A DNA stretch of 64,000 nt from an uncultured Gemmatimonadota bacterium (GTDB lineage Bacteria > Gemmatimonadota > Gemmatimonadetes > Longimicrobiales > Longimicrobiaceae), in NCBI GenBank assembly GCA_902805735.1, contig CADCTW010000217.1, positions 1-64,000 of the forward strand, written 5' to 3'. The translations under genes were made by a program, and so were the position numbers. Below the pieces are notes generated by a model. It worked only from the letters and a program-made list of their open reading frames with translations. It did not search any database and had not been told where the DNA came from. This document shows positions 1 to 64,000 of the stretch, piece after piece. Within the stretch, counting starts at the first letter, position 1. Each line of letters opens with the position of its first letter.

Positions 1-104
1 ACATCGAGTGCCAGTCATGGGTACTCATCCCAGACCACACCGCACGCAACCTGCGTCTAGCACATAGGGACTGCAACAGCGCTCGCGGTGACCGCATCGC
101 CTAG
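1..104 (+). CDS. HNH endonuclease, C-terminal end (5' truncated by window)
   Basis: The frame starting at base 3 is open from the window edge to a TAG at 102-104. It encodes 33 residues ending in LAHRDCNSARGDRIA. The H-x-x-C-N spacing matches the last part of the HNH/McrA nuclease fold. HNH proteins beside terminase genes are common in siphophages and often take part in cos cleavage and packaging (family knowledge). The catalytic N-terminal half is outside the window. Confidence 0.72.
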   Translation, partial: IECQSWVLIPDHTARNLRLAHRDCNSARGDRIA

Positions 105-200
105 CCCACCCCCAGGCAGGGGCCCCCGACGGGGGAGGGGTAGAGCACCCGACCCGCAGGCTGAAAATCGTCCGTACGAGATCCGAGACCGTTCGCGGGG

Positions 201-668
201 GTGATGACCGTGCCTGGTCCTGCCCCGAAGACCGCTAGCACGCGAGCTCGTCGGAATCGCACTTCGACTGCGGCGACGTTGAAGGCTGACCCGCAGTTGC
301 AGGCTCCGTCGCTGCCTCCTCGGGACTGGTCTCCGATGACGGTGTCGTGGTGGGCGGACATCTGGTCATCGCCGATGGCCCCGGAGTTCGACGACTCGGA
401 CCGGCACGGCCTGTTCATGCTGGCGGTGTTGGTGGACGCGTTCTGGAACGCGGAGACCCCGACGGCGGCGAAGGATCTGGCGGCGGAGATCCGACAGCAG
501 GGGCAGCGGTTCGGTCTCTCCCCCATCGACCGGCGCCGGCTGCAGTGGGAGATCGAGCGCACCGAGGAGGCCCAGGACAAGGGCGCCCGGCGTCGCGCCC
601 AGCCTCCCGCCCCGGCGAAGCCGTCGAAGTCTGCGGCTGATCCGCGGTCTGTGCTTCGGGCGGTGTAG
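201..668 (+). CDS. terS: Terminase small subunit
   Basis: A 155-aa (GTG) or 154-aa (ATG at 204) basic protein directly before the large terminase. A Pro/Arg-rich N-terminus is followed by a helical core (WWADIWSSPMAPEF, FMLAVLVDAFW) and a C-terminal RFGLSPIDRRRLQWEIER segment typical of P27-like small subunits. It would recognise packaging sites and load DNA onto the motor. The 96-bp gap before it holds a short GC hairpin (CCCCC-GAC-GGGGG, 123-135) and no gene. Assignment rests on motif and position. Confidence 0.82.
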   Translation: MMTVPGPAPKTASTRARRNRTSTAATLKADPQLQAPSLPPRDWSPMTVSWWADIWSSPMAPEFDDSDRHGLFMLAVLVDAFWNAETPTAAKDLAAEIRQQGQRFGLSPIDRRRLQWEIERTEEAQDKGARRRAQPPAPAKPSKSAADPRSVLRAV

Positions 669-674
669 TCCGTC

Positions 675-2342
675 GTGGCGGTGCTGGTGGTGCCGTCTGC
701 GGATGAGGCCCCGTGGCCGACTCTCGGGCCGGCGGTGTGCGAGTTCCTGGAGTCCCGCGCGGTCCACGGCCCGGGGGACTTGAAGGGGAAGCCGTACCGG
801 CTGGACGACGAGAAGCGGGCGTTCATCTTCCGCGCCTACGAGGTGTACCCGCGTGGCCATCCCCGCGCTGGGAAGCGCCGGTTCAAGCGGTTCGGTCTGT
901 CACTGCGCAAGGGCACCGCTAAGACGGAGCTCGCGGCGGCGGTGGCGTTCGCGGAGCTGCACGGGGAGTCCCCGGTGCGCTGCGACGGGTGGCGGCGGGT
1001 GGGCCGGCGCTATGAGCCGGTGGGGCGGCCGGTGACGGACCCGTACGTCCCGATGGTGGCCTACACCGAAGAGCAGACCGAGGATCTGGCGTACGCCGCC
1101 CTGTACGTCATGTGCTCGGAGGGCCCGGACGCGGACCTGTTCGACATCGGCTTGGATCGCATCCTGCGGCTGGACGACCGGGGCCGGGCGGATGGCAAGG
1201 CGGTCGCTCTGGCGTCGTCCCCGGACGCCCGTGACGGCGCCCGGACCACGTTCCAGCACTTCGACGAGACCCACCGGTTCACGCTGCACCGGTTGGTGCG
1301 GGCGCACGAGACGATGCTGCAGAACATCCCGAAGCGGATGGGTGCGGACCCGTGGTCGTTGGAGACCACGACGACGTACACGCCGGGTGAGGGCAGCGTC
1401 GCGGAGGCCACCCACGAGGAGGCCGAGCAGATCGCCCGCGGCGCGGTGTCCGACCCGACGTTCTTCTTCTTCCACCGCGAGGCCGCCCCGGACCCGGATG
1501 AGTCGCTGGATGACCCGGAGACTTTGCGGGTGGCGATCCGTGAGGCGTCGGGTCCGTCGATCGCCGGCTGGGACGACTTCGACGGCCAGGTGGAGAACAT
1601 CGCGAGCCTGTACCAGCAGGCGAAGCGCCGCGGTAACTCTGCGTACTTCGAGCGGGTGTGGCTGAACCGGCGGGTTCAGGGCAACCGCAAGGCGTTCGAC
1701 GCCACCCGCTGGGCCGACCTCGCTGAGGTCCGCCAGCCGGAGGAGCGGTCGGCTATCGCTCTCGGCCTGGACGGGTCGAAGTGGCGGGACACGACCGCCC
1801 TGGTGGCCACGGAGATGGCGACGGGCTGGCAGTGGTTGGCGGGGTTCTGGGACCCGGCCGATCTGCAGGACGGCGAGGTCCCGACCGACGAGGTCGAGGC
1901 GTTGTGTGACGACCTGTTCGCCCGCCACGAGGTGGCCCGCATGTACGGCGACCCCGCCCAGGGCTTCGACATCCTGTTGGCGCGGCTGGCGTCGCGGCAT
2001 GGCGCCCGGAAGGTCGCCGAGTTCTACACCGACTCCCGCGGGCTGCGCTCCACGGCGTACGCGATGCGGTCCTACGGGACGGCGATGCGGTCGGGCGAGG
2101 TCCAGCACAGCGACGACGAGGTGCTGAACCAGCACATCGGGAACGCTCACCGCCGCGACATCCGGATGCTCGACGACGACGGGCAACCGTTGTGGGTGAT
2201 CGAGAAGGAACGCCGCGACTCACCGTTCAAGATCGACGCCGCGATGGCGGGCGGCCTGTCGTGGCAGGCCCGCACCGATGCTCTCTCCGCCGGCTTCACC
2301 TCCACCCCGACCGATAACAGCGTCCTCGTGTTCCGCAGGTAG
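675..2342 (+). CDS. terL: Terminase large subunit
   Basis: A 555-aa protein, GTG start 6 nt after terS. The ATPase domain is N-terminal, with a degenerate Walker A (LRKGTAKTE, about residues 79-87). The RNase H-like nuclease domain is C-terminal, with an acidic strand near ALGLDGSKWRDTTALVATE at about 360. Length and layout fit actinophage TerL. It powers DNA translocation into the prohead and cuts the concatemer. The portal gene follows after 8 nt. Confidence 0.93.
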   Translation: MAVLVVPSADEAPWPTLGPAVCEFLESRAVHGPGDLKGKPYRLDDEKRAFIFRAYEVYPRGHPRAGKRRFKRFGLSLRKGTAKTELAAAVAFAELHGESPVRCDGWRRVGRRYEPVGRPVTDPYVPMVAYTEEQTEDLAYAALYVMCSEGPDADLFDIGLDRILRLDDRGRADGKAVALASSPDARDGARTTFQHFDETHRFTLHRLVRAHETMLQNIPKRMGADPWSLETTTTYTPGEGSVAEATHEEAEQIARGAVSDPTFFFFHREAAPDPDESLDDPETLRVAIREASGPSIAGWDDFDGQVENIASLYQQAKRRGNSAYFERVWLNRRVQGNRKAFDATRWADLAEVRQPEERSAIALGLDGSKWRDTTALVATEMATGWQWLAGFWDPADLQDGEVPTDEVEALCDDLFARHEVARMYGDPAQGFDILLARLASRHGARKVAEFYTDSRGLRSTAYAMRSYGTAMRSGEVQHSDDEVLNQHIGNAHRRDIRMLDDDGQPLWVIEKERRDSPFKIDAAMAGGLSWQARTDALSAGFTSTPTDNSVLVFRR

Positions 2343-2350
2343 GGGGGTCT

Positions 2351-3796
2351 GTGTCCAGTCCCCTCCTCATCTCCGCCGCTGTCCCCTCCGACGACGAGAA
2401 GGCGCTGCTGGACCGGTTGTCGGCCCGCCTGGCCGAGTCCATCAAGGACAGCCGAGACGCCAGAGGCCGCCGCCGGCTGGGGTTCGAAACGCTCGACACC
2501 TACTACAACGGTGAGCAGCACCTCGAACAGCTCGGCCTCGCAGTGCCGGAGGATCTGCGCCAGTTCGTGACCATCGTGGCGTGGCCCGGAACCCAGGTCG
2601 ACGCGATCGAGGAACGCTGCGACGTCGAAGGGTTCCGCCTGCCCGGCACGCCGGAGGCGGACGAGGGTCTGGCTGAGGTGTGGCAGGCCAACGACCTGGA
2701 CGACGAGTCCCAGATGGGGCACGTCGACAGCCTCGTGTTCGGCCGCTCCTACGCATGCGTCGGCACCGGAGACACTGCGGAGTTGCCGTTGGTGACGGTG
2801 GAGTCCCCGCTGGAGATGGTCCACGAGTGGTCCCCCCGGCAGCGCACCACCGCCGCGGCTGCCCGGTTCTACCAGGACGACTCGTCGGGTGAGGTGGTGC
2901 AGCGGGCGACGCTGTACACCCCGCAGGCGACGACGTGGCTGGCGATGAACGGCCAGCAGTGGCAGGTCGAGGACCGGGACGAACACCGCCTGGGTCGCTG
3001 CCCTGTCGTGCCCTTGGTGAATCGGGGCCGCTCCCACGCGCGTTACGGCACGTCGCAGATGGGGCGGGTCATCACCCTCACCGACGCTGCGGCCCGCGCC
3101 CTCACCAACGCCCAGGTCGCCACCGAGGTGATGGCGCTGCCGCAGCGGTGGGCGGCCGGCATGACCGCGGCGGACTTCAAGGACCCCGACACCGGCGAAG
3201 CAGTGACCGCGTGGGAGGCGTACTTCGGCGCTGTGTGGGCGACCGCGAACAAGGATGCCAAGTTCGGCCAGTTCTCCGCGGCCGACCTCAGCAACTTCGA
3301 GAAGATCGTCAACCACTACGCCCAGCTCGTCGCCGGCATCACCGGTCTCCCGATGCGCTTCCTCGGGCAGCTGTCGGCGAACCCTCCCTCGGCTGACGGT
3401 ATCCGCGCCGACGAGGCCCGCCTGATCAAGACCGCTGAGCGGAAGTGCCGGTCCTGGGGCGCCTCGTGGGAGAGCGTGATGCGCCTCGTCCGCCAGTTCC
3501 AGACCGGTGAGGACGACCCGCAGCTGGCGTCGATGGAGACGCTGTGGCGCGACCCGGCCACCCCGACTCGTGCGCAAAGCGCAGACGCCGCCGTGAAGCT
3601 CTACGCGGCCGGGATCTCGTCGAAGCGGCAGGCCCGCCGCGACGTCGGCTACTCCTCGGTGCAGATCACCAACATGGAGATCGACGACCGCGACGTAGCC
3701 GCCGAGCGCGCAGCCGCAGCAGCCCCGAGGCCGCCGGTCCCGCCGGCTCCTGGCGCTGTCGAGCCTGCGCCACCTGCTGAGCCGTCCGCGGCTTAG
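2351..3796 (+). CDS. Portal protein
   Basis: A 481-aa protein between TerL and scaffold, the usual portal position and length. It has conserved SPP1/gp6-type features: YYNGEQ near 57, a PVVPLVNR strand near 218, a tunnel-helix area around 320-345 (GITGLPMRFLGQLSANPPSADGI region) and a Pro/Ala-rich C-terminal tail. It would form the dodecameric DNA channel at one capsid vertex. GTG start after a G-rich Shine-Dalgarno. Confidence 0.9.
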   Translation: MSSPLLISAAVPSDDEKALLDRLSARLAESIKDSRDARGRRRLGFETLDTYYNGEQHLEQLGLAVPEDLRQFVTIVAWPGTQVDAIEERCDVEGFRLPGTPEADEGLAEVWQANDLDDESQMGHVDSLVFGRSYACVGTGDTAELPLVTVESPLEMVHEWSPRQRTTAAAARFYQDDSSGEVVQRATLYTPQATTWLAMNGQQWQVEDRDEHRLGRCPVVPLVNRGRSHARYGTSQMGRVITLTDAAARALTNAQVATEVMALPQRWAAGMTAADFKDPDTGEAVTAWEAYFGAVWATANKDAKFGQFSAADLSNFEKIVNHYAQLVAGITGLPMRFLGQLSANPPSADGIRADEARLIKTAERKCRSWGASWESVMRLVRQFQTGEDDPQLASMETLWRDPATPTRAQSADAAVKLYAAGISSKRQARRDVGYSSVQITNMEIDDRDVAAERAAAAAPRPPVPPAPGAVEPAPPAEPSAA

Positions 3797-3840
3797 CCCC
3801 TGATCCTGCCCGGCCGTGATGGTCGGGTGGGCGGCTCGCA

Positions 3841-3867
3841 GGCCGCACCGCGAGATGCGGTGCGGCC
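3841..3867 (+). terminator. Perfect 11-bp hairpin between portal and scaffold
   Basis: GGCCGCACCGC, loop GAGAT, GCGGTGCGGCC. No U-run follows, so it may attenuate transcription or protect the 3' end of the portal message rather than fully terminate. A second short stem (GGGCG-TGA-CGCCC) follows at 3879-3891, just before the scaffold Shine-Dalgarno AGGAGG. A processing site that boosts scaffold and capsid expression is a plausible inference. Confidence 0.5.
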
Positions 3868-3906
3868 ACACCCCCCACCGGGCGTGACGCCCAGGAGGAA
3901 ACACCC

Positions 3907-4578
3907 ATGTCCGACACCACCGACAACACGCCTGGCAACGAGATCGCCGCGAACTCGGTCACCGCTGACACGCTCAAGGCCAACACGGTCACCACCGGCA
4001 AGCTCGGCGGCAACCAGCAGGGCGACGACACCCAGCACGGGAGCGGCGGCGAGGACGTTTCCAAGCTCAAGACCGCGCTGGATCGGGAGCGGGCGCTGCG
4101 CAGGACCGCCGAGAAGGAAGCCCGCGAGGCTGCGGCAACGAAGCAGCGTCTCGACGAGCTCGAAGCGGCCACCCAGTCCGACACCGAGAAGGCCGTGGCT
4201 GCGGCGCGCCGTGAAGGCGCCCAGGAAGCCACCGCGAGCGCCAACACCCGCCTGATCGCCGCTGAGGCCCGCGCGCTGGCCGCTGAGGCCGGTTTCCGCA
4301 ACCCCCAGCTGGCGGTGCGCGCGGTCACCGACGAGCTGCGCGGAGTGAAGGTCGCCGACGACGGCGCCGTCGACACCGACGCCATCACCACCGCCCTCAA
4401 GACCCTCGCCGACGCGGAGCCGTACCTGCTCAAGGGCGACGAGCCCCGTCTCCCGAAGCCCGACCCGTCGCAGGGGTCCGGCAAGACCGTCCAGCCCCCG
4501 CAGGGCGGCAAGGGCATCGCTGAGGCCCAGCGCCGCTTCGGCGCCCCCGCTGCCACATCCGGCGCGGGCACCACCTGA
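3907..4578 (+). CDS. Capsid scaffolding protein
   Basis: A 223-aa, highly charged, helical protein directly after portal. The N-terminus (1-50) is polar and low complexity. Residues 50-130 form a predicted coiled coil (LKTALDRERALRRTAEKEAR). The C-terminus is basic and Gly-rich and probably binds the capsid. Strong Shine-Dalgarno AGGAGGAAACACCC before ATG. No protease is encoded nearby, so the scaffold probably leaves without cleavage (inference). Confidence 0.8.
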   Translation: MSDTTDNTPGNEIAANSVTADTLKANTVTTGKLGGNQQGDDTQHGSGGEDVSKLKTALDRERALRRTAEKEAREAAATKQRLDELEAATQSDTEKAVAAARREGAQEATASANTRLIAAEARALAAEAGFRNPQLAVRAVTDELRGVKVADDGAVDTDAITTALKTLADAEPYLLKGDEPRLPKPDPSQGSGKTVQPPQGGKGIAEAQRRFGAPAATSGAGTT

Positions 4579-4626
4579 CCGTCACGCACCCGGATGTCGG
4601 CTGCGTGCAACACCAAGGAGTAACGC

Positions 4627-5040
4627 ATGACCGACATCTCGGTCGAGACCCGGGCGTTCGCCCCGGATGACCGGCAGTGGCTGCTGTTCGAGGCATCCGG
4701 TGTCCAGCAGCCGGTGTCTACCACCGCTGCCGCGCTGGACTTCGCCCTGTTCACCGCGGGCACGCACTACCCGAACGGCTACATCCCGTCCGGGATGCTG
4801 CTGGGCCGGGTGACGGCGACGGGCCGGCTGGGCCCGTACAGCGGCGGCGCGGCCGACGGTCGGGAGACCGCGGCCGGGTTCCTCTACAACGCCACCCGCG
4901 TCCCCGCCAACACGTCCACCCGGGTCGCTGCGGCGATCGTGGACTGTTTCGCCGTCGTGGACGTCACGAAGCTCCCCCCGAACAACGGTCTTGACGCAGG
5001 CGCGCGGGCCGAGCTCCCCCTGATCAAGTTCCGCGGCTGA
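4627..5040 (+). CDS. Head decoration protein, lambda gpD-like
   Basis: A 137-aa protein with the core signature of the D family: YIPSGMLLGRVTATGRLGPY followed by a DGRETAAGFL strand. In this family such proteins form trimers that cement the expanded capsid. It lies between scaffold and the E-like capsid protein, the lambda order. Shine-Dalgarno AAGGAG before ATG. Confidence 0.83.
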   Translation: MTDISVETRAFAPDDRQWLLFEASGVQQPVSTTAAALDFALFTAGTHYPNGYIPSGMLLGRVTATGRLGPYSGGAADGRETAAGFLYNATRVPANTSTRVAAAIVDCFAVVDVTKLPPNNGLDAGARAELPLIKFRG

Positions 5041-5059
5041 GAGACGGAGACCTGAACCG

Positions 5060-6097
5060 ATGGCAATCCTCTGGGACTCCTACGTCTCCCCGGCTGACCT
5101 GACCGCGTTCGTGCGGCAGGTCCCGATCGACCAGAACTACATCCTCAACCAGATCCTCCCGGACCGCTACGACGAGATCCTGGAGGCGGAGTTCGCCGAG
5201 TCGCAGGTAACGACCCGCGCGGCGCGGGCACGGGCTTGGGACGCCCCGCCCATGCCCGGCCGTCGCGACAGCTTCACGACCCGCAAGGTGAAGCTGCCCG
5301 CGGTGTCGCAGTTCCTGGCCCGCGGTGAGCGTGACCGGCTGGAGCTGGAGCGGCTCCGCTCGGGCGGTCAGGCGACGCAGGCGATCGAGCGCGCCATCTT
5401 CGACGACGCCGAGAACAACGCCCGCTCCGTCCTGGCGCGGGTGGAGATGATGCGCGGCGACGTCCTCGCCGACGGCAAGGTCACCCTCGTCGAGCTCGGC
5501 GGGCTGGAGGCCGACTTCGGCGTCCCCGGTTCGCACATCGTGACGGCGGCGACGCCGTGGACGACCATCGCCACCGCCGACATCATCGGCGACCTCCGTG
5601 CGTGGTCGCAGGTGTACCGGCAGTCCAACGGGTTCAACCCCGGCGGCATGATCGTCAGCACCGATGTGCTGTCGGCGATGCTGCAGAACCAGGCCCTGCG
5701 TGACCTCCTCGCCGGTGTCGGCGGGACCCCCGCGATCCTGGCGCAGGGCCAGTTCAACACGGTCCTGTCGGCCTACGGCCTGCCCGGGGTGCGGTTCGTC
5801 TACGACGCGAAGGTCGTGGACGACAGCAACAACGCTGTCAACATCCTCCCCGCCGACAAGGTCATCCTCGTGCCCCCGGCCGGGGTCGAACTCGGCTACA
5901 CCCAGTGGGGCATGACCGCGACCGCGCTGGAGCTCCAGAACGCGGGCGTGCAGGTGCTGCCCTCCCCGGCGGGCATGGTCGCTGTGGTCGACAAGGACGT
6001 CCGGCCCCCGTACCGGGAGGCGGCGTACGTGGATGCCACGTGCATGCCGATCCTGTCCCGGCCGCGTGGGCTGTTCGTCGCTGACGTCGCGGCCTGA
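5060..6097 (+). CDS. Major capsid protein, lambda gpE-like
   Basis: A 345-aa protein of HK97 fold by family. The N-terminus (LWDSYVSPADLTAFVRQVP...ILNQILP) and the segment RARAWDAPPMPGRR match the phage major capsid protein E family seen in actinophages. It sits directly after the D-like decoration gene. No N-terminal delta domain is present, in line with a separate scaffold. Confidence 0.9.
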   Translation: MAILWDSYVSPADLTAFVRQVPIDQNYILNQILPDRYDEILEAEFAESQVTTRAARARAWDAPPMPGRRDSFTTRKVKLPAVSQFLARGERDRLELERLRSGGQATQAIERAIFDDAENNARSVLARVEMMRGDVLADGKVTLVELGGLEADFGVPGSHIVTAATPWTTIATADIIGDLRAWSQVYRQSNGFNPGGMIVSTDVLSAMLQNQALRDLLAGVGGTPAILAQGQFNTVLSAYGLPGVRFVYDAKVVDDSNNAVNILPADKVILVPPAGVELGYTQWGMTATALELQNAGVQVLPSPAGMVAVVDKDVRPPYREAAYVDATCMPILSRPRGLFVADVAA

Positions 6098-6099
6098 TC

Positions 6100-6483
6100 G
6101 TGGCCCCCGATGTGAACGTGTGGGTGCGCGGGAAGTGGTACGGGCCGTCCTACCCGGACGCCGGTGACCTTCCCGCGGGCCGCACGTCCCCCCAAGGGGC
6201 AAGCGTCACGAACACGACCGACACCGTTGAGCGAGTTCTCACGCCCGCTCAGACCGATGCCTTGGTTGAGGCCGCTGCCAAGGCGGACGAAGCGGTCCGG
6301 GCAGCGCGGGTGGTGACACCAGCGCTTGTCCCGCCGCCGAAGTCGGGGCCGGGGTCCTCGCGCACCAAGTGGGCCACCTACGCCGAGCAGCAGGGCGTCA
6401 CCGTCCCGGCCGGCGCGGACCGGGACGACATCATCGCCGCCCTGCGCGACGCGAACGTCCCCGTCGACCAGCCCGACAACTGA
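6100..6483 (+). CDS. Capsid-associated protein of unknown function
   Basis: A 127-aa protein, GTG start 2 nt after the capsid gene. The N-terminal VRGKWYGPSYPDAGD segment is short. The middle is Ala/Pro-rich. The C-terminal 35 residues (TKWATYAEQQGVTVPAGADRDDIIAALRDANV) resemble small SAP/Rho-N-like helix-turn modules found at the ends of phage head proteins. Position suggests a head fibre or connector role. Confidence 0.7.
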   Translation: MAPDVNVWVRGKWYGPSYPDAGDLPAGRTSPQGASVTNTTDTVERVLTPAQTDALVEAAAKADEAVRAARVVTPALVPPPKSGPGSSRTKWATYAEQQGVTVPAGADRDDIIAALRDANVPVDQPDN

Positions 6484-6503
6484 TCGAGGCTTGGGGGTAG
6501 CCG

Positions 6504-6884
6504 GTGCATTACGCCTCCCTGCCTGACGTCGAGGTCGAGTACGGGCCCGTCCCACCGGAGCAGGCCGACCGCGTAGAGGCTCTGATCGCGCGGGCGGAGG
6601 CGATCCTGCTGTTCGAGGTGCGAGACCTCGACGCCAGGATCGTCACCGGCCAGACCCAGTTGCCGCTGGTGAAGCAGGTGGTGTCCGAGATGGTCACCGC
6701 TGTGCTCCGCAACCCGCAGGGGTTGAAGTCGTTTGCGCACACTGAGGGCCCGTTCACCACGTCGGGCACCTACGCCGACACCAGCGGTGGCGGGATGGTT
6801 CTCACCGACCGCCACCGCCGCCTCCTCGGCCTGCCTGCCAGCACCTCGGGGGCGTTCACCATCACCCCGGGCCGCCGGTCGTGA
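6504..6884 (+). CDS. Head-tail connector, Gp19/Gp15/Gp42-like
   Basis: A 126-aa protein, GTG start. Residues 18-75 form the helical core typical of the Gp15/Gp19 family (ALIARAEAILLFEVRDLDARI, then LVKQVVSEMVTAVLRNPQG). The FTTSGTYADTSGGGMVLT and LTDRHRRLLGL strings are characteristic of the C-terminal half in actinophages. It probably sits under the portal as adaptor. It overlaps the next gene by 4 bp. Confidence 0.82.
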   Translation: MHYASLPDVEVEYGPVPPEQADRVEALIARAEAILLFEVRDLDARIVTGQTQLPLVKQVVSEMVTAVLRNPQGLKSFAHTEGPFTTSGTYADTSGGGMVLTDRHRRLLGLPASTSGAFTITPGRRS

Positions 6885-7246
6885 CGACCGGGCTCGGCAA
6901 CACAGGCTGGGGGACCAGGGCCACCGTGACGGTGCGCCGCCCCACCGGCCAAAGCCGGTACGGCAGCCTCGACGACCAGGAGTACGCCGACCAGCTCGTG
7001 CCGCAATGCGTGTGGGCGCCCACGGCTGCCGGCCAGCAACGACCCGAGGACTACGGCCGCGGCGAGACCGTGACGGAAACGCTGACGCTGTACACCCTCG
7101 TCGAGGCCGACATCCGCAGCAGCGACAAGGTCGTCCTCCCCGACGGTCGGGTGTTTGAGGTCATCGGAGCAGCTCGCCGGTGGCGCAACCCGTTCGTACC
7201 GATGGGTCACGGCTGCGAAGTCACCCTGCAACGCATCCTCGGCTGA
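6881..7246 (+). CDS. Head closure (stopper) protein
   Basis: A 121-aa protein, GTG overlapping the preceding stop (GTGA). Beta-rich with VTETLTLYTLVEADI and DKVVLPDGRVFEVIGAARRW, a pattern of head-tail stopper proteins (SPP1 gp16 / HK97 gp7 class). Assignment is by order (adaptor, stopper, minor tail, terminator) and strand pattern. Confidence 0.7.
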   Translation: MTTGLGNTGWGTRATVTVRRPTGQSRYGSLDDQEYADQLVPQCVWAPTAAGQQRPEDYGRGETVTETLTLYTLVEADIRSSDKVVLPDGRVFEVIGAARRWRNPFVPMGHGCEVTLQRILG

Positions 7247-7259
7247 CCGGGAGGCATCG

Positions 7260-7559
7260 GTGGCGCGCTACTCCCGTGACGGGGCCGACTTCGGCGCCAT
7301 CCTCCGCATGCCCGGCGTCCGCGCCGCCGTCATTGACGTCACCGAACAGGTCGGGGCGCGCGCCCGCAGCTTCGCTCCAGTAGATGACGGGGACTACCTG
7401 CGCGGCATCGAAACCACGCTCATCGAGCGCGGCGGCAATGATCGCGACCGGCCCGAAGGTCGGGTCACCGCCACGGCACCGCACAGTGCGGCGGTCGAGT
7501 GGGGCAACAGTCGAAGCCGCGGCCGGCACGTCCTCGCCCGAGCCCTGTACGGCCGATGA
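7260..7559 (+). CDS. HK97 gp10-like head-tail joining protein
   Basis: A 99-aa protein. GTG at 7260 is chosen because GGGAGG lies 7 nt upstream. It contains VRAAVIDVTEQVGARARSFAP and a C-terminal TATAPHSAAVEWGNSRSRG strand, the usual hydrophobic helix plus beta-hairpin of the HK97 gp10 / minor tail component family. Ends in an ATGA overlap with the next gene. Confidence 0.72.
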   Translation: MARYSRDGADFGAILRMPGVRAAVIDVTEQVGARARSFAPVDDGDYLRGIETTLIERGGNDRDRPEGRVTATAPHSAAVEWGNSRSRGRHVLARALYGR

Positions 7560-7951
7560 GCGCCCCCATCGGGACGTGGCCCGACGCCGAAGCGGTGGGC
7601 TGCGACGTGCTCGACGCCGCCCTGACCCCTGTGCGGGCCGTGACCGAGACCCCTCCCAACTTCGCGCCACCCCTGGTGCAGGTGGAGCGGTCAGGCGGGG
7701 CAGACGACGGCGTCACTGATCGCCCGGTACTCACCATCACCTGCTACGGCAGAACCCGCGCCGAAGCCTGGTTGCTCGCCGAGCGCGCCAGGGAAGCGCT
7801 GCACGCCGCCGCCCACACCGCGGTCAACGGGGTCCTGCTCGACTCGGTCCGCACCGAGGCCCCACCGGCGCAGGTGCCCGACCCGCGCCGCGACCTGCGC
7901 ACCGTGCCGGCCACCTACCAGCTCGGCCTGCGCCGCCACCGCACCACCTGA
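7556..7951 (+). CDS. Tail terminator protein
   Basis: A 131-aa protein, ATG overlapping the preceding TGA. Contains PPLVQVERSGGADDGVTDRPVLTITCYGRTRAEAWLLAERARE split over two strands and a helix, the tail terminator (lambda gpU / Gp37-like) pattern. It would cap the tail tube for joining to heads. Directly precedes the major tail gene. Confidence 0.78.
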   Translation: MSAPIGTWPDAEAVGCDVLDAALTPVRAVTETPPNFAPPLVQVERSGGADDGVTDRPVLTITCYGRTRAEAWLLAERAREALHAAAHTAVNGVLLDSVRTEAPPAQVPDPRRDLRTVPATYQLGLRRHRTT

Positions 7952-8012
7952 TCTCGCTCCCCCCTCAATGGCCCCTCTGGGGCTACGCCATGCCCAGAAA
8001 GGGGCTCCCCTC

Positions 8013-8681
8013 ATGCCGGACACCACGCTCGGTGCCCTCAAGAAGGCCAACAACGATCTGTTCTTCAAGGCGCTCGACGCCGTAGTGCTCGTCGCGCCGA
8101 TCACCGCCACGATCCCCGCCGCGTTCACCACTGGCGCGTCTGCGGCTCTCCAGTCGCTGCCAGCGGAGTACAGGTCTATCGGTTGGGTCGACGACTCCGA
8201 TGCCTACACGTGGAGCCGCGACACCGAAATTGCCGAAACGACGTCTCACGGTTCGACGGAACCCACTCGCCGAGACATCCGTTCCGATGTCACCGGCTTT
8301 CAGATGACAGCCCAGGAGACGTCGCGACTGGTCCTGGAACTCTCGCACAACGTGGATCTTTCGTCCGTCACTCCGACGCCGGTAACCGGGGAGCTGACAT
8401 TTAACCGGGCCCTGTCGCCGCAGACCCGCTATTTCCGCCTCATCGCCATCGCTCAGGACGGCGCTGGCGACGACCTGCGCTACAACATCGTTGTTCTGCC
8501 GCGTGCGATGGTGAGCGAATACGGCGAGACGAGTTGGTCCGCGGAGAACATTCAGACTTTCCCGCTGACGTGGTCCGCCACCCCCGATCCCGTCCTTCAG
8601 TTCTCGTACCGGCAGACGTACGCGGGCCCAGGCATTCGTTCGCGTCTGGAGAAGATGGGTTTCCCCGCCCTGGCGCCGTGA
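8013..8681 (+). CDS. Major tail (tube) protein
   Basis: A 222-aa protein. ATG at 8013 has Shine-Dalgarno AGAAAGGGG. Features: LGWVDDSD-type GWVDDSDAYTW, an SRDTEIAETTSHGSTEPTR strand pair, DVTGFQMTAQETSRLVLEL, and a C-terminal FPLTWSATPDPVLQFSYRQTY. This matches actinophage tube proteins. Codon use is a little less GC-biased than in neighbouring genes. It forms the stacked hexameric tube. Confidence 0.87.
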   Translation: MPDTTLGALKKANNDLFFKALDAVVLVAPITATIPAAFTTGASAALQSLPAEYRSIGWVDDSDAYTWSRDTEIAETTSHGSTEPTRRDIRSDVTGFQMTAQETSRLVLELSHNVDLSSVTPTPVTGELTFNRALSPQTRYFRLIAIAQDGAGDDLRYNIVVLPRAMVSEYGETSWSAENIQTFPLTWSATPDPVLQFSYRQTYAGPGIRSRLEKMGFPALAP

Positions 8682-8704
8682 TCTAGTAGGCTCACGACGT
8701 AAGC

Positions 8705-8737
8705 GACCCCGACGGTGTTCTCAGCACCGCCGGGGTC
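8705..8737 (+). terminator. 13-bp hairpin before the inserted HNH gene
   Basis: GACCCCGACGGTG, loop TTCTCAG, CACCGCCGGGGTC; 13 bp with one A-C mismatch. It lies 24 bp after the major tail stop and 28 bp before the chosen HNH start. It may reduce read-through after the abundant tail message. No T-run follows. Confidence 0.55.
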
Positions 8738-8764
8738 TGGGTGTCGACTGTGTGGAGCCGACAA

Positions 8765-9589
8765 GTGGGAACGTACACCTTCACCTGCCTCGCCTGCGGC
8801 ACGAGGCGGGAGCTGCCCGAGAGACACGGCGGGCGCCGGACGACGTGCGATGACGAGTGCGCGCGGGTGATGATGCGGGAGCGCACTCGGCAGTGGCGCG
8901 CCGGCAAGAAGGCAGGTGCGGTCTGTGACCGCACCTGCAAGCACTGCAACGAGCCGATGCCTCCAGAGGTGCACGGGCACCGGGTGTACTGCTCGAAACC
9001 CTGCGAGCTGCGCTCGCGGGCGGACCGTCAGGCCGAACGTCGCCAGGCTGCCCCCCTTGATCGTCGCGTGCATGGGCCGCGTGGACAGGTGTGCACCTGC
9101 CCGGATTGCGGCACCGCGTTCGTCGCACCGCCCTCCAGGCGCTGGGGGTCTGCGCGACCCTGCAGTGACTGCTCAGCGAAGCGCCAACGCCAGCGAACCA
9201 GGGACTACTCCAAGAGGCACCCGGAGCAGGTCGCTGCCAGGAAAAAGCGCTGGAACAAAGCCAACCCGAACTACCACGCTGATTGGGTGAAGGCGAACCC
9301 GGAGCAGGCGCGCGACTTAAGTCGCCGCGGTGCTCAGCGGCGGCGTCATCTCAAGCGAACAAACGGTCCTTCCGAGATCTTCGTTTACGACGAGATATTC
9401 GAGCGCGACCGTTGGGTCTGCGGCCTGTGCGGCAATCCCGTTGACCGCGAGTTGAAGTGGCCTGACGACGGGTGCGCCACGCTGGACCACGTCCTACCGA
9501 TCGCGCTTGGTGGCACGCACACCCGAGACAACGTTCAGCTCGCCCATTGGGCGTGCAACCGATCCAAGGGGGCTCGCGCCTCCGCCTAA
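8765..9589 (+). CDS. HNH homing-type endonuclease
   Basis: A 274-aa protein. GTG at 8765 is preferred because GGAG lies 8 nt upstream; GTG at 8741 and 8750 are also in frame. The N-terminal half has three Cys pairs (CLACG, CKHCN, CPDCG...CSDC), likely zinc ribbons for DNA binding. A basic helical middle follows, then a complete HNH domain: CGLCGNP, LDHVLPIALGG, DNVQLAHWACNRSKG. It separates the major tail and chaperone genes, typical for a free-standing homing endonuclease. Confidence 0.88.
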   Translation: MGTYTFTCLACGTRRELPERHGGRRTTCDDECARVMMRERTRQWRAGKKAGAVCDRTCKHCNEPMPPEVHGHRVYCSKPCELRSRADRQAERRQAAPLDRRVHGPRGQVCTCPDCGTAFVAPPSRRWGSARPCSDCSAKRQRQRTRDYSKRHPEQVAARKKRWNKANPNYHADWVKANPEQARDLSRRGAQRRRHLKRTNGPSEIFVYDEIFERDRWVCGLCGNPVDRELKWPDDGCATLDHVLPIALGGTHTRDNVQLAHWACNRSKGARASA

Positions 9590-9604
9590 CCAAGGAGGCG
9601 GCCT

Positions 9605-9823
9605 GTGGCCGACAAGTTCGAGCCGGTGAAGCTCCGCTCCCCGCAGGGCAACCTGTTCACCGCACATACCCCCGGCGAGGTCAACGACCTCGTCTACGGC
9701 CACGGCTACAGCGTCGTCGGCAAGCGCGACGTCGCCGACGTCCTCCCGACCGGCACCGACGACAGCAGCGCACCCGCTGCGTCGTCGTCGACTACTGCTC
9801 CCGCCAAGCCGAAGGAGAAGTGA
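9605..9823 (+). CDS. Small tail-region protein, unknown function
   Basis: A 72-aa protein, GTG with Shine-Dalgarno AAGGAGG. Residues 1-48 look folded (LRSPQGNLFTAHTPGEVNDLVYG); 49-72 are a Ser/Ala/Pro/Lys tail. Actinophages often carry a small protein of this kind between tube and chaperone genes. No function recognised. Confidence 0.72.
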   Translation: MADKFEPVKLRSPQGNLFTAHTPGEVNDLVYGHGYSVVGKRDVADVLPTGTDDSSAPAASSSTTAPAKPKEK

Positions 9824-9824
9824 C

Positions 9825-10199
9825 GTGGGTGATGTGACCCCGATCGGCAACCGGGAGGCTCGCCGGCACTGGAACCGCTACGTCGCCGAGGCCCGCGAGG
9901 TGTACTCGGAGATCGAGCTGTCCCCCGCCGTGGAGGCCGACCACGAGGGCGCCGGGCACCCCGCGGACGTGATCCGCGTGTACGTGCCCACGGTTGAGCG
10001 ACTCAACGACCTCAACCAGGCCGAGGAGACCGGTGACGTGTGGAAGCAGCTGGAGGTGCTGCTCGGCGACGACACCGACCGGTTCCGCGCCGTCGCCGCT
10101 GACGCCCCGATCACGGCGCTGGTGAAGCTGATGGGCGACATCATCGGCGACCTCGGTCTCTCGGCGAGCCCGGGAAACGTGCCCGCTTCGTCCGCCTGA
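9825..10199 (+). CDS. Tail assembly chaperone, short form (gpG-like)
   Basis: A 124-aa, mostly helical, acidic protein two genes after the tube gene. It includes VPTVERLNDLNQAEETGD, then LGDDTDRFRAVAADAPITALVKLMGDII. Near its end lies the heptamer GGGAAAC, where ribosomes can slip -1 to make a gpGT-like fusion. Chaperones of this class coat the tape measure and recruit tube subunits. Confidence 0.85.
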   Translation: MGDVTPIGNREARRHWNRYVAEAREVYSEIELSPAVEADHEGAGHPADVIRVYVPTVERLNDLNQAEETGDVWKQLEVLLGDDTDRFRAVAADAPITALVKLMGDIIGDLGLSASPGNVPASSA

Positions 10200-10666
10200 T
10201 CGACCGTTTCGGGCCGGACCTGAGTTACAGTCTCAACGAGCACCTGCACCGCGACCTGCGGGAATGGTTCCGAGGTCGGGACTCGCCCCCGATCTCCGAT
10301 TTGCTCGACTTCGCCGAGCGGCTGCCGCGGCACTCGGTGTACAAGGCCGCGGTGTTCGACGACGAGGACGTTGCGCTCGAACTGCTCGGCGACGACGACG
10401 ACAGCGCCACGTCCTCGCCGCCGTCGTTCGGGATGGCCGGCTGGACCTACGAGCGGGAACTCCTCGTGGGCGTCACCGAGACCCTGATGTCGCTGCGCGC
10501 CGTGCTGATCGGCGTCAACAGCGAGAAGGGCAAGGTCCCGAAGGTCCATCCGCTGCCCCGCCCCAAGACTGCTCTGGATCGCATCGCGGCGATCCGGTCC
10601 AAGCAGAAACGCAGCAGCCTGCTCGCCCAGCTCGTCCCGCACGAGGGACACCTCCCGCCCGCCTGA
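9825..10666 (+). CDS. Tail assembly chaperone, -1 frameshift fusion (gpGT-like)
   Basis: Reading in frame to AAC at 10176-10178 and slipping back one base gives 280 aa: 118 codons of the short form, then GTC-frame residues RARFVRLIDRFGPDLSYSLN and on to TGA at 10664-10666. The downstream frame has no convincing start of its own before conserved sequence such as LHRDLREWFRG, so fusion is the likely product. The helical second half is typical of gpT-like domains. Confidence 0.82.
10172..10178 (+). promoter_or_regulatory. Programmed -1 ribosomal frameshift site
   Basis: The heptamer G GGA AAC is in register X XXY YYZ relative to the short chaperone frame (CCG GGA AAC). The zero-frame stop is 19 nt later. 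Position within the last 8 codons of the first frame is the one conserved in siphophages. Confidence 0.85.
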
Positions 10667-10687
10667 CCGTCATGCCGAGGGGGTGTC

Positions 10688-13600
10688 ATGCCCTACTCGG
10701 CCGGCTCAGCGCACGTCACCGTCGTGCCGGACATGCGCGGGTTCCCCGGCCAGGTGAAGCGTGAGGTCGAGCGGCTCGGCCCGATCGAGCTCAAGGCCAC
10801 CCTCAAGGTCGACACCGCGCAGGCGCAGCGGGCGGTGTCGTCGGTCAAGGCCCCGGACATCCGGGCCAACCTGATCGTCGACCAGGCCGGGCTGCGGCAG
10901 TTGCAGGCCATCACCGCAGCCCAGGCCATCACGGTCTTGGCTCGGGTTGTGGCCGACACCGCTCAGGCGCGGTCCCAGTTCGCGGCGGTGCAGCGACAGG
11001 CCGACCAGATCGGCCGGTCCCGGCCCACAATCACCGTCACGGTGGATGTGGTGCGGGCCCTCGCCGGCCTGGCCCGGCTGGCGGTGCAGATCAACCAGTG
11101 GGCCAACCGGTCGGTCGACATCAGGATCAACGCCGACACGACTCGGGCGGTCGCCTCGATCGGGCGTGTCATCGCGCTCGTGTCGTCCCTGGCGGGGCTG
11201 GGCGGCATCGTCGGCGGCCTAGCCGGCGCTTTCGCGGGGCTCGGGGCGGCAGGTGCGGTCGCCGCTGCCGGGCTGGCGCCGGTGATCCTGTCGTTTCAGG
11301 GCATCGGGGATGCGGTCACCGCGCTCCGGGATCAGCAGAAGACCGCCGGGGCCACCGCCCGACAGGCCGCGCAGGAACAGGCGCAGGCCGCCACGCAGAT
11401 CCAGGCTGCGCAGACCGGTCTGACCCGCGCTGAGCGGGACCTGACGCAGGCCCGGACCGACGGTGCCCGTGAGGTGTCGCGGGCTCGGGCCGGGCTGGAC
11501 CAGGAACGCATCGACGGCGCCCAGGACGTGGCCCGCGCTGAGGCCGCCCTCGACCAGGCCCGGACCGAGGGCGCCCGCGACGTCGCCCAGGCCGTCGCGC
11601 AGGCCGAAGACCGGATCTCATCCGCCCGTGATGACGCGGCCCGGGACTACGCCGCAGCGGTCAAGCGCAACGAGCAGGCGCAGAACACCCTGCGTCAGGC
11701 CACCCGGGACCTGCAGTACGCGCAGCAGGACATGAACCGGGCCTGGGAGGACGGGCGCCGCTCCCTGCAAGACCTGCAGGACCAGTTGGACTCGTCCAAC
11801 CTGGACATGGAGCAGGCCGCTTTCGACCTGGCCGACGCGAAGAAGCGGCTCGACGAGGCCCGCGCGTCCGGTGACGCCGACGCCATCGCCCGCGCCGACG
11901 TGGCGTACCGCCGGCAGCTGGAGACGATCGACCAGCTGTCGAAGCGGCAGGAGCGACTCGCTGTCGACAACGCGGCAGCGCAGGAAGCCGGCGTTGCGGG
12001 CACCGAGAAGGTCGTCGCGGCGTCACGGCAACTGGAGCAGGCCCGCGAGCGGGAAACCGAAGCCGCTCGGGACGCCCGCGACGCAGCCGCAGGAGTGACG
12101 CAGGCCCGGATCAGCGGGGCAGCCGCTATCGCCAAGGCAGAAGCCGAGGGCGCAGCAGCAGAGGCGGAGGCGCGCGAGCAGGCAGCGCAGCGGGAGACCG
12201 CAGCTCAGCAGTCCCTGGACGATGCGCGGGAGCAGTCCCGCCGCCGCGTCCAGGCCGCCGAGCAGTCGCTGACCGATGCCCGCGAGTCGGCATCTCAGCG
12301 GGTTCTGGCTGCGGAGGAGTCCGTCGCGGACGCCCAGCGGGCGCTGCAGCTGGCGTTGACCCAGACCGGGACCGCCGGTCAGGCCGCAGCGGACAAGGTC
12401 GCTCAGGCGTTCGCCGAGCTGTCCCCGACGGCGGCCGACTTCGCCCGGTTCGTGGCCGGTCCGCTGTCCGACGCCCTCAACGGGCTGTCCGCCACCGCCG
12501 CCACCGGCTTCCTCCCAGGTCTGCGCACGGGCCTTGAGGCGCTGCTGGCGCAGATGCCGCGCATCGACGCCGCGATCGGCACCCTCGCCCGATCCGCCGG
12601 TGGGCTGGCGCAGACCCTGCTCACCGCGCTGGCCTCGCCCGCGGCGCTGGGGTTCTTCGAGACCCTCGCGAACGCCTCCACCACCATCTTCCCCCTGCTC
12701 GCGCAGAGCGTGATCAACCTGTCGGGCGCGTTCGGGAACCTACTGGTGCAGCTGCTGCCGCTGGCGCCGGCTGGGTTTGCACTGCTCGACCAGATGTCGG
12801 CGCTGCTCGTGTCGCTCACGCCGTTCCTGGTGCAGCTCCTGCAGGGGCTCATCCCCGCCGCCTCGGCGTTCCTGACCGCGCTGCAGCCCCTCGGCCCGGT
12901 CATGGCCGCGCTGCAGCCCATCCTGCTGGTCCTCGGGCAGGCCCTGGCCACCGTCCTCGGTGCGGTCCTGACCGCTCTCGCGCCGGTGCTGGTGGCGCTC
13001 ACCCCACTCATCCAGCAGTTCGCGCAGCAGATCGCCGGGGCCCTGGTCGCCGCCCTGCTCGCGGTCACCCCGATCCTCGTCCAGGTCGCCGAGTGGTTGT
13101 CGGCCAACCCGCAGCTCGTCCTCACCGTCATCGGCGCCATCGGTGGCCTGGTCGCCGCTCTTGGCCCGCTGTCGTTCATCGCGGGGATCGTGCTGACCGC
13201 GTTGCGCGGGTTCCTCATCGTGTCCGTGGTGTCCGCCGCCCTCGGTGCGCTCGGGTTGCAGGGCACGATCGTCGGGCAGGTGCTGCTCCGGCTTCTCCAG
13301 CCGATCAGCCTGATTCGCCTGGCACTGCCCTACATCGGGCAGGCCCTGATGTTCGTTGTCCGCGCCCTGCTCGCGGCGATTGGCCCGGTCGGCTGGCTCG
13401 CCATCGGTCTCACCACGCTCTACACCTCCAACGAGCAGTTCCGGGAGGCCGTCAATCGGCTCCTGGGCGTGCTGACGGGCCTGGTCGGCACGTTGGTCTC
13501 CTCGCTGATGCCGGCGTTCCAGCGGATCGTCGGCGCGGTCATGCAGGTCGTGGACGTCCTGGTGTCTGCCCTGACGCCGATCCTCGACGTGGTCGTCGAC

Positions 13601-15928
13601 ATCTTCGTCCAGCTCATCGACACCGTCATCCCGCCGCTGGTCGCGATCATCGAGGGCTTTCTCGTCCCGGTCATCACCACCCTCGCCGACATCCTCTCCG
13701 ACGTCCTGGTGTGGGTCGTGCAGAACGTGGTCGTGCCTGCCCTGCAGGCCCTCGTCGGCGTCATCCGCAACATCCTCGTCCCCACGATTACGTGGCTCTG
13801 GGAGAACGTCGTCAAGCCTGTGTTCCAGGCGCTCGGGGACTTCATTGCCTGGGTGTTCAATCAGGTCATCCGCCCCGCCTTCGATGCGATCGTCGCGTTC
13901 GTCCGCAACACGCTCGTCCCGACGATCACGTGGCTGTGGGAGAACATCGTCCGCCCTGTGTTCCAAGCGCTGGGCGACTTCATCGCGTGGGTCTGGAACA
14001 ACATCATCCGACCCGCGTTCGACGCATTGGTCCGGTTCGTCCGAGACGTCATCGTCCCCACCGTCATGTGGCTGTGGGAGAACGTCATCCGCCCGACTTT
14101 CCAGGCGCTCGGGGACTTCATCGCCTGGGTGTGGACCAACATCATCAAGCCGGCCTGGGACGCGCTGGTCTACGTCATCCAGAACATCATCACCCCTGCG
14201 GTCATGTGGCTGTGGAACAACGTCATCAAGCCCGCGTTCGACGGCATCGGCGCCGTGATCGAGTTCGTGTGGGAGCAGGTCATCAAGCCGGCCTGGGACG
14301 CCCTGGTCGGCGGTCTGAACTGGCTGGGTGACAACTTCAACCGGGTCGTCACCTGGATCGGTGACATCTGGAACGGGCTGCGGAACCTGCTCGCCGTGCC
14401 GATCAACTTCCTGATCGGGACGGTGTTCAACAACGGCATCCGCAAGGCGTGGAACCTCGTCGCCGACCTGCTCCCCGGCATCGACCCCATTGCCGAACTC
14501 CCACTCATCCCGGAGTTCGCCCGAGGTGGCGTGTACCCGGGCTACACCCCGGGCCGTGACGTCGGTTTGGCGGCGGTGTCCGGTGGTGAGGCGATCATGC
14601 GCCCGGAGTGGACCCGCGCCATCGGCGGCCGGGGCTACGTGGACGCCGCCAACCAAGCCGCCCGCACCGGCGGTGTGCAGGGCGTCAAGGCGTTCCTCAG
14701 CGCCACCGGGGGCGCCACCGGCCGGCAGGCAGGTGCGGCCCGGCAGGAACTCATGGGCCGCTACCCCCTCGACAACGGGGTGCGGGTCCGGACACCGAAG
14801 TGGTTCGGCGCGTTCGCCTACGGCGGTGTCCTTCCGCACGTGGCTGCGGCCGGTCAGGAGATTGAGCGGCTGTTCGGGCGGATGCCCGGCGGTATCGGTG
14901 GGGTGGGGAAGCGCGCCAACGCCTCCGACCACCCCCGTGGTCTGGCCCTGGACTTCATGACCATGAACGACACGGGGCTGGGGAACCGGGTGACCGAGCA
15001 CATCCTGGCCAACGCCCGCCGGCTGCTCGTGAAGTACATCATCTGGCAGCAGCAGATCAACAAGGGCAGCGGCTGGGACGGCATGGAGGACCGCGGTTCC
15101 CCGACGGCGAACCACATGGACCACCCCCACGTCAGCTTCCTCGACCCCGGTGTTGCGGGACGGGACTTCTCCGGTGAGGGCGGCGGGTTCCTCGACTTCC
15201 TGGGCGACCAGATCCGCCAGATCTTCACCGACCTCACGAACCCGGCCATCGACGGGCTTCGCAGCCTGTTCCCGGCCCCGCCGGAGTTCATGAACATCCC
15301 CGCGGGGATCGCCACGACCATCCGTGACAGCGCTCTGGACTTCTTCCTCGGCAAGTCCGCGGAGGCTGGGCGGACCACCGGGACGGTCGGGCTGGACGGG
15401 AAGAACGCCAAGGCGCAGGTGCGCGCGGTTGCGGCCCGGTTCGGCTGGAACGCCGACCCGCAGTGGCCGGCACTTGAGCGGCTGGTGCAGAAGGAGTCCT
15501 CGTGGAACCCCGCTGCGGCCAACCCGCGGAGCTCGGCTCGGGGCCTGTTCCAGAAGATGACCTCGATCCATGGCCCCGTGGAGCCGACCGCGGCGGGTCA
15601 GGCGGAGTGGGGTCTGCCCTACATCCGGCAGCGCTACGGCACCCCCGTGAAGGCGCTCGCCTTCCACGACCGCAACAACTACTACGACTCCGGCGGCTGG
15701 TTGCCGCCTGGGGCGACGCTGGCGCAGAACAACACCGGAGCCCCCGAAGCGGTGTTGACGGGCCGGCAGTGGTCGAACGTGGAGACCCTGGTCCGGTCGG
15801 GCGGTGACGGCGCCCTGATCGGTTCGCTCAACGTCAACGCCGGCGAGGGGCCGTCGGCTCGGGACATCATCGACGAGGCCATGTGGGCGGCCCGTACCGC
15901 CCGTCACAGCAGCCGGTACGGCCGCTGA
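10688..15928 (+). CDS. Tape measure protein with two murein-active domains
   Basis: A 1746-aa protein. Order: N-terminal helical region; hydrophobic Gly/Ala segment (about 155-200); long Ala/Gln/Arg coiled coil (215-560); several hydrophobic segments (about 590-960); four 46-aa Trp-rich repeats (about 1033-1212); a VanY/ARB-07466-like segment (about 1377-1490) with NASDHPRGLALDF and HMDHPHVSF metal-binding motifs; and a C-terminal lytic-transglycosylase-like domain with catalytic-type Glu near 1603 (VQKESSWNP). It sets tail length and probably helps the tail tip pass the wall. Confidence 0.93.
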   Translation: MPYSAGSAHVTVVPDMRGFPGQVKREVERLGPIELKATLKVDTAQAQRAVSSVKAPDIRANLIVDQAGLRQLQAITAAQAITVLARVVADTAQARSQFAAVQRQADQIGRSRPTITVTVDVVRALAGLARLAVQINQWANRSVDIRINADTTRAVASIGRVIALVSSLAGLGGIVGGLAGAFAGLGAAGAVAAAGLAPVILSFQGIGDAVTALRDQQKTAGATARQAAQEQAQAATQIQAAQTGLTRAERDLTQARTDGAREVSRARAGLDQERIDGAQDVARAEAALDQARTEGARDVAQAVAQAEDRISSARDDAARDYAAAVKRNEQAQNTLRQATRDLQYAQQDMNRAWEDGRRSLQDLQDQLDSSNLDMEQAAFDLADAKKRLDEARASGDADAIARADVAYRRQLETIDQLSKRQERLAVDNAAAQEAGVAGTEKVVAASRQLEQARERETEAARDARDAAAGVTQARISGAAAIAKAEAEGAAAEAEAREQAAQRETAAQQSLDDAREQSRRRVQAAEQSLTDARESASQRVLAAEESVADAQRALQLALTQTGTAGQAAADKVAQAFAELSPTAADFARFVAGPLSDALNGLSATAATGFLPGLRTGLEALLAQMPRIDAAIGTLARSAGGLAQTLLTALASPAALGFFETLANASTTIFPLLAQSVINLSGAFGNLLVQLLPLAPAGFALLDQMSALLVSLTPFLVQLLQGLIPAASAFLTALQPLGPVMAALQPILLVLGQALATVLGAVLTALAPVLVALTPLIQQFAQQIAGALVAALLAVTPILVQVAEWLSANPQLVLTVIGAIGGLVAALGPLSFIAGIVLTALRGFLIVSVVSAALGALGLQGTIVGQVLLRLLQPISLIRLALPYIGQALMFVVRALLAAIGPVGWLAIGLTTLYTSNEQFREAVNRLLGVLTGLVGTLVSSLMPAFQRIVGAVMQVVDVLVSALTPILDVVVDIFVQLIDTVIPPLVAIIEGFLVPVITTLADILSDVLVWVVQNVVVPALQALVGVIRNILVPTITWLWENVVKPVFQALGDFIAWVFNQVIRPAFDAIVAFVRNTLVPTITWLWENIVRPVFQALGDFIAWVWNNIIRPAFDALVRFVRDVIVPTVMWLWENVIRPTFQALGDFIAWVWTNIIKPAWDALVYVIQNIITPAVMWLWNNVIKPAFDGIGAVIEFVWEQVIKPAWDALVGGLNWLGDNFNRVVTWIGDIWNGLRNLLAVPINFLIGTVFNNGIRKAWNLVADLLPGIDPIAELPLIPEFARGGVYPGYTPGRDVGLAAVSGGEAIMRPEWTRAIGGRGYVDAANQAARTGGVQGVKAFLSATGGATGRQAGAARQELMGRYPLDNGVRVRTPKWFGAFAYGGVLPHVAAAGQEIERLFGRMPGGIGGVGKRANASDHPRGLALDFMTMNDTGLGNRVTEHILANARRLLVKYIIWQQQINKGSGWDGMEDRGSPTANHMDHPHVSFLDPGVAGRDFSGEGGGFLDFLGDQIRQIFTDLTNPAIDGLRSLFPAPPEFMNIPAGIATTIRDSALDFFLGKSAEAGRTTGTVGLDGKNAKAQVRAVAARFGWNADPQWPALERLVQKESSWNPAAANPRSSARGLFQKMTSIHGPVEPTAAGQAEWGLPYIRQRYGTPVKALAFHDRNNYYDSGGWLPPGATLAQNNTGAPEAVLTGRQWSNVETLVRSGGDGALIGSLNVNAGEGPSARDIIDEAMWAARTARHSSRYGR
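13784..14320 (+). repeat. 138-bp tandem repeat inside tape measure gene
   Basis: Units begin at 13784, 13922, 14060 and 14198 (last incomplete and diverged), each exactly 46 codons. Each encodes W-LWEN-(V/I)-(K/R)P-FQALGDFIAWVW--(I)-(R/K)PA-DAL. Trp pairs recur at fixed spacing. Exact 138-bp periodicity points to past unequal recombination; unit number could change tail length. Confidence 0.88.
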
Positions 15929-16836
15929 TGGCCCTCCTTGAAGGTCAGTGGGCCATCACCACCGGCGCCTCCACTGTGGTGATGGGGCCGGGGACGCCGT
16001 ACAACGTGTCGGGGTTCGAGATCGGCGAGCCCGACATGCGCAACAGCGACGTGCCGCGGGCTCGGGAGGACGGGGACGAGTTCGGGCGGGACTACCGCGG
16101 CGGACGCGTCATCTCCTTCGAGCTCAACGCCCTGTCCGACCCGTACCAGTACGACACGGTAGTCCGCCGCCAGCAGGTGCTCGACCTGCTCGCGGTGTTG
16201 GAGTCGGCGTGGGACGCCGAAGCGGTCCGCACCCTCCCTGGTGAGGTGTCGGTGCTGTCCTACCAGCGCGGTGGGGTGGCGCGGCGGGTGTACGGCCGCC
16301 CGCGGCGGTTCCAGCCGGTCACCACGATGGACTGGACCGGGAACGTGCCGATCACGGCCGCGTTCCGCACGAAGGACCACCGGTTCTACGCCGACGGCGA
16401 GTCCGCCCTGACCATCGGGTTCGTCCCCGAGTCGGTGGGCGGGTTCACCCCGCCCCTGATCGGGCCGCTGATCATGTCCGGTCAGGGTGTCGGCGAGACC
16501 GGGTTCACCGTCGGCGGCACCGAGGCCGCGTGGTTGACGTACCGCATCGACGGCCCCATCCAGACCCCCACCGTCGAGATCACCGACCACTGGTCGGCCA
16601 CCCTCAACATCACCCTTGCGGCCGATCAGTGGGTGCTGGTGGACCCGTCGCCGTGGCAGCGGGTGGTGCTCCGCAACGACGGCGCCAACCTCTCCGGCGC
16701 GTTCACGGCCACGTCGGAGCGGCTGTCGGGGATGCGGGTCCGCCCCGGCAACCGGCAGGCCATCTTGCGCGGCGTCGACCCCACGGCCAGCTCGCGCCTG
16801 TCGCTGTTCTACCGCTCCGCCTACGCGTCTTACTAG
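15928..16836 (+). CDS. Distal tail (Dit-like) protein
   Basis: A 302-aa protein; ATG at 15928 shares its A with the tape measure TGA. The N-terminal part (GTPYNVSGFEIGEPDMRNSD, then GGRVISFEL) matches the Dit N-domain that forms the ring at the tail tip. The C-terminal half is beta-sandwich-like. It follows the tape measure directly, as expected. Confidence 0.85.
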   Translation: MALLEGQWAITTGASTVVMGPGTPYNVSGFEIGEPDMRNSDVPRAREDGDEFGRDYRGGRVISFELNALSDPYQYDTVVRRQQVLDLLAVLESAWDAEAVRTLPGEVSVLSYQRGGVARRVYGRPRRFQPVTTMDWTGNVPITAAFRTKDHRFYADGESALTIGFVPESVGGFTPPLIGPLIMSGQGVGETGFTVGGTEAAWLTYRIDGPIQTPTVEITDHWSATLNITLAADQWVLVDPSPWQRVVLRNDGANLSGAFTATSERLSGMRVRPGNRQAILRGVDPTASSRLSLFYRSAYASY

Positions 16837-16855
16837 ATCAGAAGGAGGCGCGCTG

Positions 16856-17920
16856 GTGGCGCTGCCCAATCCCGCCTTCGTCGATGCCAACGCCCGTCAC
16901 GACGCCAACGTGCTCCGCGCCCTCGGGGAGCTCGTGTCCGAGGGTCAGGAAGGTGTTCGCGGGCCCACGCACCTCGCGGTGAAGGCCCTTGGCACCCCCG
17001 GTGGGGCGGTCACCGTCGGGCCCGGGGTGTACAGCGTGAAGAACACCGCGGCCGGCGGGAGCTACGAGAACTACATCGGGAAGGTGCTGGAGAACGAGCA
17101 GGTGTCGGTGTCCCCGACCGACTCGTCCGGCCCGCGCACCGACCTGGTCATCCTCCGCATCGAGAACCCCTACGTCGCCGGCACGGGGACGTGGGCGGAG
17201 CCGGCGTCCCCGGCGGATGGGCCGTACGCGCACGTGCGGGTGATCGAGGGCGTGGCGGCGAACACGCAGACGGTGCGGTCGCTGAACAGCACGTGGACGG
17301 CGATCACGCTGGCCCGCATCACCCGCCCGGCCAGCACGGGCATCGTGACACAGGCACACATCACCGACCTTCGATCGATGATCGACCTCACGGTCGAGCG
17401 CATCGTCGTCATCAACAACCCGCCGGCCACTCCGCCGCCGATCGCAACGGAGATCTGGTCGGAATCCACGCCGTGCCAGAACGCTGCCACGATTCCGTCC
17501 ACGCAGACCGGGTCGTGGGCCTACTTTCCGCTGGCCGCGGACTGGCAGGTCCCGGTGCCGTCGTGGGCGCTGGGCATGGACATCCACATCATCACCAACC
17601 CTCAGGTCACCGGGGATGTGTGGGGCGGGATGCGGCTGGTCATCGACGAGGGCGGCGGCACCGTCGACAGCATGGGCGTCGTCCCTGCCGATTACGACGT
17701 CAACTACCACGGCGGCCCCGGCCCTGAGCGGTTCACTCACATCGTTGGTGGCACCGCGACTCTTGCGTCCCGGCATCGGGGCAAGGTCGTGCGGATGCGG
17801 CTGCAAGTCCGCTCTTACGACAGCTCCAACCACTCGGGTCATCTCGCGCAGGAACGCGGGACCCGCGTCGGTGTGATTCTCGTAATGAAGCGCTTCCCGA
17901 TCACATCGGACGGCGGCTGA
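16856..17920 (+). CDS. Minor tail protein
   Basis: A 354-aa protein, GTG with Shine-Dalgarno GAAGGAGG. The N-terminal 200 residues include GAVTVGPGVYSVKNTAAGGS and DLVILRIENPYV, beta-rich strings seen in actinophage baseplate proteins. The C-terminal half (WSESTPCQNAATIPSTQTGS onward) looks like a separate receptor-side beta domain. Exact role unknown. Confidence 0.78.
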   Translation: MALPNPAFVDANARHDANVLRALGELVSEGQEGVRGPTHLAVKALGTPGGAVTVGPGVYSVKNTAAGGSYENYIGKVLENEQVSVSPTDSSGPRTDLVILRIENPYVAGTGTWAEPASPADGPYAHVRVIEGVAANTQTVRSLNSTWTAITLARITRPASTGIVTQAHITDLRSMIDLTVERIVVINNPPATPPPIATEIWSESTPCQNAATIPSTQTGSWAYFPLAADWQVPVPSWALGMDIHIITNPQVTGDVWGGMRLVIDEGGGTVDSMGVVPADYDVNYHGGPGPERFTHIVGGTATLASRHRGKVVRMRLQVRSYDSSNHSGHLAQERGTRVGVILVMKRFPITSDGG

Positions 17921-17952
17921 TCCGTGCACTCTGACAAGACTGGAGGGTGCCG

Positions 17953-18435
17953 GTGAGCACTCATTTCAACGCGACCGTCGACCTAGCGGGCTACTACTTC
18001 CAGCAGGCCGCGTCCACAGCAGCCGACATCCAGGTCATCGCACTCAAGGCCGGCGGGCTCCAGGCGGATGACGCGCTGGCCGACAACGCCACGCTGGCGG
18101 CGATCCTCACGGCTGGCAACGTCGAAGCGGACTTCACGAACTACGTCCGCAAGACCATCGCGGCCCCGACCCGCTCCGCGGTCAACGCGACCGACCGCAC
18201 CCACCTGGGCGGGTCCGCTGTCGGCACGGCGTACACGCTGACGTGGACTGCCGCCGGTGGGGCGACGAACAACCAGCTCGGCAAGGTCGTGCTGCTGTAC
18301 GTGCCCGTCCCGGGCACGTCGCCGAACTCGGACATCCTGCCGTTGTTCGCGCACGACATCACCGCCACCACCGACGGCAACGACCTCGTCATCACGTTCC
18401 ACGCGGACGGCGCGGTCCGCTACCGCAAGCCCTGA
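17953..18435 (+). CDS. Minor tail protein, unknown
   Basis: A 160-aa beta-rich protein. GTG at 17953 is chosen because GGAGG ends 6 nt upstream; another GTG is at 17947. Contains LTWTAAGGATNNQLGKVVLLYVP and DGNDLVITFHADGAVRY strands. It has an Ala/Thr-rich surface typical of tail-tip subunits. Lies 3 nt before the next gene. Confidence 0.7.
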   Translation: MSTHFNATVDLAGYYFQQAASTAADIQVIALKAGGLQADDALADNATLAAILTAGNVEADFTNYVRKTIAAPTRSAVNATDRTHLGGSAVGTAYTLTWTAAGGATNNQLGKVVLLYVPVPGTSPNSDILPLFAHDITATTDGNDLVITFHADGAVRYRKP

Positions 18436-18438
18436 CCG

Positions 18439-19137
18439 ATGGCTGTCCGGTTCTCCGCCGAAACGCAGGGCTACAGCACGCTGCTGTCCGTTCCGCAGGG
18501 TGCGTACACGGTCACGTGGTGGGCGAAGCTGTACGTGTCCAAGGGTTACGCCACGATGTGGGAGCCCGGATCGACCGCTGACACCAGTGTGTACACCCAG
18601 GTAGGGATGGACGCCGACACCACCTACGGCATCCACACCTCAGGCGGCGGCAACCTCAACGCTGTCTACCCGATGGTCGCCAGCACCGTGGATGGCACCG
18701 CGAACTGGCACTGCTTCGCCGTCACCCAGACCGCCGCAGGTGGGACGCTGCGCGCCGGCTACGGGGCCACGCCCGGGGCGATGACGTTCGCGAACATCGT
18801 GGCGCCTAGCGCCGCACCGGGAACGCTGCGGATCGGGCGCTCCGTTTGGGCCGGCGAGTGGTTCAACGGCGCTGTCGCGGCGTGGAAGCAGTGGTCGACG
18901 GTGCTGACCGACGCCGAATGCGCCACCGAGCTCGGGGTGTACGAGCACCAGCGCACCACCAGTTTTGTGCGCCGCTTCGACTTCAAGGCCCTTCAGACGA
19001 CACCGTCGGCCGGGTCAGGTGACCTGACCGCAGGGTCTGCGTCCCCCTCCGTTGTGACGGGCCCGAACATCCCGGACTCGCTGGCCATCCCCTCCCCGCC
19101 CCGGCCGATCCGGCGCGGACCCAACTATCGGAGGTAG
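18439..19137 (+). CDS. Minor tail protein with LamG/concanavalin-like fold
   Basis: A 232-aa protein. Residues 1-175 show a LamG-like jelly roll: YTVTWWAKLYVSKGYATMW, WHCFAVTQTAAGGTLRAGYG, LRIGRSVWAGEWFNGAVAAW, and an EC(A)TELGVYEH closing helix. Such domains bind glycans, so a host surface role is likely. The C-terminal 40 residues are Pro/Arg-rich and probably unstructured. Confidence 0.8.
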   Translation: MAVRFSAETQGYSTLLSVPQGAYTVTWWAKLYVSKGYATMWEPGSTADTSVYTQVGMDADTTYGIHTSGGGNLNAVYPMVASTVDGTANWHCFAVTQTAAGGTLRAGYGATPGAMTFANIVAPSAAPGTLRIGRSVWAGEWFNGAVAAWKQWSTVLTDAECATELGVYEHQRTTSFVRRFDFKALQTTPSAGSGDLTAGSASPSVVTGPNIPDSLAIPSPPRPIRRGPNYRR

Positions 19138-19140
19138 CGC

Positions 19141-19614
19141 GTGGCCGTCACGGTCCCGTCCCGCTCTTTCACCGTCGATGCCCTCATCACCAACCCGGGC
19201 GCGGTCACGAACCTGTGGTTCATGGCGTCCGCGACCCGGCCCCTGGTGGTCATCCGGGCGAACATCGAGCCGGCGCAGTCCGCCATCCCCACCGCGGGTG
19301 GTGCTCGGGTGCGGTTGATCCGCAAGACGACCGCCCCCACCGGGACGGCCATCGCGGCGTCGGCGAACCTCAACCACGACCCCGGTGACGCGGACGCCTT
19401 GTTCACCATCGGGCACACCGCCACCGCTGAGGGCACGGACGGGGACTTCCTAGAGCGGGGCTGGCGCTCCGACGTCGGGTTCGAGTGGGCGCCCACCCCC
19501 GAGGAGTACATCGTCGTCCCAGCCGGCACGAGCAACGGGTTCGGGATCAAGCACATGACGGCCCCACCGGCTGGTGTCTACGCTTTCACGGTCACGCTGC
19601 ACGAGATCGGCTAG
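19141..19614 (+). CDS. Minor tail protein, small beta-sandwich
   Basis: A 157-aa protein, GTG 3 nt after the LamG gene. Strands such as VTNLWFMASATRPLVVIRANIE and EEYIVVPAGTSNGFGIKHM recur in small actinophage tail proteins. No enzymatic motif. Confidence 0.7.
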   Translation: MAVTVPSRSFTVDALITNPGAVTNLWFMASATRPLVVIRANIEPAQSAIPTAGGARVRLIRKTTAPTGTAIAASANLNHDPGDADALFTIGHTATAEGTDGDFLERGWRSDVGFEWAPTPEEYIVVPAGTSNGFGIKHMTAPPAGVYAFTVTLHEIG

Positions 19615-19617
19615 CAC

Positions 19618-21222
19618 GTGGCGCGTCGCGCAGCGGTCTTCCGGCGCGGTGTCGTCAGACCCGCCAAGCGACGCCGCCTCCCCCCGCAGGCCGTCCTGCC
19701 CACGGGCGCGTCCGCCCCGCTCGTCGAGGTGGTTGCCGAGACCCTGACCGTCACCGTCCAGAAGCGCGCCACCACGCCGCTGGTCGAGACGGTCGTCGAG
19801 GTTCTTCCGGTCACCGTCACCAAGCGGGTCACTGTCGGTCTCGTCGAGGTGGTTGTTGAGGCGCGCGGTGTGGTGGGGCAGCCCCGCACCGTGTCGGTGC
19901 TGGTCGAGGTTCTCCCGGTCAAGGTCACGAAGATCGCCCGCCTCGGCGTGGTCGATGTGGTCGCCGATGTGCGACCGGTCGCCGCTGGAGCGACCCGGGC
20001 ACCGCTTGTCGACGTCGTGGTCGACGTTCTGCCTGTTACCGTCTCCTACGGCGGCACCGGCGTGTCCAGGACTGGTTTGCCGCCGGTCATCTTCCTCCCC
20101 ACGACCCGCGTCATCGCCCAGTCGATCCTGACGGGGGAGTTCCTGCACTGGGAGTTGCCGGTGCGGGACCTGGAGATCACGTGGTCGCTGTCCGGGCCCA
20201 CGTCGATCACGGGCAGCTTCGAGCCGGAGATCCGGGATCTGCGCAACCTGAACCTCATGGCGCATGGCACGTGGTTGCACGTCGAGGACTCTGGCCTGAT
20301 CCGCGCCTCGGGCATCCTCCAGCCCGGCCAGGCTGATGACCAGAGGCTGTCGGTGGAGGCGTTGGGGCCGTCGCACTACGCCCGCCAGATCCCCTACCGC
20401 GGCACGTTCTCCCAGATCGGTGTGGACCCGGCCGCGGTGGTGAAGCACCTGTGGCAGCACATCCAGTCCTACCCCACGGGCAACCTCGGGGTGCAGGTCA
20501 ACGGGACGACTCCGGTCCGCCTGGGGACGGAGCCGTCGGAGCAGGTCGACTTCGTCACCGGCGCCGGCGACCAGGTCAGTTTCGACCGTGGCGGTCCGTA
20601 CCGGCTGGACTACTTCGAGAACACCTCGTGCGGCAAGGAGATCGACGACCTCGCCGGGGAGACCCCGTTCGACTACATCGAACGCGCCCAGTGGAACGCT
20701 GACAAGACCGACGTCGAGCACCACATTGACATCGGCTACCCCCAGATCGGCACCCGCCGCACCGACCTCCGCTTTGCCGACGGCGAGAACGTCTTGGAGT
20801 CCGCGCCGGTTGAGGAGCCTGACGGCGTGTACGCCGACCAGGTCTTCGTGCACGGCCGAGGCGAAGGAGCCTCGGCGGTCACGGGCTACGCGGGCACCGT
20901 CATCCCGGGCCGGCTGCGGATGCCCGTCGTGGTGGTCGACAAGACCATCGGGTCGAAGGAACGCGCCGACGCCCGCGCAGCCGAAGAGCTAGCGGCACGC
21001 CTGTCCGCGCTGGTTGAGGTGTCGGAGATCGCGGTGTCCGCCACCCACGCCAACGCCCCGTTGGGATCGTTCGGGCCAGGGGACGAGATCCAGCCCGACC
21101 TGGTCCTACCCCACGTCGGCCGCATCCGCGCTTGGCACCGCGTGACCGGCGTCCGATTCGTAGCGGAGCGCGGAGCGGCCGTGCTCGCGCTTACCCGGAG
21201 GGGTGAGTTCGCCAGCCGCTAA
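19618..21222 (+). CDS. Tail tip protein with N-terminal beta repeats (Gp37/Tal-like)
   Basis: A 534-aa protein, GTG. Residues 33-145 are six imperfect repeats of about 20 aa (PLVE-VVEVLPVTVTKR type). The rest resembles the siphovirus Gp37-like/Tal central hub: WELPVRDLEITWSLSGPTSI, LRASGILQ-type strands, YARQIPYRGTF, and a C-terminal GPGDEIQPDL...RAWHRVTGV. Position after Dit and minor tail genes supports a hub or adsorption role. Its stop overlaps a minus-strand ORF by 4 bp. Confidence 0.75.
   Translation: MARRAAVFRRGVVRPAKRRRLPPQAVLPTGASAPLVEVVAETLTVTVQKRATTPLVETVVEVLPVTVTKRVTVGLVEVVVEARGVVGQPRTVSVLVEVLPVKVTKIARLGVVDVVADVRPVAAGATRAPLVDVVVDVLPVTVSYGGTGVSRTGLPPVIFLPTTRVIAQSILTGEFLHWELPVRDLEITWSLSGPTSITGSFEPEIRDLRNLNLMAHGTWLHVEDSGLIRASGILQPGQADDQRLSVEALGPSHYARQIPYRGTFSQIGVDPAAVVKHLWQHIQSYPTGNLGVQVNGTTPVRLGTEPSEQVDFVTGAGDQVSFDRGGPYRLDYFENTSCGKEIDDLAGETPFDYIERAQWNADKTDVEHHIDIGYPQIGTRRTDLRFADGENVLESAPVEEPDGVYADQVFVHGRGEGASAVTGYAGTVIPGRLRMPVVVVDKTIGSKERADARAAEELAARLSALVEVSEIAVSATHANAPLGSFGPGDEIQPDLVLPHVGRIRAWHRVTGVRFVAERGAAVLALTRRGEFASR
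19714..20050 (+). repeat. Six ~20-aa Val-rich coding repeats
   Basis: Repeat consensus (A/T)PLV(E/D)-VV(E/D)-(L/R)PVTV-K. Copies start near residues 34, 54, 74, 95, 109 and 129 of the hub protein. The alternating V/E pattern predicts beta strands. DNA identity between units is moderate. Confidence 0.75.
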
Positions 21223-21389
21223 GCAGGTGGGCCAGCTTTCCAGAACCGTTCGACGACGAACAGATGCCTCAACCGGCCGGCCGGGTCGCCTTCTGCCCAA
21301 GGATCATGCAGGGACAGCGAATCCCACCAGTCGGCCAAGTCGGCAGGCACAACAATCGTGATCGTCTGGGGTTCGTTCTCGTCAGGCAT
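21219..21389 (-). CDS. Small minus-strand protein inside tail operon
   Basis: A 56-aa ORF starting MPDENEPQTITIVVP and ending FVVERFWKAGPPA. It fills the only sizeable plus-strand gap in this part of the tail operon (21223-21417). Composition (ADLADWWDSLSLHDPW) looks like a folded small protein. CATGAT lies 6 nt before the ATG, similar to leaderless starts elsewhere here. No family recognised; it could be a moron or a chance ORF. Confidence 0.5.
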   Translation of the reverse strand: MPDENEPQTITIVVPADLADWWDSLSLHDPWAEGDPAGRLRHLFVVERFWKAGPPA

Positions 21390-21417
21390 TCGTTCATCAT
21401 GACAGGTGGGGGTGACG

Positions 21418-21687
21418 ATGCCCCCCGGCGAACAGCTCTGCGCGTCCTGCGGTCGCCCTCTGCGTCTTATGCGGGTCCCCGGCCAGGGCAACCGCTGGAC
21501 CGAGACGTGGAACAACGGCGCAATTGCCACACACACGCCTGCTATGTGCCGGGCTTGGCGCTGCGCCCTTGCCGGGGGCGACTGGATCGCCATCGTGAAG
21601 GTGCTGGCGCCTGCGAACGCCTCCGCCGCTCTCACCTCGCACATGGCCGACCGCATGCTGGACGTGGCCGCGGGGGAGCAGCAGTGA
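21418..21687 (+). CDS. Small Cys-pair protein
   Basis: An 89-aa protein. ATG at 21418 has GGTGGGGGTG upstream; in-frame GTG codons lie at 21406 and 21412. It starts with a CASCGRPL half zinc knuckle, then WTETWNNGAIATHTPAMCRAW and a helical C-terminus. Stop overlaps the fibre start (GTGA). Function unknown. Confidence 0.68.
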   Translation: MPPGEQLCASCGRPLRLMRVPGQGNRWTETWNNGAIATHTPAMCRAWRCALAGGDWIAIVKVLAPANASAALTSHMADRMLDVAAGEQQ

Positions 21688-23978
21688 GCGGATCCATCCT
21701 GTCCTCGCCGGAGTCGCGGCGGCTGGGGCAGAAGCTGGCCTCGATGGAGGCGGAGATCGAGCGTCTCCGCGCCTCCCAGCAAGCCACCCAGCTCGGCGAC
21801 TCAACCCTGTACGGGGCGATCTACATCGCCGACCCGGACGGGAACGTCAAGGGCATCATCGGCGAGCAGGCCGACGGCTCCACCGGTGTCGTGGTCACCG
21901 ACGGACCGAAACCGCCCGCACCGTCCGGGCTGTCCCTCACCCCGGACATGGCTGGTGTGGTCCTCGGCTGGGCCGGCACGTTCACAGCCGCGAAGCCGCT
22001 CGACTTCTCCCACGTCAACGCCTACCTGTCCGACGCCGGAGCAGGATTCGTCCACGGCCCCTCCAACCACGTCGGGACCCTCTCCGACGCCGGCAGCATC
22101 CCCATCACGCCGCTTCCGTCGGGCACGCAGTGGTGGGCCCGCCTCGTCGCCGTGAACAACAGCGTTCCGCCAGGAGAGTCCCCGCCGAGCGTGACCGTCG
22201 GCCCGGTGTCACCCGAGCAGGTCGTGGCACAGGACGTGCTGGACGGGATCGTCACCGAGGTCAAGCTGGCCAACGACGCCGTCACCGCCGCGAAGATCGC
22301 GGCTGGGGCGGTGGGCACGGGGGAGATCGCCGGTCAGGCCGTCACCCTGTCCCAGCTCGCCAACGGCAGCGTGGACGCCACAAAGCTGGTCAACGGCGCG
22401 GTGACAGAGCCGGCTATCGCGGCGAACGCGGTCACGGCCAACCAACTCGCCGCGAACAGCGTGATCGCGGGGAAGCTGGCTGCGGACTCGGTGGCGGCGA
22501 ACAACATCGTGGCCGGGTCGATCCAGACTGAGAAGATCGCCGCCGGTGCCGTGCTGGCCGACAAGATCGCGGCGAACGCCGTCACCGCCGAGAAGATCAA
22601 CGCACTCGCGGTCAACGCCGACAAGATCGCCGCCAACGCCATCAACGCCGGCCACATCACCGCAGGCGCGGTCACCGCGTCCAAGCTCGCCGCAACCCTC
22701 ATCCTCGGCACCACCATCATCGCCGGCACCACCACCACCGGCGCCCGAGTCCAGCTCAACTCCTCCGGTATCGAGGCGTTCCGCGGCAACGGCACGAAGG
22801 TGCTGGACTTCGACACCGGCACCGGGGACATCACCATCGCCGGCCGCTACCGCTCCCAGGACTCCGGTACCCGCGTAGAGATCAACCCAGGCGGTAGCGA
22901 CCCCAGCACGATCCGCCTGTACTCCAACGGCGTCTACGGCCGCATCAGCGCCGAACCCGGCCCCTCATCCTCTGCGGCCATCCTCATCCAAGGCTCGGCC
23001 ACCGACACCGGCCGGCTCGGGGCCTACAACAACGAATCTTTCGTGTCCTACGTCGGGTCCGGGATCTCCCGCACCGCGGTGTCCTGCCTGCAGAACACCC
23101 TGAACATCTGGGCAGTCGGGGACATCGGGCTGTACCACACTTCCGGGTCCAACCAGACCCCCATCGCCTCCTCTCGGCTGCGGTTCTCCGTGTCAACCGG
23201 TGAGGGCGGGTCGACACCGATCATCTCCGCCGACGGGCAGAACAGCGGCCTCAAGTTCGACAACGGCACCGCGCTGATCGTGACTGCGGACGGGCAGGCG
23301 TTCGCCCCTATCCGCGCCAGCCAGTTCCTGGTGAGTTCGTCGGAGCAGGTGAAGGAAGACATCCGAGACGCCCGCGCGGTGCTCGACCCGCGGCAGGTCA
23401 TCCGTCAGGCGCGGGCTCGTCAGTACCGGTTGTCGGCCGAGAAGTGGTACACCCCACCCGCCACCGACGAGGAGCCCAACCCGCGCCCGGTGCAGGTAGC
23501 GGCCCCGCTGCACTTCGGTCCCCTGGCCGAGGAGCTCCCACCCCAGATGACGGTGTCGCTGCCGTCGCTGGACGGGAAGTCCCGCATCCTGTCGATCAAC
23601 CTGGCCGATGCCGTGGGCATGCTGTGGGCCGCTGAGGGCCAGCGGGAGGACCAGCAGCAGCGCTCGGTCACCGGCCGGGCGGTCATCACCTCCGGGACCA
23701 TCGCCTCCGGCGGCACCCGACGCGTCTCCGTCACCTGGGACGACACGCCCCTTGAGGTGCCGACCGACAACATTGCCCTGGCTCTGCCGGCGATGCCCAC
23801 CGCCCTGGGGCGGGTGTCGGCCCGGGTCGACCCGGCCTCGGTGACCACCTCCGGGTGCGACGTGCTCGTCACCGTGTCCGGCCTGACCTCCGTTCTCGTC
23901 ACAGCCGCGCTGCCCGTCGCCGTCGAGGTCGTCGGCCGCTACCTGTGGACCCCGCCCTACCAGCCCGAGGGAGCCTGA
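21684..23978 (+). CDS. Tail fibre with internal S74-type chaperone domain
   Basis: A 764-aa protein, GTG start. Residues 10-35 form a coiled coil (LASMEAEIERLRASQQ). A beta domain follows (GAIYIADPDGNVKGIIG). Residues about 175-355 are tandem ~11-aa NAVTA-KIAA-type repeats, expected to form a triple-stranded shaft. A tip domain comes next, then an S74-like segment near 548-655 (SSSEQVKEDIRDARAVLDP, FGPLAEELP). About 110 further beta-rich residues follow, which is unusual. Probable receptor-binding fibre. Confidence 0.83.
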   Translation: MSGSILSSPESRRLGQKLASMEAEIERLRASQQATQLGDSTLYGAIYIADPDGNVKGIIGEQADGSTGVVVTDGPKPPAPSGLSLTPDMAGVVLGWAGTFTAAKPLDFSHVNAYLSDAGAGFVHGPSNHVGTLSDAGSIPITPLPSGTQWWARLVAVNNSVPPGESPPSVTVGPVSPEQVVAQDVLDGIVTEVKLANDAVTAAKIAAGAVGTGEIAGQAVTLSQLANGSVDATKLVNGAVTEPAIAANAVTANQLAANSVIAGKLAADSVAANNIVAGSIQTEKIAAGAVLADKIAANAVTAEKINALAVNADKIAANAINAGHITAGAVTASKLAATLILGTTIIAGTTTTGARVQLNSSGIEAFRGNGTKVLDFDTGTGDITIAGRYRSQDSGTRVEINPGGSDPSTIRLYSNGVYGRISAEPGPSSSAAILIQGSATDTGRLGAYNNESFVSYVGSGISRTAVSCLQNTLNIWAVGDIGLYHTSGSNQTPIASSRLRFSVSTGEGGSTPIISADGQNSGLKFDNGTALIVTADGQAFAPIRASQFLVSSSEQVKEDIRDARAVLDPRQVIRQARARQYRLSAEKWYTPPATDEEPNPRPVQVAAPLHFGPLAEELPPQMTVSLPSLDGKSRILSINLADAVGMLWAAEGQREDQQQRSVTGRAVITSGTIASGGTRRVSVTWDDTPLEVPTDNIALALPAMPTALGRVSARVDPASVTTSGCDVLVTVSGLTSVLVTAALPVAVEVVGRYLWTPPYQPEGA

Positions 23979-24256
23979 TGGCCCGCGTGAAGATCGTGGT
24001 GGAACGCGAAGGCGGCTCCACCATCACCATCGTCGAAGAGTCGGCGATGCACCTGTTCAGCGACGGCGAATGCGCCCTCCTCACCCAGGAGGCGTACGTG
24101 CGGGTCCTGCGGGCGCTCGGAGTGCAGCAGCAGCCCGACCCGGAACCCACGCCTCCCGCAGCGGCTGGCGAACTCGCCGGGCCGTCCGTCGATGACCCGT
24201 CGGTCAAGGCCGTCATCGACGAGGCGCTCAGCCGCACCGGCAGGAAGGCCGCCTGA
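23978..24256 (+). CDS. Small acidic tail-region protein
   Basis: A 92-aa protein; ATG shares the A of the fibre TGA. Residues 1-48 look folded (ARVKIVVEREGGSTITIVEE, then a TQEAYVRVLRALG helix). The remainder is Pro/Ala-rich with a C-terminal helix. Unknown function; perhaps a fibre accessory. Confidence 0.7.
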   Translation: MARVKIVVEREGGSTITIVEESAMHLFSDGECALLTQEAYVRVLRALGVQQQPDPEPTPPAAAGELAGPSVDDPSVKAVIDEALSRTGRKAA

Positions 24257-24453
24257 TGCGGATCACCGGTGTGCGCGTCATCCGCCCCGACGGTGTGGAG
24301 AAGCTCTACGAACTCGGCCGCAGCTTCGACTTCGACGGCTGGGGAGACCTGATCATCCGCGACCAGGACGGCGCCGCCATCGCCACCCGCAGGCGCACCT
24401 CGGTCGAAGAAGTCGAGGTCATCGCGGTCGGCCCGGCAGGCCCCGAGTCCTGA
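24256..24453 (+). CDS. Small beta-rich protein
   Basis: A 65-aa protein with TGATG coupling at both ends. Contains MRITGVRVIRPDGVEKLYEL and DLIIRDQDGAAIATRRR. Looks like a small beta-barrel. No family recognised. Confidence 0.68.
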   Translation: MRITGVRVIRPDGVEKLYELGRSFDFDGWGDLIIRDQDGAAIATRRRTSVEEVEVIAVGPAGPES

Positions 24454-24938
24454 TGCGCAGCCACGTGATGCGCCAGTTCGGCCGGCGCGGCATTTTGCTG
24501 GTCCTCCTCGGCCTCATGTGGACCTTCGTCGGCGTCGGGCTGACCACGATCTCCCAGCAGCGCTTCTCCGCCGACAACGACGTCAACGGCGGACCGTTGC
24601 AGTTCCTCGACGACTACACCCCCGTCATCGGCGGCTTCTGGATTCTCGGTGGGCTCCTCGCGTTGGTGGGCGGGTTCATCCGCAAGAACAACCCCCGCGA
24701 CGACTACGGCTTCCTCGGCCTGTCGGTGCCGGTGTTCGCGACGTTCTCGCTATACCTGTGGTCGTTCGCAGTCAACATCAGCACCGACGGCGTGTTCGGC
24801 CGCCCCAACTCGTGGCTGCCGGCGGTCGTGTACTTCGTCGTCTTCGCCACCGTGCTGTTCGTGGCGCGCTGGCCCGACCCGGACGACCCGCACCTGCCAC
24901 CCGAGTTCCGGTCTGACGTCGAGGGCGGCCTCCGGTGA
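24453..24938 (+). CDS. Membrane protein, about four TM segments
   Basis: A 161-aa protein. Hydrophobic segments: about 13-32 (GILLVLLGLMWTFVGVGL), 54-74 (VIGGFWILGGLLALVGGF), 88-108 (LSVPVFATFSLYLWSFAV) and 118-137 (LPAVVYFVVFATVLFVA). The C-terminus is polar. Its place before coiled-coil membrane and endolysin genes suggests a lysis or envelope role. Confidence 0.75.
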   Translation: MRSHVMRQFGRRGILLVLLGLMWTFVGVGLTTISQQRFSADNDVNGGPLQFLDDYTPVIGGFWILGGLLALVGGFIRKNNPRDDYGFLGLSVPVFATFSLYLWSFAVNISTDGVFGRPNSWLPAVVYFVVFATVLFVARWPDPDDPHLPPEFRSDVEGGLR

Positions 24939-25366
24939 GCGCCTCGGCCCTGGCCGCCGCTGACCTCGCTAGTTCGTGGTCGTGGCTGATTCCAGTGCTC
25001 ACTGCGGTCGGGGCCGCCGTTGTCGGGATCTACACAGCGCGGTCGGCGCGCGCGGCGAACCGGGAGACCTCTCAACTGTCTGGGTGGAAGGCGCTGTCGG
25101 AGTCTCACAGCGCCGAGATCAAGCGGCTGCGGACCGAGCGGGAAGAGGACCAGGAGGACCACAGGCAGGAGCGCGAGGAGGACCGGCGCGCTCTAGCCGC
25201 CTGCCACGCTCGCATCGACGATCTCACCCGCCGATTCGAGGACGCGGAGCGGCGCGAGCGGGAACTGATCGTCTGGGCTCGCGAGGTGGTGCGGCTGATG
25301 CTGGCCGCCGAGTTCCCGTTCCCCCCACCGCCGCCCGGTGTGGCTGATTCCGGCCCGGTGCGGTGA
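24935..25366 (+). CDS. Single-TM coiled-coil protein, holin/spanin-like candidate
   Basis: A 143-aa protein, GTG overlap. One TM at about 16-36 (WSWLIPVLTAVGAAVVGIY) is followed by a long charged coiled coil (58-115, EIKRLRTEREEDQEDHRQER) and a Pro-rich end. Such proteins are frequent in actinophage lysis regions, but the role is not proven. Confidence 0.68.
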   Translation: MSASALAAADLASSWSWLIPVLTAVGAAVVGIYTARSARAANRETSQLSGWKALSESHSAEIKRLRTEREEDQEDHRQEREEDRRALAACHARIDDLTRRFEDAERRERELIVWAREVVRLMLAAEFPFPPPPPGVADSGPVR

Positions 25367-25545
25367 CCGACCCTCTGACGTGCTGGCGGCACCGCCGCTG
25401 CGTCTGCGGTCATCCTCGCGCCTTCCACGGCCAGGGGCGCGGGTGGACCAGCTGCGAAGCGCTGCGCTGCCCGTGTGTCCTCTTTCTGTGGCACCTGCTG
25501 GAGCCGCTGCCCTACCCGATCCCCGGCCCCTGGAGGGTGTCGTGA
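25363..25545 (+). CDS. Small Cys/His-rich protein
   Basis: A 60-aa protein joined to both neighbours by GTGA overlaps. Cys and His at CWRHRRCVCGHPRAFH and CEALRCPC could bind zinc. The C-terminus has a Leu/Pro-rich hydrophobic stretch. Unknown function. Confidence 0.65.
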   Translation: MTDPLTCWRHRRCVCGHPRAFHGQGRGWTSCEALRCPCVLFLWHLLEPLPYPIPGPWRVS

Positions 25546-25841
25546 CCCGACCTGATCCGTACCGCCCGATGCGCCGGCCCGGGGTGGGGAAGGCGTGGCC
25601 CCCGGACGACTCGTGGACCATCGCCGAACTGAACGCCGAACTCGCGGTGTGGCGCACGTATGCGGCCCTCCGCCCTTATGCGGTGTCTACCCGGCGCGCC
25701 TCTGCGGTGAGTGTTCCGGTGCAGCGGCGGCCCTGTGATGCCCGCTGGGAGCGTCTCACCGAGGCCGCGTTTCGTGTCCACCGGGAACCGCACCGGGCCC
25801 GCGTCCAGCGCTGGCAGCCCGGCGCCCGCGGCCACCTCTAG
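25542..25841 (+). CDS. Small basic protein, unknown
   Basis: A 99-aa Arg-rich protein from GTG at 25542. Contains WTIAELNAELAVWRTYAAL and WERLTEAAFRVHREPHRARV helices. Coupled to the Cys-rich gene upstream. No family recognised. Confidence 0.65.
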   Translation: MTRPDPYRPMRRPGVGKAWPPDDSWTIAELNAELAVWRTYAALRPYAVSTRRASAVSVPVQRRPCDARWERLTEAAFRVHREPHRARVQRWQPGARGHL

Positions 25842-25863
25842 CCCCCCGATCAGGAGACCGCTC

Positions 25864-26367
25864 GTGGCACCCGACTTCACGTGGCTGCGAATCGCCGCCT
25901 CGAACTTGCAGCAGAACCTGGAGATCGTCCTGGTTCGGCTGCGGAAGATGTCCGACCAACTCGACACCGTGGAGATGATCATGGCTGACAACAGCCCCCT
26001 GCTCAACCAGCTCGCCACCAACCTCCGCTCGTTTGCCCAGAACGAGTTCGCCAACCTGGTCGCCGACAACACCCGCCTCGCCTCTCGGGTCGCCGAGCTG
26101 GAGGGCGAGGACGTCGCCGAGGCCGCCGCCGCCGACGAGGCGGTCGCGGCGTTCAACGAGCTCACCGCGCCGGTCACCGAGAGCCCCGACGTGCCGGTCG
26201 AGATCCCCCCGGTCGACGCCCCCACCGAGGAGCCCTCGACGGAGCCGGCCCCGTCGGGCGACCCGACCGAGGAGGCCGACACCCAGCCGGTGACGGAGGG
26301 TGTCGCTACGCTGCCTGCGGGTGACCCCACCGGGTCAGTCGACGGAGACAACACCACCGCGACCTGA
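25864..26367 (+). CDS. Coiled-coil protein with acidic Pro/Thr tail
   Basis: A 167-aa protein, GTG with Shine-Dalgarno CAGGAGA. Residues 8-85 are helical/coiled coil (NLEIVLVRLRKMSDQLDTVE). From 95 onward it is Pro/Glu/Thr-rich and likely disordered. It ends just before the 15-bp hairpin. Possibly a structural or lysis accessory protein. Confidence 0.65.
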   Translation: MAPDFTWLRIAASNLQQNLEIVLVRLRKMSDQLDTVEMIMADNSPLLNQLATNLRSFAQNEFANLVADNTRLASRVAELEGEDVAEAAAADEAVAAFNELTAPVTESPDVPVEIPPVDAPTEEPSTEPAPSGDPTEEADTQPVTEGVATLPAGDPTGSVDGDNTTAT

Positions 26368-26378
26368 CGAGGTCGCAC

Positions 26379-26418
26379 GGGTGGTTCCTGCCCTAGCTCC
26401 CCGGGGCAGGAACCACCC
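26379..26418. terminator. Perfect 15-bp convergent terminator
   Basis: GGGTGGTTCCTGCCC and GGGCAGGAACCACCC, loop of 10 nt. It lies between the convergent plus-strand coiled-coil gene and the minus-strand DUF6221-like gene. Half of it encodes the last residues of the minus-strand protein. Likely bidirectional. Confidence 0.72.
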
Positions 26419-26836
26419 CCTCCGGGGTCCACTCTTGCTTATAGCTGGGGTGCTCGCGGTAGGGCAATGCGAGCAGACGCAAGATCAGATCGGCGAAGTA
26501 GGGAGTTCCGTCGTCTGGATCACTGTAAGGCGGCGAGTACGGGGCGCACTCGCTAACCACTCGGCGCTTCGCCGCCATATCGGCAAGCACGCGGGCTGGG
26601 TCATGACGGACGATATGACGCGCCGCTTCGTTTACGAGCCAGCCGGTGACGTCTACGGCCTTCCGGGTCGTCTCGTCGGCATCGATCACCATGGCCAGAG
26701 CCTCATCCTCCGGGTCCACCCTCAAGCGCCACGGTGTGCGGTACAGCCAGTCATCAGCATTGCGTTCCCCCGCTGCCCGAGCGACTTGCTCGTCCTCGTC
26801 GAGGCGTGCGCGCAGGAACTCCACCAGGTCTGCCAT
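26393..26836 (-). CDS. DUF6221-like protein on the minus strand
   Basis: A 147-aa protein starting MADLVEFLRARLDEDEQVAR. The motifs WRLRVDPE, ADETTRKAVDV, EAARHIVRHDPARVLADMAAKR and a C-terminal LILRLLALPYREHPSYKQEW match the DUF6221 family of actinobacteria and their mobile elements. Function unknown in the family. It opposes the late operon and is likely an independent moron. Confidence 0.82.
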   Translation of the reverse strand: MADLVEFLRARLDEDEQVARAAGERNADDWLYRTPWRLRVDPEDEALAMVIDADETTRKAVDVTGWLVNEAARHIVRHDPARVLADMAAKRRVVSECAPYSPPYSDPDDGTPYFADLILRLLALPYREHPSYKQEWTPEGVVPAPGS

Positions 26837-26887
26837 CTGCCCAGTGTGGCAGGAGACCTCGCCTCATAACTGCACATGGGAGGCGCC

Positions 26888-27115
26888 GTGGACCGCTGTG
26901 AAGACCCGGCCGTGTCCTACCTCCCGCAGGCGCGGTACGGCGACCCCCGCCACAACCGGATCGCCTTCCTGCCCGTCGACCACGCGCCGGCCTACGGCCG
27001 CCACGCCCTACGCGACCCCTCCGACGACCTGCCGATCTTCGCCGCAGTCAGGGACCAGATCAGCCGTCCGCCCGAGCGGGACCAGGACACACGGGAGGTC
27101 GGTCCATGGCACTGA
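26888..27115 (+). CDS. Small protein upstream of endolysin
   Basis: A 75-aa polar protein. GTG at 26888 is favoured because GGGAGG precedes it at close to normal spacing; ATG at 26876 would overlay that site. Contains YLPQARYGDPRHNRIAFLPV. Ends 10 bp inside the endolysin gene, suggesting translational coupling. Function unknown. Confidence 0.6.
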   Translation: MDRCEDPAVSYLPQARYGDPRHNRIAFLPVDHAPAYGRHALRDPSDDLPIFAAVRDQISRPPERDQDTREVGPWH

Positions 27116-27897
27116 CCATTCACAGCCGGCAGACGTGGGGCGCCCGCTACGCCTCGGCCTACCGCAACCGGAACGCCTCCCTCCCCGCGCGGGAGGTTTG
27201 GCTGCACCACACGGCCATGCGCGCCCCTGCCGCCAACGCTTCGCTGGAGCAGGACATCGCGGCCATGCGGGCGATTGAACAGGTCGGGCAGGACCGATTC
27301 GGCTCGGGGATCTCCTACAGCCTGATCGTGATGCCGTCCGGGCGCGTGTTCGAGGGCCACCGCATCGACGGGGTCGGCGCTCACACGGGGGGCCGCAACT
27401 CCATCGCCCGCGCCATCAGCCTGCACGGCAACTACGACGTTGCACCACCAACCCCGCAGCAGCTCGACGCGCTCGCTCAGCTGCTCGTTCACGGCCATCG
27501 ATCCGGGTGGTGGGCGTCGCCTTCGTTGGCGGGTGGGCATCGAGACGCCCCGAAGGCTTCCACAGCGTGTCCCGGGAAGTTGACCCACGGCCTGATCCCC
27601 GAGATCAACCGTCGTGCGGCTCGGCTCCTCACAACGCCGCCGTCCACGTCGTCGCAAGCCGTCTCGTCCCGGCCGACGCTGCAAGAAGGGGCCACCGGAC
27701 CCCTGGTGACGGCGCTGCAGACGTGGCTGAACCGCATGTACCCGTCCTACTCGCAGATCGACCTCCGCCCGAAGCGCTACGGCCCGCAGACCGTGGAAGT
27801 GGTGACCGAGTGGCAGCGCCGCTCCGGCCTCACCCCGGACGGGCGCGTTGGGCCGGCGTCTTGGCGCGAGGCCGACCGCCAGGGCTTCCGCCCCTAA
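27106..27897 (+). CDS. Endolysin: amidase_2 plus peptidoglycan-binding domain
   Basis: A 263-aa protein. The N-terminal N-acetylmuramoyl-L-alanine amidase domain (about 1-172) has zinc-ligand candidates H34 (VWLHHTA), H145 (GGHRDAPK) and C155 (TACPG), plus a conserved SYSLIVMPSGRVFEG strand. The C-terminal PG_binding_1 domain (about 188-263) has GATGPLVTALQTWLN and DGRVGPASW. It would cut the amide bond between muramic acid and the stem peptide at lysis. Confidence 0.93.
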   Translation: MALTIHSRQTWGARYASAYRNRNASLPAREVWLHHTAMRAPAANASLEQDIAAMRAIEQVGQDRFGSGISYSLIVMPSGRVFEGHRIDGVGAHTGGRNSIARAISLHGNYDVAPPTPQQLDALAQLLVHGHRSGWWASPSLAGGHRDAPKASTACPGKLTHGLIPEINRRAARLLTTPPSTSSQAVSSRPTLQEGATGPLVTALQTWLNRMYPSYSQIDLRPKRYGPQTVEVVTEWQRRSGLTPDGRVGPASWREADRQGFRP

Positions 27898-27930
27898 CCC
27901 CCCACCTCCCGCACAGAATCGGAGAACCAC

Positions 27931-28272
27931 ATGACTGACACCCGCCCCAACCCGCTGGGCGAGGTCGCCTCCAAGGTCGGCGTGGCGTGGGCCGCCGCCG
28001 GTGGCGTCGTGTCCGCCCTGGCCACGTTCGGCGTGCTGTCCAGCGTCCAGGCCAGCGCCATCCAGGCCGCAGGCGAGGCCGCCCCCGGGACGATCACCGC
28101 TGTCGGGACGGTGATCGCGGGCATCCTGCCGCTGGTCACCGGCATCGTGTCCGCTTTCCGCACCGCGTCGGCAGGTAAGGAGAAGGTCACCCCCGTCTCG
28201 GACCCGAGGGCGGACGACGGGACCCGACTGGTGCGGTCGGACAGCGTGGTCACCCGATCCGACCGGCTGTGA
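27931..28272 (+). CDS. Holin candidate
   Basis: A 113-aa protein right after the endolysin. Two hydrophobic segments: about 14-36 (VGVAWAAAGGVVSALATFGVL) and 50-72 (PGTITAVGTVIAGILPLVTG). A charged C-terminal tail follows. Two TMs, basic tail and position fit an actinophage holin. Shine-Dalgarno CGGAGAA. Confidence 0.75.
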   Translation: MTDTRPNPLGEVASKVGVAWAAAGGVVSALATFGVLSSVQASAIQAAGEAAPGTITAVGTVIAGILPLVTGIVSAFRTASAGKEKVTPVSDPRADDGTRLVRSDSVVTRSDRL

Positions 28273-28511
28273 CCGAGCGGAAGGCCGGCGAGGTCCTGGA
28301 CCCGCTCGGCGTCACCCTGGACGTTGACGACGACCAGCAGGTCGTCGAAGCCGTCGTGCTCGCCAAGGTCGTGAGCTTCGCCGATGACGACCGCAGCACC
28401 GCGGTGGTCATGGCGTCGAGCGCCGGTCTGGACTGGGTGGCGCAGCTCGGGTTGGTGGCGGTCGGTCAGCAGATAGTCAACGTGGACCGGCCCGAGCGGG
28501 ACGAGGACTAG
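28269..28511 (+). CDS. Small acidic protein in lysis region
   Basis: An 80-aa protein, GTGA overlap with the holin. Beta/alpha pattern: LGVTLDVDDDQQVVEAVVLAKV, TAVVMASSAGLDWVAQLGLVAVG. No signal or TM. Unknown function. Confidence 0.68.
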   Translation: MTERKAGEVLDPLGVTLDVDDDQQVVEAVVLAKVVSFADDDRSTAVVMASSAGLDWVAQLGLVAVGQQIVNVDRPERDED

Positions 28512-28515
28512 TCCG

Positions 28516-28641
28516 GTGCATCCGTGGGTGTGGCTGATCGTGTGGGTGGTCGGATCGTGGGCCCTCGCCATCCTCGTCGGCCGCTGGCTCGCGTCCCTCC
28601 CGCCCCCGCCCGAACCGCCTGAGGGGAGACACCGACAGTGA
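28516..28641 (+). CDS. 41-aa single-TM protein, second holin or spanin candidate
   Basis: GTG at 28516 to TGA at 28639-28641. One TM fills residues 4-28 (WVWLIVWVVGSWALAILVG), then a Pro-rich LPPPPEPPEG tail. It is exactly framed: 4 nt after the preceding stop and GTGA overlap with the next gene. Trp-rich TM peptides are common beside actinophage holins. Confidence 0.7.
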   Translation: MHPWVWLIVWVVGSWALAILVGRWLASLPPPPEPPEGRHRQ

Positions 28642-29339
28642 TCACCCTGGGTAGGCCCATCAAGCAGATCGCGGTTGTCCTCCCCGACGTCGGCTCCTAC
28701 ACCGCTGTTCTCGTGTCTGAGAGCGGCTGGCCGGCTGACGCGCGGGTTCAGCTGCGGTTCGGTGACTGGGAGATGGTCTGGACCGCGACCCGGTCGGGCA
28801 ACCAGATGCGGTGGGACATCGCCGCCGCCCAGGTGGCCGCGGTGCGCGGTCTGTCCCGGCAGACGGTGTGGCTCACCTACCAGGCGGGTGACGCCGAGCC
28901 GCTCCAGTGGGGGACGGGGCGGGTGTATCGGGCGTCCCGCGCTCAGGGTCTGACCGGGATGGTGCTGGGCGACGGCCGACCGGACATGGTCACCTCACCT
29001 CCCGGGACCACGGCCGCGGTGCATGTCATGCCCGTTGCCGGCCCGGCCGGCACCGCTGGACCTCGGGGGGACGCCGGACCCCGGGGTGAGCAGGGGCCGC
29101 CGGGGGAGACGGTCGCGTCGCGCGGCTCGTCCGCCGGGCCCGCCTCGTACACCCACACGCAGGCCAAACCCGCCGACACGTGGGTGGTGGAGCACGGCCT
29201 GGGTCGCACCCCCGTCGCGTGGTCGCTGTTCGACAACAGCGGCGGGGAGCGGAACCAGTACCGCGTGGAACACCTCGGCTCGATGCGGCTGCGGGTCTTG
29301 ATGGACGTTCCGACCGCCGGCACGTTCACCACCTACTAG
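28638..29339 (+). CDS. Minor tail protein with LtfC-like and collagen-like segments
   Basis: A 233-aa protein. Residues 1-105 form a beta domain resembling LtfC/p132-type N-terminal fibre domains (LGRPIKQIAVVLPDVG, WTATRSGNQMRWDIAAAQV). Residues 130-155 are GXY collagen-like repeats (GPAGTAGPRGDAGPRGEQGP). A beta C-terminus contains WVVEHGLGRTPVAWSLFDN. Probably a trimeric fibre. Confidence 0.78.
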   Translation: MITLGRPIKQIAVVLPDVGSYTAVLVSESGWPADARVQLRFGDWEMVWTATRSGNQMRWDIAAAQVAAVRGLSRQTVWLTYQAGDAEPLQWGTGRVYRASRAQGLTGMVLGDGRPDMVTSPPGTTAAVHVMPVAGPAGTAGPRGDAGPRGEQGPPGETVASRGSSAGPASYTHTQAKPADTWVVEHGLGRTPVAWSLFDNSGGERNQYRVEHLGSMRLRVLMDVPTAGTFTTY

Positions 29340-29351
29340 AAGGAGCAGTTC

Positions 29352-30098
29352 ATGCCCGGCCCCGTGCCTCTGTCTCAGACCGACTTCGGCAACCTCAAGG
29401 GTGTCAACGTCGCGGACGGCGTTCTCGCCACCGACGTCGCCGCTTTCGGCCAGGTCGGCGCTGCCCGCTCGGCTGCCATCACTACCGCGAACGCCTACAC
29501 CGACAGCCAGCTTGCCGGGCTGCAGTCGGGGCAGACCCCCAAGGGAGCCGTGCGGGCCGCGGTCGGCACGAACGTCACCATCGCCTCCCCGGGGGCGGCG
29601 CTGGACGGGGTCACCGCGGTCAACGGGGACGTGTTCCTCCTGGCCGGGCAGACCTCGGGGGCGCAGAACGGCCCGTACGTGTTCAACGGGGCCTCGTCGG
29701 CGATGACGCGGGCGGCGAACTGGGATGCCCAGGCCGAGGCGGTGCTGGGGTCGTACTGGATCGTCCGCGAGGGCACCAACGCGGACACGTTCGCGCTGCT
29801 CACCAACGACGCGTTCACCCTCGGTACGACGACGGCGACGTTCAAGTACGTGGGGATCACCCAGGCCTCGCAGACCCTCGGCTACTCGGGCACCTCCCCG
29901 GTCGTGGCGGCGGGCGGGACGTGGACGATCACGCACAACCTCGGCACCGACAAGATCATCGTTCAGTTCCGTCGGGTGTCCACCGGCCGCTACGTGACCT
30001 GCGAGGTCGGCGGCGCCACCTCCACCCAGGTCCAGGCCTATCCCGATGTGGCGCTGGCGGCGGGGGAGATCGAAGCCCTCGTCGGCCGAGTCGCATGA
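29352..30098 (+). CDS. Tail fibre protein
   Basis: A 248-aa protein with Shine-Dalgarno AGAAGGAG. A trimeric attachment-like N-terminus (SQTDFGNLKGVNVADGV) precedes a known fibre domain with GVTAVNGDVFLLAGQTSGAQ, NGPYVFNGASSAMTRAANWD and GTTTATFKYVG. The C-terminal beta domain shows WTITHNLGTDKIIVQFRR, similar to the C-terminus of the preceding protein. Likely host range determinant. Confidence 0.78.
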   Translation: MPGPVPLSQTDFGNLKGVNVADGVLATDVAAFGQVGAARSAAITTANAYTDSQLAGLQSGQTPKGAVRAAVGTNVTIASPGAALDGVTAVNGDVFLLAGQTSGAQNGPYVFNGASSAMTRAANWDAQAEAVLGSYWIVREGTNADTFALLTNDAFTLGTTTATFKYVGITQASQTLGYSGTSPVVAAGGTWTITHNLGTDKIIVQFRRVSTGRYVTCEVGGATSTQVQAYPDVALAAGEIEALVGRVA

Positions 30099-30129
30099 CC
30101 GGTGACGCCGTCACGGTGAGGGGGCAGTA

Positions 30130-30795
30130 GTGGGGATCGAGTCGCTGTCCCGGCTGCGCAGCCCCCTAGCGTCGTCCACCACTGCGGATGTGGTGCGAAG
30201 CGACGACCTGCGGCTCGTCCCGGACACCCGGGTCCACGGCGGGACCGAGTGGGACCAGCAGGTCTACGGCGACCTGATCTCCAACAGCTACCGCGACGAC
30301 GCGTTCGCCTCGCACGCGATGTCTGCGAGCATCCGCACCTACATCATCATGCTGGGGCGGCTCCCGGCCGGGGAGGCAGCGGCCGGGGTGCGGCTGGCCC
30401 GCATCACCGCCCCTGCCGGCACAGGTGCCGGTCTCACCGCCGGGCTGTACGCGTCGGCGTCGCTGACCTCGACGTCGTGGGCGCAGGTGGGCGCCAACTT
30501 CGCAGTCAGCATCGCCGGCACCGGCGTGATCTCCACCCCGTTCGCGGTCGCCGCCGACCCCACTGTGAACCGGTGGTTGATGCTGCAGCTGGTCCTCGTC
30601 GGGTCGTCGATCAGCACCTACCCGGTGTGGGCCGCCACCCCCGTCGCTGCCCTGCCCGCTCTGGCCAGCCAGGTGGGGACGACGCTGGTGTCGGGGCTGT
30701 CGAGCGCCACCACCGTCCCCGCAGCCACGCTCAACCCGTCCACCGCCGCTGGTTGGACGGTCAGTGCCCAGAAACCTTGGGCTGCCCTTTACTGA
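30130..30795 (+). CDS. Tail or surface protein, unknown
   Basis: A 221-aa protein, GTG. Beta-rich with long Ala/Thr strands: RTYIIMLGRLPAGEAAAGV, GAGLTAGLYASASLTSTSW, WLMLQLVLVGSSISTYP. Fits a fibre-associated beta-sandwich. No clear family. Confidence 0.68.
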   Translation: MGIESLSRLRSPLASSTTADVVRSDDLRLVPDTRVHGGTEWDQQVYGDLISNSYRDDAFASHAMSASIRTYIIMLGRLPAGEAAAGVRLARITAPAGTGAGLTAGLYASASLTSTSWAQVGANFAVSIAGTGVISTPFAVAADPTVNRWLMLQLVLVGSSISTYPVWAATPVAALPALASQVGTTLVSGLSSATTVPAATLNPSTAAGWTVSAQKPWAALY

Positions 30796-30811
30796 CGAGA
30801 GGACCCCGCAC

Positions 30812-31135
30812 GTGTTCTTCGACAAGCTCCCCCCGCGTTATGACTTCATCCAGTGGACCGGCACCAACACCGAGGAGGTGCGGGGGTTCCTGGCGAACTA
30901 CTACACGCAGATGCTGGCGTTCGAGCTGGTGCCGGAGCCGGGTGTCAACCAGCCAGCCCGGCTGATCGTGCGCCCCGTGGCGGCCCCGGTTGACGACCTG
31001 CACCACGTCGAGGTGATGATCCACGGCTGGGTTGGGGTGGACATCTGGGATGCCTCCCACTTCACGTCGGTGATCTCGCTGGAGGGCACGGAGGGGGAGC
31101 CGGCCCCGACGGGGTACACCCCGACCCCCACCTGA
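30812..31135 (+). CDS. Last late-operon protein, unknown
   Basis: A 107-aa protein. GTG at 30812 with GAGAGGA upstream. Contains DKLPPRYDFIQWTGTNTEEV, LRGFLANYYTQML-type helix and strands (LIVRPVAAPVDDLHHVEV). The fold is possibly a small alpha/beta capsid or tail accessory. It ends 44 bp before the main terminator. Confidence 0.7.
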   Translation: MFFDKLPPRYDFIQWTGTNTEEVRGFLANYYTQMLAFELVPEPGVNQPARLIVRPVAAPVDDLHHVEVMIHGWVGVDIWDASHFTSVISLEGTEGEPAPTGYTPTPT

Positions 31136-31179
31136 TTGCCTGTCCCGCCCGGCAACGACGCCGGGACGATGAGGCAGCG

Positions 31180-31224
31180 AAGCGCCCCACCTCTTGACCC
31201 TCGCGGTCGAGAGGTGGGGCGCTT
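31180..31224. terminator. Strong terminator ending the late operon
   Basis: Perfect 15-bp stem AAGCGCCCCACCTCT / AGAGGTGGGGCGCTT, extended by a T-G wobble and GACC/GGTC, loop CTCGC, then TTTT on the plus strand. It lies between convergent operons, so it may also stop minus-strand transcription. A smaller CCCGGC/GCCGGG hairpin precedes it. Confidence 0.9.
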
Positions 31225-31238
31225 TTGGCATGCCCGGA

Positions 31239-31592
31239 CTACTTCGGGTCATCAGGCAGGTAGGCGAGGAGGAGCCGGTCGAGCGCGCCGACGAACGACG
31301 GCTCGACAAGCGCCGCGCGCAAGCGCTCTCGCTGTCCCATGCGGGCCCACTCCCGTGCGACGTCGCGGGCGAGGTCGTCACGTCGCTCCCGGTCGGCCTC
31401 ATCGCGCTCGATCAGTGCCCGCCCTTGCTGGTACACCTCCTCGTCGGCGTCCCGCTGCTGATGGCCGTGCAGGATCGCTTGGCGCCTGCTCAGTTCGGAG
31501 GCGTGGTCGCGGAACTGCCGCTGCGGGTCACTCCACCTCTGCAGGACGCCACGCAGTTCATGGAAGGCGAGGCGTCGCAGGCCGGCGATCAC
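31239..31592 (-). CDS. Helical protein, last gene of minus operon
   Basis: A 117-aa Arg/Glu-rich helical protein. GTG at 31592 overlaps the stop of a 15-codon ORF. Contains ELSRRQAILHGHQQRDADEE and ERDEADRERRDDLARDVARE, a long charged helix, with a hydrophobic end (FVGALDRLLLAYLPDDP). Unknown. Confidence 0.65.
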   Translation of the reverse strand: MIAGLRRLAFHELRGVLQRWSDPQRQFRDHASELSRRQAILHGHQQRDADEEVYQQGRALIERDEADRERRDDLARDVAREWARMGQRERLRAALVEPSFVGALDRLLLAYLPDDPK

Positions 31593-31636
31593 TGCTCGCC
31601 CCCGTCCAGCTCGGCGGGTGTGGTGGTGTCGGTCAT
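31589..31636 (-). CDS. 15-codon coupling ORF
   Basis: ATG overlapping the upstream gene's TGA (ATGA) and stop overlapping the downstream GTG (GTGA). The product would be MTDTTTPAELDGGEQ. Its perfect fit between two overlap signals suggests it is translated to pass ribosomes on, not to make a functional peptide. Confidence 0.45.
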   Translation of the reverse strand: MTDTTTPAELDGGEQ

Positions 31637-31887
31637 CGGGACTCTCCGACAGCGACGGGATAGGCGCGGGACAGGAAAGTGTCCGAGCGCTTGGCCGCCC
31701 GCGCGATGCAGGTGTCCACGGCGCCCCGGATGTTGGCTTCCAGAACCTCGGAAGCATGCGAGGACGGGGGCGGCTCGCCGTGGTAGCGGGCGCCCGTTGC
31801 CTTCCCGGTTTCCTCGAAGGTGAGCACGTGACCGTCAACCTCGACGATCAGGGTGACCTTGGTCTGCAATCTGTCGTAGAACGGCAT
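31633..31887 (-). CDS. Small protein, unknown
   Basis: An 84-aa protein: MPFYDRLQTKVTLIVEVDGH, then HASEVLEANIRGAVDTCIARAA. An alpha/beta layout with an N-terminal beta hairpin. Shine-Dalgarno AGGAG upstream on the minus strand. No family recognised. Confidence 0.7.
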   Translation of the reverse strand: MPFYDRLQTKVTLIVEVDGHVLTFEETGKATGARYHGEPPPSSHASEVLEANIRGAVDTCIARAAKRSDTFLSRAYPVAVGESR

Positions 31888-31932
31888 TGCCGTGTTGCTC
31901 CTAGGTGTAGGGGACGGACAGGGGCGCGAAGG

Positions 31933-32247
31933 TCAGAACGCTCGGGCCGGACCCGCATATGCTGCCGGCGCAGCGGGGTCGACGACCGGAGCCGGCTGCT
32001 CGGCAGGCTTGACGATCAGGCGGAGCGTGGGCGCAGGCTCCTCATCGAGATCCCACTCCCGACGCACCACTTGGTAGACGCTCTGCTCGTCGCGTCGGGC
32101 CGCGTTGCGGTACCCCGGCGACGCGAGCAGGAGGTCTCCAACCGCTGGCAGATACAGCGCCGAGTACGAGCAGATGAACTTGCCGCTCTCGTCCTCGACG
32201 TCGACCTCACACTTCGGCACGGTGGCTTCGATCTCTACGGCGGTCAC
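31933..32247 (-). CDS. Small protein, unknown
   Basis: A 104-aa protein: MTAVEIEATVPKCEVDVEDE, FICSYSALYLPAVGDLLLAS. The beta-rich N-terminal 80 residues are followed by a Pro/Ala tail. Shine-Dalgarno AGGAGAGCC upstream of ATG. Similar small proteins form accessory operons in actinophages. Confidence 0.7.
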   Translation of the reverse strand: MTAVEIEATVPKCEVDVEDESGKFICSYSALYLPAVGDLLLASPGYRNAARRDEQSVYQVVRREWDLDEEPAPTLRLIVKPAEQPAPVVDPAAPAAYAGPARAF

Positions 32248-32287
32248 GGTCTGGGCTCTCCTCGGTGACGGGGACGAAGGGGGACGA

Positions 32288-32479
32288 TCAGGCCGGGTCG
32301 AGGAAGCGAATCAGGCGCTCCAGGTCGCGCACCGTCCACGCTTGCCCTGGTGGCGTGCTCTCCACCATCGCCCGCAGCGCTACGGCCATGACCTTGCTGT
32401 CCCCGTTCTTCGCCTGCACGGACAGCATCCAGCCGAGCAAACGTTGCTCGACGTCGTGGACGGGGCCGGGGTTGCTCAT
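32288..32479 (-). CDS. Small helical protein
   Basis: A 63-aa protein containing DVEQRLLGWMLSVQAKNGDS and WTVRDLERLIRFLDPA. Amphipathic helices; may be a small DNA- or protein-binding factor. ATGA overlap with the upstream gene. Confidence 0.68.
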   Translation of the reverse strand: MSNPGPVHDVEQRLLGWMLSVQAKNGDSKVMAVALRAMVESTPPGQAWTVRDLERLIRFLDPA

Positions 32480-32697
32480 CGGGGGTCTCCGGGAAGCCAG
32501 CCCGGCGCCCCGATGGCCTCATGCCACGTCGTCGGCGGAATGTAGTCCAACGCGGCTCGGGCGCGGTCGATGATCGCGGACAGCCGGACCGTGCGCCGAT
32601 CCTCTCGGCCCTGCTCGCTCTCCGGGTCGTCGAGCGTGAGCAGCCAGCGGCAGAAGTCGGCGGGTGTCTCGTCGGGCTGGGCGGTCTCGGTGCTCAT
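32476..32697 (-). CDS. Small helical protein
   Basis: A 73-aa protein. ATG at 32697 has GGAGACGACAG upstream. Contains DETPADFCRWLLTLDDPESE and TVRLSAIIDRARAALDYIPP. Unknown function; overlaps the next gene by 4 bp. Confidence 0.68.
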   Translation of the reverse strand: MSTETAQPDETPADFCRWLLTLDDPESEQGREDRRTVRLSAIIDRARAALDYIPPTTWHEAIGAPGWLPGDPR

Positions 32698-32734
32698 CTG
32701 TCGTCTCCTACTCGGTGAGGCAGGGAAAGGGAGA

Positions 32735-33427
32735 TCAGGCGGACTCGGCAACCTGTCGGAGCGCGTGGGTCAGCCGCATCAGGCTCACGCCCCGCTCCCG
32801 CCCAGGCGCGGACGAGAACACCGCCAGGAATGCCCCCTCGGACAGCTCCGTCGGCTCGGTGATGAGCCCGGACGGCTCGTTCACCTTCGCCAAGCCGTCC
32901 TGGACGCGCCACTCCACAGCCGCCCGGCCTGCCGCCCCCTCGTCGGGGACGAGCTGGACGCGCATGGTCAGGTACGGGAACGCGGCAGCGATCTTGACGA
33001 GGTCGTCGTGGACCTCCTCGACGCTGGGCCACTTCCCGATGTTGTGGCTGGTGCAGCCGATGCGGCCGTCCCAGTCGCACCAGCCGTGGGGGCCACCGAT
33101 CCACGCCGACATGATCCGGCTGTTTCCGAGGTAGTTGAGGCTGATCACTCGGTGCCGCTCCTCGAACGCCGCCACGGAGTCGTGGTCGGGCCAGCCGTGC
33201 CTGTCGTTGAGGGCGATACCGGCCGCCGAGTACACGGCCCGTTCCCACGCCTTGTCGTTGGTGGCCATGAAGCTCCACTCGGCGGTGCGGATGAGGATCT
33301 CGTTGGCCTGCTCCTCCGTCACGGGGTCACCGGCGACGAGGAGGCGGGGCCACTTGGTGAGTTCCACCGAGGGCAGGGCGATGACGTCGCGGGTGGAGTC
33401 CGGCGGGGTCAGGGGGTCGGTGCTCAT
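32735..33427 (-). CDS. 230-aa protein, unknown
   Basis: Shine-Dalgarno GAAAGGACC upstream of ATG. Alpha/beta throughout: WSFMATNDKAWERAVYSAAG, AWIGGPHGWCDWDGRIGCTS, VEEVHDDLVKIAAAFPYLTM, LITEPTELSEGAFLAVF. The CDWDGRIGC segment has two Cys. Fold not recognised; possibly a host-interaction protein. Confidence 0.72.
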   Translation of the reverse strand: MSTDPLTPPDSTRDVIALPSVELTKWPRLLVAGDPVTEEQANEILIRTAEWSFMATNDKAWERAVYSAAGIALNDRHGWPDHDSVAAFEERHRVISLNYLGNSRIMSAWIGGPHGWCDWDGRIGCTSHNIGKWPSVEEVHDDLVKIAAAFPYLTMRVQLVPDEGAAGRAAVEWRVQDGLAKVNEPSGLITEPTELSEGAFLAVFSSAPGRERGVSLMRLTHALRQVAESA

Positions 33428-33470
33428 CGTTCGAGGTCCTTTCGGGTCGGGTGGGCGTGGTCGGGGCCGG

Positions 33471-33641
33471 TCACGCCGGCCACAGGTTCACACGGGTCCC
33501 CGCCGGGGCAGGCTGGTCCAAACCGGCCGGCTCCCCGTCCAGGCGGACCCTGCCCGCTGCCGCGTGCTCGACGATCCGGTCCTCCGAGATGCCCGCAGAA
33601 CGGAGACGGTTCCGGACGGAGGGGGCGGGGGCGGCGGTCAC
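33471..33641 (-). CDS. 56-aa S4-like protein
   Basis: GTG at 33641 with strong Shine-Dalgarno AAAGGAGG. The pattern RNRLRSAGISEDRIVEHAAA followed by GRVRLDGEPAG..PAPAGTRV resembles the S4 RNA-binding fold (helix, GxVxVNG, PxxxVxxGDxV). This is by eye only. The gene is hidden inside a long overlapping reading frame. The TnpB element starts just outside its ribosome binding site. Confidence 0.6.
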   Translation of the reverse strand: MTAAPAPSVRNRLRSAGISEDRIVEHAAAGRVRLDGEPAGLDQPAPAGTRVNLWPA

Positions 33642-33680
33642 CGGGCCTCCTTTCACATACTCAGATGCTATCGTGTGAGA

Positions 33681-34847
33681 GTGGCGGAACGGGTGGTGAA
33701 GCGGGCGTTCAAGTACCGCTTCTACCCAACCGTTGAGCAGGAGACAGAGCTGCGGCGCACGTTTGGTTGCGTTCGGCTTGTCTACAACCAGGCCCTCGAA
33801 GCCCGAACCGCCGCTTGGTACGGCGAGCAGCGGCGGGTGTCCTACGTGCAGTCTTCGGCGATGCTGACCGAGTGGAAGCGCGATCCCGACCTGGCGTTCC
33901 TCGCCGAGGTGTCGTCGGTCCCGCTTCAGCAGAGTCTTCGGCATCTGCAAGGGGCGTTCGTCAACTTCTGGGAGAAGCGCGCGAAGTACCCGCGGTTCAA
34001 GTCCCGGAAGCGGGGCCGGCAGTCCGCCGAATACACCCGGTCGGCGTTCCGCTACCGCGACGGCTCGCTCACTCTCGCGAAGATGCGCGACCCGCTCGGC
34101 ATCCGCTGGTCGCGTCCCCTGCCCGACGGGGCGGAGCCGACCACGGTGACGGTGTCGCTGGACCCGGCCGGGCGCTGGTACGTGTCGCTGCTGTGCGAGG
34201 TCGCCGTCCACGACGGCCCGCCCACTGACAGCGCCGTCGGTGTCGACGCCGGAATCACCAGCCTCCTCGCCCTGTCCACGGGCGAGAAGATCACCAACCC
34301 GCAGCACGAGCGGGCTGACCGGAAGCGGCTCGCGCTCGCTCAGCGCCGACTTGCCCGCAAGCAGAAGGGATCGAACAACCGGGAGAAGGCGCGCCGCAAG
34401 GTCGCCCGCGTCCACGCCCGGATCACCGACCGCAGACGCGACCACCTGCATAAGGTCACCACTCGGCTCGTTGCGGAGAACCAACGCATCGTGATCGAGG
34501 ACCTGAACGTCCGGGGCATGCTCGCCAACCACAGCCTGGCCCGCGCCATCTCCGACGCGGCCTGGCACGAACTGCGGAGCATGCTCGACTACAAGTGCCG
34601 GTGGTACGGCCGCGACCTCGTCGTGATCGACCGCTGGTTTCCCTCGTCCAAGACGTGCTCCGCCTGTGGCGCCGTCCAAGACTCCATGCCGCTCAACGTG
34701 CGAGAGTGGACGTGCCGCTGCGGCACCATCCATGACCGCGACGTCAACGCGGCCAAAATGATCCGAACCGCCGGGCTGGCGGGGATCGCCTGTGGAGACG
34801 GTGTAAGACCAGCTCGCGCGGAAGCGCGAGAGGGCAACTGTCGCTGA
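33681..34847 (+). CDS. tnpB: TnpB RNA-guided nuclease (IS605 OrfB)
   Basis: 388 aa from GTG 33681; GTG 33675 is also possible. RuvC residues are present: D189 (VGVDAGI), E273 (VIEDLNVRGM), D354 (HDRDVNAAKM). A zinc-knuckle Cys set is at C326, C329, C345 and C347. The N-terminal VKRAFKYRFYPTVEQE and the LVYNQALEA motif are standard for the family. TnpB cuts DNA guided by RNA from the element's right end. All catalytic residues are intact. Confidence 0.93.
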   Translation: MAERVVKRAFKYRFYPTVEQETELRRTFGCVRLVYNQALEARTAAWYGEQRRVSYVQSSAMLTEWKRDPDLAFLAEVSSVPLQQSLRHLQGAFVNFWEKRAKYPRFKSRKRGRQSAEYTRSAFRYRDGSLTLAKMRDPLGIRWSRPLPDGAEPTTVTVSLDPAGRWYVSLLCEVAVHDGPPTDSAVGVDAGITSLLALSTGEKITNPQHERADRKRLALAQRRLARKQKGSNNREKARRKVARVHARITDRRRDHLHKVTTRLVAENQRIVIEDLNVRGMLANHSLARAISDAAWHELRSMLDYKCRWYGRDLVVIDRWFPSSKTCSACGAVQDSMPLNVREWTCRCGTIHDRDVNAAKMIRTAGLAGIACGDGVRPARAEAREGNCR

Positions 34848-34912
34848 AGCAGGAACCCCTGATCGCGAGGTCGGGAATCCTCCGCCTTGAGGCGTGAGGA
34901 AGAAGCCAAGGT
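34700..34912 (+). ncRNA. Probable omega (reRNA) scaffold at the TnpB right end
   Basis: In IS605 elements the guide RNA spans the 3' part of tnpB and the right end. Here that region ends with hairpin CCTCCGCC-TTGA-GGCGTGAGG (34879-34899), right for the 3' scaffold stem. The guide would be the bases just after the element end, about 34912 onward. Boundaries are inferred. Confidence 0.45.
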
Positions 34913-34942
34913 GTGTCCTCTCGGGTCGGAGACCGGAACCAG

Positions 34943-35179
34943 TCAGGCAGAGCCGTAGCGGAACGAGCGGAACGTCTGGTCGTCGCCGGTGTGGAAGCCC
35001 CACGCCTCCAGCTGCTCGATCTCCTGCAGCGTGAACTCGTCCGGGTCGGCCATCACGGTCAGCTCGTCGTGCTCGCAGTGCAGCGGGGAGGCGGGGTTGC
35101 TCTGCCCTCGGGAGAGCAGCGTCAGGGCCTGGATCAGGTTGGTCCAGGCGACGGGGGTCGTGTCGGTCTCGGTGTTCAT
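34943..35179 (-). CDS. Small acidic protein, unknown
   Basis: A 78-aa protein from ATG 35179. Contains AWTNLIQALTLLSRGQSNPA, CEHDELTVMADPDEFT and EIEQLEAWGFHTG. An alpha/beta fold is likely. First gene of the minus operon on this side of the TnpB element. Shine-Dalgarno GGAGACC upstream. Confidence 0.7.
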   Translation of the reverse strand: MNTETDTTPVAWTNLIQALTLLSRGQSNPASPLHCEHDELTVMADPDEFTLQEIEQLEAWGFHTGDDQTFRSFRYGSA

Positions 35180-35240
35180 GGCGGGTCTCCTCGGTTGGGT
35201 GGCTGGAGCGGGGCTGCTCAACAGCAAAGGGGGGCGGGAG

Positions 35241-35579
35241 TCAGAGGTCGTAGGCGACGAGCCGGCCGTCAGCGAGGTAGCCGACCTGGGCGCAGTCGAC
35301 GAACCCCGTCCAGCGGGGCAGCGCGTTGTACTCGTCGATGCTCTCGACAAACCGGACGATCTTCTCCATTACGAGCACCGCGTCGCCGCCGTCAGCAGGC
35401 CACTCGAACCAGCACGGCGCCAGCGGGACCTCGGTGCTCGTCCAGTTCGCCTCCCGGCTGTTGGCGATAAACCCTTCGTGGTTGAGGGCGACCTTGACGA
35501 CGTAGCCGTCCCCCCTGTCGTACACCGCGCGGGTGCGGGACTCGGCGATCAGGACGAGCTCGGCCAGGGCGGTCTGCAT
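35241..35579 (-). CDS. Kinase-like (N-lobe only) protein
   Basis: A 112-aa protein. Several strings look like the N-lobe of a protein kinase: YDRGDGYVVKVAL (Lys of VAIK), a following Glu (REANW), and a hinge-like AVLVMEKIVRFVE. No HRD or DFG motif follows, so it would be inactive, a pseudokinase-like fragment. Such truncated proteins occur in actinophages. By-eye assignment. Confidence 0.62.
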   Translation of the reverse strand: MQTALAELVLIAESRTRAVYDRGDGYVVKVALNHEGFIANSREANWTSTEVPLAPCWFEWPADGGDAVLVMEKIVRFVESIDEYNALPRWTGFVDCAQVGYLADGRLVAYDL

Positions 35580-35612
35580 GGCGGTTCCTTCGGTAGCGGG
35601 GGAGAGGGGAGG

Positions 35613-35825
35613 TCAGGGCTTGCGCGGCTTGGGAGCCTGGCCGGCTTCGAGCTCGGCCGCCCGCAGCATCGCCGCGAACTGGTTCGGGACGTGGAAGTCC
35701 AAGGAGTCCCACCACTGCAGGACGGCCTGACGCTCGCGCTCGGTGCTGTTGGGGTCGCGAAAGTCGCGGACGGAGGCGCGGAGGTCTTCGGCGAGCTGGC
35801 GGGCGTCGGTTGCTGTCTGTGTCAT
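35613..35825 (-). CDS. Small helical protein
   Basis: A 70-aa protein: ARQLAEDLRASVRDFRDPNS, RQAVLQWWDSLDFHVPNQFA, then a short basic Pro/Lys tail. Mostly helical. Unknown function. Confidence 0.68.
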   Translation of the reverse strand: MTQTATDARQLAEDLRASVRDFRDPNSTERERQAVLQWWDSLDFHVPNQFAAMLRAAELEAGQAPKPRKP

Positions 35826-35890
35826 GGCGGGTCCTTAAGACGAAGAGGGGGAGGGGCCCGGCCGGTGAGTAGCTGGCCGGGCGGAGGGCG

Positions 35891-36133
35891 TCAGGAGGAC
35901 GGTCGATTGCGCATGCCGGACGCCATGCCGAGCCGGACGAAGGGGATCGCGCCGGACTCAGAAGCGGCGCTCTGCTGCACCAGGTCCAGCACGTAGCGAC
36001 GGACGTCGGCGCGGATCGCTGCGGCGGCGTCCGCGCCGTAGGCGGCAGTCCACTCGTCGCGGTCGACCTCGACGGAGAGCGTGACCGAGACCTTCATGGT
36101 GCGGGCGGCGGGGGCGGTTGCTGTCTGCGGCAT
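35891..36133 (-). CDS. Small protein, unknown; first gene of minus operon
   Basis: An 80-aa protein. A beta strand (MKVSVTLSVEVDRDEW) is followed by a helix (ADAAAAIRADVRRYVLDLVQQ), a ribbon-helix-like or small dimerisation fold. A minus-strand promoter, TTGACC-N17-TACAGT, ends 6 nt before the ATG, so the mRNA is probably leaderless. Confidence 0.7.
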   Translation of the reverse strand: MPQTATAPAARTMKVSVTLSVEVDRDEWTAAYGADAAAAIRADVRRYVLDLVQQSAASESGAIPFVRLGMASGMRNRPSS

Positions 36134-36196
36134 GGGCCAACTGTATCTCGGATCGGCTATGCGGTCAACCGGTCATTCTGTGGTACGGTCAACCGC
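36134..36196. promoter_or_regulatory. Divergent promoter with repeated CGGTCAACCG
   Basis: Two identical 10-mers CGGTCAACCG at 36162-36171 and 36186-36195, 24 bp apart. The first carries the minus -35 TTGACC; the minus -10 is TACAGT (36140-36145), 17 bp away. The second overlaps the plus -10 TACGGT (36184-36189), 7 nt before ATG 36197. One repressor could control both directions. Confidence 0.65.
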
Positions 36197-36421
36197 ATGA
36201 CGCCAAGGAACTTGGACGAGTTGCGCGCCATGCCAGCCGGCCCCGAACGCATCGCCGCAGCCGACGCCTACATCGTCGCCCGACAGGAAGCCATCAAGGA
36301 GGCGCGCGCCATCCGCAACGCCGACGTCCGCCACCTCGTGGCCGAGCACGGCCTGGCCGCCACCGCTCGCATGACCGGGATGCCGCTGGCCACGGTGAAG
36401 TCCGTTCGGGGGCCGGCGTGA
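36197..36421 (+). CDS. Small HTH protein
   Basis: A 74-aa helical protein. C-terminal HTH-like sequence RHLVAEHGLAATARMTGMPL, then ATVKSVRG as recognition helix. N-terminal AADAYIVARQEAIKEARAIR helix. Appears leaderless (TACGGT 7 nt upstream). Probably a DNA-binding regulator; it couples to the GIY-YIG gene through a GTGA overlap. Confidence 0.7.
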   Translation: MTPRNLDELRAMPAGPERIAAADAYIVARQEAIKEARAIRNADVRHLVAEHGLAATARMTGMPLATVKSVRGPA

Positions 36422-37266
36422 CGGACGAAGCGGTTCGTCTGCGCCGCCGGTGCTGCCTCTATAGGCACTTCGATGCAGACGGTGTCCTGCTGTACGTCGG
36501 GATCAGCAGCGACCCGGGCCACCGCACCTTCGAGCACTCGGTAGGTGCTGGTCGACGTTGGGTGAACTACGCGTCGCGCATGGAAGGGGTGTGGTACGCC
36601 AGCACGGAAGCTGCGCGTGCGGCTGAGCTGATCGCCATCCGACATGAGGCGCCGGTCTTCAACAGCGCCAACCGCTCATCGCATGCGGAGAGCGAGGCGC
36701 GCAAGCGGGCCTACGAGCAGTCACACGTTCCGCTTGCCGTGCCGGGCGAGCATGTTCCGCCTCGCCTGACGCGCGCGGAAGCTACCGAAGCCGTGCGCCA
36801 GCAGATCCTTGCGCGTGATCTACCGCCTGGCGAGAAGATGACGCCGATACCGGCGCTTGCGGTCGAACTGGACATCGGCCATGAGCGTGCTCGTCTAGTG
36901 GTGGAAACACTGGTGAAGGAGGGCTGGCTGGAGAAGCCGCGGTTCCGTGGCCCATGCTTCGTGACTCGCACACTGCCGCCGGTCCCTCCGAGTGCGGAAC
37001 GCCTCGCAGTCTTGCGCGGAAGCGGCTACAAGCCAGCGCATGAGGTCATCGCAGAGCGGCTTCGAGCCCAGATCGAGTCGGGGCAACTAGCACCCGGAGA
37101 CCAGATCCCGTCGCTGAGTGAGCTGGCGAAGTCGGCGACGACCTCGATCAAGTCTGCACAGCTCGCCGTAGGTCTGCTGAGGGTCGATGGCTTGGTGGCG
37201 ACACGGAAGGGCCAGCGGACTCGCGTGCTCCCATCCGGCCGCGCAGCTCTCGAAGCCGCTAGCTAG
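36418..37266 (+). CDS. GIY-YIG nuclease fused to two GntR-type winged helices
   Basis: A 282-aa protein. GIY-YIG domain about 11-85: LYR at 14-16, YVG at 26-28, Arg36, catalytic-type Glu70 (ARAAELIAI), Asn82 (PVFNSAN). First GntR-like wHTH about 115-175 (AVELDIGHERARLVVETLVK), second about 200-275 (ERLRAQIESGQLAPGDQIPS). It may nick or cut at sites chosen by the wHTH domains, or be a regulator. All GIY-YIG core residues seem intact. Confidence 0.82.
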   Translation: MTDEAVRLRRRCCLYRHFDADGVLLYVGISSDPGHRTFEHSVGAGRRWVNYASRMEGVWYASTEAARAAELIAIRHEAPVFNSANRSSHAESEARKRAYEQSHVPLAVPGEHVPPRLTRAEATEAVRQQILARDLPPGEKMTPIPALAVELDIGHERARLVVETLVKEGWLEKPRFRGPCFVTRTLPPVPPSAERLAVLRGSGYKPAHEVIAERLRAQIESGQLAPGDQIPSLSELAKSATTSIKSAQLAVGLLRVDGLVATRKGQRTRVLPSGRAALEAAS

Positions 37267-37323
37267 CCCTCCCTCACCGTCAAGGTCGGCAGTAGACCGA
37301 AACACCCCGAAACGGAGACCGAG

Positions 37324-37521
37324 ATGAGCGACCTCATCGAGAACTGGCTCGTCACCCCCGGCCAGTGCCTGCTGTGCGGAGGACGCGGCGGCTACCCCTG
37401 TGGCCCCACAGGCACGATGACCTGCACGCGCTGCAAGGGCGACGGCCGCGACCCCGACCGCGGCACTGAGTGGTTCATGGAGCATGTGCTGCCCGTGCAG
37501 ATCGACGCAGCCCGGCAGTAG
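37324..37521 (+). CDS. Small zinc-ribbon protein
   Basis: A 65-aa protein with DnaJ-like knuckles CLLCGGRGGYPC and CTRCKGDGRD. Shine-Dalgarno ACGGAGA. Proteins like this are abundant in actinobacterial mobile elements; function unknown. Confidence 0.72.
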   Translation: MSDLIENWLVTPGQCLLCGGRGGYPCGPTGTMTCTRCKGDGRDPDRGTEWFMEHVLPVQIDAARQ

Positions 37522-37549
37522 ACCGAACCACCAACCGACAGGAGCCCCG

Positions 37550-37834
37550 ATGTCCGACGCGCCGCGCTTCAACGGCACCCGCCACGAGATCCCCGCCTCC
37601 CTTGCCCACTACGAGCCGGGATGGGGCGCCACTGGCGTGGACTACGACGCCATGTGGGAGAGCCGCCGCGACGGGTCTCATCTCGATGCGGAGCGGATGA
37701 GGACGCACGCCTACCTCGTCGCGTGGCATCAGATGCGGCTCAACATGCCCCGCGAGCACTGGTCAATCGAGGCGTGCGACGCCATCGCCGAATCCGTTCT
37801 CCGCACGGTGCGCGACTGGATCGAAGCGCCGTAG
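37550..37834 (+). CDS. Small protein, unknown
   Basis: A 94-aa protein from ATG 37550 with Shine-Dalgarno CAGGAG. Contains RHEIPASLAHYEPGWGATG and helices AYLVAWHQMRLNMPREHWSI, CDAIAESVLRTVRDWIEAP. No family recognised. Confidence 0.68.
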   Translation: MSDAPRFNGTRHEIPASLAHYEPGWGATGVDYDAMWESRRDGSHLDAERMRTHAYLVAWHQMRLNMPREHWSIEACDAIAESVLRTVRDWIEAP

Positions 37835-37885
37835 CCGACCTCCGCCCCCGTCTCTCCCCCTGCCCGTACTGAGAGGATCGAACCC

Positions 37886-38113
37886 ATGACCGACCGCCAC
37901 TCTGGCTACGTGATCACCCTGGACCACGACATCCGGGAGGACGACGCCGAACGCATCATCACTGCCCTGCGACAGATCCGGGGTGTGGTCGACGTCCGAC
38001 CCGTCGTCGCTGACGGGATCGAGCAGCACATAGCCGAGTCCCGGGTTCGGGTGGAGATCGCCGAGCACGTCCAGAAGCTGTGGCAGGCCGTGCTGAACCC
38101 GGACAAGCGCTAG
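37886..38113 (+). CDS. Small ferredoxin-like fold protein
   Basis: A 75-aa protein: a beta-alpha-beta pattern (YVITLDHDIREDDAERIITA, LRQIRGVVDVRPV), then a C-terminal helix (ARVEIAEHV-type). It resembles small alpha/beta proteins of phage accessory regions. Unknown function. Confidence 0.7.
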   Translation: MTDRHSGYVITLDHDIREDDAERIITALRQIRGVVDVRPVVADGIEQHIAESRVRVEIAEHVQKLWQAVLNPDKR

Positions 38114-38170
38114 CCGCGACCCGCCCGCATCTGCGCCTCGATCCGAGCTGGTCCGGGGGACACTGGTGGT

Positions 38171-38725
38171 ATGCCGTTCGTGCCCGAGGACGCCCGCCCC
38201 GCTGTCCGCCCGGTGGATGACCGCCGGTGGGTGTTGCTGGAGGATCTGGTGTACCGGGGAGCGGTGGACGCGTGGACGGTTCCGGCCGGATTCCTGACGG
38301 ACTTCGCGTCGGTTCCGCCCGGACTGACTTGGCTGGTGCCGACCACGGGCCGCTACACCCCCGCAGCCGTCGTCCACGACTACCTGCTTGTGGAGGCCCT
38401 GCCCGCCGGTCAGATCTCGGCACGGGACGCAGATGGCGTCTTTCGGCGCATCCTCAGAGAGCTGGAGGTGCCGACCGTGAGACGTTGGATCATGTGGGTC
38501 GGGGTCCGCTGGGGCGCAGCGGCGAAGCCAGCCCGCCGGCCCGGGTGGTGTCGCGACGCCCCCACCGTCATCGCCCTCACCCTGCTCGCGCTGCCGTTCC
38601 TCACGCCCGGTCTGATCGCCGCCACCCTCGGGTGGGGCGCCTACCGGGTCGCCGAACTCGCCGCCGCAGCGCTCACCCGGCGACGCTCAGGGCTTCTCCT
38701 GCCGCGCCCGGCTCGTCGCTCGTAG
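38171..38725 (+). CDS. DUF1353-like protein with C-terminal membrane helices
   Basis: A 184-aa protein. Residues 1-105 match DUF1353: YRGAVDAWTVPAGFLTDFAS, VPTTGRYTPAAVVHDYLL, FRRILRELEVPTVRRWIMW. Residues 135-168 hold one or two TM stretches (TVIALTLLALPFLTPGLIAA). The family is found in phages and has no known function. The stop overlaps the convergent GntR-HD gene by 39 bp. Confidence 0.8.
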   Translation: MPFVPEDARPAVRPVDDRRWVLLEDLVYRGAVDAWTVPAGFLTDFASVPPGLTWLVPTTGRYTPAAVVHDYLLVEALPAGQISARDADGVFRRILRELEVPTVRRWIMWVGVRWGAAAKPARRPGWCRDAPTVIALTLLALPFLTPGLIAATLGWGAYRVAELAAAALTRRRSGLLLPRPARRS

Positions 38726-39625
38726 CTCGTGGTAGCTCGACGCGAACGTTGACCACCAGGCGTGCGGGTCGCCGGCCACGATCGCCTGCGCGAGCTGCTT
38801 CCCCGCCTCGGTGCGAAGATCCTCGATCGACGTATCGGACCACGCCTGCGTGGCGTAGCCCTGCATGGCGTACTCGCGGGCCTGCAGCAGCGTCTCGATC
38901 CTGTCGGCGTCCTTCGCCACCTTCGCCTCGACCGTCTTCTTGGCCTCGTACTCGGCGGTGAGCCCCTGCAGCAGCTCCGCGACCTCGCTGGGCATCGTCG
39001 ATGCCTGGTCCCTCGTCACGGCTTCCGGCTTGCGGGTTTCCACGTAGCTGCGGCCGACGGACGGGATGTCCCCGATACGGGTCTCGTGGACGTCGTGCAT
39101 GAGGCACAACGCCGCGACCCGGCCGGGGTCGACGCCCTCGATGGCGGCGAGGGTGACACCGATGAGACCGACGCGGAACGAGTGGTCGGCGACGGACTCG
39201 GGGCGGGGGATGGCGAGCAGGAGCCAGCCGGCGCGGGGGAGGTTCTTGAGGTGCCCGGCCTCGTGCAGGAACGTGGCCACGCCATGCAGGGGGTGCGGCT
39301 CGCCGTTCTCTGCGGCAGGGATGCGGGCGCGGGCGTTGACGTAGGCGCCGCTGCCGGTGATCGAGCGGATGAAGCCTTCGTCCTGGAGCAGGCGGATGGC
39401 GTTGCCGATCGTTGGGCGGACGACGCCGAAGAACTTGGCGAGTTCCTGCTGTGTCGGCAGCTTGGTGCCTGGCTCGAACTCCCCGGACAGGATCGCCGCT
39501 CGGATGGACGCCGCGATCTTGACGTAGCGCTTGCGCGGGTCCTCTGGATCAACAGGCTGCATGGCCGCAGACCATAGCTGCCTAAGCGAATCCCGGTCGA
39601 CGGCCGCCCTGTTGACAATACGCAT
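38687..39625 (-). CDS. GntR-type regulator fused to an HD (YfbR-like) domain
   Basis: 312 aa from ATG 39625. N-terminal GntR wHTH about 33-96 (YVKIAASIRAAILSGEFEPG, TKLPTQQELAKFFGVVRPTI). HD domain about 110-310 with H148 (ADHSFRVGLIG), H177-D178 (LMHDVHE) and GDIPSVG, close to 5'-deoxynucleotidase YfbR/HDDC2. It appears leaderless (TACGAT 6 nt upstream) and is divergent to the transfer operon, like KorSA-type GntR repressors of AICEs. Ligand might be a nucleotide (inference). Confidence 0.85.
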   Translation of the reverse strand: MRIVNRAAVDRDSLRQLWSAAMQPVDPEDPRKRYVKIAASIRAAILSGEFEPGTKLPTQQELAKFFGVVRPTIGNAIRLLQDEGFIRSITGSGAYVNARARIPAAENGEPHPLHGVATFLHEAGHLKNLPRAGWLLLAIPRPESVADHSFRVGLIGVTLAAIEGVDPGRVAALCLMHDVHETRIGDIPSVGRSYVETRKPEAVTRDQASTMPSEVAELLQGLTAEYEAKKTVEAKVAKDADRIETLLQAREYAMQGYATQAWSDTSIEDLRTEAGKQLAQAIVAGDPHAWWSTFASSYHELRATSRARQEKP

Positions 39626-39668
39626 GCTCCGATCGTATCGTAGAGTGTGCACATCAACAACGTGCACA
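39612..39668. promoter_or_regulatory. Face-to-face promoters with inverted repeat operator
   Basis: Plus: TTGACA (39612-39617) N18 TATCGT (39636-39641). Minus: TTGTTG N17 TACGAT ending 6 nt before ATG 39625. Inverted repeat TGTGCAC-N9-GTGCACA at 39646-39668 spans the plus start site and the minus -35. Likely operator for the adjacent GntR protein. Confidence 0.7.
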
Positions 39669-39754
39669 GACGGAACCGCCTACACCGACTTCTCGCCCAC
39701 TCGCAGTGCCTCACCACCTGCGGGTGGGCGGGCAACCACCACAAGGAGCACCTG

Positions 39755-39916
39755 ATGGGCAAGCCCGAACGCCGCGCCTTCAAGACCGAGCTGGAGAAGC
39801 TCTCCAAGTACGCCGAGGAGACCGACGAGGAGCTGGCCCAGAACGCCCGCACCGCAGAGGCCGAGAAGAACGTCAACTTCCTGGAGAACCTCTGGGTCCG
39901 GGCGCAGGTCGACTGA
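39755..39916 (+). CDS. Small charged helical protein
   Basis: 53 aa from ATG 39755 with Shine-Dalgarno AAGGAG. KTELEKLSKYAEETDEELAQ is coiled-coil-like. First gene of the transfer-like operon. Unknown function. Confidence 0.7.
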   Translation: MGKPERRAFKTELEKLSKYAEETDEELAQNARTAEAEKNVNFLENLWVRAQVD

Positions 39917-40089
39917 TGCCCGGATGGCTGAGGCGGCTCGCCGACGACTCGACCAAGCCCGACACCTGCATCGACTGTGGCGCCGGCATCACGATCTCGG
40001 CCAGCAGCTGGGAGGGCATGTCGCGCTGCAACGACTGCAACTTGATCGCCATGAACATGACGGCGCCCCGCGAGAAGGGCCGCAAGTGA
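39916..40089 (+). CDS. 57-aa zinc-finger protein
   Basis: ATG overlapping the previous TGA. CIDCGAGITISASSWEGMSR followed by CNDC, a four-Cys zinc finger. Basic C-terminus. Probably a small nucleic-acid-binding protein. Confidence 0.7.
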   Translation: MPGWLRRLADDSTKPDTCIDCGAGITISASSWEGMSRCNDCNLIAMNMTAPREKGRK

Positions 40090-40178
40090 TGTCCGCGCAC
40101 ACCTGCGACTGCTCGTGGCCGTACTGCGCCACCTGCCAGGAGTACATCCAGCCCGCCCAGCAGAACGGAGACCGGTGA
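40089..40178 (+). CDS. 29-aa Cys-rich peptide
   Basis: TGATG-coupled at both ends. MSAHTCDCSWPYCATCQEYI with four Cys; could bind zinc. Too small for family assignment, but framing on both sides supports translation. Confidence 0.58.
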   Translation: MSAHTCDCSWPYCATCQEYIQPAQQNGDR

Positions 40179-40279
40179 TGAGCTGCCCTCACGACGAAAG
40201 GGTGAGCGACACCTACGGCCCGCAGGGCGAGGTACTGACGTGGCGCTGCGTCGACTGCGGGGCGGTGCTCACGCGATGA
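40178..40279 (+). CDS. 33-aa zinc-knuckle peptide
   Basis: TGATG overlap upstream, ATGA overlap downstream. CPHDERVSD, then RCVDCGAVLTR at the C-terminus, a half zinc ribbon. Part of a run of tiny Cys proteins before the membrane genes. Confidence 0.6.
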   Translation: MSCPHDERVSDTYGPQGEVLTWRCVDCGAVLTR

Positions 40280-40524
40280 GGGTTGATCGTCGCCAGCCCC
40301 ACCGCCACTCCCGGTCGGCTGGCAAGCGAGAGGTGTGCGCCGCCCTCGCCGTGGGCCTTGTCGTCCTGGTCGCTGTGCTGGTGCTGATCGGCATGGACCT
40401 CATCGACGCCGTGATCTGGGTGCTGGGGGCGGTGGTGGTCGTGTGCGGCGTCGCCCTGATCGTGGTGGCGTGCATGGCGCTGTACTCCCGCCTCACCCGA
40501 CGCGGCAGGGGAGACGGGCCGTGA
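40276..40524 (+). CDS. Small two-TM protein, SpdB-like
   Basis: An 82-aa protein. TMs about 17-38 (VCAALAVGLVVLVAVLVLIG) and 44-66 (AVIWVLGAVVVVCGVALIVV), basic ends. Position before a DUF2637 gene and an FtsK-like gene resembles Spd spread proteins in Streptomyces plasmids. Confidence 0.68.
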   Translation: MRVDRRQPHRHSRSAGKREVCAALAVGLVVLVAVLVLIGMDLIDAVIWVLGAVVVVCGVALIVVACMALYSRLTRRGRGDGP

Positions 40525-40775
40525 TCGCCGTGCTGGTGGTCGCAGCCGTGTCCGCCGCTGGCTGGGCCACGTCCGGATGGCTGCCGTGGCTGGCATTCGT
40601 GCTGTCCCAGGTCCCCGCCGCTGTCGTGGTCGGGGCGCTGCTCTGGCACCTCGCCGACCGCATCCCGTGGGACGTCCGGCCCATCCGCTCCTACCGACCC
40701 GAGCCCATCCCGGTGGTGGAGCCGGAGCTGGCCCCGACCCGACTGGACGACTACCGCGCCCGCAAGGCCGCTTGA
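40521..40775 (+). CDS. Small membrane protein, SpdB-like
   Basis: An 84-aa protein, GTGA overlap with the upstream gene. TMs about 2-18 (IAVLVVAAVSAAGWATS) and 23-45 (LAFVLSQVPAAVVVGALLWH), then a Pro/Arg-rich tail. Likely in the same membrane complex as its neighbours. Confidence 0.66.
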   Translation: MIAVLVVAAVSAAGWATSGWLPWLAFVLSQVPAAVVVGALLWHLADRIPWDVRPIRSYRPEPIPVVEPELAPTRLDDYRARKAA

Positions 40776-40789
40776 GAAAGGGACGTGTC

Positions 40790-41734
40790 GTGCTGATGCG
40801 AGGACCGCAGAGCAGGGCCGGGTGGCGGGTGTGGCTGCCCGCCCTGCTCGTCGCTGCAAGCGCCGTGGCCGCCACCGCCCACGGGATCTACGAGGTGGCC
40901 ATCGCCTCCCGGGTCCCGTGGGGGGTGGCGTTGCTCTACCCCCTCATCACCGACGGGCTGGCATTGGTGGCCTACGCCTCCACCCACCGCCTCCGCGGAT
41001 GGGCCGCCGGCTACGCATGGCTGGTGACCATCCTCGCCGCCGGGCTGTCCGGGCTGGCACAGGCCGCCTACCTCGCCTCGGAGCCGCTGGTTGCCAGCCA
41101 GGAGATCCGGTTCGGCGTGGGGGCGTGGCCAGCGGTGGCGGCGGCCATCGTGGCTCACCTGCTGTACCTCCTCGCCCGCCCGCCAGCTCGCCAGCAGAAG
41201 GTGGCTGATTCGCCAGCCACCCCCGCCGCCACACTGGCACCTGCCACCACTGCCACCCCCGTGGCGCCACCCGCCACCCGACCTGTCACACCGGCCAGGC
41301 TGACATCCGCCACCCCCCTGGCAAACGGACCCGGACCGTGGGCGCCACGCAAGGTGGCAGAGCCGGTGGCGGAACGCCACACCACATCACCAGCCAGCCA
41401 GCCACCCGCCACCCGGGTCGCCAGCCAGCGCCCTGCCGCCCTCCGCCAGTCGTCAGCCACCACGGTGACCGCCAGCGCTGCCATGGGTGGCGCCAACGCC
41501 AGCCAGTCCGAGACGGACGTGGAGAAGGCCACCCGCCTCATCGCCAGCGATACCGGGCGCCCCACCCTGGCCCGCGAGCTGGACATCGAGCCCCACCACG
41601 CCCGCGCCCTCCTCGACGACGCCAAGGCGGGCGTGCTGGACGACCCAAAGGACCTCGCGGAGCGGCTGTCCCGCTACCAGGAGGCCGCCCGCGCCGCCCG
41701 TGCCCGCAAGCAGAAGGAGGCTGTGTCGGCATGA
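40790..41734 (+). CDS. DUF2637-like membrane protein with C-terminal HTH-like end
   Basis: 314 aa from GTG 40790 (Shine-Dalgarno AAGGGA). About four TMs in 1-125: WLPALLVAASAVAATAHGIY, GVALLYPLITDGLALVAYAS, AAGYAWLVTILAAGLSGLAQ, WPAVAAAIVAHLLYLLA. This matches DUF2637 of Streptomyces conjugative elements. Residues 135-250 are an Ala/Pro/Thr linker packed with repeated GCCACC/GGTGGC DNA. The C-terminus (ATRLIASDTGRPTLARELDI) looks like a wHTH. Confidence 0.82.
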   Translation: MLMRGPQSRAGWRVWLPALLVAASAVAATAHGIYEVAIASRVPWGVALLYPLITDGLALVAYASTHRLRGWAAGYAWLVTILAAGLSGLAQAAYLASEPLVASQEIRFGVGAWPAVAAAIVAHLLYLLARPPARQQKVADSPATPAATLAPATTATPVAPPATRPVTPARLTSATPLANGPGPWAPRKVAEPVAERHTTSPASQPPATRVASQRPAALRQSSATTVTASAAMGGANASQSETDVEKATRLIASDTGRPTLARELDIEPHHARALLDDAKAGVLDDPKDLAERLSRYQEAARAARARKQKEAVSA

Positions 41735-42430
41735 CCGCCGTGGACGAGCGGGCCCGCGCCATCGAGCGGGAGAGGGCCGCAGCAGATGAGGACTTCTTCT
41801 CGGTGCTCATGCCGGAGGCAGCCCGTCACGTCGTTGTCGCTGGTTACGGGTCCGCGGCGATGTTGCAGCGCAAGATGCGCCTGCCGCATGCCACCGTCAT
41901 CGACCTGCTGGTGGAGCTGCAGGACGCCGACGCGCTCGGCCCCCCGGACGGCAAGCAGGAGTGGCCGGCGCTGGTCGACGAGAACGGCCTGGACGCGCTC
42001 CTGACCCAGCTCGCCACCCTGGCCGACGACGAGGGTGGCGAGGACGTGGCGGAGGTGGTCGCCACCTCGCCACCCGCCACACCAGCCACCCCTGTGGTGT
42101 CGCTGGTGAAGACCAGCAACCCACCCGTGGCAGGTGGCGAAAACCAGGGTGGCGAAGGTGGCGACGACGAGGAGTGGGAAGACGAGTCGCCAGGTGGCGA
42201 ACTGGTGCCACGCCTGTTCGGCCGGCTAGCCACCCGCCACACCAACGAGTTCGCCACCTTGCATGGCGACGAGGTGCCACACCTGTTCGCCAGGGTTCGC
42301 CAGGCTGGCGCCATGGGTGGCGGGTGGCTAGTTGACCAGCCACCGGTGGCACGTGGCATCGCCGCCACCCGCCAGGGACCCAAGGCCGTCAAGCGGCTGG
42401 TGATCTGGTCGCCACGTGGCATCCGCCGCT
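41130..42430. repeat. Dense GGTGGC/GCCACC repeat clusters (possible translocase recognition sites)
   Basis: By-eye count: about 15 copies of GGTGGC or GCCACC between 41130 and 41530 and about 16 between 42010 and 42370; the interval between has about one. Extended form (A/G)GGTGGCGA recurs at 42033, 42132, 42147, 42156 and 42192. Copies occur in different reading frames and both orientations, so protein sequence alone does not explain them. Confidence 0.72.
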
Positions 42431-44388
42431 CGGTGGTGTGGCTACGCGAGTGGCTGACCGACGCCGAATCCCTCCGCCTCCTGGCGAAGCACGAGGCCGC
42501 TGGTGAAGGGGAGTCCTACGCCAGGGTGGCGGACGCCCGCGCCAAGAAGAACCTCGCCGGGCGTAGGTGGCTAGCCGCCACGGTGGCGGGGGTGGCGGTG
42601 CTGGCGGTGCTGGCGTGGCACGCCCCGTCCGCGTTCGCTGGCATGTTCGCCACCCTCGTCGCCCTCGGTGTGGTGACAGCTGGCCGGTCGTCGTGCCGCC
42701 ACCCTCAGGAACTCGGCTACCTCGCCCTCGCCGCTGTGGCGTTGGGGTGGCTGGCGTGGTGGCAAGGCCCCAACCTCGCCACCCTCGTTCCCCGCCCGCC
42801 CGTCTGGGTGTGGTGGCTTCTCATCGGAGGACTCGTCGTGCTGTTCGGACTGCTCGGCCGCAAGGAAGACCAGAAGCTGGTGGAGATGCCCGCTGCTATG
42901 GCGTCCACTGCGCCGCCGGTGGTGACCGCGCCCATGGTGATCGAGGCCCTCATCGCCCTCGGGAACGCCCGGATGAAGGACCCGGACAGCATCCGCGTCC
43001 TCATGGACCCCCACCGCACCGGCCCGTTCGTCCAGATCGACCTCGAACTACCCGCCGGCACCACCGCAGCGTGGGTGGTGAACAACCGGGAGCCCCTGGC
43101 CGGGGCCATGCGCCGGCCGATGAGCATGGTGTGGCCCCGCGTCGGGAACGCCCACCCCGACCACCTCGTGGTGCTGGTGTCCGAGGTCCCCATGAACGAG
43201 ATGGAGCAGCAGCCCTGGCCGCTGCTCACCGCGACCGGCCCCATCGACGTGTTCACCCCGCAGCCGGTGTTCACCAACCAGCTCGGTGACTGGGTCCACC
43301 TGAACCTGGCCTACGCCTCGTGGGTCATCGGCGCCGTGCCGCGGATGGGCAAGACCTTCGCGGTCCGCGAGCTGCTGCTCATCTACGGGATGGACCCCCG
43401 GGTCAAGGTCATCGCCCTCGACGGGAAGGGCACCGGCGACCTGTCCCCGCTCGCCCCGTTCGCGCACCTTCACATCCGCGGGGCCCGCGCCGACAAGCCC
43501 GAGAACATCGAACAGGTCCGTGACCTGGTGCAACGCCTCCTGCGGGAGATGGGGCGGCGCGCCGACATCCTCGCTGACCTCCCGTTCGACGAGGTCCCGG
43601 AGAGCAAGGTGACCAGCGAACTCATCAACGCTCACCCCGAGCTGGACCTGGGCCCGATCGTGCTGGGCATCGACGAAACCCAGTCGTTCTTCTCGTACGG
43701 GTTCAAGGGCAGCAAGGAGCACAAGGAGATCCGCGAGGAGATCCGCGACGGCGTCATCGAGCTGATGCGCATGGGTCCTGCGCTGGCGATCTGGGTCATC
43801 ATGGCCACCCAGACGGTCCGGGACTCCACCATCCCCACCGAGGCGCAGGCCGTGGCTGTGTACCGCTACGGCATGAAGATGGAGTCTCACGAGCCCAACG
43901 ACAAGGTGTTGGGTACCGGGGCGCACCGGGCCGGCACGACCGCCACCATCTTCGGGTTCGAGGAGAAGGGCATCGGCTGGTTCAAGGGCGAGGGCGCCAA
44001 GCCGTTCATCGCCCGCAGCGTCGTCGGTCTGGACGCGGTCGCGTCCCGGACGCTGGCCACCCGGATCAGGGCGTGGCGCGCCTCCCGAGGGCTGCTCACC
44101 GGCCAGGCGGGCAGCGACGGCATTGAGGATGCCGAGGTGGTCTACGACCTCGTGGCCGACGCCGCGCAGGTGATGACCGAGCGCGGGGCCGCCAAGGCGC
44201 AGTGGGGCGAGCTCGTGGCGTGGCTGGGGGAGTGCCGAGGCCAGTACGTCGGACTGTCGGAGGAGGAGCTGTCGGCCAGCATCCGATCCGCTGGGGTCAA
44301 GGTCCGGGATGTGCGTAGCGGCACCTCGGTGCGTAAGGGCGTCTACCTGTCCGACCTGCGGAGACACGTCGTCGGCGACGAGGAGTGA
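41731..44388 (+). CDS. FtsK/TraB-type DNA translocase
   Basis: An 885-aa protein. Residues 21-80 resemble the FtsK gamma wHTH that reads DNA motifs (SAAMLQRKMRLPHATVIDLL). A charged linker follows (90-230), then three TM segments (about 278-378). The motor has Walker A at 534-542 (GAVPRMGKT), Walker B near 648 (IVLGIDETQ) and MATQTVRDSTIPTEA. TraB/FtsK proteins move double-stranded DNA between or within cells. Gamma is normally C-terminal, so this order is unusual. ATGA overlap with the DUF2637 gene. Confidence 0.9.
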   Translation: MTAVDERARAIERERAAADEDFFSVLMPEAARHVVVAGYGSAAMLQRKMRLPHATVIDLLVELQDADALGPPDGKQEWPALVDENGLDALLTQLATLADDEGGEDVAEVVATSPPATPATPVVSLVKTSNPPVAGGENQGGEGGDDEEWEDESPGGELVPRLFGRLATRHTNEFATLHGDEVPHLFARVRQAGAMGGGWLVDQPPVARGIAATRQGPKAVKRLVIWSPRGIRRSVVWLREWLTDAESLRLLAKHEAAGEGESYARVADARAKKNLAGRRWLAATVAGVAVLAVLAWHAPSAFAGMFATLVALGVVTAGRSSCRHPQELGYLALAAVALGWLAWWQGPNLATLVPRPPVWVWWLLIGGLVVLFGLLGRKEDQKLVEMPAAMASTAPPVVTAPMVIEALIALGNARMKDPDSIRVLMDPHRTGPFVQIDLELPAGTTAAWVVNNREPLAGAMRRPMSMVWPRVGNAHPDHLVVLVSEVPMNEMEQQPWPLLTATGPIDVFTPQPVFTNQLGDWVHLNLAYASWVIGAVPRMGKTFAVRELLLIYGMDPRVKVIALDGKGTGDLSPLAPFAHLHIRGARADKPENIEQVRDLVQRLLREMGRRADILADLPFDEVPESKVTSELINAHPELDLGPIVLGIDETQSFFSYGFKGSKEHKEIREEIRDGVIELMRMGPALAIWVIMATQTVRDSTIPTEAQAVAVYRYGMKMESHEPNDKVLGTGAHRAGTTATIFGFEEKGIGWFKGEGAKPFIARSVVGLDAVASRTLATRIRAWRASRGLLTGQAGSDGIEDAEVVYDLVADAAQVMTERGAAKAQWGELVAWLGECRGQYVGLSEEELSASIRSAGVKVRDVRSGTSVRKGVYLSDLRRHVVGDEE

Positions 44389-44391
44389 GCG

Positions 44392-44510
44392 CCGCTACGG
44401 CCGCTACATCGCAGGTCAGAGCGTTGCGGGGGGTGTCGCGGTGCCGCTACGAATCCGGGCTCCGCTACACCGCCGCGACACGCTCAGTGGCTTGTCGCGC
44501 GCATCCGCTA
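44392..44510. promoter_or_regulatory. Repeat-rich noncoding gap before tyrosine recombinase
   Basis: Contains CCGCTA(C) near 44392, 44401, 44444, 44462 and 44504, and an inverted repeat GTGTCGCGG (44433-44441) / CCGCGACAC (44473-44481), with a third TGTCGCG at 44493. The gap is 134 bp, between the translocase stop and GTG 44523. It may be a recombination (res/dif-like) site or an operator. Confidence 0.55.
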
Positions 44511-44522
44511 AGAAAGGTTAAC

Positions 44523-45488
44523 GTGAGCGTTGCGAGAGAGGTCGACCGCGGAGGCGCGGACTTCGCCGTCTCGGCCGCCACCCAGGCACACCTTGACGAG
44601 GCGGTCCCGGAGAACACGCGCCGCGCCTACCGCTGGGCATGGGGTCGCTTCACCGTCTGGTGCCAGGAAGTGGGCCGGACCGCGCTGCCCTGCTCTGCCG
44701 AGACCCTGGTCGAGCACGTGACACACCTCCGCGCGCTCGGGGCGAAGCCGGCCACGATCGACCAGGCCATCGGGGTCATCCTCGCCGAGCACAACCGCGT
44801 CGATGCCGTCCTCCCGCGCACCAAGGCTGCCCGGGACTCGCTGCGCGGCTACCGCCGGCAGCTCGCCGAGGAGGGCTGGACCCCGAAGCAGGCCACCCCG
44901 TTCACCGAGGACTCGCTCCGGCAGACCATCGCCGCCCTGGACCCGGCGACGCTGCGGGGGCGGCGCGACCACCTGCTGCTGGTGTTCGGGTTCGAGATGA
45001 TGGCCCGCCGCTCCGAACTCGCGGCCCTCGCCATGGCCGACGTGGTCGACGGACCCGAGGGGCTGGAGGTGCGCGTCCGCTGGTCGAAGACCGATAAGCA
45101 GTCTCAGGGCCGCGTGGTCGCCCTCCCGGCGCAGAAGGATGCCGCACTGGACCCGGTCCGGCTGTTCCGGGCGTGGCGTGCCGAGCGCGGCGATGAGGGG
45201 CCATTGCTGTGCCACCTCGACCTCAACGGCCGTGTCGGTGGGCGCCTAACGGGGGCGGGCGTAAACCACGCCGTACGGGCCGCCGTGAAGCGAGCCGGCC
45301 TGCCCGACCCCGACACCTACACCGCCCACTCCCTGCGCGCAGGCGGCCTCACCGATGCCCTCCGACGCGGCGTTCTGCTCGGCATCGCGGCCCGGCACGG
45401 CGGTTGGGACCCCGAGTCCCCGACGGTGCTGCGCTACGCCCGCGCCGCTGACCGGTGGCGCGACAACGCCATGGCAGGAGCGTTCTGA
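44523..45488 (+). CDS. Tyrosine recombinase
   Basis: 321 aa from GTG 44523 (Shine-Dalgarno AAGAAAGG). SAM-like N-domain: PENTRRAYRWAWGRFTVWCQ. The catalytic domain has R162 (ARRSEL), K189 (RWSKTDK), H269-x-x-R272 (HSLRAGG), H292 or W295 (RHGGWD) and nucleophile Y305 (VLRYARAADRW). All key residues are present. It lies between a translocase and an Spd-like gene, so plasmid-type resolution or integration is likely. Confidence 0.9.
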   Translation: MSVAREVDRGGADFAVSAATQAHLDEAVPENTRRAYRWAWGRFTVWCQEVGRTALPCSAETLVEHVTHLRALGAKPATIDQAIGVILAEHNRVDAVLPRTKAARDSLRGYRRQLAEEGWTPKQATPFTEDSLRQTIAALDPATLRGRRDHLLLVFGFEMMARRSELAALAMADVVDGPEGLEVRVRWSKTDKQSQGRVVALPAQKDAALDPVRLFRAWRAERGDEGPLLCHLDLNGRVGGRLTGAGVNHAVRAAVKRAGLPDPDTYTAHSLRAGGLTDALRRGVLLGIAARHGGWDPESPTVLRYARAADRWRDNAMAGAF

Positions 45489-46021
45489 TGGCCACCAGGT
45501 CCCGCCAGAAGCCCGGCCGGAAGGCGCCCGTGTCCGGGGCCGGGAAGCGTGTCCTGCGCAGGGTGGGCGCCAACGCCAAGAAGGGGTGGAACAGGACGCT
45601 GCGCCGACACCCGCTCGTCGGTGTGCTCGCGTCGATCGCGTTGGGGATCGCGGCGGTGGTGATGCTGCTGCTGGGGGTCATCTTGGAGTCGTTCTTGTAC
45701 TACCTCGTGTCCGCCCTGGCCGGGCTGGGGACGTTGGCGATCCGGCGGGCGCAGCAGATCCAGCGGGAACGAGCGGCCCGTCCTCCTCGTCCGGTCCCGG
45801 GGTCCGGTCCGCGCCCGTCCTCGCCGCCGCCGAACTCGGGGCCGAAGCCTGCGCCTGCGGGGAGTTCGGTGAAGTGCACGGAGACGGGCAAGCCGATCGA
45901 CGTGTGCAGCTTGCACTCGCGTCATGTGGCGACCAGCGAGGGTGTGGAGACGTTCGGTCGGCCGTTGGGGTCGCCTATCGGTCGGCGGAGGAAGCGGGAC
46001 AAGCCCGGCTCCACACCGTGA
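45488..46021 (+). CDS. Membrane protein, SpdB-like, last gene of transfer operon
   Basis: 177 aa from ATG 45488 (TGATG overlap). Basic N-terminus, then a TM near 42-62 (LVGVLASIALGIAAVVMLLL) and a second near 66-86 (ESFLYYLVSALAGLGTLAI). Basic, Pro-rich C-terminus with CTETGKPIDVCSLH. Resembles the membrane spread proteins of Streptomyces plasmids. Confidence 0.68.
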   Translation: MATRSRQKPGRKAPVSGAGKRVLRRVGANAKKGWNRTLRRHPLVGVLASIALGIAAVVMLLLGVILESFLYYLVSALAGLGTLAIRRAQQIQRERAARPPRPVPGSGPRPSSPPPNSGPKPAPAGSSVKCTETGKPIDVCSLHSRHVATSEGVETFGRPLGSPIGRRRKRDKPGSTP

Positions 46022-46028
46022 CCCCAGG

Positions 46029-46067
46029 TTGACCGATGTAGCGCGGTGCTATAAGGTTCTCTACATC
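46029..46067 (+). promoter_or_regulatory. Promoter bracketed by GATGTAG inverted repeat
   Basis: -35 TTGACC (46029-46034), N17, -10 TAAGGT (46052-46057; overlapping TATAAG). Inverted repeat GATGTAG (46035-46041) / CTACATC (46061-46067) surrounds the -10 and likely start. Probably drives the 46095-47083 genes under a repressor. Confidence 0.62.
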
Positions 46068-46094
46068 ACCCCGATGGACCGCAGGAGGCCCCCG

Positions 46095-46259
46095 ATGGAC
46101 ACCGACACCACCCGCTACGTCGACGAGAGCGGCAACTTCCTCGGCTACTGCAACGCCTGCGGCGATGAGGTCGACCTGTACGGCGACTGCTGCGAGGACG
46201 GCGAAGTCGTCGAGTACGAGGACGGCGACTACAGCACCAACGACGAGGACGAGGACTGA
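46095..46259 (+). CDS. Small acidic Cys protein
   Basis: A 54-aa protein. ATG at 46095 with AGGAGG. CNACGDEV and GDCC could bind a metal; the C-terminus is a run of Asp/Glu. Acidic small phage proteins can mimic DNA, but nothing here proves it. Confidence 0.65.
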   Translation: MDTDTTRYVDESGNFLGYCNACGDEVDLYGDCCEDGEVVEYEDGDYSTNDEDED

Positions 46260-46265
46260 CCCGCC

Positions 46266-46871
46266 ATGCAGACAGACGCCACCTCCGCCGCCCGGCCCAG
46301 TTTCCAGACCAGCGAGCCCGTCACCGACCTCCGCATGGAGATCTCCGGCCGATCCCTCGGCGAACTCGTCCGCTGGATTCAGGACGGCGACGCCACCTAC
46401 GACCTGCCCTACCAGCGCGGCGCGGTGTGGACCGACGAACAGCGCATCATGCTCATCCTGTCGATGCTGTCCGGCACACCCGTCCCGGCCCTGATCATCA
46501 ACGATCGCCCGCAGCGCATGTGGTTCGACGCCGACGGCGAGCGCCTCCCGATCTACGCCGTCATCGACGGGAAGCAGCGCCTCACCACCTTCCGCATGTT
46601 CATGGAGAACGACCTGCTGGTCCCCGCTTCCTGGTTCGCCGCAGAGGAGGTCAAGGCCACCGAGGACACCGAGGACGGCCCGTACGTGCGCTACTCCGGT
46701 CTGACGCGCCGCCAGCAGCTGTTCTTTGAGCGCATCGCCGTCCCCGTGGCGGTGGGCAAGCTCGGGTCGGTCCGCGAAGAGGCGGCCGTGTACCTGCGCG
46801 TGAACGGCTCCGGGACGCCGCAGTCCGACGAGGACATGACGCGGGCCGCTCGCGTCGCCGCTGGCGCATGA
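46266..46871 (+). CDS. Stand-alone DUF262 (ParB/GmrS-like) protein
   Basis: A 201-aa protein with DUF262 signatures: DLPYQRGAVWTDEQRIMLIL, SGTPVPALIIN, AVIDGKQRLTTFRMF and YLRVNGSGTPQSDEDM. In GmrSD-type enzymes this domain is an NTP-dependent ParB-like nuclease or regulator; here the DUF1524 partner is absent. Phage copies might counter restriction or act in DNA metabolism. ATGA overlap with the next gene. Confidence 0.83.
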   Translation: MQTDATSAARPSFQTSEPVTDLRMEISGRSLGELVRWIQDGDATYDLPYQRGAVWTDEQRIMLILSMLSGTPVPALIINDRPQRMWFDADGERLPIYAVIDGKQRLTTFRMFMENDLLVPASWFAAEEVKATEDTEDGPYVRYSGLTRRQQLFFERIAVPVAVGKLGSVREEAAVYLRVNGSGTPQSDEDMTRAARVAAGA

Positions 46872-47083
46872 GCGACGAGACCTGGACCGTCGAGCAGTGC
46901 GCCCAGGAGTGGGGCATCAGCCCCTCCTCGTGGCGGGTGTACGTCGGCGCCGGACGTGCCCCCAAGCCGCTGCCGGGCTACGACGAGCAGCGGCGGCGGC
47001 GTTGGGACCCGGAGCAGGTGCGGCAGGCGAAGGGGCGCAGGCCGGGTCGCGGGGCGCGGACGGACCTCCACCCCACCGAGTGA
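46868..47083 (+). CDS. Small HTH protein, excisionase candidate
   Basis: A 71-aa protein. Residues 4-60 show a MerR/AlpA-type HTH: TVEQCAQEWGISPSSWRVYV then EQVRQAKGRRPGRG. Lies just before the serine integrase region. Such proteins can be recombination directionality factors. By position only. Confidence 0.62.
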   Translation: MSDETWTVEQCAQEWGISPSSWRVYVGAGRAPKPLPGYDEQRRRRWDPEQVRQAKGRRPGRGARTDLHPTE

Positions 47084-47395
47084 TCCAGTAGCTGTCGGCT
47101 ACCGTTCAATCACGGCGGGTCGCCTTCCCCCGCGCCCGCCCACCGACGCCCTCTCTCCGGCATCCCCCGACGGAGAGGGGGCGTCGCACGTTGCGGGGGT
47201 ATCGTCACCGGCACGGCAGGTTGAGCGCGTACGTGCCTGCTGTCCGCCTTCGCCCCGGCCTCGTCCCCCTGACGAAGCCGGGGCGTCGTGCGTTCAGGCC
47301 ATGATCCAGATGTGCGGTTACGGTGATCTTTGTCGACTCCCTCTAGGAGGAGTTGAGCGGCGAGACCTCCGCCAAGGGAGGTGTACGGTCCGTCG
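47084..47395 (+). other. Intergenic region: two hairpins, possible attP
   Basis: No gene seen. Hairpin 1 at 47145-47185: GACGCCCTCTCTCCG / CGGAGAGGGGGCGTC, 15 bp with one G-T. Hairpin 2 at 47251-47285: CGCCCCGGC-C-TCGT / ACGA-A-GCCGGGGCG. Both look like terminators. The remaining 110 bp before int, with ACTCC...GGAGT at about 47335-47352, are the expected place for a serine integrase attP (weak). Confidence 0.6.
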
Positions 47396-48877
47396 GTGCG
47401 CCGCCACCGCCGAGCCATCCTCTACGCCCGTGTAAGCAAGCACGACCGGGCTGGAGGGGACAAGGCCAAGAGCGTCGACCAGCAGATCGCCGAGATGCAG
47501 GCCCAAGCGACACGCGAGGGCGTCACCGTCCTCTCGGTGCTCCGCGACGACGGAATCAGCGCATCCCGGTACGCGAAGAACAAAACCCGCGAGGGCTGGC
47601 AGGAGGTGACCGCCGCGCTCCTCGCCGGCGGGGTCGATGAACTGTGGGCGTGGGAGCTGTCTCGCATGACCCGCGACCGCATGGTGTACGCGAAGCTCGT
47701 CGGGACTTGCATCGCCACCGGGGTGCTCCTCAACGTTGACGGCAAGCTGCACGACCCGTCCGACCCGGACGACGGGTTCATGCTCGACATGCAGGCCAGC
47801 CTCGCCGTGCGCGAGTCAGGCATCACCTCGCGGAGGGTGAAACGAGACGTGGAAGCGCGAGCGCAGGCAGGCAAGCCACACGGGAAGGTGCCTTACGGCT
47901 ACGCCCGCACCTACGAGCACCGGTCCAGTGGTCGCATCCTGTTAGAGCAGGTTCCTGACCCGACAACGGAGCCGGTGGTGCGCGAGTTGGTCGCCCGGCT
48001 GCTGCGAGGGGAGAGCGCCTACAGCATCGCTGCCGACTTCGACCGCCGCGGTATCCCCTCGCCTGAGACGCACCGGGCCCGTCGGGTTCACGGTCCCGAT
48101 GCGCCGGTGACCCCTTGGCGGCTGGAGACGGTGCGCGACCTCGCCTTGTCCCCGACGCTGGCCGGGCAGCGGGTTCACAACGGGCAGGTCATCGGGCAGG
48201 CGACATGGACGCCGATCATCTCTGCGGGAGACCACCTTGCGCTGACGACGCTCCTGCGAGGCGAGGCCCAGCGTCAGCACCGCCCCGGGACCGTTCGACA
48301 CCTCTTGTCTGGCATCGCAGAATGCGCGGTCTGCGGTGCGCCGCTGCGGCACATGCTGAACCGGGGCACGCCTAGCTACTGGTGCCCGGGGCCCGACCGT
48401 CGAGGACGGGCGTGCGTGTGCCGGGCGAAGGACAAGCTCGACGCGCTCGTCGTCCTGCACGTTGTGGGGCGCCTACGCGACCCGGAGCTACTGCACGACC
48501 TCGCTGTCCGACGTGAAGGCACGGGCGCTGCGGTGACGGCCGCAGTTGCCGAGCTCCAAGATCTGCGTGCCCAACTGGCGGCTTTCGTCCAAGCGGCGGC
48601 GGAGGGATCGGTGTCAGCGACGTCGTTCGCCACGATCGAGGCGGGGCTGCAGCGGAAGATCGATGCGGCGGCCCAGCGAGTGCCTCGCACCGGCCCGCTG
48701 CCTGCTGCAGTGGTGGATGCGGCCGGTCCGCAGGCGGAGCAAGTGTGGGACTCCCTGGACCTGGACCGCCGCCGGCAGATCATCCGCGCGCTGGTGCGGG
48801 TCGTGGTGCACAAGTCCAGCCTGCCCAAGGGATCACGAAGGTTCGATCCGTCCACCATCGAACTGATCCCGCTGTAG
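47396..48877 (+). CDS. int: Large serine integrase
   Basis: 493 aa from GTG 47396 (TACGGT 6 nt upstream suggests a leaderless mRNA; GTG 47381 is an alternative). Resolvase domain with nucleophile S14 (YARVSKHD), DDGISASRYAK and LSRMTRDR. Recombinase domain with KVPYGYAR and YSIAADFDRRGIPSPE. Zinc ribbon about 310-350 (AECAVCGAP...YWCPG). C-terminal coiled coil and basic end. It integrates the genome at attB. Confidence 0.95.
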   Translation: MRRHRRAILYARVSKHDRAGGDKAKSVDQQIAEMQAQATREGVTVLSVLRDDGISASRYAKNKTREGWQEVTAALLAGGVDELWAWELSRMTRDRMVYAKLVGTCIATGVLLNVDGKLHDPSDPDDGFMLDMQASLAVRESGITSRRVKRDVEARAQAGKPHGKVPYGYARTYEHRSSGRILLEQVPDPTTEPVVRELVARLLRGESAYSIAADFDRRGIPSPETHRARRVHGPDAPVTPWRLETVRDLALSPTLAGQRVHNGQVIGQATWTPIISAGDHLALTTLLRGEAQRQHRPGTVRHLLSGIAECAVCGAPLRHMLNRGTPSYWCPGPDRRGRACVCRAKDKLDALVVLHVVGRLRDPELLHDLAVRREGTGAAVTAAVAELQDLRAQLAAFVQAAAEGSVSATSFATIEAGLQRKIDAAAQRVPRTGPLPAAVVDAAGPQAEQVWDSLDLDRRRQIIRALVRVVVHKSSLPKGSRRFDPSTIELIPL

Positions 48878-48883
48878 GCGACG

Positions 48884-48914
48884 AACGGCCCGGCAGGTTC
48901 GCTGCCGGGCCGTT
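48884..48914. terminator. Perfect 13-bp terminator between int and minus-strand gene
   Basis: AACGGCCCGGCAG, loop GTTCG, CTGCCGGGCCGTT. Lies 7 bp after the int stop and 15 bp before the 3' end of the convergent gene. Symmetric, so likely works both ways. Confidence 0.82.
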
Positions 48915-48928
48915 GGCGTTCCCCTCGT

Positions 48929-49228
48929 CTAGCTGCCGGTGCGGGCCGGCTGGTGCCCGTCGCCTTCTCCGCCGCCCTGGAGGAGCTGCAGCACCGGGCG
49001 GGGGGTGTCCTGGACGCCGCAGCGGGTGAGGAGGTCGTCGAGGGCGTCGACCAGATTGGCGGACCACTCGCACGGCTCGGCGGTGCGGATGTAGGCGGTA
49101 TGGGTGTTGGGGTCGACGAGCCACGCGTATCCGTCGCACTCGGCGACATCGACCACGCTCAGCTCGGGCAGCTGGTGTGCGGCCCGGTCGAGGGCTTCCA
49201 GCACGTCGGTGGACTGGGGGAGCGCCAT
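48929..49228 (-). CDS. Small protein, unknown
   Basis: A 99-aa protein: VLEALDRAAHQLPELSVVDV, DGYAWLVDPNTHTAYIRTAE, then WSANLVDALDDLLTRCGVQD. Alpha/beta with a Gly/Glu tail. GGATAGG precedes ATG. Unrelated to int by sequence; perhaps expressed in the prophage state. Confidence 0.68.
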   Translation of the reverse strand: MALPQSTDVLEALDRAAHQLPELSVVDVAECDGYAWLVDPNTHTAYIRTAEPCEWSANLVDALDDLLTRCGVQDTPRPVLQLLQGGGEGDGHQPARTGS

Positions 49229-49382
49229 ACCTATCCAATCGAGCAGGGGAGCGTGAGGGTTCGGGTGACCGCAGGACTGCTCGCGGTGACCGCTTCGGGG
49301 GTGACGGTGGGTGTTGGCCCGACCACCTCCGTATGGAGACCGTGCCCCCGGCCCATAGGGTCGTCAAACCGACTGACAAGGT

Positions 49383-49424
49383 CGCATTGCGACGCTGTGG
49401 AGCCGCATTGCTACGGTGGGTCTC
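49383..49424 (+). promoter_or_regulatory. Promoter with CGCATTGC direct repeats
   Basis: -35 TTGCGA (49387-49392), N19, -10 TACGGT (49412-49417), 7 nt before ATG 49425. Direct repeats CGCATTGC at 49383-49390 and 49404-49411, 21 bp apart, overlap both elements. Likely autoregulation site of the XRE protein. Confidence 0.6.
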
Positions 49425-49742
49425 ATGCCGGCCCATGAAGCCAGGAACCCTCCCCCCCGCCGCGACGTGCGGGATCGACGCCTCCAGGAGAACATCGCCG
49501 CCGAGGTCAGAGCCGTAGCGGCGCGACATCGGGTCAGCGCCTCCCAGCTGGCAAAGGATCTCGGGAAACCACCCCAATGGGGGCAGCGGCGACTCAACGG
49601 TCAGACACCGCTGGACACCAGCGACTTGACGCAGATCGCGCGCAAGCTCGGCGTGTCGCTGCGGGAGCTGGTGGCCGACGCTTTGGATAGGACCGACGCG
49701 GAGATCGACACCCAGACCGGGCATCATCACCGCCACCGGTAA
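49425..49742 (+). CDS. XRE-family regulator
   Basis: A 105-aa protein. Basic N-terminus, then an HTH (HRVSASQLAKDLGKPPQWGQ, RRLNGQTPLDTSDLTQIARK, LGVSLRELVADAL). Probably a leaderless mRNA. It lies 26 bp before the kinase gene, likely in one operon. Could be a second repressor or a regulator of the kinase. Confidence 0.8.
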   Translation: MPAHEARNPPPRRDVRDRRLQENIAAEVRAVAARHRVSASQLAKDLGKPPQWGQRRLNGQTPLDTSDLTQIARKLGVSLRELVADALDRTDAEIDTQTGHHHRHR

Positions 49743-49768
49743 CGACTCGTGCGCTAGGAGCGACGAGG

Positions 49769-51364
49769 GTGCGCGGGAGCACGACACAATCGGGGGCCGC
49801 AATGTTGCAGTCGCAAGACCACGACGACCTGAGCGTCATCGGCGACAGGTACGTCCTCGGGGACGCCCTCGGTAGGGGAGCGTCGGCGGTGGTGTACCGC
49901 GCCGAGGATCTCCGGACCGGCCGCGCCGTCGCCGTGAAGCTGTTCGGGCAGGGCTCCACCGCGGACCACCGGCGGCGTCGTAGCCGCGAGCTGCGGGTGC
50001 TGGCCGACCTGGACCACCCCAACCTGGTGCGGCTCCTCGACGGCGACGTCACCGGCGACACCCCGTTCCTCGTGACGGAGCTGGTCGACGGACCGTCGCT
50101 GGCCGAGGCGCTCGCCGACGGGCCGCTGCCGGCCATGCGGGTCGCTCGGCTGGGCGTTGAGCTCTCGGAGGCTTTGGCGGTGGTGCACGCCGCGGGTCTG
50201 GTCCACCGGGATGTGAAGCCGGCGAACGTGCTCATCGACCACGACCGCGCACGGTTGACGGACTTCGGGATCGCCCGGGTGCTGGACACCGGCGCCACCG
50301 GCACTACCGCAGGAGCCACACCGGGGACGGCGGCGTACATGGCGCCGGAACAGGTGTGCGGCGACTCGGTCGGACCACCCACGGACGTCTACGCCCTCGG
50401 GCTGGTGCTGATCGAGTCCTTGAAGGGGGAGCGCGAGTACCCCGGGTCGGCCGTGGAGTCTGCGATTGCCCGCCTCACTCGACCCCCGGTGATCCCGGAG
50501 GGGCTGCCCGCCGGGATGGGGGACGTGCTCGGGCTGATGACGGCGACCGACCCGGAGGACCGACCCACCTCGGAGGAGTGCGCCGCTCTCCTGGCCGCGG
50601 TGGAGACGCCCGGCAACCGGGTAGCGGTGGTGTGGGCGCGGCACTGGCGACCCCTCACCGGCGCCCTCGCCGTGGCCGGCACCGCGCTGGCGCTGACGGG
50701 GCTATGGGCGGCGCCCCAGAGCGGCATGGGCGACCCACTGGCCACCGGGCCCGGGTCGCCGCCCGCGACGTCGGGCCCGGATGGCTCGGTGCCGTCCCTG
50801 CCCGTCGGGGCTGGCCCTCTCTCGGCCGAGGGTGGTGTGGTGGCGCCGGGGCTTGCCGCTCAGACCGAGACGCTGCCCCCGGCCGTGGTGCCGCTCCCGC
50901 CGGATGTCCCGCAGCCCGAGGTGCAGCAGCCCGGCCAGCCCGGCCAGCCGGCTGTGCAGCCGCCCGCCGCCCCGGTCGACCGGCCCGCCCCTGCTGCTGA
51001 GGCGCCTCCCCGCGCGCCTGGTGGGTCCCCGCCTGCTCCTGCTCCTGCTCCGAGCCGGGGCGGAGGTAACAGCCCAGCCCCAGCTCCTGCCCCGGCCCCG
51101 GCTCCTGCGCCGTCCCCACCGCCCAGCAACAACGGTGGCGGGCAGTCGAGCACCCCGCCGCCCACCACTGGAGGCGGACAGACGTCCCAGCCGCCCCCCG
51201 CCCCCGCTCCGGAGCCTGAGGCGGAACGCCCCGGGCGTGGCGTGGGCCGTGACGGTGGCACCCCTCCTGGTCAGGCCAAGCGGGAGGAGTCGGGCAAGCC
51301 CGTTCCTCCCGGTCAGAGCGAGGGCAAGGGGAAGGACAAAGACAAGGGGAAGGGCGGCGACTAG
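49769..51364 (+). CDS. PknB-like transmembrane Ser/Thr protein kinase
   Basis: 531 aa from GTG 49769 (AGGAG 8 nt upstream; ATG 49802 possible). Kinase core intact: GRGASAVVY 35-43, K57, E74, HRDVKPAN at 146-153, DFG 165-167, APE 192-194. TM about 294-315. The tail 316-531 is Pro/Ala/Gly-rich then Lys-rich, with no PASTA domain. It lies between int and the repressor, a common moron position; host signalling or defence against other phages is possible. Confidence 0.92.
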   Translation: MRGSTTQSGAAMLQSQDHDDLSVIGDRYVLGDALGRGASAVVYRAEDLRTGRAVAVKLFGQGSTADHRRRRSRELRVLADLDHPNLVRLLDGDVTGDTPFLVTELVDGPSLAEALADGPLPAMRVARLGVELSEALAVVHAAGLVHRDVKPANVLIDHDRARLTDFGIARVLDTGATGTTAGATPGTAAYMAPEQVCGDSVGPPTDVYALGLVLIESLKGEREYPGSAVESAIARLTRPPVIPEGLPAGMGDVLGLMTATDPEDRPTSEECAALLAAVETPGNRVAVVWARHWRPLTGALAVAGTALALTGLWAAPQSGMGDPLATGPGSPPATSGPDGSVPSLPVGAGPLSAEGGVVAPGLAAQTETLPPAVVPLPPDVPQPEVQQPGQPGQPAVQPPAAPVDRPAPAAEAPPRAPGGSPPAPAPAPSRGGGNSPAPAPAPAPAPAPSPPPSNNGGGQSSTPPPTTGGGQTSQPPPAPAPEPEAERPGRGVGRDGGTPPGQAKREESGKPVPPGQSEGKGKDKDKGKGGD

Positions 51365-51807
51365 CTGTCGTTCTGCGCCTTGTCGTCGACCACGCGGGGG
51401 CCCTTGCCGACGTCGGGGCGCGAGGACAGGCCCGGGGGGAGTTCGCCGGTGCGGATGCGGTCCTGCAGGTTGATGCGATGCCCCTCGCGGGCTTCGTGTT
51501 CAGCCGCCCACAGCTCGTGCTCGGCGAGACGGTGGGCGAGTTCGGCGACGAGTTGGCCTGCGGTGGCCTTCCGTAGCGGTGGGCCGTCGTCCTCGATGGA
51601 GGGCGGGTTGGCCGGCTCGGCGATGGCAGGAACGAGGCCGAGGGCGCGCCCCACCTTGGGCAGTAGTCGGGGATTCTTGTAGTCCCGGCCGGCTTCGAGT
51701 CTGTTGACGGTGCCGGTGCTGACGCCTGCCAGTTGAGCAAGTCTGGCCTGGGACCAGCCTCGGGCGAGTCGTTCGCGGCGGATGTCTTCACCGCTGAGTT
51801 CTGTCAC
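51361..51807 (-). CDS. XRE repressor, immunity repressor candidate
   Basis: 148 aa from GTG 51807. N-terminal HTH (DIRRERLARGWSQARLAQLA, GVSTGTVNRLEAGRDYKNPR). C-terminal helical region (LVAELAHRLAEHELWAAEHE) without peptidase motif. The promoter has operator GGGTCAAGGTTGACCC at 51822-51837 just before the -10 TAAGAT. Divergent from a Cro-like gene with a related operator: classic switch layout. Confidence 0.82.
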   Translation of the reverse strand: MTELSGEDIRRERLARGWSQARLAQLAGVSTGTVNRLEAGRDYKNPRLLPKVGRALGLVPAIAEPANPPSIEDDGPPLRKATAGQLVAELAHRLAEHELWAAEHEAREGHRINLQDRIRTGELPPGLSSRPDVGKGPRVVDDKAQNDS

Positions 51808-51821
51808 GCCACCTGATCTTA

Positions 51822-51837
51822 GGGTCAAGGTTGACCC
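51822..51837. promoter_or_regulatory. Operator 1, perfect 16-bp palindrome
   Basis: GGGTCAAGGTTGACCC. Arms GGGTCAA/TTGACCC around GG. Sits immediately upstream of the repressor -10, so binding would block that promoter. It matches two other copies (51985-52000, 53697-53712). Confidence 0.8.
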
Positions 51838-51964
51838 AAGGTGGGCATGGGTGCGCGCGTTCTGTGCACTCATGGATGTGCCTCCGCCTGCTGGTACCGC
51901 TTCCCCGGACATGCCAAGCCTGACACGCCGAAGCACCGCCTGGCGAAAAGATGCGTCCAGGGCG

Positions 51965-52000
51965 TTGACAGACGTACCTAACTCGGGCCAAGGTTGTCCC
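51965..52000 (+). promoter_or_regulatory. Early promoter and operator 2
   Basis: -35 TTGACA (51965-51970), N18, -10-like CAAGGT (51989-51994), 6 nt before ATG 52001. Operator GGGCCAAGGTTGTCCC at 51985-52000 covers the -10 and touches the ATG. Likely leaderless, repressed by the divergent XRE protein. Confidence 0.78.
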
Positions 52001-52252
52001 ATGACAGGCGCAGGCTTCGACGGAGCCGGATTCAAGACCGCCCGGGTCGCAGCCCAGTTCAGTCAGCGCGGCCTAGCCGAAAGGGCGAAGGTCAGCGTGA
52101 CGACGATCAAGAACATCGAGGCCAACCGGTACTGCCCGCATTGGGCCACAGCCGAACGTCTCGCCGAGGCCCTCGGTCTCTGCGTCGTCTACCGCGACGG
52201 GCAGCCCGCCGCTCTGGCGTCTCGCACCGCAGTACCGCAGGACGCGGCGTGA
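52001..52252 (+). CDS. Cro-like XRE protein
   Basis: An 83-aa protein. HTH: KTARVAAQFSQRGLAERAKV, SVTTIKNIEANRYCPHWATA, ERLAEALGLCVVY. First gene rightward from the switch, with operator 2 against its ATG. Probably Cro-type or a delayed early regulator. Confidence 0.8.
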   Translation: MTGAGFDGAGFKTARVAAQFSQRGLAERAKVSVTTIKNIEANRYCPHWATAERLAEALGLCVVYRDGQPAALASRTAVPQDAA

Positions 52253-52410
52253 CGTACGAAGAGGCCGCGCAGATCCTCGGCCCGGAACTCACCGCGCAGG
52301 TCGACGCCCAAGCCGCGCAGTACCCGCCCCTCAGGCCGGAGCAGATCGCGCACCTGGCGCCGCTGCTCGCTGCTGCCGACGAGCAGCCGGCGGCCTCTGA
52401 CGCCGCCTGA
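52249..52410 (+). CDS. Small helical protein
   Basis: 53 aa, GTGA overlap with the Cro-like gene. EEAAQILGPELTAQVDAQAA then PLRPEQIAHLAPLLAAA. May be a short partner of the HTH protein. Followed by a hairpin. Confidence 0.65.
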   Translation: MTYEEAAQILGPELTAQVDAQAAQYPPLRPEQIAHLAPLLAAADEQPAASDAA

Positions 52411-52428
52411 CCACCACCACACGAAAGC

Positions 52429-52460
52429 GGGGCCGGCCTCCCGCCACAGGAGCCGGCCCC
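52429..52460 (+). terminator. Hairpin after Cro-like operon
   Basis: GGGGCCGGCCTCC / GGAGCCGGCCCC, 12 bp with one bulged C, loop CGCCACA. No T-run. Probably partial termination, as the next gene follows after 26 bp. Confidence 0.6.
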
Positions 52461-52486
52461 AACTCACGAGAGGAAGACCCGTTCCG

Positions 52487-52729
52487 ATGAGCCGTCTCGC
52501 AAGCGTGTCCGATCTTGCCACATCCCGCCCCGCCACCCCCCGTTTCTGGCCGCGACCCAGCGACCAGCTCATGCCCCGCTCCCAGCGCAACCCGTGGCTG
52601 CCCCCCGAGGTCGTCGTGGTCGAGCAGCCCCAGGGTCGGCACTGTCGCCCGGATGACGCTCTGGTTCCGGCGGAGGCGCTGGACCTGGCGGAGGGCTTCG
52701 AGCTCGTCCGGTCCGGCGGCCGACGATGA
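52487..52729 (+). CDS. Small basic Pro-rich protein
   Basis: An 80-aa protein: SRPATPRFWPRPSDQLMPRS, PPEVVVVEQPQG, DALVPAEALDLAEGFELV. ATGA overlap into the next gene. Unknown. Confidence 0.62.
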   Translation: MSRLASVSDLATSRPATPRFWPRPSDQLMPRSQRNPWLPPEVVVVEQPQGRHCRPDDALVPAEALDLAEGFELVRSGGRR

Positions 52730-53235
52730 GCCGCGTGTACACCCCGACGGACATCAGCGTCCACTCCGCCCTGGCCGTCGAGCTGCGCGTGCCGCTGATC
52801 GCCGACCCGTACCCGCGCTGGTTCTACGTCACCGCTGTCGTGGTGTCGCGCGAGCCGCACCTGTGGCACGGCCTCATGCCCACCGACGACGAACTGCGGG
52901 TGGTCGCCTCGTTCAACGACCACTACCGAGAGACGTGGTACCGCGACTCCTGGAAGCAGAAGATGCGCGACTTCGCCCCGTACGACATCGACGGCGGCGC
53001 GGTCGGCCGGTACCTGATCAAGCACAAGCACGGCGGATGGGGCTACCGCAAGCACACCTGGCAGTACGGGCCCTGCTTCGTGCCCGAGTGGAACGCCGAG
53101 CCAGCCGGGCTGGTCGATGTCCTGGACCGGTGCCACTCGTTCGTGGATGAACCCAGCCCGCACTGGGTGCAGTGGAAGCAGGACCACGCAGACGTGTTCG
53201 AGGCCGTGGCCGACTCGAAAGCGGAGACAGCGTGA
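52726..53235 (+). CDS. 169-aa protein, unknown
   Basis: Trp/His-rich alpha/beta protein: LRVPLIADPYPRWFYVTAVV, DHYRETWYRDSWKQKMRDFA, HKHGGWGYRKHTWQYGPCFV. The many aromatic residues suggest a compact enzyme-like fold. No family recognised. Confidence 0.7.
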   Translation: MSRVYTPTDISVHSALAVELRVPLIADPYPRWFYVTAVVVSREPHLWHGLMPTDDELRVVASFNDHYRETWYRDSWKQKMRDFAPYDIDGGAVGRYLIKHKHGGWGYRKHTWQYGPCFVPEWNAEPAGLVDVLDRCHSFVDEPSPHWVQWKQDHADVFEAVADSKAETA

Positions 53236-53504
53236 ACGCGCGGTGGCTGCCTGCGCAGGTCGACGTCGCGATTGCGAAGGCTCGATCGTTCGCGGCGGGT
53301 GACGACGCCGGATCGTCCCCGACTGTGCCGCAGGTGACGGTGCTCGCCGATACCGTCGAAGACTTGCGGGCGCGTGTCGCAGAACTGGAGCGCGTGGAGA
53401 CAAACCTGCGGGAGGAGCTGCGGCAGGTGTACGTCGTGGCGCGCGCCATCGGCGAGAAGTCCCGCGACGGTTCCATCCCGCGCTTCTGGGAGGGCGCGTC
53501 GTGA
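53232..53504 (+). CDS. Coiled-coil protein
   Basis: 90 aa from GTG 53232. LPAQVDVAIAKARSFAAGDD, then VEDLRARVAELERVETNLRE, a clear coiled coil. GTGA overlaps on both sides. Unknown function. Confidence 0.68.
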   Translation: MNARWLPAQVDVAIAKARSFAAGDDAGSSPTVPQVTVLADTVEDLRARVAELERVETNLREELRQVYVVARAIGEKSRDGSIPRFWEGAS

Positions 53505-53548
53505 TCGCTCGCCTCCTGGTCCCGTTGCTGCTTCCCGCCTTGTCCTGA
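53501..53548 (+). CDS. 15-aa hydrophobic mini-ORF
   Basis: GTGA overlap with the preceding gene; product MIARLLVPLLLPALS. Followed at once by a hairpin. May be an ORF end signal, a tiny membrane peptide or chance. Confidence 0.3.
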   Translation: MIARLLVPLLLPALS

Positions 53549-53560
53549 GCCTGTCTGGTC

Positions 53561-53616
53561 CGTTGCGGCCCTCGTGCCGCCTGCCCTGTGGGGTGGGTGG
53601 TGCGGGGGCCGCAACG
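53561..53616 (+). terminator. Hairpin before third operator promoter
   Basis: CGTTGCGGCCC (53561-53571) / GGGCCGCAACG (53606-53616), 11 bp perfect, 34-nt loop able to fold itself. Separates the short first early operon from the promoter at 53677. No clear T-run. Confidence 0.6.
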
Positions 53617-53676
53617 CGTTGATCTACCGGTGGTCGCGCCGTTGGGCGACAGACGCAGAAAGGTGCGGCTAGGCCG

Positions 53677-53712
53677 TTGACAGACGCGCCTAACTCGGGC
53701 CAAGGTTGCCCC
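53677..53712 (+). promoter_or_regulatory. Early promoter and operator 3
   Basis: -35 TTGACA (53677-53682), N18, CAAGGT (53701-53706), 6 nt before ATG 53713. Operator GGGCCAAGGTTGCCCC at 53697-53712. About 40 bp here are nearly identical to 51963-52005, so the same repressor probably controls the long early operon. Confidence 0.78.
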
Positions 53713-54375
53713 ATGACCGTTCCGACCACCCTCGCCGCGCCGGCCGCCACCCGGCCCGCGCACCCCCACCGCTACATCCACCCCACCGAGCTGGTCCACA
53801 CCCGGCCCATCGGCCCCGTTGACCCCGCCCGAATCAACCCCAACCACCTCCCCGCACTCGCCCACACCCCCACCGACCTCGACAACATCACCGCCCCCGT
53901 CCGGGTCGTCCCGGCCGCCGACCTCGGGGTGTGCGTGGAGTGCTGCTCCGGGCGCGACAACGACCTGCCCGTCCTCGACGCCGTGGTTGTCGTCGTCGCC
54001 ACCGACGCCTACGGGTACGTGTCCCGCGACGAGGTGTGCGGGCTGCACCTGCACCCGACGGTGGACGACCACGCCCGCGTCAACCACCTGGTCACCGTCG
54101 AAGCGCCCGCCCAGGGTCGCGGTCACCACCGGGACCACGCCGTCACCTGGTACGCCGACGGACCCGTGTCCGGGGTCGCCGTCCGGCGGGTGTGGGACGC
54201 GTGGGCGGTGCTGGACCTGCCCGTCACCGGCGAGGTCGTCGAGCTGGCCCGGATTCCCGACGGGGGTGATTGGGAGGCGGCGCGGGTGCGGGCGGAGGTG
54301 CTGGCGCAGGCCGTGGCCTCCCAGCGCGCCACCGACGCCGCCTACCTCGCCGACACGATCGGAGTGGCGGCGTGA
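53713..54375 (+). CDS. 220-aa protein, first gene of long early operon
   Basis: ATG at 53713 directly after operator 3. Pro/His-rich N-terminus, then LGVCVECCSGRDNDLPVLDA and DEVCGLHLHPTVDDHARVNH with possible metal-binding Cys/His, VEAPAQGRGHHRD, and a helical end. No family recognised. Confidence 0.72.
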   Translation: MTVPTTLAAPAATRPAHPHRYIHPTELVHTRPIGPVDPARINPNHLPALAHTPTDLDNITAPVRVVPAADLGVCVECCSGRDNDLPVLDAVVVVVATDAYGYVSRDEVCGLHLHPTVDDHARVNHLVTVEAPAQGRGHHRDHAVTWYADGPVSGVAVRRVWDAWAVLDLPVTGEVVELARIPDGGDWEAARVRAEVLAQAVASQRATDAAYLADTIGVAA

Positions 54376-54623
54376 GCGGCGGCGTGATCTCCCCTCGCAT
54401 GACGGAGCTGCTCCGCCTCGCCGCGGTCTCGCTGCGCGCAGGCATCTCCCCGCTCGATCACGGGTTCCTCGCCGAGCACGAGGTGACCTTGGACGAGGCG
54501 TACGTGCTTGCGGACTGGATGGCTGCGGGCGTTGACGCGCTACTGGAGCTGGACCGCAGCACGCCCGGCCGTCGCATGATCGGTGTCGCCGTGGCCTCAG
54601 CCGCGCTCGGCGGTGCGTCGTGA
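54372..54623 (+). CDS. Small helical protein
   Basis: 83 aa from GTG 54372. MTELLRLAAVSLRAGISPLD and EVTLDEAYVLADWMAAGVDA. GTGA overlaps both ends. Unknown. Confidence 0.68.
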   Translation: MSGGVISPRMTELLRLAAVSLRAGISPLDHGFLAEHEVTLDEAYVLADWMAAGVDALLELDRSTPGRRMIGVAVASAALGGAS

Positions 54624-55318
54624 GCGCCCCGTCCCCGCGCCCCACCCGCGAACAGGTGAACGAGGCGCTACACATCGCCTATCACGGTGCCGTCAGCGAC
54701 GGCATCCGGCGCACCCTCGCCGACGAGGTGCGCGCCCTCCGCGACGAGCTGCTGCGCAGAGCCGACTTGGCAGACCTGTTCTCCCGGCACATCGAGGCCG
54801 TGCACGACGCGCTCGACGTCACCCGCGAGGCCGATGCGGCGGCAGCTGTCGCGGCGGTCCAGCAGCTCCGCGCCGAGCTGGCGGCCCGTACCCCGCAGCC
54901 CGCCGAGCCGCGTGAGGTTGTGCACCTCTGTCCCGCTGGCGACGCCGACCTCACCCCGTGCTGCGGCAAGAGCGTCATGGCGATGGCCCTCGCCAACGTG
55001 AAGGAGCGCATCACGGTCGATCCGGACCTGGTGACGTGTGGACGGGCCCCGCAGCCCGCCGTCCCGGACGGGGAGGACGGGCCGACCGACGCCGAGTTCG
55101 ATGCGCTTCGCGCCGCCATCGCTTCGGGCCGTGGACCGACGCCTCTTGCCGGGGAGGACGTGCCCGCCCGGCTCGAAGCCGTCGCCAACGCTCTGGCGCC
55201 CTTCGCGCCCACAGACGCACACCGTCTCCGCAGCCTTGTGGACTGGATGCAGGCGAGCCCGAACGGCGCCGAGGTCCGCGCTGCTGTGGCTGCTGCTCTG
55301 GCAGGGGGTGCCCGGTGA
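54620..55318 (+). CDS. 232-aa helical protein with Cys motif
   Basis: Long helical N-part (GIRRTLADEVRALRDELLRR), then VVHLCPAGDADLTPCCGKSV, a zinc-like motif common in actinophage early proteins that pair CP and TPCCGK near ERITVDPDLVTC. The C-terminal part is helical. Unknown role. Confidence 0.7.
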   Translation: MSAPSPRPTREQVNEALHIAYHGAVSDGIRRTLADEVRALRDELLRRADLADLFSRHIEAVHDALDVTREADAAAAVAAVQQLRAELAARTPQPAEPREVVHLCPAGDADLTPCCGKSVMAMALANVKERITVDPDLVTCGRAPQPAVPDGEDGPTDAEFDALRAAIASGRGPTPLAGEDVPARLEAVANALAPFAPTDAHRLRSLVDWMQASPNGAEVRAAVAAALAGGAR

Positions 55319-55641
55319 GCGCCCCCATGTCCGCCTCCCGCCCCCGCAGGGTGGCCGACCCGGTCCGGGACGTGTCCTGGATGACCGAGGCCGCGTGCGT
55401 CGGCAAAGACCCTGAGCTGTTCCACCCGTGTGGGACATCGGGTCCGGCGTCGCAGCAGGAGCGGGACGCCAAGAAGGTCTGCGCTGGCTGCCCGGTAGCC
55501 CGTGCCTGTCTGGCGTGGTCGCTGGCGATGGGGCTCGACAGCGGCATTTTCGGGGGCCTCAACGAGCTGGAGCGCCGCGAGCTTGCCAGGCACTACCGCC
55601 GGGTCCTGGCCGGTGCTGCCCGTGAGCAGGTGGCGTCGTGA
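55315..55641 (+). CDS. WhiB-family transcription factor
   Basis: 108 aa. Four Cys at 28 (EAACVG), 56, 59 and 65 (CAGCPVARAC) for a 4Fe-4S cluster, and a GIFGG loop at 77-81 followed by a basic segment (RHYRRVLAG). WhiB proteins bind sigma factor and DNA and occur in actinobacteria and their phages. Likely reprogrammes host or phage transcription early in infection. Confidence 0.93.
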   Translation: MSAPMSASRPRRVADPVRDVSWMTEAACVGKDPELFHPCGTSGPASQQERDAKKVCAGCPVARACLAWSLAMGLDSGIFGGLNELERRELARHYRRVLAGAAREQVAS

Positions 55642-55841
55642 GCGAGCAGGTCTATCAGACGTCCTCCGGCTGGGGGCGCAGCTCTGCCAAGTACCACTGG
55701 GACAACGGCAGACTCCGCACCGCTTGCAGCGATCTGGGGCTTGAGCCGAACAGCGCGGCTGATCCAGAGCGGGTGGAGGCCAAGAGCCGCTGCCGTGCGT
55801 CGGGCTGCCGTCAGCGCTGGGCTGCTGGCGGTCTGTCGTGA
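55638..55841 (+). CDS. Small protein, unknown
   Basis: A 67-aa protein: SSAKYHWDNGRLRTACSDLG, then CRASGCRQRWAAG. Two Cys pairs might bind metal. GTGA overlaps. Confidence 0.66.
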   Translation: MSEQVYQTSSGWGRSSAKYHWDNGRLRTACSDLGLEPNSAADPERVEAKSRCRASGCRQRWAAGGLS

Positions 55842-56035
55842 TCCGCCCCGAGGACGCGGCAGGGGACGGAGCGAACGGTTCGGCTTCGTCCCCCGCCGGC
55901 CACCTGTTCGGTGTCGTGGCCCGCGTGGTGGCTGCGGTGGTCCGCCCGTTCCGGGAGCGGGTGCCGTGCTGCAAGAAGCGTCGGCCGTTGTGTACGTGCG
56001 CGTTCCCTAAGCGGGACCGGGGCGGTGCGCTGTGA
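55838..56035 (+). CDS. Small basic Cys protein
   Basis: A 65-aa protein: GHLFGVVARVVAAVVRPFRE, amphipathic, then CCKKRRPLCTCAFPKRDR with four Cys. Possibly zinc-binding. Unknown. Confidence 0.64.
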   Translation: MIRPEDAAGDGANGSASSPAGHLFGVVARVVAAVVRPFRERVPCCKKRRPLCTCAFPKRDRGGAL

Positions 56036-56397
56036 CCGCGCCCGTCCTGCTCGGCCAGTGCACGGCGTGCAGCCGCCGCGTCTACAGCCGTGCCGACCAC
56101 CCCGACACCCCCGAGTGGTACCGACCGGCCAGCAAGGGCCCGCTGCGTCCGCACCGCCACGACCCGACCCGAATCGGGACGTGCTCGCTGTGCAGCAGCA
56201 GCGTCTACCTGGGTGGGGACGGCATCGAGAAGGTGAAGGTGGCCGGCAAGTCGCGGCCCCATCGCCACAAGAAGCCGTTCGAGGTCATCGACGACGGCGG
56301 CTACCGCATCGTCCCCGTCCGCGAGGAAGAGCCCTACACCGGTCCGCAGGAGATGCGCGGCTGGGAGATCCACGCGGACTGGATGGGTGCGTTGTGA
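56032..56397 (+). CDS. 121-aa zinc-ribbon-like protein
   Basis: CTACSRRVYSRADHPD and CSLCSSSVYLGGDG form two Cys pairs with His-rich linkers (LRPHRHDP, SRPHRHKK). Repeated half-domains suggest internal duplication. Unknown. Confidence 0.7.
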   Translation: MTAPVLLGQCTACSRRVYSRADHPDTPEWYRPASKGPLRPHRHDPTRIGTCSLCSSSVYLGGDGIEKVKVAGKSRPHRHKKPFEVIDDGGYRIVPVREEEPYTGPQEMRGWEIHADWMGAL

Positions 56398-56612
56398 CCG
56401 CGTCTGCCCGGGTGCTGGGCCACCCCACGACCGGGGCGCGGCTGTGCGCCATCTGCGCCGGCCCGCCCACGTGGCAGGTGGGCCCCGACGACCGCGCCTG
56501 CTCGACCCATATCGGAGCGGTGCTGGACCTGTACTTCCGCGACCGCAGCCGCTGGGACGGATGGCTCCCCGCGACGGTCGTCCCCCTGCGTAGCCGAGGA
56601 GGCACAACGTGA
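56394..56612 (+). CDS. 72-aa Cys-containing protein
   Basis: From GTG 56394: LCAICAGPPTWQVGPDDRAC, then THIGAVLDLYFRDRSRWDGW. One zinc-ribbon half followed by a helix and a strand. Coupled by overlaps. Confidence 0.66.
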   Translation: MTASARVLGHPTTGARLCAICAGPPTWQVGPDDRACSTHIGAVLDLYFRDRSRWDGWLPATVVPLRSRGGTT

Positions 56613-57343
56613 AGAACGACCCGATCGCCGAGCGCTTCGCCCGGGAGACCGCAGAGCACGCGATGACCGTCCTGCACGACGACGGCTTGTACCGGCACCT
56701 CCGCTTCCAGCGGGAGTGGTGGCAGCCGCCGCTGCTGAACAAGCAGAGGACCGGCATGTACTGGTTCGAGATCATCACCGCCCCCGGAACGCTGATCTTC
56801 CGGGGTGACGGCGAGTCGTTCGTGTTCGCCCGCGTCGAGGACATGTTCGAGTTCTTCCGTAGCCCGGTTGGCCGCATCAACCCCAGCTACTGGGCCGAGA
56901 AGCTGACCAGCGGCCGAGGCGACCGGGAGAGCGTGCGCCGCTACGACCGCGAGGTGTTCGAGCGCGTGGTCAAGCAGGCGTTCGTGGACGCGGTCCGGGA
57001 GCGTGAGGCCCCCGCGGGTCTCGGCCGAGCCGTCCGGTCCGACCTGCTCGAAGCGGACGACGCCTACACCGAGGAGTCCGCTCACCGCCTCCTGCACGAG
57101 TTCTCCTACTACCGGAACGAAAAGGACCGCTGGCGCACCAGCGAGGTGCAGCGCAACCCCGAGACCGGCGAGTACGAGGTCGTCCAGCCGCCCGGCCCTG
57201 ACTTCGAGTTCAGCGACACGTGGGAGTGGGACCTGCGCGAGTACGACTGGTGGTTCTTGTGGGCGCTGCACGGGATCGTCTGGGGCATCGCGCAGTACGA
57301 CGCTGCCCGGCAGGCCAGTGACGTCGTGGCGGTGGCGTCGTGA
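56609..57343 (+). CDS. 244-aa protein, unknown
   Basis: Aromatic-rich, alpha/beta: VLHDDGLYRHLRFQREWWQP, MYWFEIITAPGTLIFRGDGE, DMFEFFRSPVGRINPSYWAE, EYDWWFLWALHGIVWGIAQY. The N-terminal part is a common type of phage/prophage hypothetical protein. No catalytic motif recognised. Confidence 0.74.
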   Translation: MKNDPIAERFARETAEHAMTVLHDDGLYRHLRFQREWWQPPLLNKQRTGMYWFEIITAPGTLIFRGDGESFVFARVEDMFEFFRSPVGRINPSYWAEKLTSGRGDRESVRRYDREVFERVVKQAFVDAVREREAPAGLGRAVRSDLLEADDAYTEESAHRLLHEFSYYRNEKDRWRTSEVQRNPETGEYEVVQPPGPDFEFSDTWEWDLREYDWWFLWALHGIVWGIAQYDAARQASDVVAVAS

Positions 57344-57813
57344 ACGCCTCTGCTGATGGGGTGGTGGAGCGGGCCGAGCAGTGGGGCGCAGAGTTCGACC
57401 AGCCCAGCGCCGACACCCTCGTGCGGCTCGAAGAGGTGCTGGAAAGCCACGTGGCCGACCCGTACATGGACGAGACGGTTTGCACCTGCGGGGTCGTGTT
57501 GTCCCGGTCCTTCGCCGCGCACGTGGTGCAGGAGCTCGCCAAGGCCGGGCTGCTGGTCGCCCTGGCCGACCTCAACGCCTGCACATGCACTCCCTGCGCT
57601 GATCCCCAGTACGGGGCGCCTGGAGTCGCGCACTGTGCGGCCTGCTGCATGGGCACGGGTGTTGAGGAGTACGACCCGGCGTGCCCGGACAGCGAGCACC
57701 GCGAGATGGCGGCCCGCCAGTTCGGCCGCCCCGTCCCTCGTCCTGCTGTCCGCACGGGCTCGTTCGCAGCCCCTGGAGGACCGAAGACGCTTGCAGACGA
57801 GGACGTGTCGTGA
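57340..57813 (+). CDS. 157-aa Cys-rich protein
   Basis: Helical N-half (ADTLVRLEEVLESHVADPYM), then VCTCGV, CTCTPCADPQ and CAACCMGTGVEEY. Zinc binding is likely. Unknown function; sits in the overlapping chain. Confidence 0.68.
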   Translation: MNASADGVVERAEQWGAEFDQPSADTLVRLEEVLESHVADPYMDETVCTCGVVLSRSFAAHVVQELAKAGLLVALADLNACTCTPCADPQYGAPGVAHCAACCMGTGVEEYDPACPDSEHREMAARQFGRPVPRPAVRTGSFAAPGGPKTLADEDVS

Positions 57814-58157
57814 GCGCCGGGATGCCTGCCGGGATTTGGCTGACGAAGTTCGGTGTGATCGTGGCCGACTACTTCGGCCACGAGTGCTACCACGTGGGGT
57901 CGTCGCTGGTCACGAAGGAGTGGCGGGACGTGGATGTCCGCTGCCTCCTGCCTGACGACGAGTTCAACGCCCGGTTCGGGAAGGGCGCCAGCGCCGAGAC
58001 CAACCCGAAGCTCGCCGCGATCACGCTGGCGTTCGCGGCGCTGGGCAAGCAGATGACCGGGCTGCCGATCGACTTCCAGATCCAGACCCTGTCGCATGCC
58101 AACGAGCGCTACCCGGACATGCGCAGCGCCCTCGTCGAGTTCCGGAGCGCGTCGTGA
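57810..58157 (+). CDS. 115-aa protein with PIDFQIQ motif
   Basis: VIVADYFGHECYHVGSSLVT, VDVRCLLPDDEFNARFG, then LAFAALGKQMTGLPIDFQIQ. A DVDVR...PIDFQ pattern recalls nucleotidyltransferase-like phage proteins, but the active-site pair is not certain. Confidence 0.68.
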   Translation: MSAGMPAGIWLTKFGVIVADYFGHECYHVGSSLVTKEWRDVDVRCLLPDDEFNARFGKGASAETNPKLAAITLAFAALGKQMTGLPIDFQIQTLSHANERYPDMRSALVEFRSAS

Positions 58158-58684
58158 GCCGCCCGCTGTCCCCCCACGGGACGAGTAACCGCTACCGGTG
58201 GCATCTCCGCCGGGGCGAGAAGGCGTGCGATGCGTGTCTGGCGGCGAAGCGGGCGGACTGGCGGCCGGAGTACGCGGCCAACCGTCGAGCCCGCCGGCAC
58301 GCGGCCAAGTCAGCTGGCGTCCTTGACGCGCTTGCGGATGGTGCGCAGGTGCTCACGGGATCGGCCAATGATGCTGGCGATGACCTTTTGGTTCTCGCCT
58401 TCGTCCATGGCCTTGACGACGAGGCGGTCGACCTCGCGGTCCCAGCGGTCGCGCACGGCGACGGCGCGGGCGAGTTGGGTCATGGTCGAGACCTCCCGGT
58501 CTGCCATCAGGAACACGCACCTTCCGAGCACGATCCTAGCTCTGATCAGCGGCGACGCGACTTGACGGCGCCGAGTGTCACTGCCAGAATGGATGGCAGC
58601 TCTACGACACGTCCCCGCCCCGGTCTGCCAACTAGCGCGGGGACGTGCCACACCCTCAACCACCAGGAAGTGAGTGCGGCATGA
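58154..58684 (+). CDS. HGT-type small protein with long antisense extension
   Basis: 176 aa from GTG 58154. Residues 1-50 match a common small actinophage protein (PHGTSNRYRWHLRRGEKACD, CLAAKRADW). The next 120 residues are antisense to a good minus-strand HTH gene and to a promoter, so they are probably not conserved. The natural stop may have been lost by insertion. Frame runs to an ATGA overlap with the antirepressor gene. Confidence 0.5.
   Translation: MSRPLSPHGTSNRYRWHLRRGEKACDACLAAKRADWRPEYAANRRARRHAAKSAGVLDALADGAQVLTGSANDAGDDLLVLAFVHGLDDEAVDLAVPAVAHGDGAGELGHGRDLPVCHQEHAPSEHDPSSDQRRRDLTAPSVTARMDGSSTTRPRPGLPTSAGTCHTLNHQEVSAA
58310..58507 (-). CDS. Small HTH protein on minus strand
   Basis: A 65-aa protein: TQLARAVAVRDRWDREVDRL, VVKAMDEGENQKVIASIIGR, SREHLRTIRKRVKDAS; the second half is a sigma-region-4-like HTH. 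Upstream (minus) are TAGGAT and GGAAGG. The only minus-strand gene in the early block. Confidence 0.7.
   Translation of the reverse strand: MADREVSTMTQLARAVAVRDRWDREVDRLVVKAMDEGENQKVIASIIGRSREHLRTIRKRVKDAS
58562..58590 (+). promoter_or_regulatory. Promoter of antirepressor gene
   Basis: -35 TTGACG (58562-58567), N17, -10 CAGAAT (58585-58590). Predicted start about 58597, 84 nt before ATG 58681. It would let the antirepressor be expressed apart from the long early chain. Confidence 0.6.
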
Positions 58685-59535
58685 CCGTACCTCCCGCGAT
58701 GCCCCCTGCCCAGAATCCGGGCAGTGAGATCACCCTGTTCGACAACGGCGAGTTCCGGCTGGAGTTCCAGCCCGACGGCGCTGGCGGCTTCCTCGTGGAC
58801 GCCCCCACCGTGGCCCGCCAGCTCGGATTCCGAGAGGCCCACGACCTGCTCCGCAACATCCCCGCAGGTGAGAAGGGGTCCGCACTAGCTCGGACTCCGA
58901 ATGGGGGACAGCGGACCTACCTCACTGAGGCCGGCTTCTACCGCGCACTCGGACAGCGGCAGGCCGCCCGCATCCCTGACGCTGCCGCCCGCGACTTCGT
59001 AGAGCGCTTCCAGTCCTGGGTGTTCGGCGACGTGCTACCCAAGCTCCGTCGCGGTGAGCTGGTGCCGGCTGCACCCGCGCGGCCCGCCATCCCGCAGACG
59101 CTGTCCGAGGCGCTGCGCCTTGCCGCCGACGAGCACGACCGCGCCAACGCCGCTGAGCAGAAGGTGGCCGAGCTGGCGCCCGCGGCCGAGTCGTGGAACA
59201 CCCTCGCCACCGCCGCCGGGGACCTCGCCGTCGCCGACGCCGCGAAGCTCCTGTCCCGCGACCCCGCCATCAAGATCGGACGGGACCGCCTATTCACCAT
59301 CCTGCGCGACCTGGGGTGGGTGTACCGGCAGCGTGTTGACCAGCGCCACCGCGCCTATCAGTCCGCGATCGACGCGGGCCGGCTCATGGAGCTGCCGTCG
59401 TCGCACTACCACCCCCGCACGGGGGATCTGGTGCTGGACCCGCCGCAGGTGCGGGTGACGGTTAAGGGCCTGGAGTGGCTGCACCAGCACCTCCGCGCCT
59501 CGCAGGACGTCGCCCTCCGTGGAGGTGCGGCATGA
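58681..59535 (+). CDS. BRO-N / KilA-C phage antirepressor
   Basis: 284 aa from ATG 58681. BRO-N domain about 12-120 (FLVDAPTVARQLGFREAHDL, RTYLTEAGFYRALGQ, FQSWVFGDVLPKLR). Helical link 150-185. KilA-C-like domain 186-270 (DAAKLLSRDPAIKIGRDRLF, DLGWVYRQRVDQRHRAYQSA). Such proteins bind or inactivate repressors at induction. Confidence 0.92.
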   Translation: MTVPPAMPPAQNPGSEITLFDNGEFRLEFQPDGAGGFLVDAPTVARQLGFREAHDLLRNIPAGEKGSALARTPNGGQRTYLTEAGFYRALGQRQAARIPDAAARDFVERFQSWVFGDVLPKLRRGELVPAAPARPAIPQTLSEALRLAADEHDRANAAEQKVAELAPAAESWNTLATAAGDLAVADAAKLLSRDPAIKIGRDRLFTILRDLGWVYRQRVDQRHRAYQSAIDAGRLMELPSSHYHPRTGDLVLDPPQVRVTVKGLEWLHQHLRASQDVALRGGAA

Positions 59536-59900
59536 GCGACACGGCCGCCGTCGATCTGGACGGCTACGAGCACCTCGCCGATCTGCACGAGGAGTTGACC
59601 GAGCGGATCTCGGACTACTATCCGTCCCCGGATCACGTTGGCGAGCAGACGCCTCCCGCTGTCGTGGCGGCTTCGCTCCTCGGCGTCGTGCACACGGCGA
59701 TTGCCAGTCATGTCGTTGACGAGGTGGCCGCACTCCTGCCCCAGATCACGGCTGCGGACGCCGACCGCCTTGCCCGAGCCCTGCATGAGGCTGACTGCGG
59801 TTGCGGCGACTACGACGAGGCGGAAGACCCGCGCTACATCACCGCCGCGCGAGCTGCCCTTGCCGCCTCTCCTTCCCCCCGGGGTGGTGAGCCGCAGTGA
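59532..59900 (+). CDS. 122-aa acidic helical protein
   Basis: ATGA-coupled to the antirepressor. ADLHEELTERISDYYPSPDH, VVAASLLGVVHTAIASHVVD, then CGCGDYDEAEDP. Unknown. Confidence 0.68.
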   Translation: MSDTAAVDLDGYEHLADLHEELTERISDYYPSPDHVGEQTPPAVVAASLLGVVHTAIASHVVDEVAALLPQITAADADRLARALHEADCGCGDYDEAEDPRYITAARAALAASPSPRGGEPQ

Positions 59901-60115
59901 GCGCCACCTCCTGGGACATGGGCGACCCCGAGCCCGACGACGTCACACACGTGGTCGATGAGTTCGCCACCGAAGACGACGACGACAGCCCGCACTGGTA
60001 CCGCACCTACAACGGCGACTGGAAGGGCTACAAGAACGGCGGGTCGGCCTACCTCGATTGGCCTGAGCTGGTCCGGCGGTGGGGTCCCGTAGAGGCCGTT
60101 GGCGGTGCGTCGTGA
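59897..60115 (+). CDS. 72-aa acidic protein
   Basis: DVTHVVDEFATEDDDDSPHW, then YRTYNGDWKGYKNGGSAYLD. GTGA overlaps both sides. Unknown. Confidence 0.66.
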   Translation: MSATSWDMGDPEPDDVTHVVDEFATEDDDDSPHWYRTYNGDWKGYKNGGSAYLDWPELVRRWGPVEAVGGAS

Positions 60116-60450
60116 CCGCCTCATGGGAGTTCACCGAGCCCGGCGACACGCACGTCTACCTGCCCGACATCCCCGGTAACTCCGGTCCGGGCGGTTCGTC
60201 TCTGTGGTGCGGCTGCACCCCCGAGCAGGAATGCCCGTCGTGCAACGGCACTGCGGCGGAGGAGCGCGCTGTCCGCCGGGACGCCATCGCTGAGGTTCGC
60301 CGTCAGTGGCGTGCGGGGGAGCTGACCCCTCACGCCTACTACTGGCGGTCGTTGGCGGTGGCTGGTCTGCCGGATCAGGCCGCTGTGCGGGCGATGGACC
60401 GGGTGGGGTGGCCGGGACCGGCCGGGGCGACACCGGAGCGTGCCGCATGA
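60112..60450 (+). CDS. 112-aa protein with Cys cluster
   Basis: SLWCGCTPEQECPSCNGTAA zinc-like cluster, then helices (AIAEVRRQWRAGELTPHAYY). GTG 60112. Unknown. Confidence 0.68.
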   Translation: MTASWEFTEPGDTHVYLPDIPGNSGPGGSSLWCGCTPEQECPSCNGTAAEERAVRRDAIAEVRRQWRAGELTPHAYYWRSLAVAGLPDQAAVRAMDRVGWPGPAGATPERAA

Positions 60451-60653
60451 GCGGTTTCGGGGCTGATGAGGACCTGCTGCCCGGCTCGTTTCGGGACGGA
60501 CGCTGGGCGCCCGCACCGACTATGCCGACCCGCGGGGAGGCGATCCGCACGATCCTCGGCGCCGTTGAGCTGCAGGACGAAGCGGCCGTGGAAGAGGCCC
60601 TCATGGCGCTGGGGGTCAACCCTTTCGAGCTGTTCCGGTCGGTGGCGGCATGA
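60447..60653 (+). CDS. 68-aa helical protein
   Basis: ATG 60447 (ATGA overlap). MPTRGEAIRTILGAVELQDE, AVEEALMALGVNPFELFRSV. Unknown. Confidence 0.66.
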   Translation: MSGFGADEDLLPGSFRDGRWAPAPTMPTRGEAIRTILGAVELQDEAAVEEALMALGVNPFELFRSVAA

Positions 60654-61246
60654 GCGCCGTGGAGCTCCGGCCGGAACATCGCGCCCTCGTCCTGGCCGTC
60701 CTGGCTAAGCGGGTCGCTGAGGAGCAGGAGCTCACCAAGGGTGAGTTCTCGCGGCTGTACGAGCCGGGCACGAAGCACACGTTCGAGTCGCCCATCGACG
60801 GCGCCCTGTTGGGCTACGTGCAGCGGACCCGGCCGAAGCCGGAGTGGCGCGTCACCGACGAGCGGGCCCTGCGTGAGCACCTGGCCACGTTCCCGGGCTG
60901 CGTGGAGGAGGTGCTGCAACTCCCCGTCCCCGGCATCGGGTTGGTGGAGCTGGACCCGGCCGACGAGCTCGCCCAGGTCGTGGCCGAGCACGCGCCGCAC
61001 ATGCTGGTTCGGGAGCAGCAGGTGACCCGAGAGGCCATCCAGGCGGCGGTGGAGGAGTCGCGTGCGCAGGCCGCGCCGGCCGCCCCGGGGATCACGCTGG
61101 TCCGGCCCGGCGGGCAGATGCGGGTGGTGCCCGATAAGGACGCCGCCGCTGCTGTCGAGCGCATGGTGAACGCGGGGGTTGTGTCGTGGGACGGGCGTCC
61201 CGCCCTCCCTGCCGGCGACGAGCAGCCGGGGGCGGTGGCGTCATGA
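60650..61246 (+). CDS. 198-aa protein, unknown
   Basis: RPEHRALVLAVLAKRVAEEQ, FESPIDGALLGYVQRTRPKP, WRVTDERALREHLATFPGCV. It resembles short phage proteins near recombination genes, but no domain is certain. ATGA overlaps. Confidence 0.7.
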   Translation: MSAVELRPEHRALVLAVLAKRVAEEQELTKGEFSRLYEPGTKHTFESPIDGALLGYVQRTRPKPEWRVTDERALREHLATFPGCVEEVLQLPVPGIGLVELDPADELAQVVAEHAPHMLVREQQVTREAIQAAVEESRAQAAPAAPGITLVRPGGQMRVVPDKDAAAAVERMVNAGVVSWDGRPALPAGDEQPGAVAS

Positions 61247-62040
61247 GCTACAGCTCCGTCAGCCGGACGTACTGGTTCCCCCTGGGCGCGCAGGTCAAGT
61301 GGGGTGCCCCTGCCGTTGGAGATGTGGTCGCGCTCGACCACGAAGCCTGGCGGGTCGTTGAGGTCACCGACCTGGATCCCGCGAACTGGCGAGACGTGGA
61401 CCGTCTTTACCCGGCCGGGAAGCAGAAGGCTGTTCGTCTGCGACCGGTGCGGCTTGTGAACGAGCCGGACCCGGTCAAGGCGGCAAGCGCCGATGTGCAC
61501 TACGGCGCTCTGCACGTGGGCACTTGGCGCGTGTTCCCGGACCCGGAGCACTACCCGGTTTGCGTGTGCTGCGGCACCCCGATGCCTTGCCGGGTTGAGG
61601 TGGGCCGCAAGATCGCTGAGGACGCCGTCAAGCTGATGGGTCGCTACGAGATGCCGGGCGCCTGCCCGGCGTGCGAGCAGCCCGTCACAGCGCGGCAGCG
61701 GTCGCTGACGTTCGCAGAGAACCTGAAGGTGCCCGGCGGACCGCCCGTCACGTTCCACCTCCGCGGCAAGTGCATCGGGACCGCTCAGCAGTACGAGAAG
61801 CTGTGGGTCAAGCAAGACCCTGAGAGTCGCCGCCATCGCCTGTCGTGCACCGGGCACCTGACCAACCACAACGATGGCACCTACGACTGCACCGCTCTCA
61901 CCGACTGCCCTGGCCCCATTGCCCGGCACACGGCCTATTCCATGTGCAGCTGCCCCGACTGCCACGCCCGGCCGTGGACGTGGGGGAACGGGTGCCATCC
62001 CGACAGCAAGGCGGTTCGCAACGCTGGGGAGGCGTCGTGA
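61243..62040 (+). CDS. 265-aa multi-Cys protein
   Basis: From ATG 61243. N-terminal small beta-barrel-like part (GDVVALDHEAWRVVEVTDLD), then CVCCGTPMPC, ACPACEQPV, CTGHLTNHNDG, CSCPDCHARPW. Several zinc knuckles. Unknown function. Confidence 0.72.
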   Translation: MSYSSVSRTYWFPLGAQVKWGAPAVGDVVALDHEAWRVVEVTDLDPANWRDVDRLYPAGKQKAVRLRPVRLVNEPDPVKAASADVHYGALHVGTWRVFPDPEHYPVCVCCGTPMPCRVEVGRKIAEDAVKLMGRYEMPGACPACEQPVTARQRSLTFAENLKVPGGPPVTFHLRGKCIGTAQQYEKLWVKQDPESRRHRLSCTGHLTNHNDGTYDCTALTDCPGPIARHTAYSMCSCPDCHARPWTWGNGCHPDSKAVRNAGEAS

Positions 62041-62402
62041 GCCCTCAGCGTGTCCAGAGATCCCGCGCCCGCGGCTCGAAGATGCCGGCAGGTGCCATCT
62101 ATGTCGGTCGGGGGACCCGCTGGGGCAACCCCTACAAGGCCAGCCCGTTGCCGTCGTCGAGTTCGTGGCAGGTCGCGGACGTTCACCAGCGCCAGCACGG
62201 GGTGTACCGGGACCGCAGGGACGCCTACGCGGCTGCGGTGGAGCTGTACCGGGCCCGGGTTGTGGTGGCTCCGCCGCGGTGGGAGCAGCTGGCGGGTGCG
62301 GATCTGGCGTGTTGGTGCCCGCTGACCGATGAGGCGGGTGGGCGGTGGCCCTGCCACGCCGACGAGCTGTTGCGCCTCAGTAACCCGGGGTGGACCCCGT
62401 GA
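62037..62402 (+). CDS. DUF4326 protein
   Basis: 121 aa. GAIYVGRGTRWGNPYKASPL, YAAAVELYRARVVV, LAGADLACWCPLTDEAGGRW, CHADELLRL: the DUF4326 signature. Widespread in phages; function unknown. Confidence 0.9.
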   Translation: MSPQRVQRSRARGSKMPAGAIYVGRGTRWGNPYKASPLPSSSSWQVADVHQRQHGVYRDRRDAYAAAVELYRARVVVAPPRWEQLAGADLACWCPLTDEAGGRWPCHADELLRLSNPGWTP

Positions 62403-62587
62403 CTGGCCTCCGTCCCTGCCCTGTGTGCGACGGGGAGCGCGCGGTGGAACTGGTGCGCCTGCTGCTGACCCACGTCGCCGGCCGGGGCGTCGCCACCTGC
62501 CCCCGATGCGCGCCGGAGCCCGGGGCCCGATCTGTGCGCGTCCTCGATCTTCCGATCCGTAACGACCTCCCCAGGAGGGCAGCATGA
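62399..62587 (+). CDS. Small zinc-ribbon protein
   Basis: 62 aa from GTG 62399 (GTGA overlap). CPVCDGERAV and CPRCAPEPGA. Precedes the ATPase with ATGA overlap. Confidence 0.7.
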   Translation: MTGLRPCPVCDGERAVELVRLLLTHVAGRGVATCPRCAPEPGARSVRVLDLPIRNDLPRRAA

Positions 62588-63489
62588 CCATCACGTTCAC
62601 TCCCGCGAAGCGCAGCGCCGCCAAGGCCCGCATCGCCCTCACCGGCCCGTCCGGCGCCGGCAAGACCTACACCGCCCTCACCCTCGCCTGCGCTCTCGGC
62701 AAGAAGGTCGCCGTCATCGACACCGAACGGGGGCGCGCGTCCCTGTACGTCGGTATCAACGGCTGGGCGTTCGACGTGCTCAACCCGCACACCTTCTCCC
62801 CGAACAGCCTCACCGAAGCCCTGGGGGCCGCCTCGGGGGCGGGCTACGACGTCGTCGTCATCGACTCCCTGTCGCACTACTGGTCCGGTGTGGACGGCAT
62901 GCAGGAGCAGGCCGACAAGCGGGCCCGCGGCGGCAACACCTTCTCGGGCTGGAAGGAGGTCCGGCCTGACGAGCGCCGCATGTTCGACGCGCTCGCCTCC
63001 TACTCCGGTCACGTCATCGTGACGCTGCGGACGAAGACGTCCTACGTCATCGAGGAGCAGGTCAAGAACGGGCGCACGATCTCCGTGCCGAAGAAGGTCG
63101 GGCTCAAGCCGGACCAGCGCGAGGGCGTGGAGTACGAGTTCGACCTGATCGGCGACCTCGACACCGACAACGCCCTGACCGTGTCCAAGTCGCGTCTGCC
63201 GATGCTGACCGGCGCGGTCATCGAGAAGCCCGACGCCTCCCTCGCGGCCACGATCGGGGACTGGCTGGCCGAGGGTGAAGACACCCCGGGCCCGCTGCTG
63301 TACCGCGCTGAGGCGCTGGACGACGGCGCCACGGTGGAGGGTCTGCGCAAGCTCCACGAGACCGTCAAGGGCCTCGGCCTGCTCAACGCCCCGGTGACTG
63401 ACGCCAACGGCACACCGACCGTGCTGGGTGCGCTCATCGTGGCCCGGGGGCAGACGTTGAAGCCCGCCGCCGCGAACGGGGCCCCGTAG
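62584..63489 (+). CDS. RecA-like ATPase, Sak4-like recombination protein
   Basis: 301 aa. Walker A GPSGAGKT 21-28; VIDTERGRASLY; Walker B VVVIDS 90-95, then SHYW; SGWKEVRPDERRMFDALASY is typical of phage AAA_24/Sak4 proteins. C-terminus variable. These bind single-stranded DNA and promote homologous recombination. Shine-Dalgarno AGGAGGG. Confidence 0.88.
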   Translation: MTITFTPAKRSAAKARIALTGPSGAGKTYTALTLACALGKKVAVIDTERGRASLYVGINGWAFDVLNPHTFSPNSLTEALGAASGAGYDVVVIDSLSHYWSGVDGMQEQADKRARGGNTFSGWKEVRPDERRMFDALASYSGHVIVTLRTKTSYVIEEQVKNGRTISVPKKVGLKPDQREGVEYEFDLIGDLDTDNALTVSKSRLPMLTGAVIEKPDASLAATIGDWLAEGEDTPGPLLYRAEALDDGATVEGLRKLHETVKGLGLLNAPVTDANGTPTVLGALIVARGQTLKPAAANGAP

Positions 63490-64000
63490 TGAGCGTCCGC
63501 ATCCGCAGCGAGCGTGAACCCGGCGCCCTCCGCGTGCTCGCCACCGATGGCTCGGTCCGTGGCCGGGCCATCGGGTCGGCATGGCTGAGTGACGTCGGCG
63601 CCTGGGGCCTGGTCATTCGCCAACACCCCAGCTACCTGTCGATCAAGCACGGAGCACTGCACGCCGAACTGCTCGCCGTGTCGCTGGTGATTGAGCAGGT
63701 GCCGGGCCCGTTTCACATCCTTTGCGACTCGCAGTCGGTAGTGGAGATGGTCACGGCGTGGCGCAAGGGCGTCATGAAACCAATCCCTGAGTGCAACAGC
63801 GGCACTCTGGAGAAGTTGCCGGTGGCGGTGTCTCGCCGGGTTGAGGCCCTGACTATCGGCTGGGTGAGGGGCCATGACCGCCACCCGTTGAACGAGGGCG
63901 CGGACGCCATCGCCCGGCTGGGGTCGCGGTCGATGGCGGACGGGATGAAGCGCCTGGAGGTGCGGCGACGCGCTGAGGGTCTTGCTGTGGCGTTCGCCCG
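63489..64000 (+). CDS. RNase H family protein (3' truncated by window)
   Basis: GTG 63489 overlapping the ATPase stop; frame open to the window end (170 codons). Catalytic set D20 (VLATDGSV), E60 (ALHAELLAV), D80 (HILCDSQSV), H129 (WVRGHDRHP) and D139 (EGADAIA). Would remove RNA primers or RNA-DNA hybrids in replication. Confidence 0.9.
   Translation, partial: MSVRIRSEREPGALRVLATDGSVRGRAIGSAWLSDVGAWGLVIRQHPSYLSIKHGALHAELLAVSLVIEQVPGPFHILCDSQSVVEMVTAWRKGVMKPIPECNSGTLEKLPVAVSRRVEALTIGWVRGHDRHPLNEGADAIARLGSRSMADGMKRLEVRRRAEGLAVAFA

Follow-up and report, generated by a model that had tools for sequence, protein, structure and literature searches.

What does a set of genes ordered like the transfer region of a Streptomyces conjugative element do inside a phage genome? 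The question is raised by positions 39755-46021 of the window, as we call the whole 64,000-nucleotide stretch of DNA analysed here, where the initial annotation described a DNA transfer module lying within a siphophage genome, amid structural and lysogeny genes. Phages are normally tallied apart from conjugative elements, and a functioning TraB module in a phage could allow the prophage to move from one hypha to another without lysis. The locus is a single rightward gene block with open frames, beside which a GntR gene is transcribed divergently.

The phage genome around the block

The phage setting was borne out, with the correction that it is a whole genome. The contig closes on itself through a 127-bp identical terminal overlap, giving a circle of ∼84.9 kb, and from this closure, together with the terminase, capsid, tail, lysis, serine integrase, repressor and replication genes, we conclude that it is a complete temperate phage genome, siphophage-like and without chromosomal flanks. 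The plus strand encodes the terminase large subunit (675-2342; phrog_9, E 1e-68, with matches in 1944 phage records), portal protein (2351-3796; phrog_104, E 1e-134), major head protein (5060-6097; phrog_29, E 4e-59), tail tape measure protein (10688-15928; phrog_4197, E 4e-134) and an endolysin (27106-27897; Amidase_2 and PG_binding_1). To the right of the block, the same strand carries a DUF262/GmrSD_N-like protein (46266-46871; PF03235, E 2e-16), an excisionase-like (Xis-like) DNA-binding protein (46868-47083; phrog_597 and phrog_66), a large serine integrase (47381-48877; Resolvase, Recombinase and Zn_ribbon domains, phrog_95, E 1e-75) and a KilAC antirepressor (58645-59535; PF03374, phrog_130), while an HTH repressor-like protein lies on the minus strand (51361-52035; HTH_3, phrog_5823). 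These genes make up the set of a temperate tailed phage, and PHROGs place a replication initiator of phage type in the right arm. Neither plasmid Rep nor ParAB was seen with Pfam or PHROGs among the 16 right-arm proteins scanned, of 59 called, and a prim-pol profile had no match in the window or in those 59 proteins. Although an integrase and a TraB-type gene are present, we therefore do not class the element as an AICE, a class that calls for prim-pol, RepSA or RepAM. A search for the empty site with right-flank DNA in 31 genomes, which returned short weak matches besides the sequence itself, is moot because the contig closes on itself.

The same closure bears on whether an AICE was wrongly joined to a prophage during assembly. 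The contamination of the bin (5%) and the poor fit of the contig's composition to it would allow such a chimera, but the 127 identical bases, the two independent circular records that also combine phage genes with DUF2637-FtsK (NZ_CP053567 and CP052773), and the repetition of the gene order in a related locus (L095) argue against it, and we consider it extremely unlikely.

The translocase and its neighbours

The gene at 41731-44388 (plus strand) encodes a TraB/FtsK-type DNA translocase, as the initial annotation had recognized from its 885-aa open frame, and Pfam, profile and plasmid matches and a structural model agree on this type. Its layout consists of an N-terminal gamma-like part, a TM region, an FtsK motor and a C-terminal winged-helix pattern. 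The protein matches FtsK_SpoIIIE at E 5e-5, just below the Pfam cut-off. Combined with four relatives into a profile, it matches FtsK structures at E 2e-14, and its model adopts the FtsK motor fold; the top PDB matches of the model include TcpA conjugation coupling proteins. An addition to the initial annotation is that residues 26-83 resemble the FtsK gamma domain, a part that is absent from the four aligned relatives. At the C-terminus, the model has helices at residues 807-817, 825-835 and 844-853 followed by two strands, and residues 807-881 are predicted to form a winged-helix pattern (block pLDDT 90-97). One study describes the winged helix as the domain type by which TraB of plasmid pSVH1 reads 8-bp repeats (PMC3583192).

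Upstream of the translocase, 40796-41734 (plus strand) encodes a DUF2637-like protein in the position of SpdB2. It has no Pfam match of its own, and the call draws on an iterated profile, phmmer and gene order. The protein entered the iterated DUF2637 profile (inclusion limit E 1e-5), which it matches at E 4e-22, a value from a profile that contains the protein itself. With phmmer it matches, at E 2e-7, a protein of locus L035 that is itself PF10935. In L033, L035 and L095 the equivalent protein is DUF2637 above the Pfam cut-off; in L041 it is not. The model of the window's protein has four long helices, with a helical domain at the C-terminus (mean pLDDT 69). An hhalign comparison with four relatives went against the call (probability 3.9%), and SpdB2 of pSVH1 gave no match to the DUF2637 profile above the inclusion limit. 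Overall, we judge that a multi-TM Spd-type (SpdB2/DUF2637) gene does lie upstream of the translocase. Among the relatives whose loci extend 2.5 kb or more upstream, a DUF2637-profile gene precedes tra in 28 of 42 phage loci and 39 of 52 AICE loci.

The remaining genes of the block, all on the plus strand, are small. A 53-aa ORF (39755-39916), for which homology searches gave no match, is followed by a 57-aa CxxC/CxxC (zinc-ribbon-like) protein (39916-40089) and a 29-aa Cys-rich ORF (40089-40178), whose CxxC-type Cys pairs agree with the tiny zinc-finger proteins first proposed. Two small membrane proteins come next (40276-40524, with no family above cut-off, and 40521-40775), and a membrane protein with a Cys/His C-terminus ends the block (45488-46021), with a homolog at the same place in L095. 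Hydropathy supports the membrane nature of these proteins, while the first two are Spd-like by position only. A scan of nine window proteins against NCBIfam yielded no family above cut-off. Two GntR regulators were found, in line with those reported beside the operon. One, on the minus strand (38687-39604), is a fusion of GntR (E 5e-18) and HD (HD_3, E 7e-31) domains and is probably the repressor of the module. The other, on the plus strand (36484-37266), joins an endonuclease-like N-terminus (phrog_16880 endonuclease, residues 2-75) to GntR domains (E 2e-17). Membrane proteins near lysogeny genes with an adjoining GntR gene might suggest that they serve, with the ATPase, in superinfection exclusion or another membrane-linked defence. 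However, TraB/DUF2637 pairs are not known to us in such a role, and in AICE relatives the pair occurs alongside genes for replication and integration; we regard a defence role as very unlikely.

Relatives and candidate cis sites

The initial annotation had proposed a comparison of the translocase with AICE and actinophage proteins. At E ≤ 1e-5, the translocase matched 37 plasmid records, while a search of 50,697 phage records gave no match, and the pattern that would have spoken against a transfer module, relatives solely in ordinary phages and none in plasmids, is not what was found. Ranked by E-value, the top two plasmid matches are themselves circular phage genomes. The module is also no lone intruder in a phage, as 62 IMG/VR contigs carry the translocase, and 39 of the 50 tested whole contain a capsid or terminase gene. 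Single-protein searches of viral contigs and genome contigs with the translocase gave no relative, while an alignment-based search of the same contigs did. Beyond the window, there is no full-translocase homolog in the bin's family (21 genomes), its order (154 genomes, E ≤ 1e-20) or a sample of its class (394 genomes, E ≤ 1e-40); the family matches cover the gamma-like part only, in long open frames that we take to be FtsK. We found no description of a TraB/DUF2637 module in phages in the open-licence literature.

AICE and phage translocases are interleaved: the label changes 3 times on an 84-row tree, from which 18 "AICE?" rows, half the AICE rows and the majority of unlabelled rows were omitted, and 7 times on a 144-row tree with the first labels. 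Between the two sets of labels, L095 and L096 moved from "AICE?" to phage (from its genes) and to unlabelled, respectively, and L033 was relabelled phage on a tape-measure match. Interleaving of this kind would be expected if the block were a passenger, an AICE fragment taken up by phages through mosaic exchange and functionless there. Against this, open frames are maintained in diverse phages, and the window and L095 keep the same four-gene order despite translocases that are only about 37% identical, which makes a passenger improbable.

A candidate transfer site is a CTAG-repeat array directly 3′ of tra, present in 61 of 71 AICE-labelled loci and 13 of 51 phage loci; these counts use the revised labels, cover only loci whose sequence includes the stretch 3′ of tra, and include both L071 and L072, which have identical translocases. 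A clade that keeps the array includes a prophage-like region of S. meridianus (L156). The motif was also considered as a GntR operator and rejected, as it does not lie upstream. The array is absent from the window's genome and from the other seven members of its 8-row translocase clade, and nothing convincing was found in the window to replace it. A weak candidate for a recognition array is a cluster of 11 copies of the 8-mer GGTGGCGA/TCGCCACC inside the translocase gene (42011-42783), which is reached by 0 of 300 synonymous shuffles and is the strongest of 141 tra genes. The cluster is not general in relatives, and clustered 8-mers that no shuffle reaches occur in control ORFs (4 of 95) as in tra genes (7 of 141), with no excess in tra. 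Two reading registers account for 10 of the 11 copies, so low-complexity coding may be the source of the cluster, and clusters of CGGGTACG were dropped as a cis site for the same reason. In AICE loci, the strongest clustered 8-mers are mostly near the integrase, not tra.

Possible transfer or multimer resolution, and known systems

The gene at 44385-45488 (plus strand) overlaps the translocase gene and encodes a Cre-like tyrosine recombinase (Phage_integrase above the Pfam cut-off), for which all 17 PDB matches are Cre or Cre-derived. By eye, it contains what we take to be the R..HxxR..Y residues. With the recombinase encoded near tra in L033 it shares 40% identity; this homology begins at residue 50, and the start of the protein is uncertain. 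While the initial annotation correctly placed a tyrosine recombinase in the operon, the serine integrase and Xis-like protein just downstream make it a second recombinase of the phage. In five of the eight clade members (window, L033, L031, L095 and L096), a tyrosine recombinase is encoded no more than 3 kb from tra, and these enzymes are not all orthologs.

This neighbour raises the main rival of transfer, in which the translocase and recombinase act in an FtsK-Xer-like manner to resolve multimers of the circular phage genome and to segregate it, with no cell-to-cell transfer, an AICE-type translocase having been repurposed in this clade. The Cre-like neighbour, with its overlapping gene and its recurrence in the clade, and the extra gamma-like domain keep this alternative alive, and it also fits the missing CTAG array and the likeness of L033 and L031 to plasmid prophages (ParA-like by eye or annotated AAA ATPase; iteron-like arrays). 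Phage P1 Cre, among the closest solved relatives of the recombinase, resolves prophage dimers. To our knowledge, however, P1 Cre works independently of a translocase and P1 has no TraB/FtsK partner. Furthermore, the block keeps a DUF2637-like protein and small membrane proteins, which as far as we know are foreign to FtsK-Xer systems, and the pairing is not general, with relatives of the recombinase in only three of the other loci compared (L033, L143 and L121). We consider resolution without transfer rather unlikely.

Taken together, the pSVH1- and AICE-like gene order, the 37 plasmid relatives, the motor fold with its TcpA matches, the winged helix, the upstream DUF2637 gene and the CTAG arrays lead us to favor, with some reserve, a TraB/SpdB2-type duplex-DNA transfer module that a lineage of temperate phages shares with AICEs and Streptomyces plasmids, with multimers resolved by the Cre-like enzyme. 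The absence of the CTAG array from the window and its clade without a convincing substitute weakens this reading, as does the equal fit of the gamma-like part and Cre-like neighbour to multimer resolution. In the proposed mechanism, the translocase would assemble as a hexamer at the membrane, aided by the DUF2637-like and small membrane proteins, its winged-helix domain would read sites on the circular phage DNA, and duplex DNA would be pumped into a neighboring cell or, assuming a mycelial host, hyphal compartment. The divergent GntR-HD protein would repress the module, and the recombinase would resolve multimers of the circular form, leaving individual copies to be transferred, or to be inserted by the serine integrase.

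Judging from gene content, phages of this type may thus have a second route of spread besides virions. More tentatively, widespread, mostly uncultured temperate actinophages could spread both as virions and by TraB-type duplex-DNA conjugation, some of them retaining the cis-acting array that resident AICEs have; the transfer machinery of either kind of element could then act on DNA of the other. If TraB modules do function in phages, conjugation surveys that skip prophages would undercount conjugation, and genes could flow among antibiotic producers through AICE-phage exchange. A testable question is which cis site each TraB-like motor reads and whether it acts on phage DNA.

The gene order claimed as that of Streptomyces conjugative elements agrees with known examples. 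In pSVH1, a minus-strand GntR gene, small ORFs, SpdB2, one ORF and TraB follow one another, and the window has a minus-strand GntR gene, small ORFs, the DUF2637-like gene and the translocase. TraB of pSVH1 matches the translocase profile at E 2e-58, and the window's translocase is 28% identical to it over 40% of its length. In contrast, pSVH1, a small plasmid, encodes a Rep of its own, while the window belongs to a phage genome with an additional Cre-like gene and gamma-like N-terminus and only a weak clt candidate. A Nonomuraea AICE has the order GntR, DUF2637, FtsK, and AICEs share with the window the DUF2637-TraB pair, GntR and an integrase; they differ in having prim-pol where the window has phage replication, virion and lysis genes, and in the CTAG array 3′ of tra. 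The Streptomyces plasmid-phage pZL12 (phage ZL12) is reported to transfer by conjugation, as cited in PMC3583192. Like the genome described here, it is a phage genome with a GntR gene and an FtsK-annotated protein (gp071), and its gp036 is a related recombinase (30% identity), while it has annotated ParAB where the window has a serine integrase. Our guess is that gp071 is the published tra gene. Proteins gp071-gp073 match neither the translocase nor the DUF2637 profile, nor any Pfam family at E ≤ 0.01. As a conjugating plasmid-phage is known and gp071 does not match, the module of the window is a variant distinct from pZL12. Two records filed as Pseudonocardia plasmids, NZ_CP053567.1 and CP052773.1, are circular phage genomes with structural genes and DUF2637-FtsK. 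They differ from the window in size (27 and 42 kb) and in having no annotated serine integrase, and the first belongs to the window's translocase clade.

Gene content of the module and its phage

The contig is 85,076 bases long and its first 127 bases repeat its last 127, so it is either an 84,949-base circle or a genome that has short repeats at its ends; no chromosomal DNA flanks it, and it represents the whole genome of a temperate phage. Genes for terminase, portal, scaffold, head, tape measure and tail run from 675, and an amidase endolysin gene lies at 27106; the proteins seen suggest a siphophage. The terminase has matches in 1944 phage records, of which at least 1928 carry the names of actinobacterial genera. 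The tape measure gene contains 138-bp tandem repeats (13752-14239), and an IS605/TnpB-type gene (OrfB_IS605, Cas12f1-like TNB; 33135-34847) is positioned between the late genes and the module.

The block at 39755-46021, which the initial annotation had described as a transfer-type operon, is real, with all genes rightward and overlapping or closely spaced. Three small ORFs (53, 57 and 29 aa, the second and third Cys-rich) are followed by two short membrane proteins, a DUF2637-like protein (312 aa), the FtsK/TraB-type translocase (885 aa; 41731-44388), a tyrosine recombinase (367 aa) and a last membrane protein (177 aa). A GntR-HD fusion lies to the left on the opposite strand (38687-39604). 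To the right, a DUF262/GmrSD_N-like protein and an excisionase-like protein precede a large serine integrase, which adjoins a Ser/Thr protein kinase of the phage that has a Pro-rich tail (49769-51364); HTH repressor, antirepressor, Sak4-like ATPase, replication initiator, RusA and HNH genes lie beyond the integrase. Another GntR domain is fused to an endonuclease-like domain (36484-37266), and a tra-bearing plasmid of Streptomyces NBC_00562 carries GntR and HD as separate adjacent genes.

In the translocase model (mean pLDDT 81.5), the motor matches FtsK and TcpA structures, and residues 807-881 form three helices and two strands, a predicted winged-helix pattern. Hydrophobic stretches span residues 280-318 and 358-376. 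Residues 26-83, modelled with low confidence, match the FtsK gamma domain under the Pfam cut-off (E 0.0016) and long frames of related bins at E about 1e-6 at best; the match of one viral relative (L073) to the translocase likewise starts at residue 26. The DUF2637-like model (mean pLDDT 69) shows four long helices, and its C-terminal helical domain is modelled with confidence. The tyrosine recombinase has 17 PDB matches, all Cre or Cre-derived, and matches 1324 plasmid records and 8 phage records, including phages ZL12 and Gilgamesh. Its nearest relative among the fetched loci (40%) lies near the tra gene of L033, a phage-labelled locus.

Judged by this anatomy, the module should move duplex DNA, and the destination may be another cell, another hyphal compartment or a recombination site only. 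Resolution alone is the less likely reading of the module's purpose. An excerpt on Streptomyces plasmids describes TraB as the only plasmid-encoded protein that transfer requires, one that recognises 8-bp repeats at clt, and SpdB2 as a DNA-binding protein that interacts with TraB (PMC4170104). We lean towards a service in transfer.

Translocase relatives in phages and AICEs

At E ≤ 1e-5, the translocase matches 37 of 72,556 plasmid records and 0 of 50,697 phage records, in agreement with the plasmid- or AICE-type kinship initially proposed. Ranked by E-value, the top two plasmid hits are NZ_CP053567 (27 kb) and CP052773 (42 kb), both of them circular genomes of phages in which capsid, protease and terminase genes are annotated and DUF2637 lies upstream of FtsK. 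Residues 24-83 give short matches in 12 phage records at E ≤ 10. A second phage translocase, from L041, matches no phage record at E ≤ 1e-3, and a P. alni relative matches 67 (best E 7e-8).

A search with a five-row translocase alignment returned 62 contigs from IMG/VR and, from genomes, at least 575 stretches; the best 80 of these genome stretches were analysed. Among 50 viral records tested whole, 29 carry an HK97 capsid gene, 32 a phrog_9 terminase and 39 one or both; local profiles find a phage hallmark in 6 of the remaining 12. The 80 genome loci comprise 51 AICE loci (prim-pol and tyrosine integrase downstream), 20 labelled "AICE?" (integrase, no prim-pol found in range), 8 unlabelled and one phage-like, L156 from S. 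meridianus, which has terminase and capsid genes at most 10 kb away.

A 144-row tree (FastTree, first labels) implies 7 changes between phage and AICE labels, and an 84-row tree (mixture model, mended labels) implies 3. The window falls in an eight-row set (SH-aLRT 100) with L033, L031, L035 and L095, labelled phage like the window itself, and the unlabelled L034, L096 and L097; its exact place is unsure, because its branch is long and the tree search was short. The near neighbours L033 (22-kb record) and L034 (15-kb record) show neither capsid nor terminase hallmark in these records. A tape-measure match is present in L033 (E 2e-28) and absent from the record of L034, where inspection by eye shows proteins that resemble tail proteins and lysins. 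L095 belongs to a 49-kb contig assigned to a Myxococcaceae MAG and shares the window's order of DUF2637, translocase, tyrosine recombinase and membrane protein, followed by endolysin- and tail-like genes by eye; searching its genome for tape-measure proteins yielded a single weak hit. The membrane protein of L095 is homologous to the window's 177-aa protein (E 2e-41), and its recombinase is not an ortholog of the window's. Iteron-like arrays occur in L033 (16755-16972; AAGGCGGA) and L031 (3053-3314; GCGGGGCC), besides a ParA-like or AAA gene; these two are perhaps plasmid prophages.

A CTAG array downstream of tra

A conserved array of CTAG cores, TGCTAGACCTAGCA ... TGCTAGGTCTAGCA ..., 0-120 nt after the tra stop, is common to 13 phage loci and 61 AICE-labelled loci. 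We compared 18 phage-side loci (a 16-row phage clade, L156 and L038; 12 phage, 6 unlabelled) with 17 from the adjacent AICE branch (15 AICE, 2 unlabelled). Cores stand at about +15, +21, +37, +43, +55, +86 and +93 in 17/18 and 17/17 loci, respectively, although some loci miss a core or shift by a few bases and L091 has one core; elsewhere in the same loci the density of CTAG is 0 to 0.87 per kb. Between phage and AICE loci, identity averages 0.73 at +8 to +66, similar to the 0.71 in the last 300 nt of tra, and drops to 0.57 and then 0.46 beyond +66. Counting all loci whose sequence covers the stretch 3′ of tra, four or more CTAG lie within 120 nt in 46/53 AICE, 15/18 "AICE?", 13/51 phage (L036, L037, L039, L041-L043, L046, L047, L049, L052, L060, L074 and L156) and 11/26 unlabelled loci. 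A search with the core pattern found 15 viral stretches, several in contigs already in the set. The array is absent from the window, the other seven rows of its clade and L030.

A candidate clt is the natural guess for this array, because the clt of pWTY27, in an excerpt of its description, includes 16 bp of traA together with the 159 bp next to it (PMC3583192). The array may instead be an operator or an RNA element.

The window's most clustered 8-mer is GGTGGCGA (11 copies, 42011-42783), with the overlapping CGCCACCC; this cluster is the strongest among 141 tra genes. Many AICE loci have 7-12-copy 8-mer clusters near the integrase gene, about +5 to +8 kb from the tra start (GCGTCACC, CCGCTACC and GCCGTCCC, for example), which are perhaps integrase arm sites.

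Host and comparison with known systems

The bin is doubtful as the phage's host, and the absence of translocase homologs from its own family, order and class therefore says little. Its full-length 16S has 78-80% identity alike to actinobacterial, Bacillus and proteobacterial copies, with no close full-length match, among the 25 of 576 matching plasmid records listed; 14 further records at 80-95% identity lie outside these 25. Three 20-kb phage pieces lie at tetranucleotide distances of 0.22-0.31 from five bin contigs (C80, C76, C146, C220 and C176) and 0.14-0.24 from nine named or viral loci of actinobacterial source, lowest for L171 and L052 (0.14-0.16). This poor compositional fit is a hint only, since the bin contigs differ from each other by 0.12-0.25.

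A conjugating phage is already known as an idea from the Streptomyces plasmid-phage pZL12, which is reported to transfer by conjugation (cited in PMC3583192). The pZL12 record lists an FtsK-annotated protein and a GntR gene, together with a recombinase related to that of the window, but its FtsK-annotated protein gives no match to the translocase profile used here. Among the open-licence papers searched, four features are new: an AICE-type DUF2637-TraB module in a phage that has an integrase, the return of this module across dozens of phage contigs, its pairing with a Cre-like recombinase, and an array that phages and AICEs have in common.
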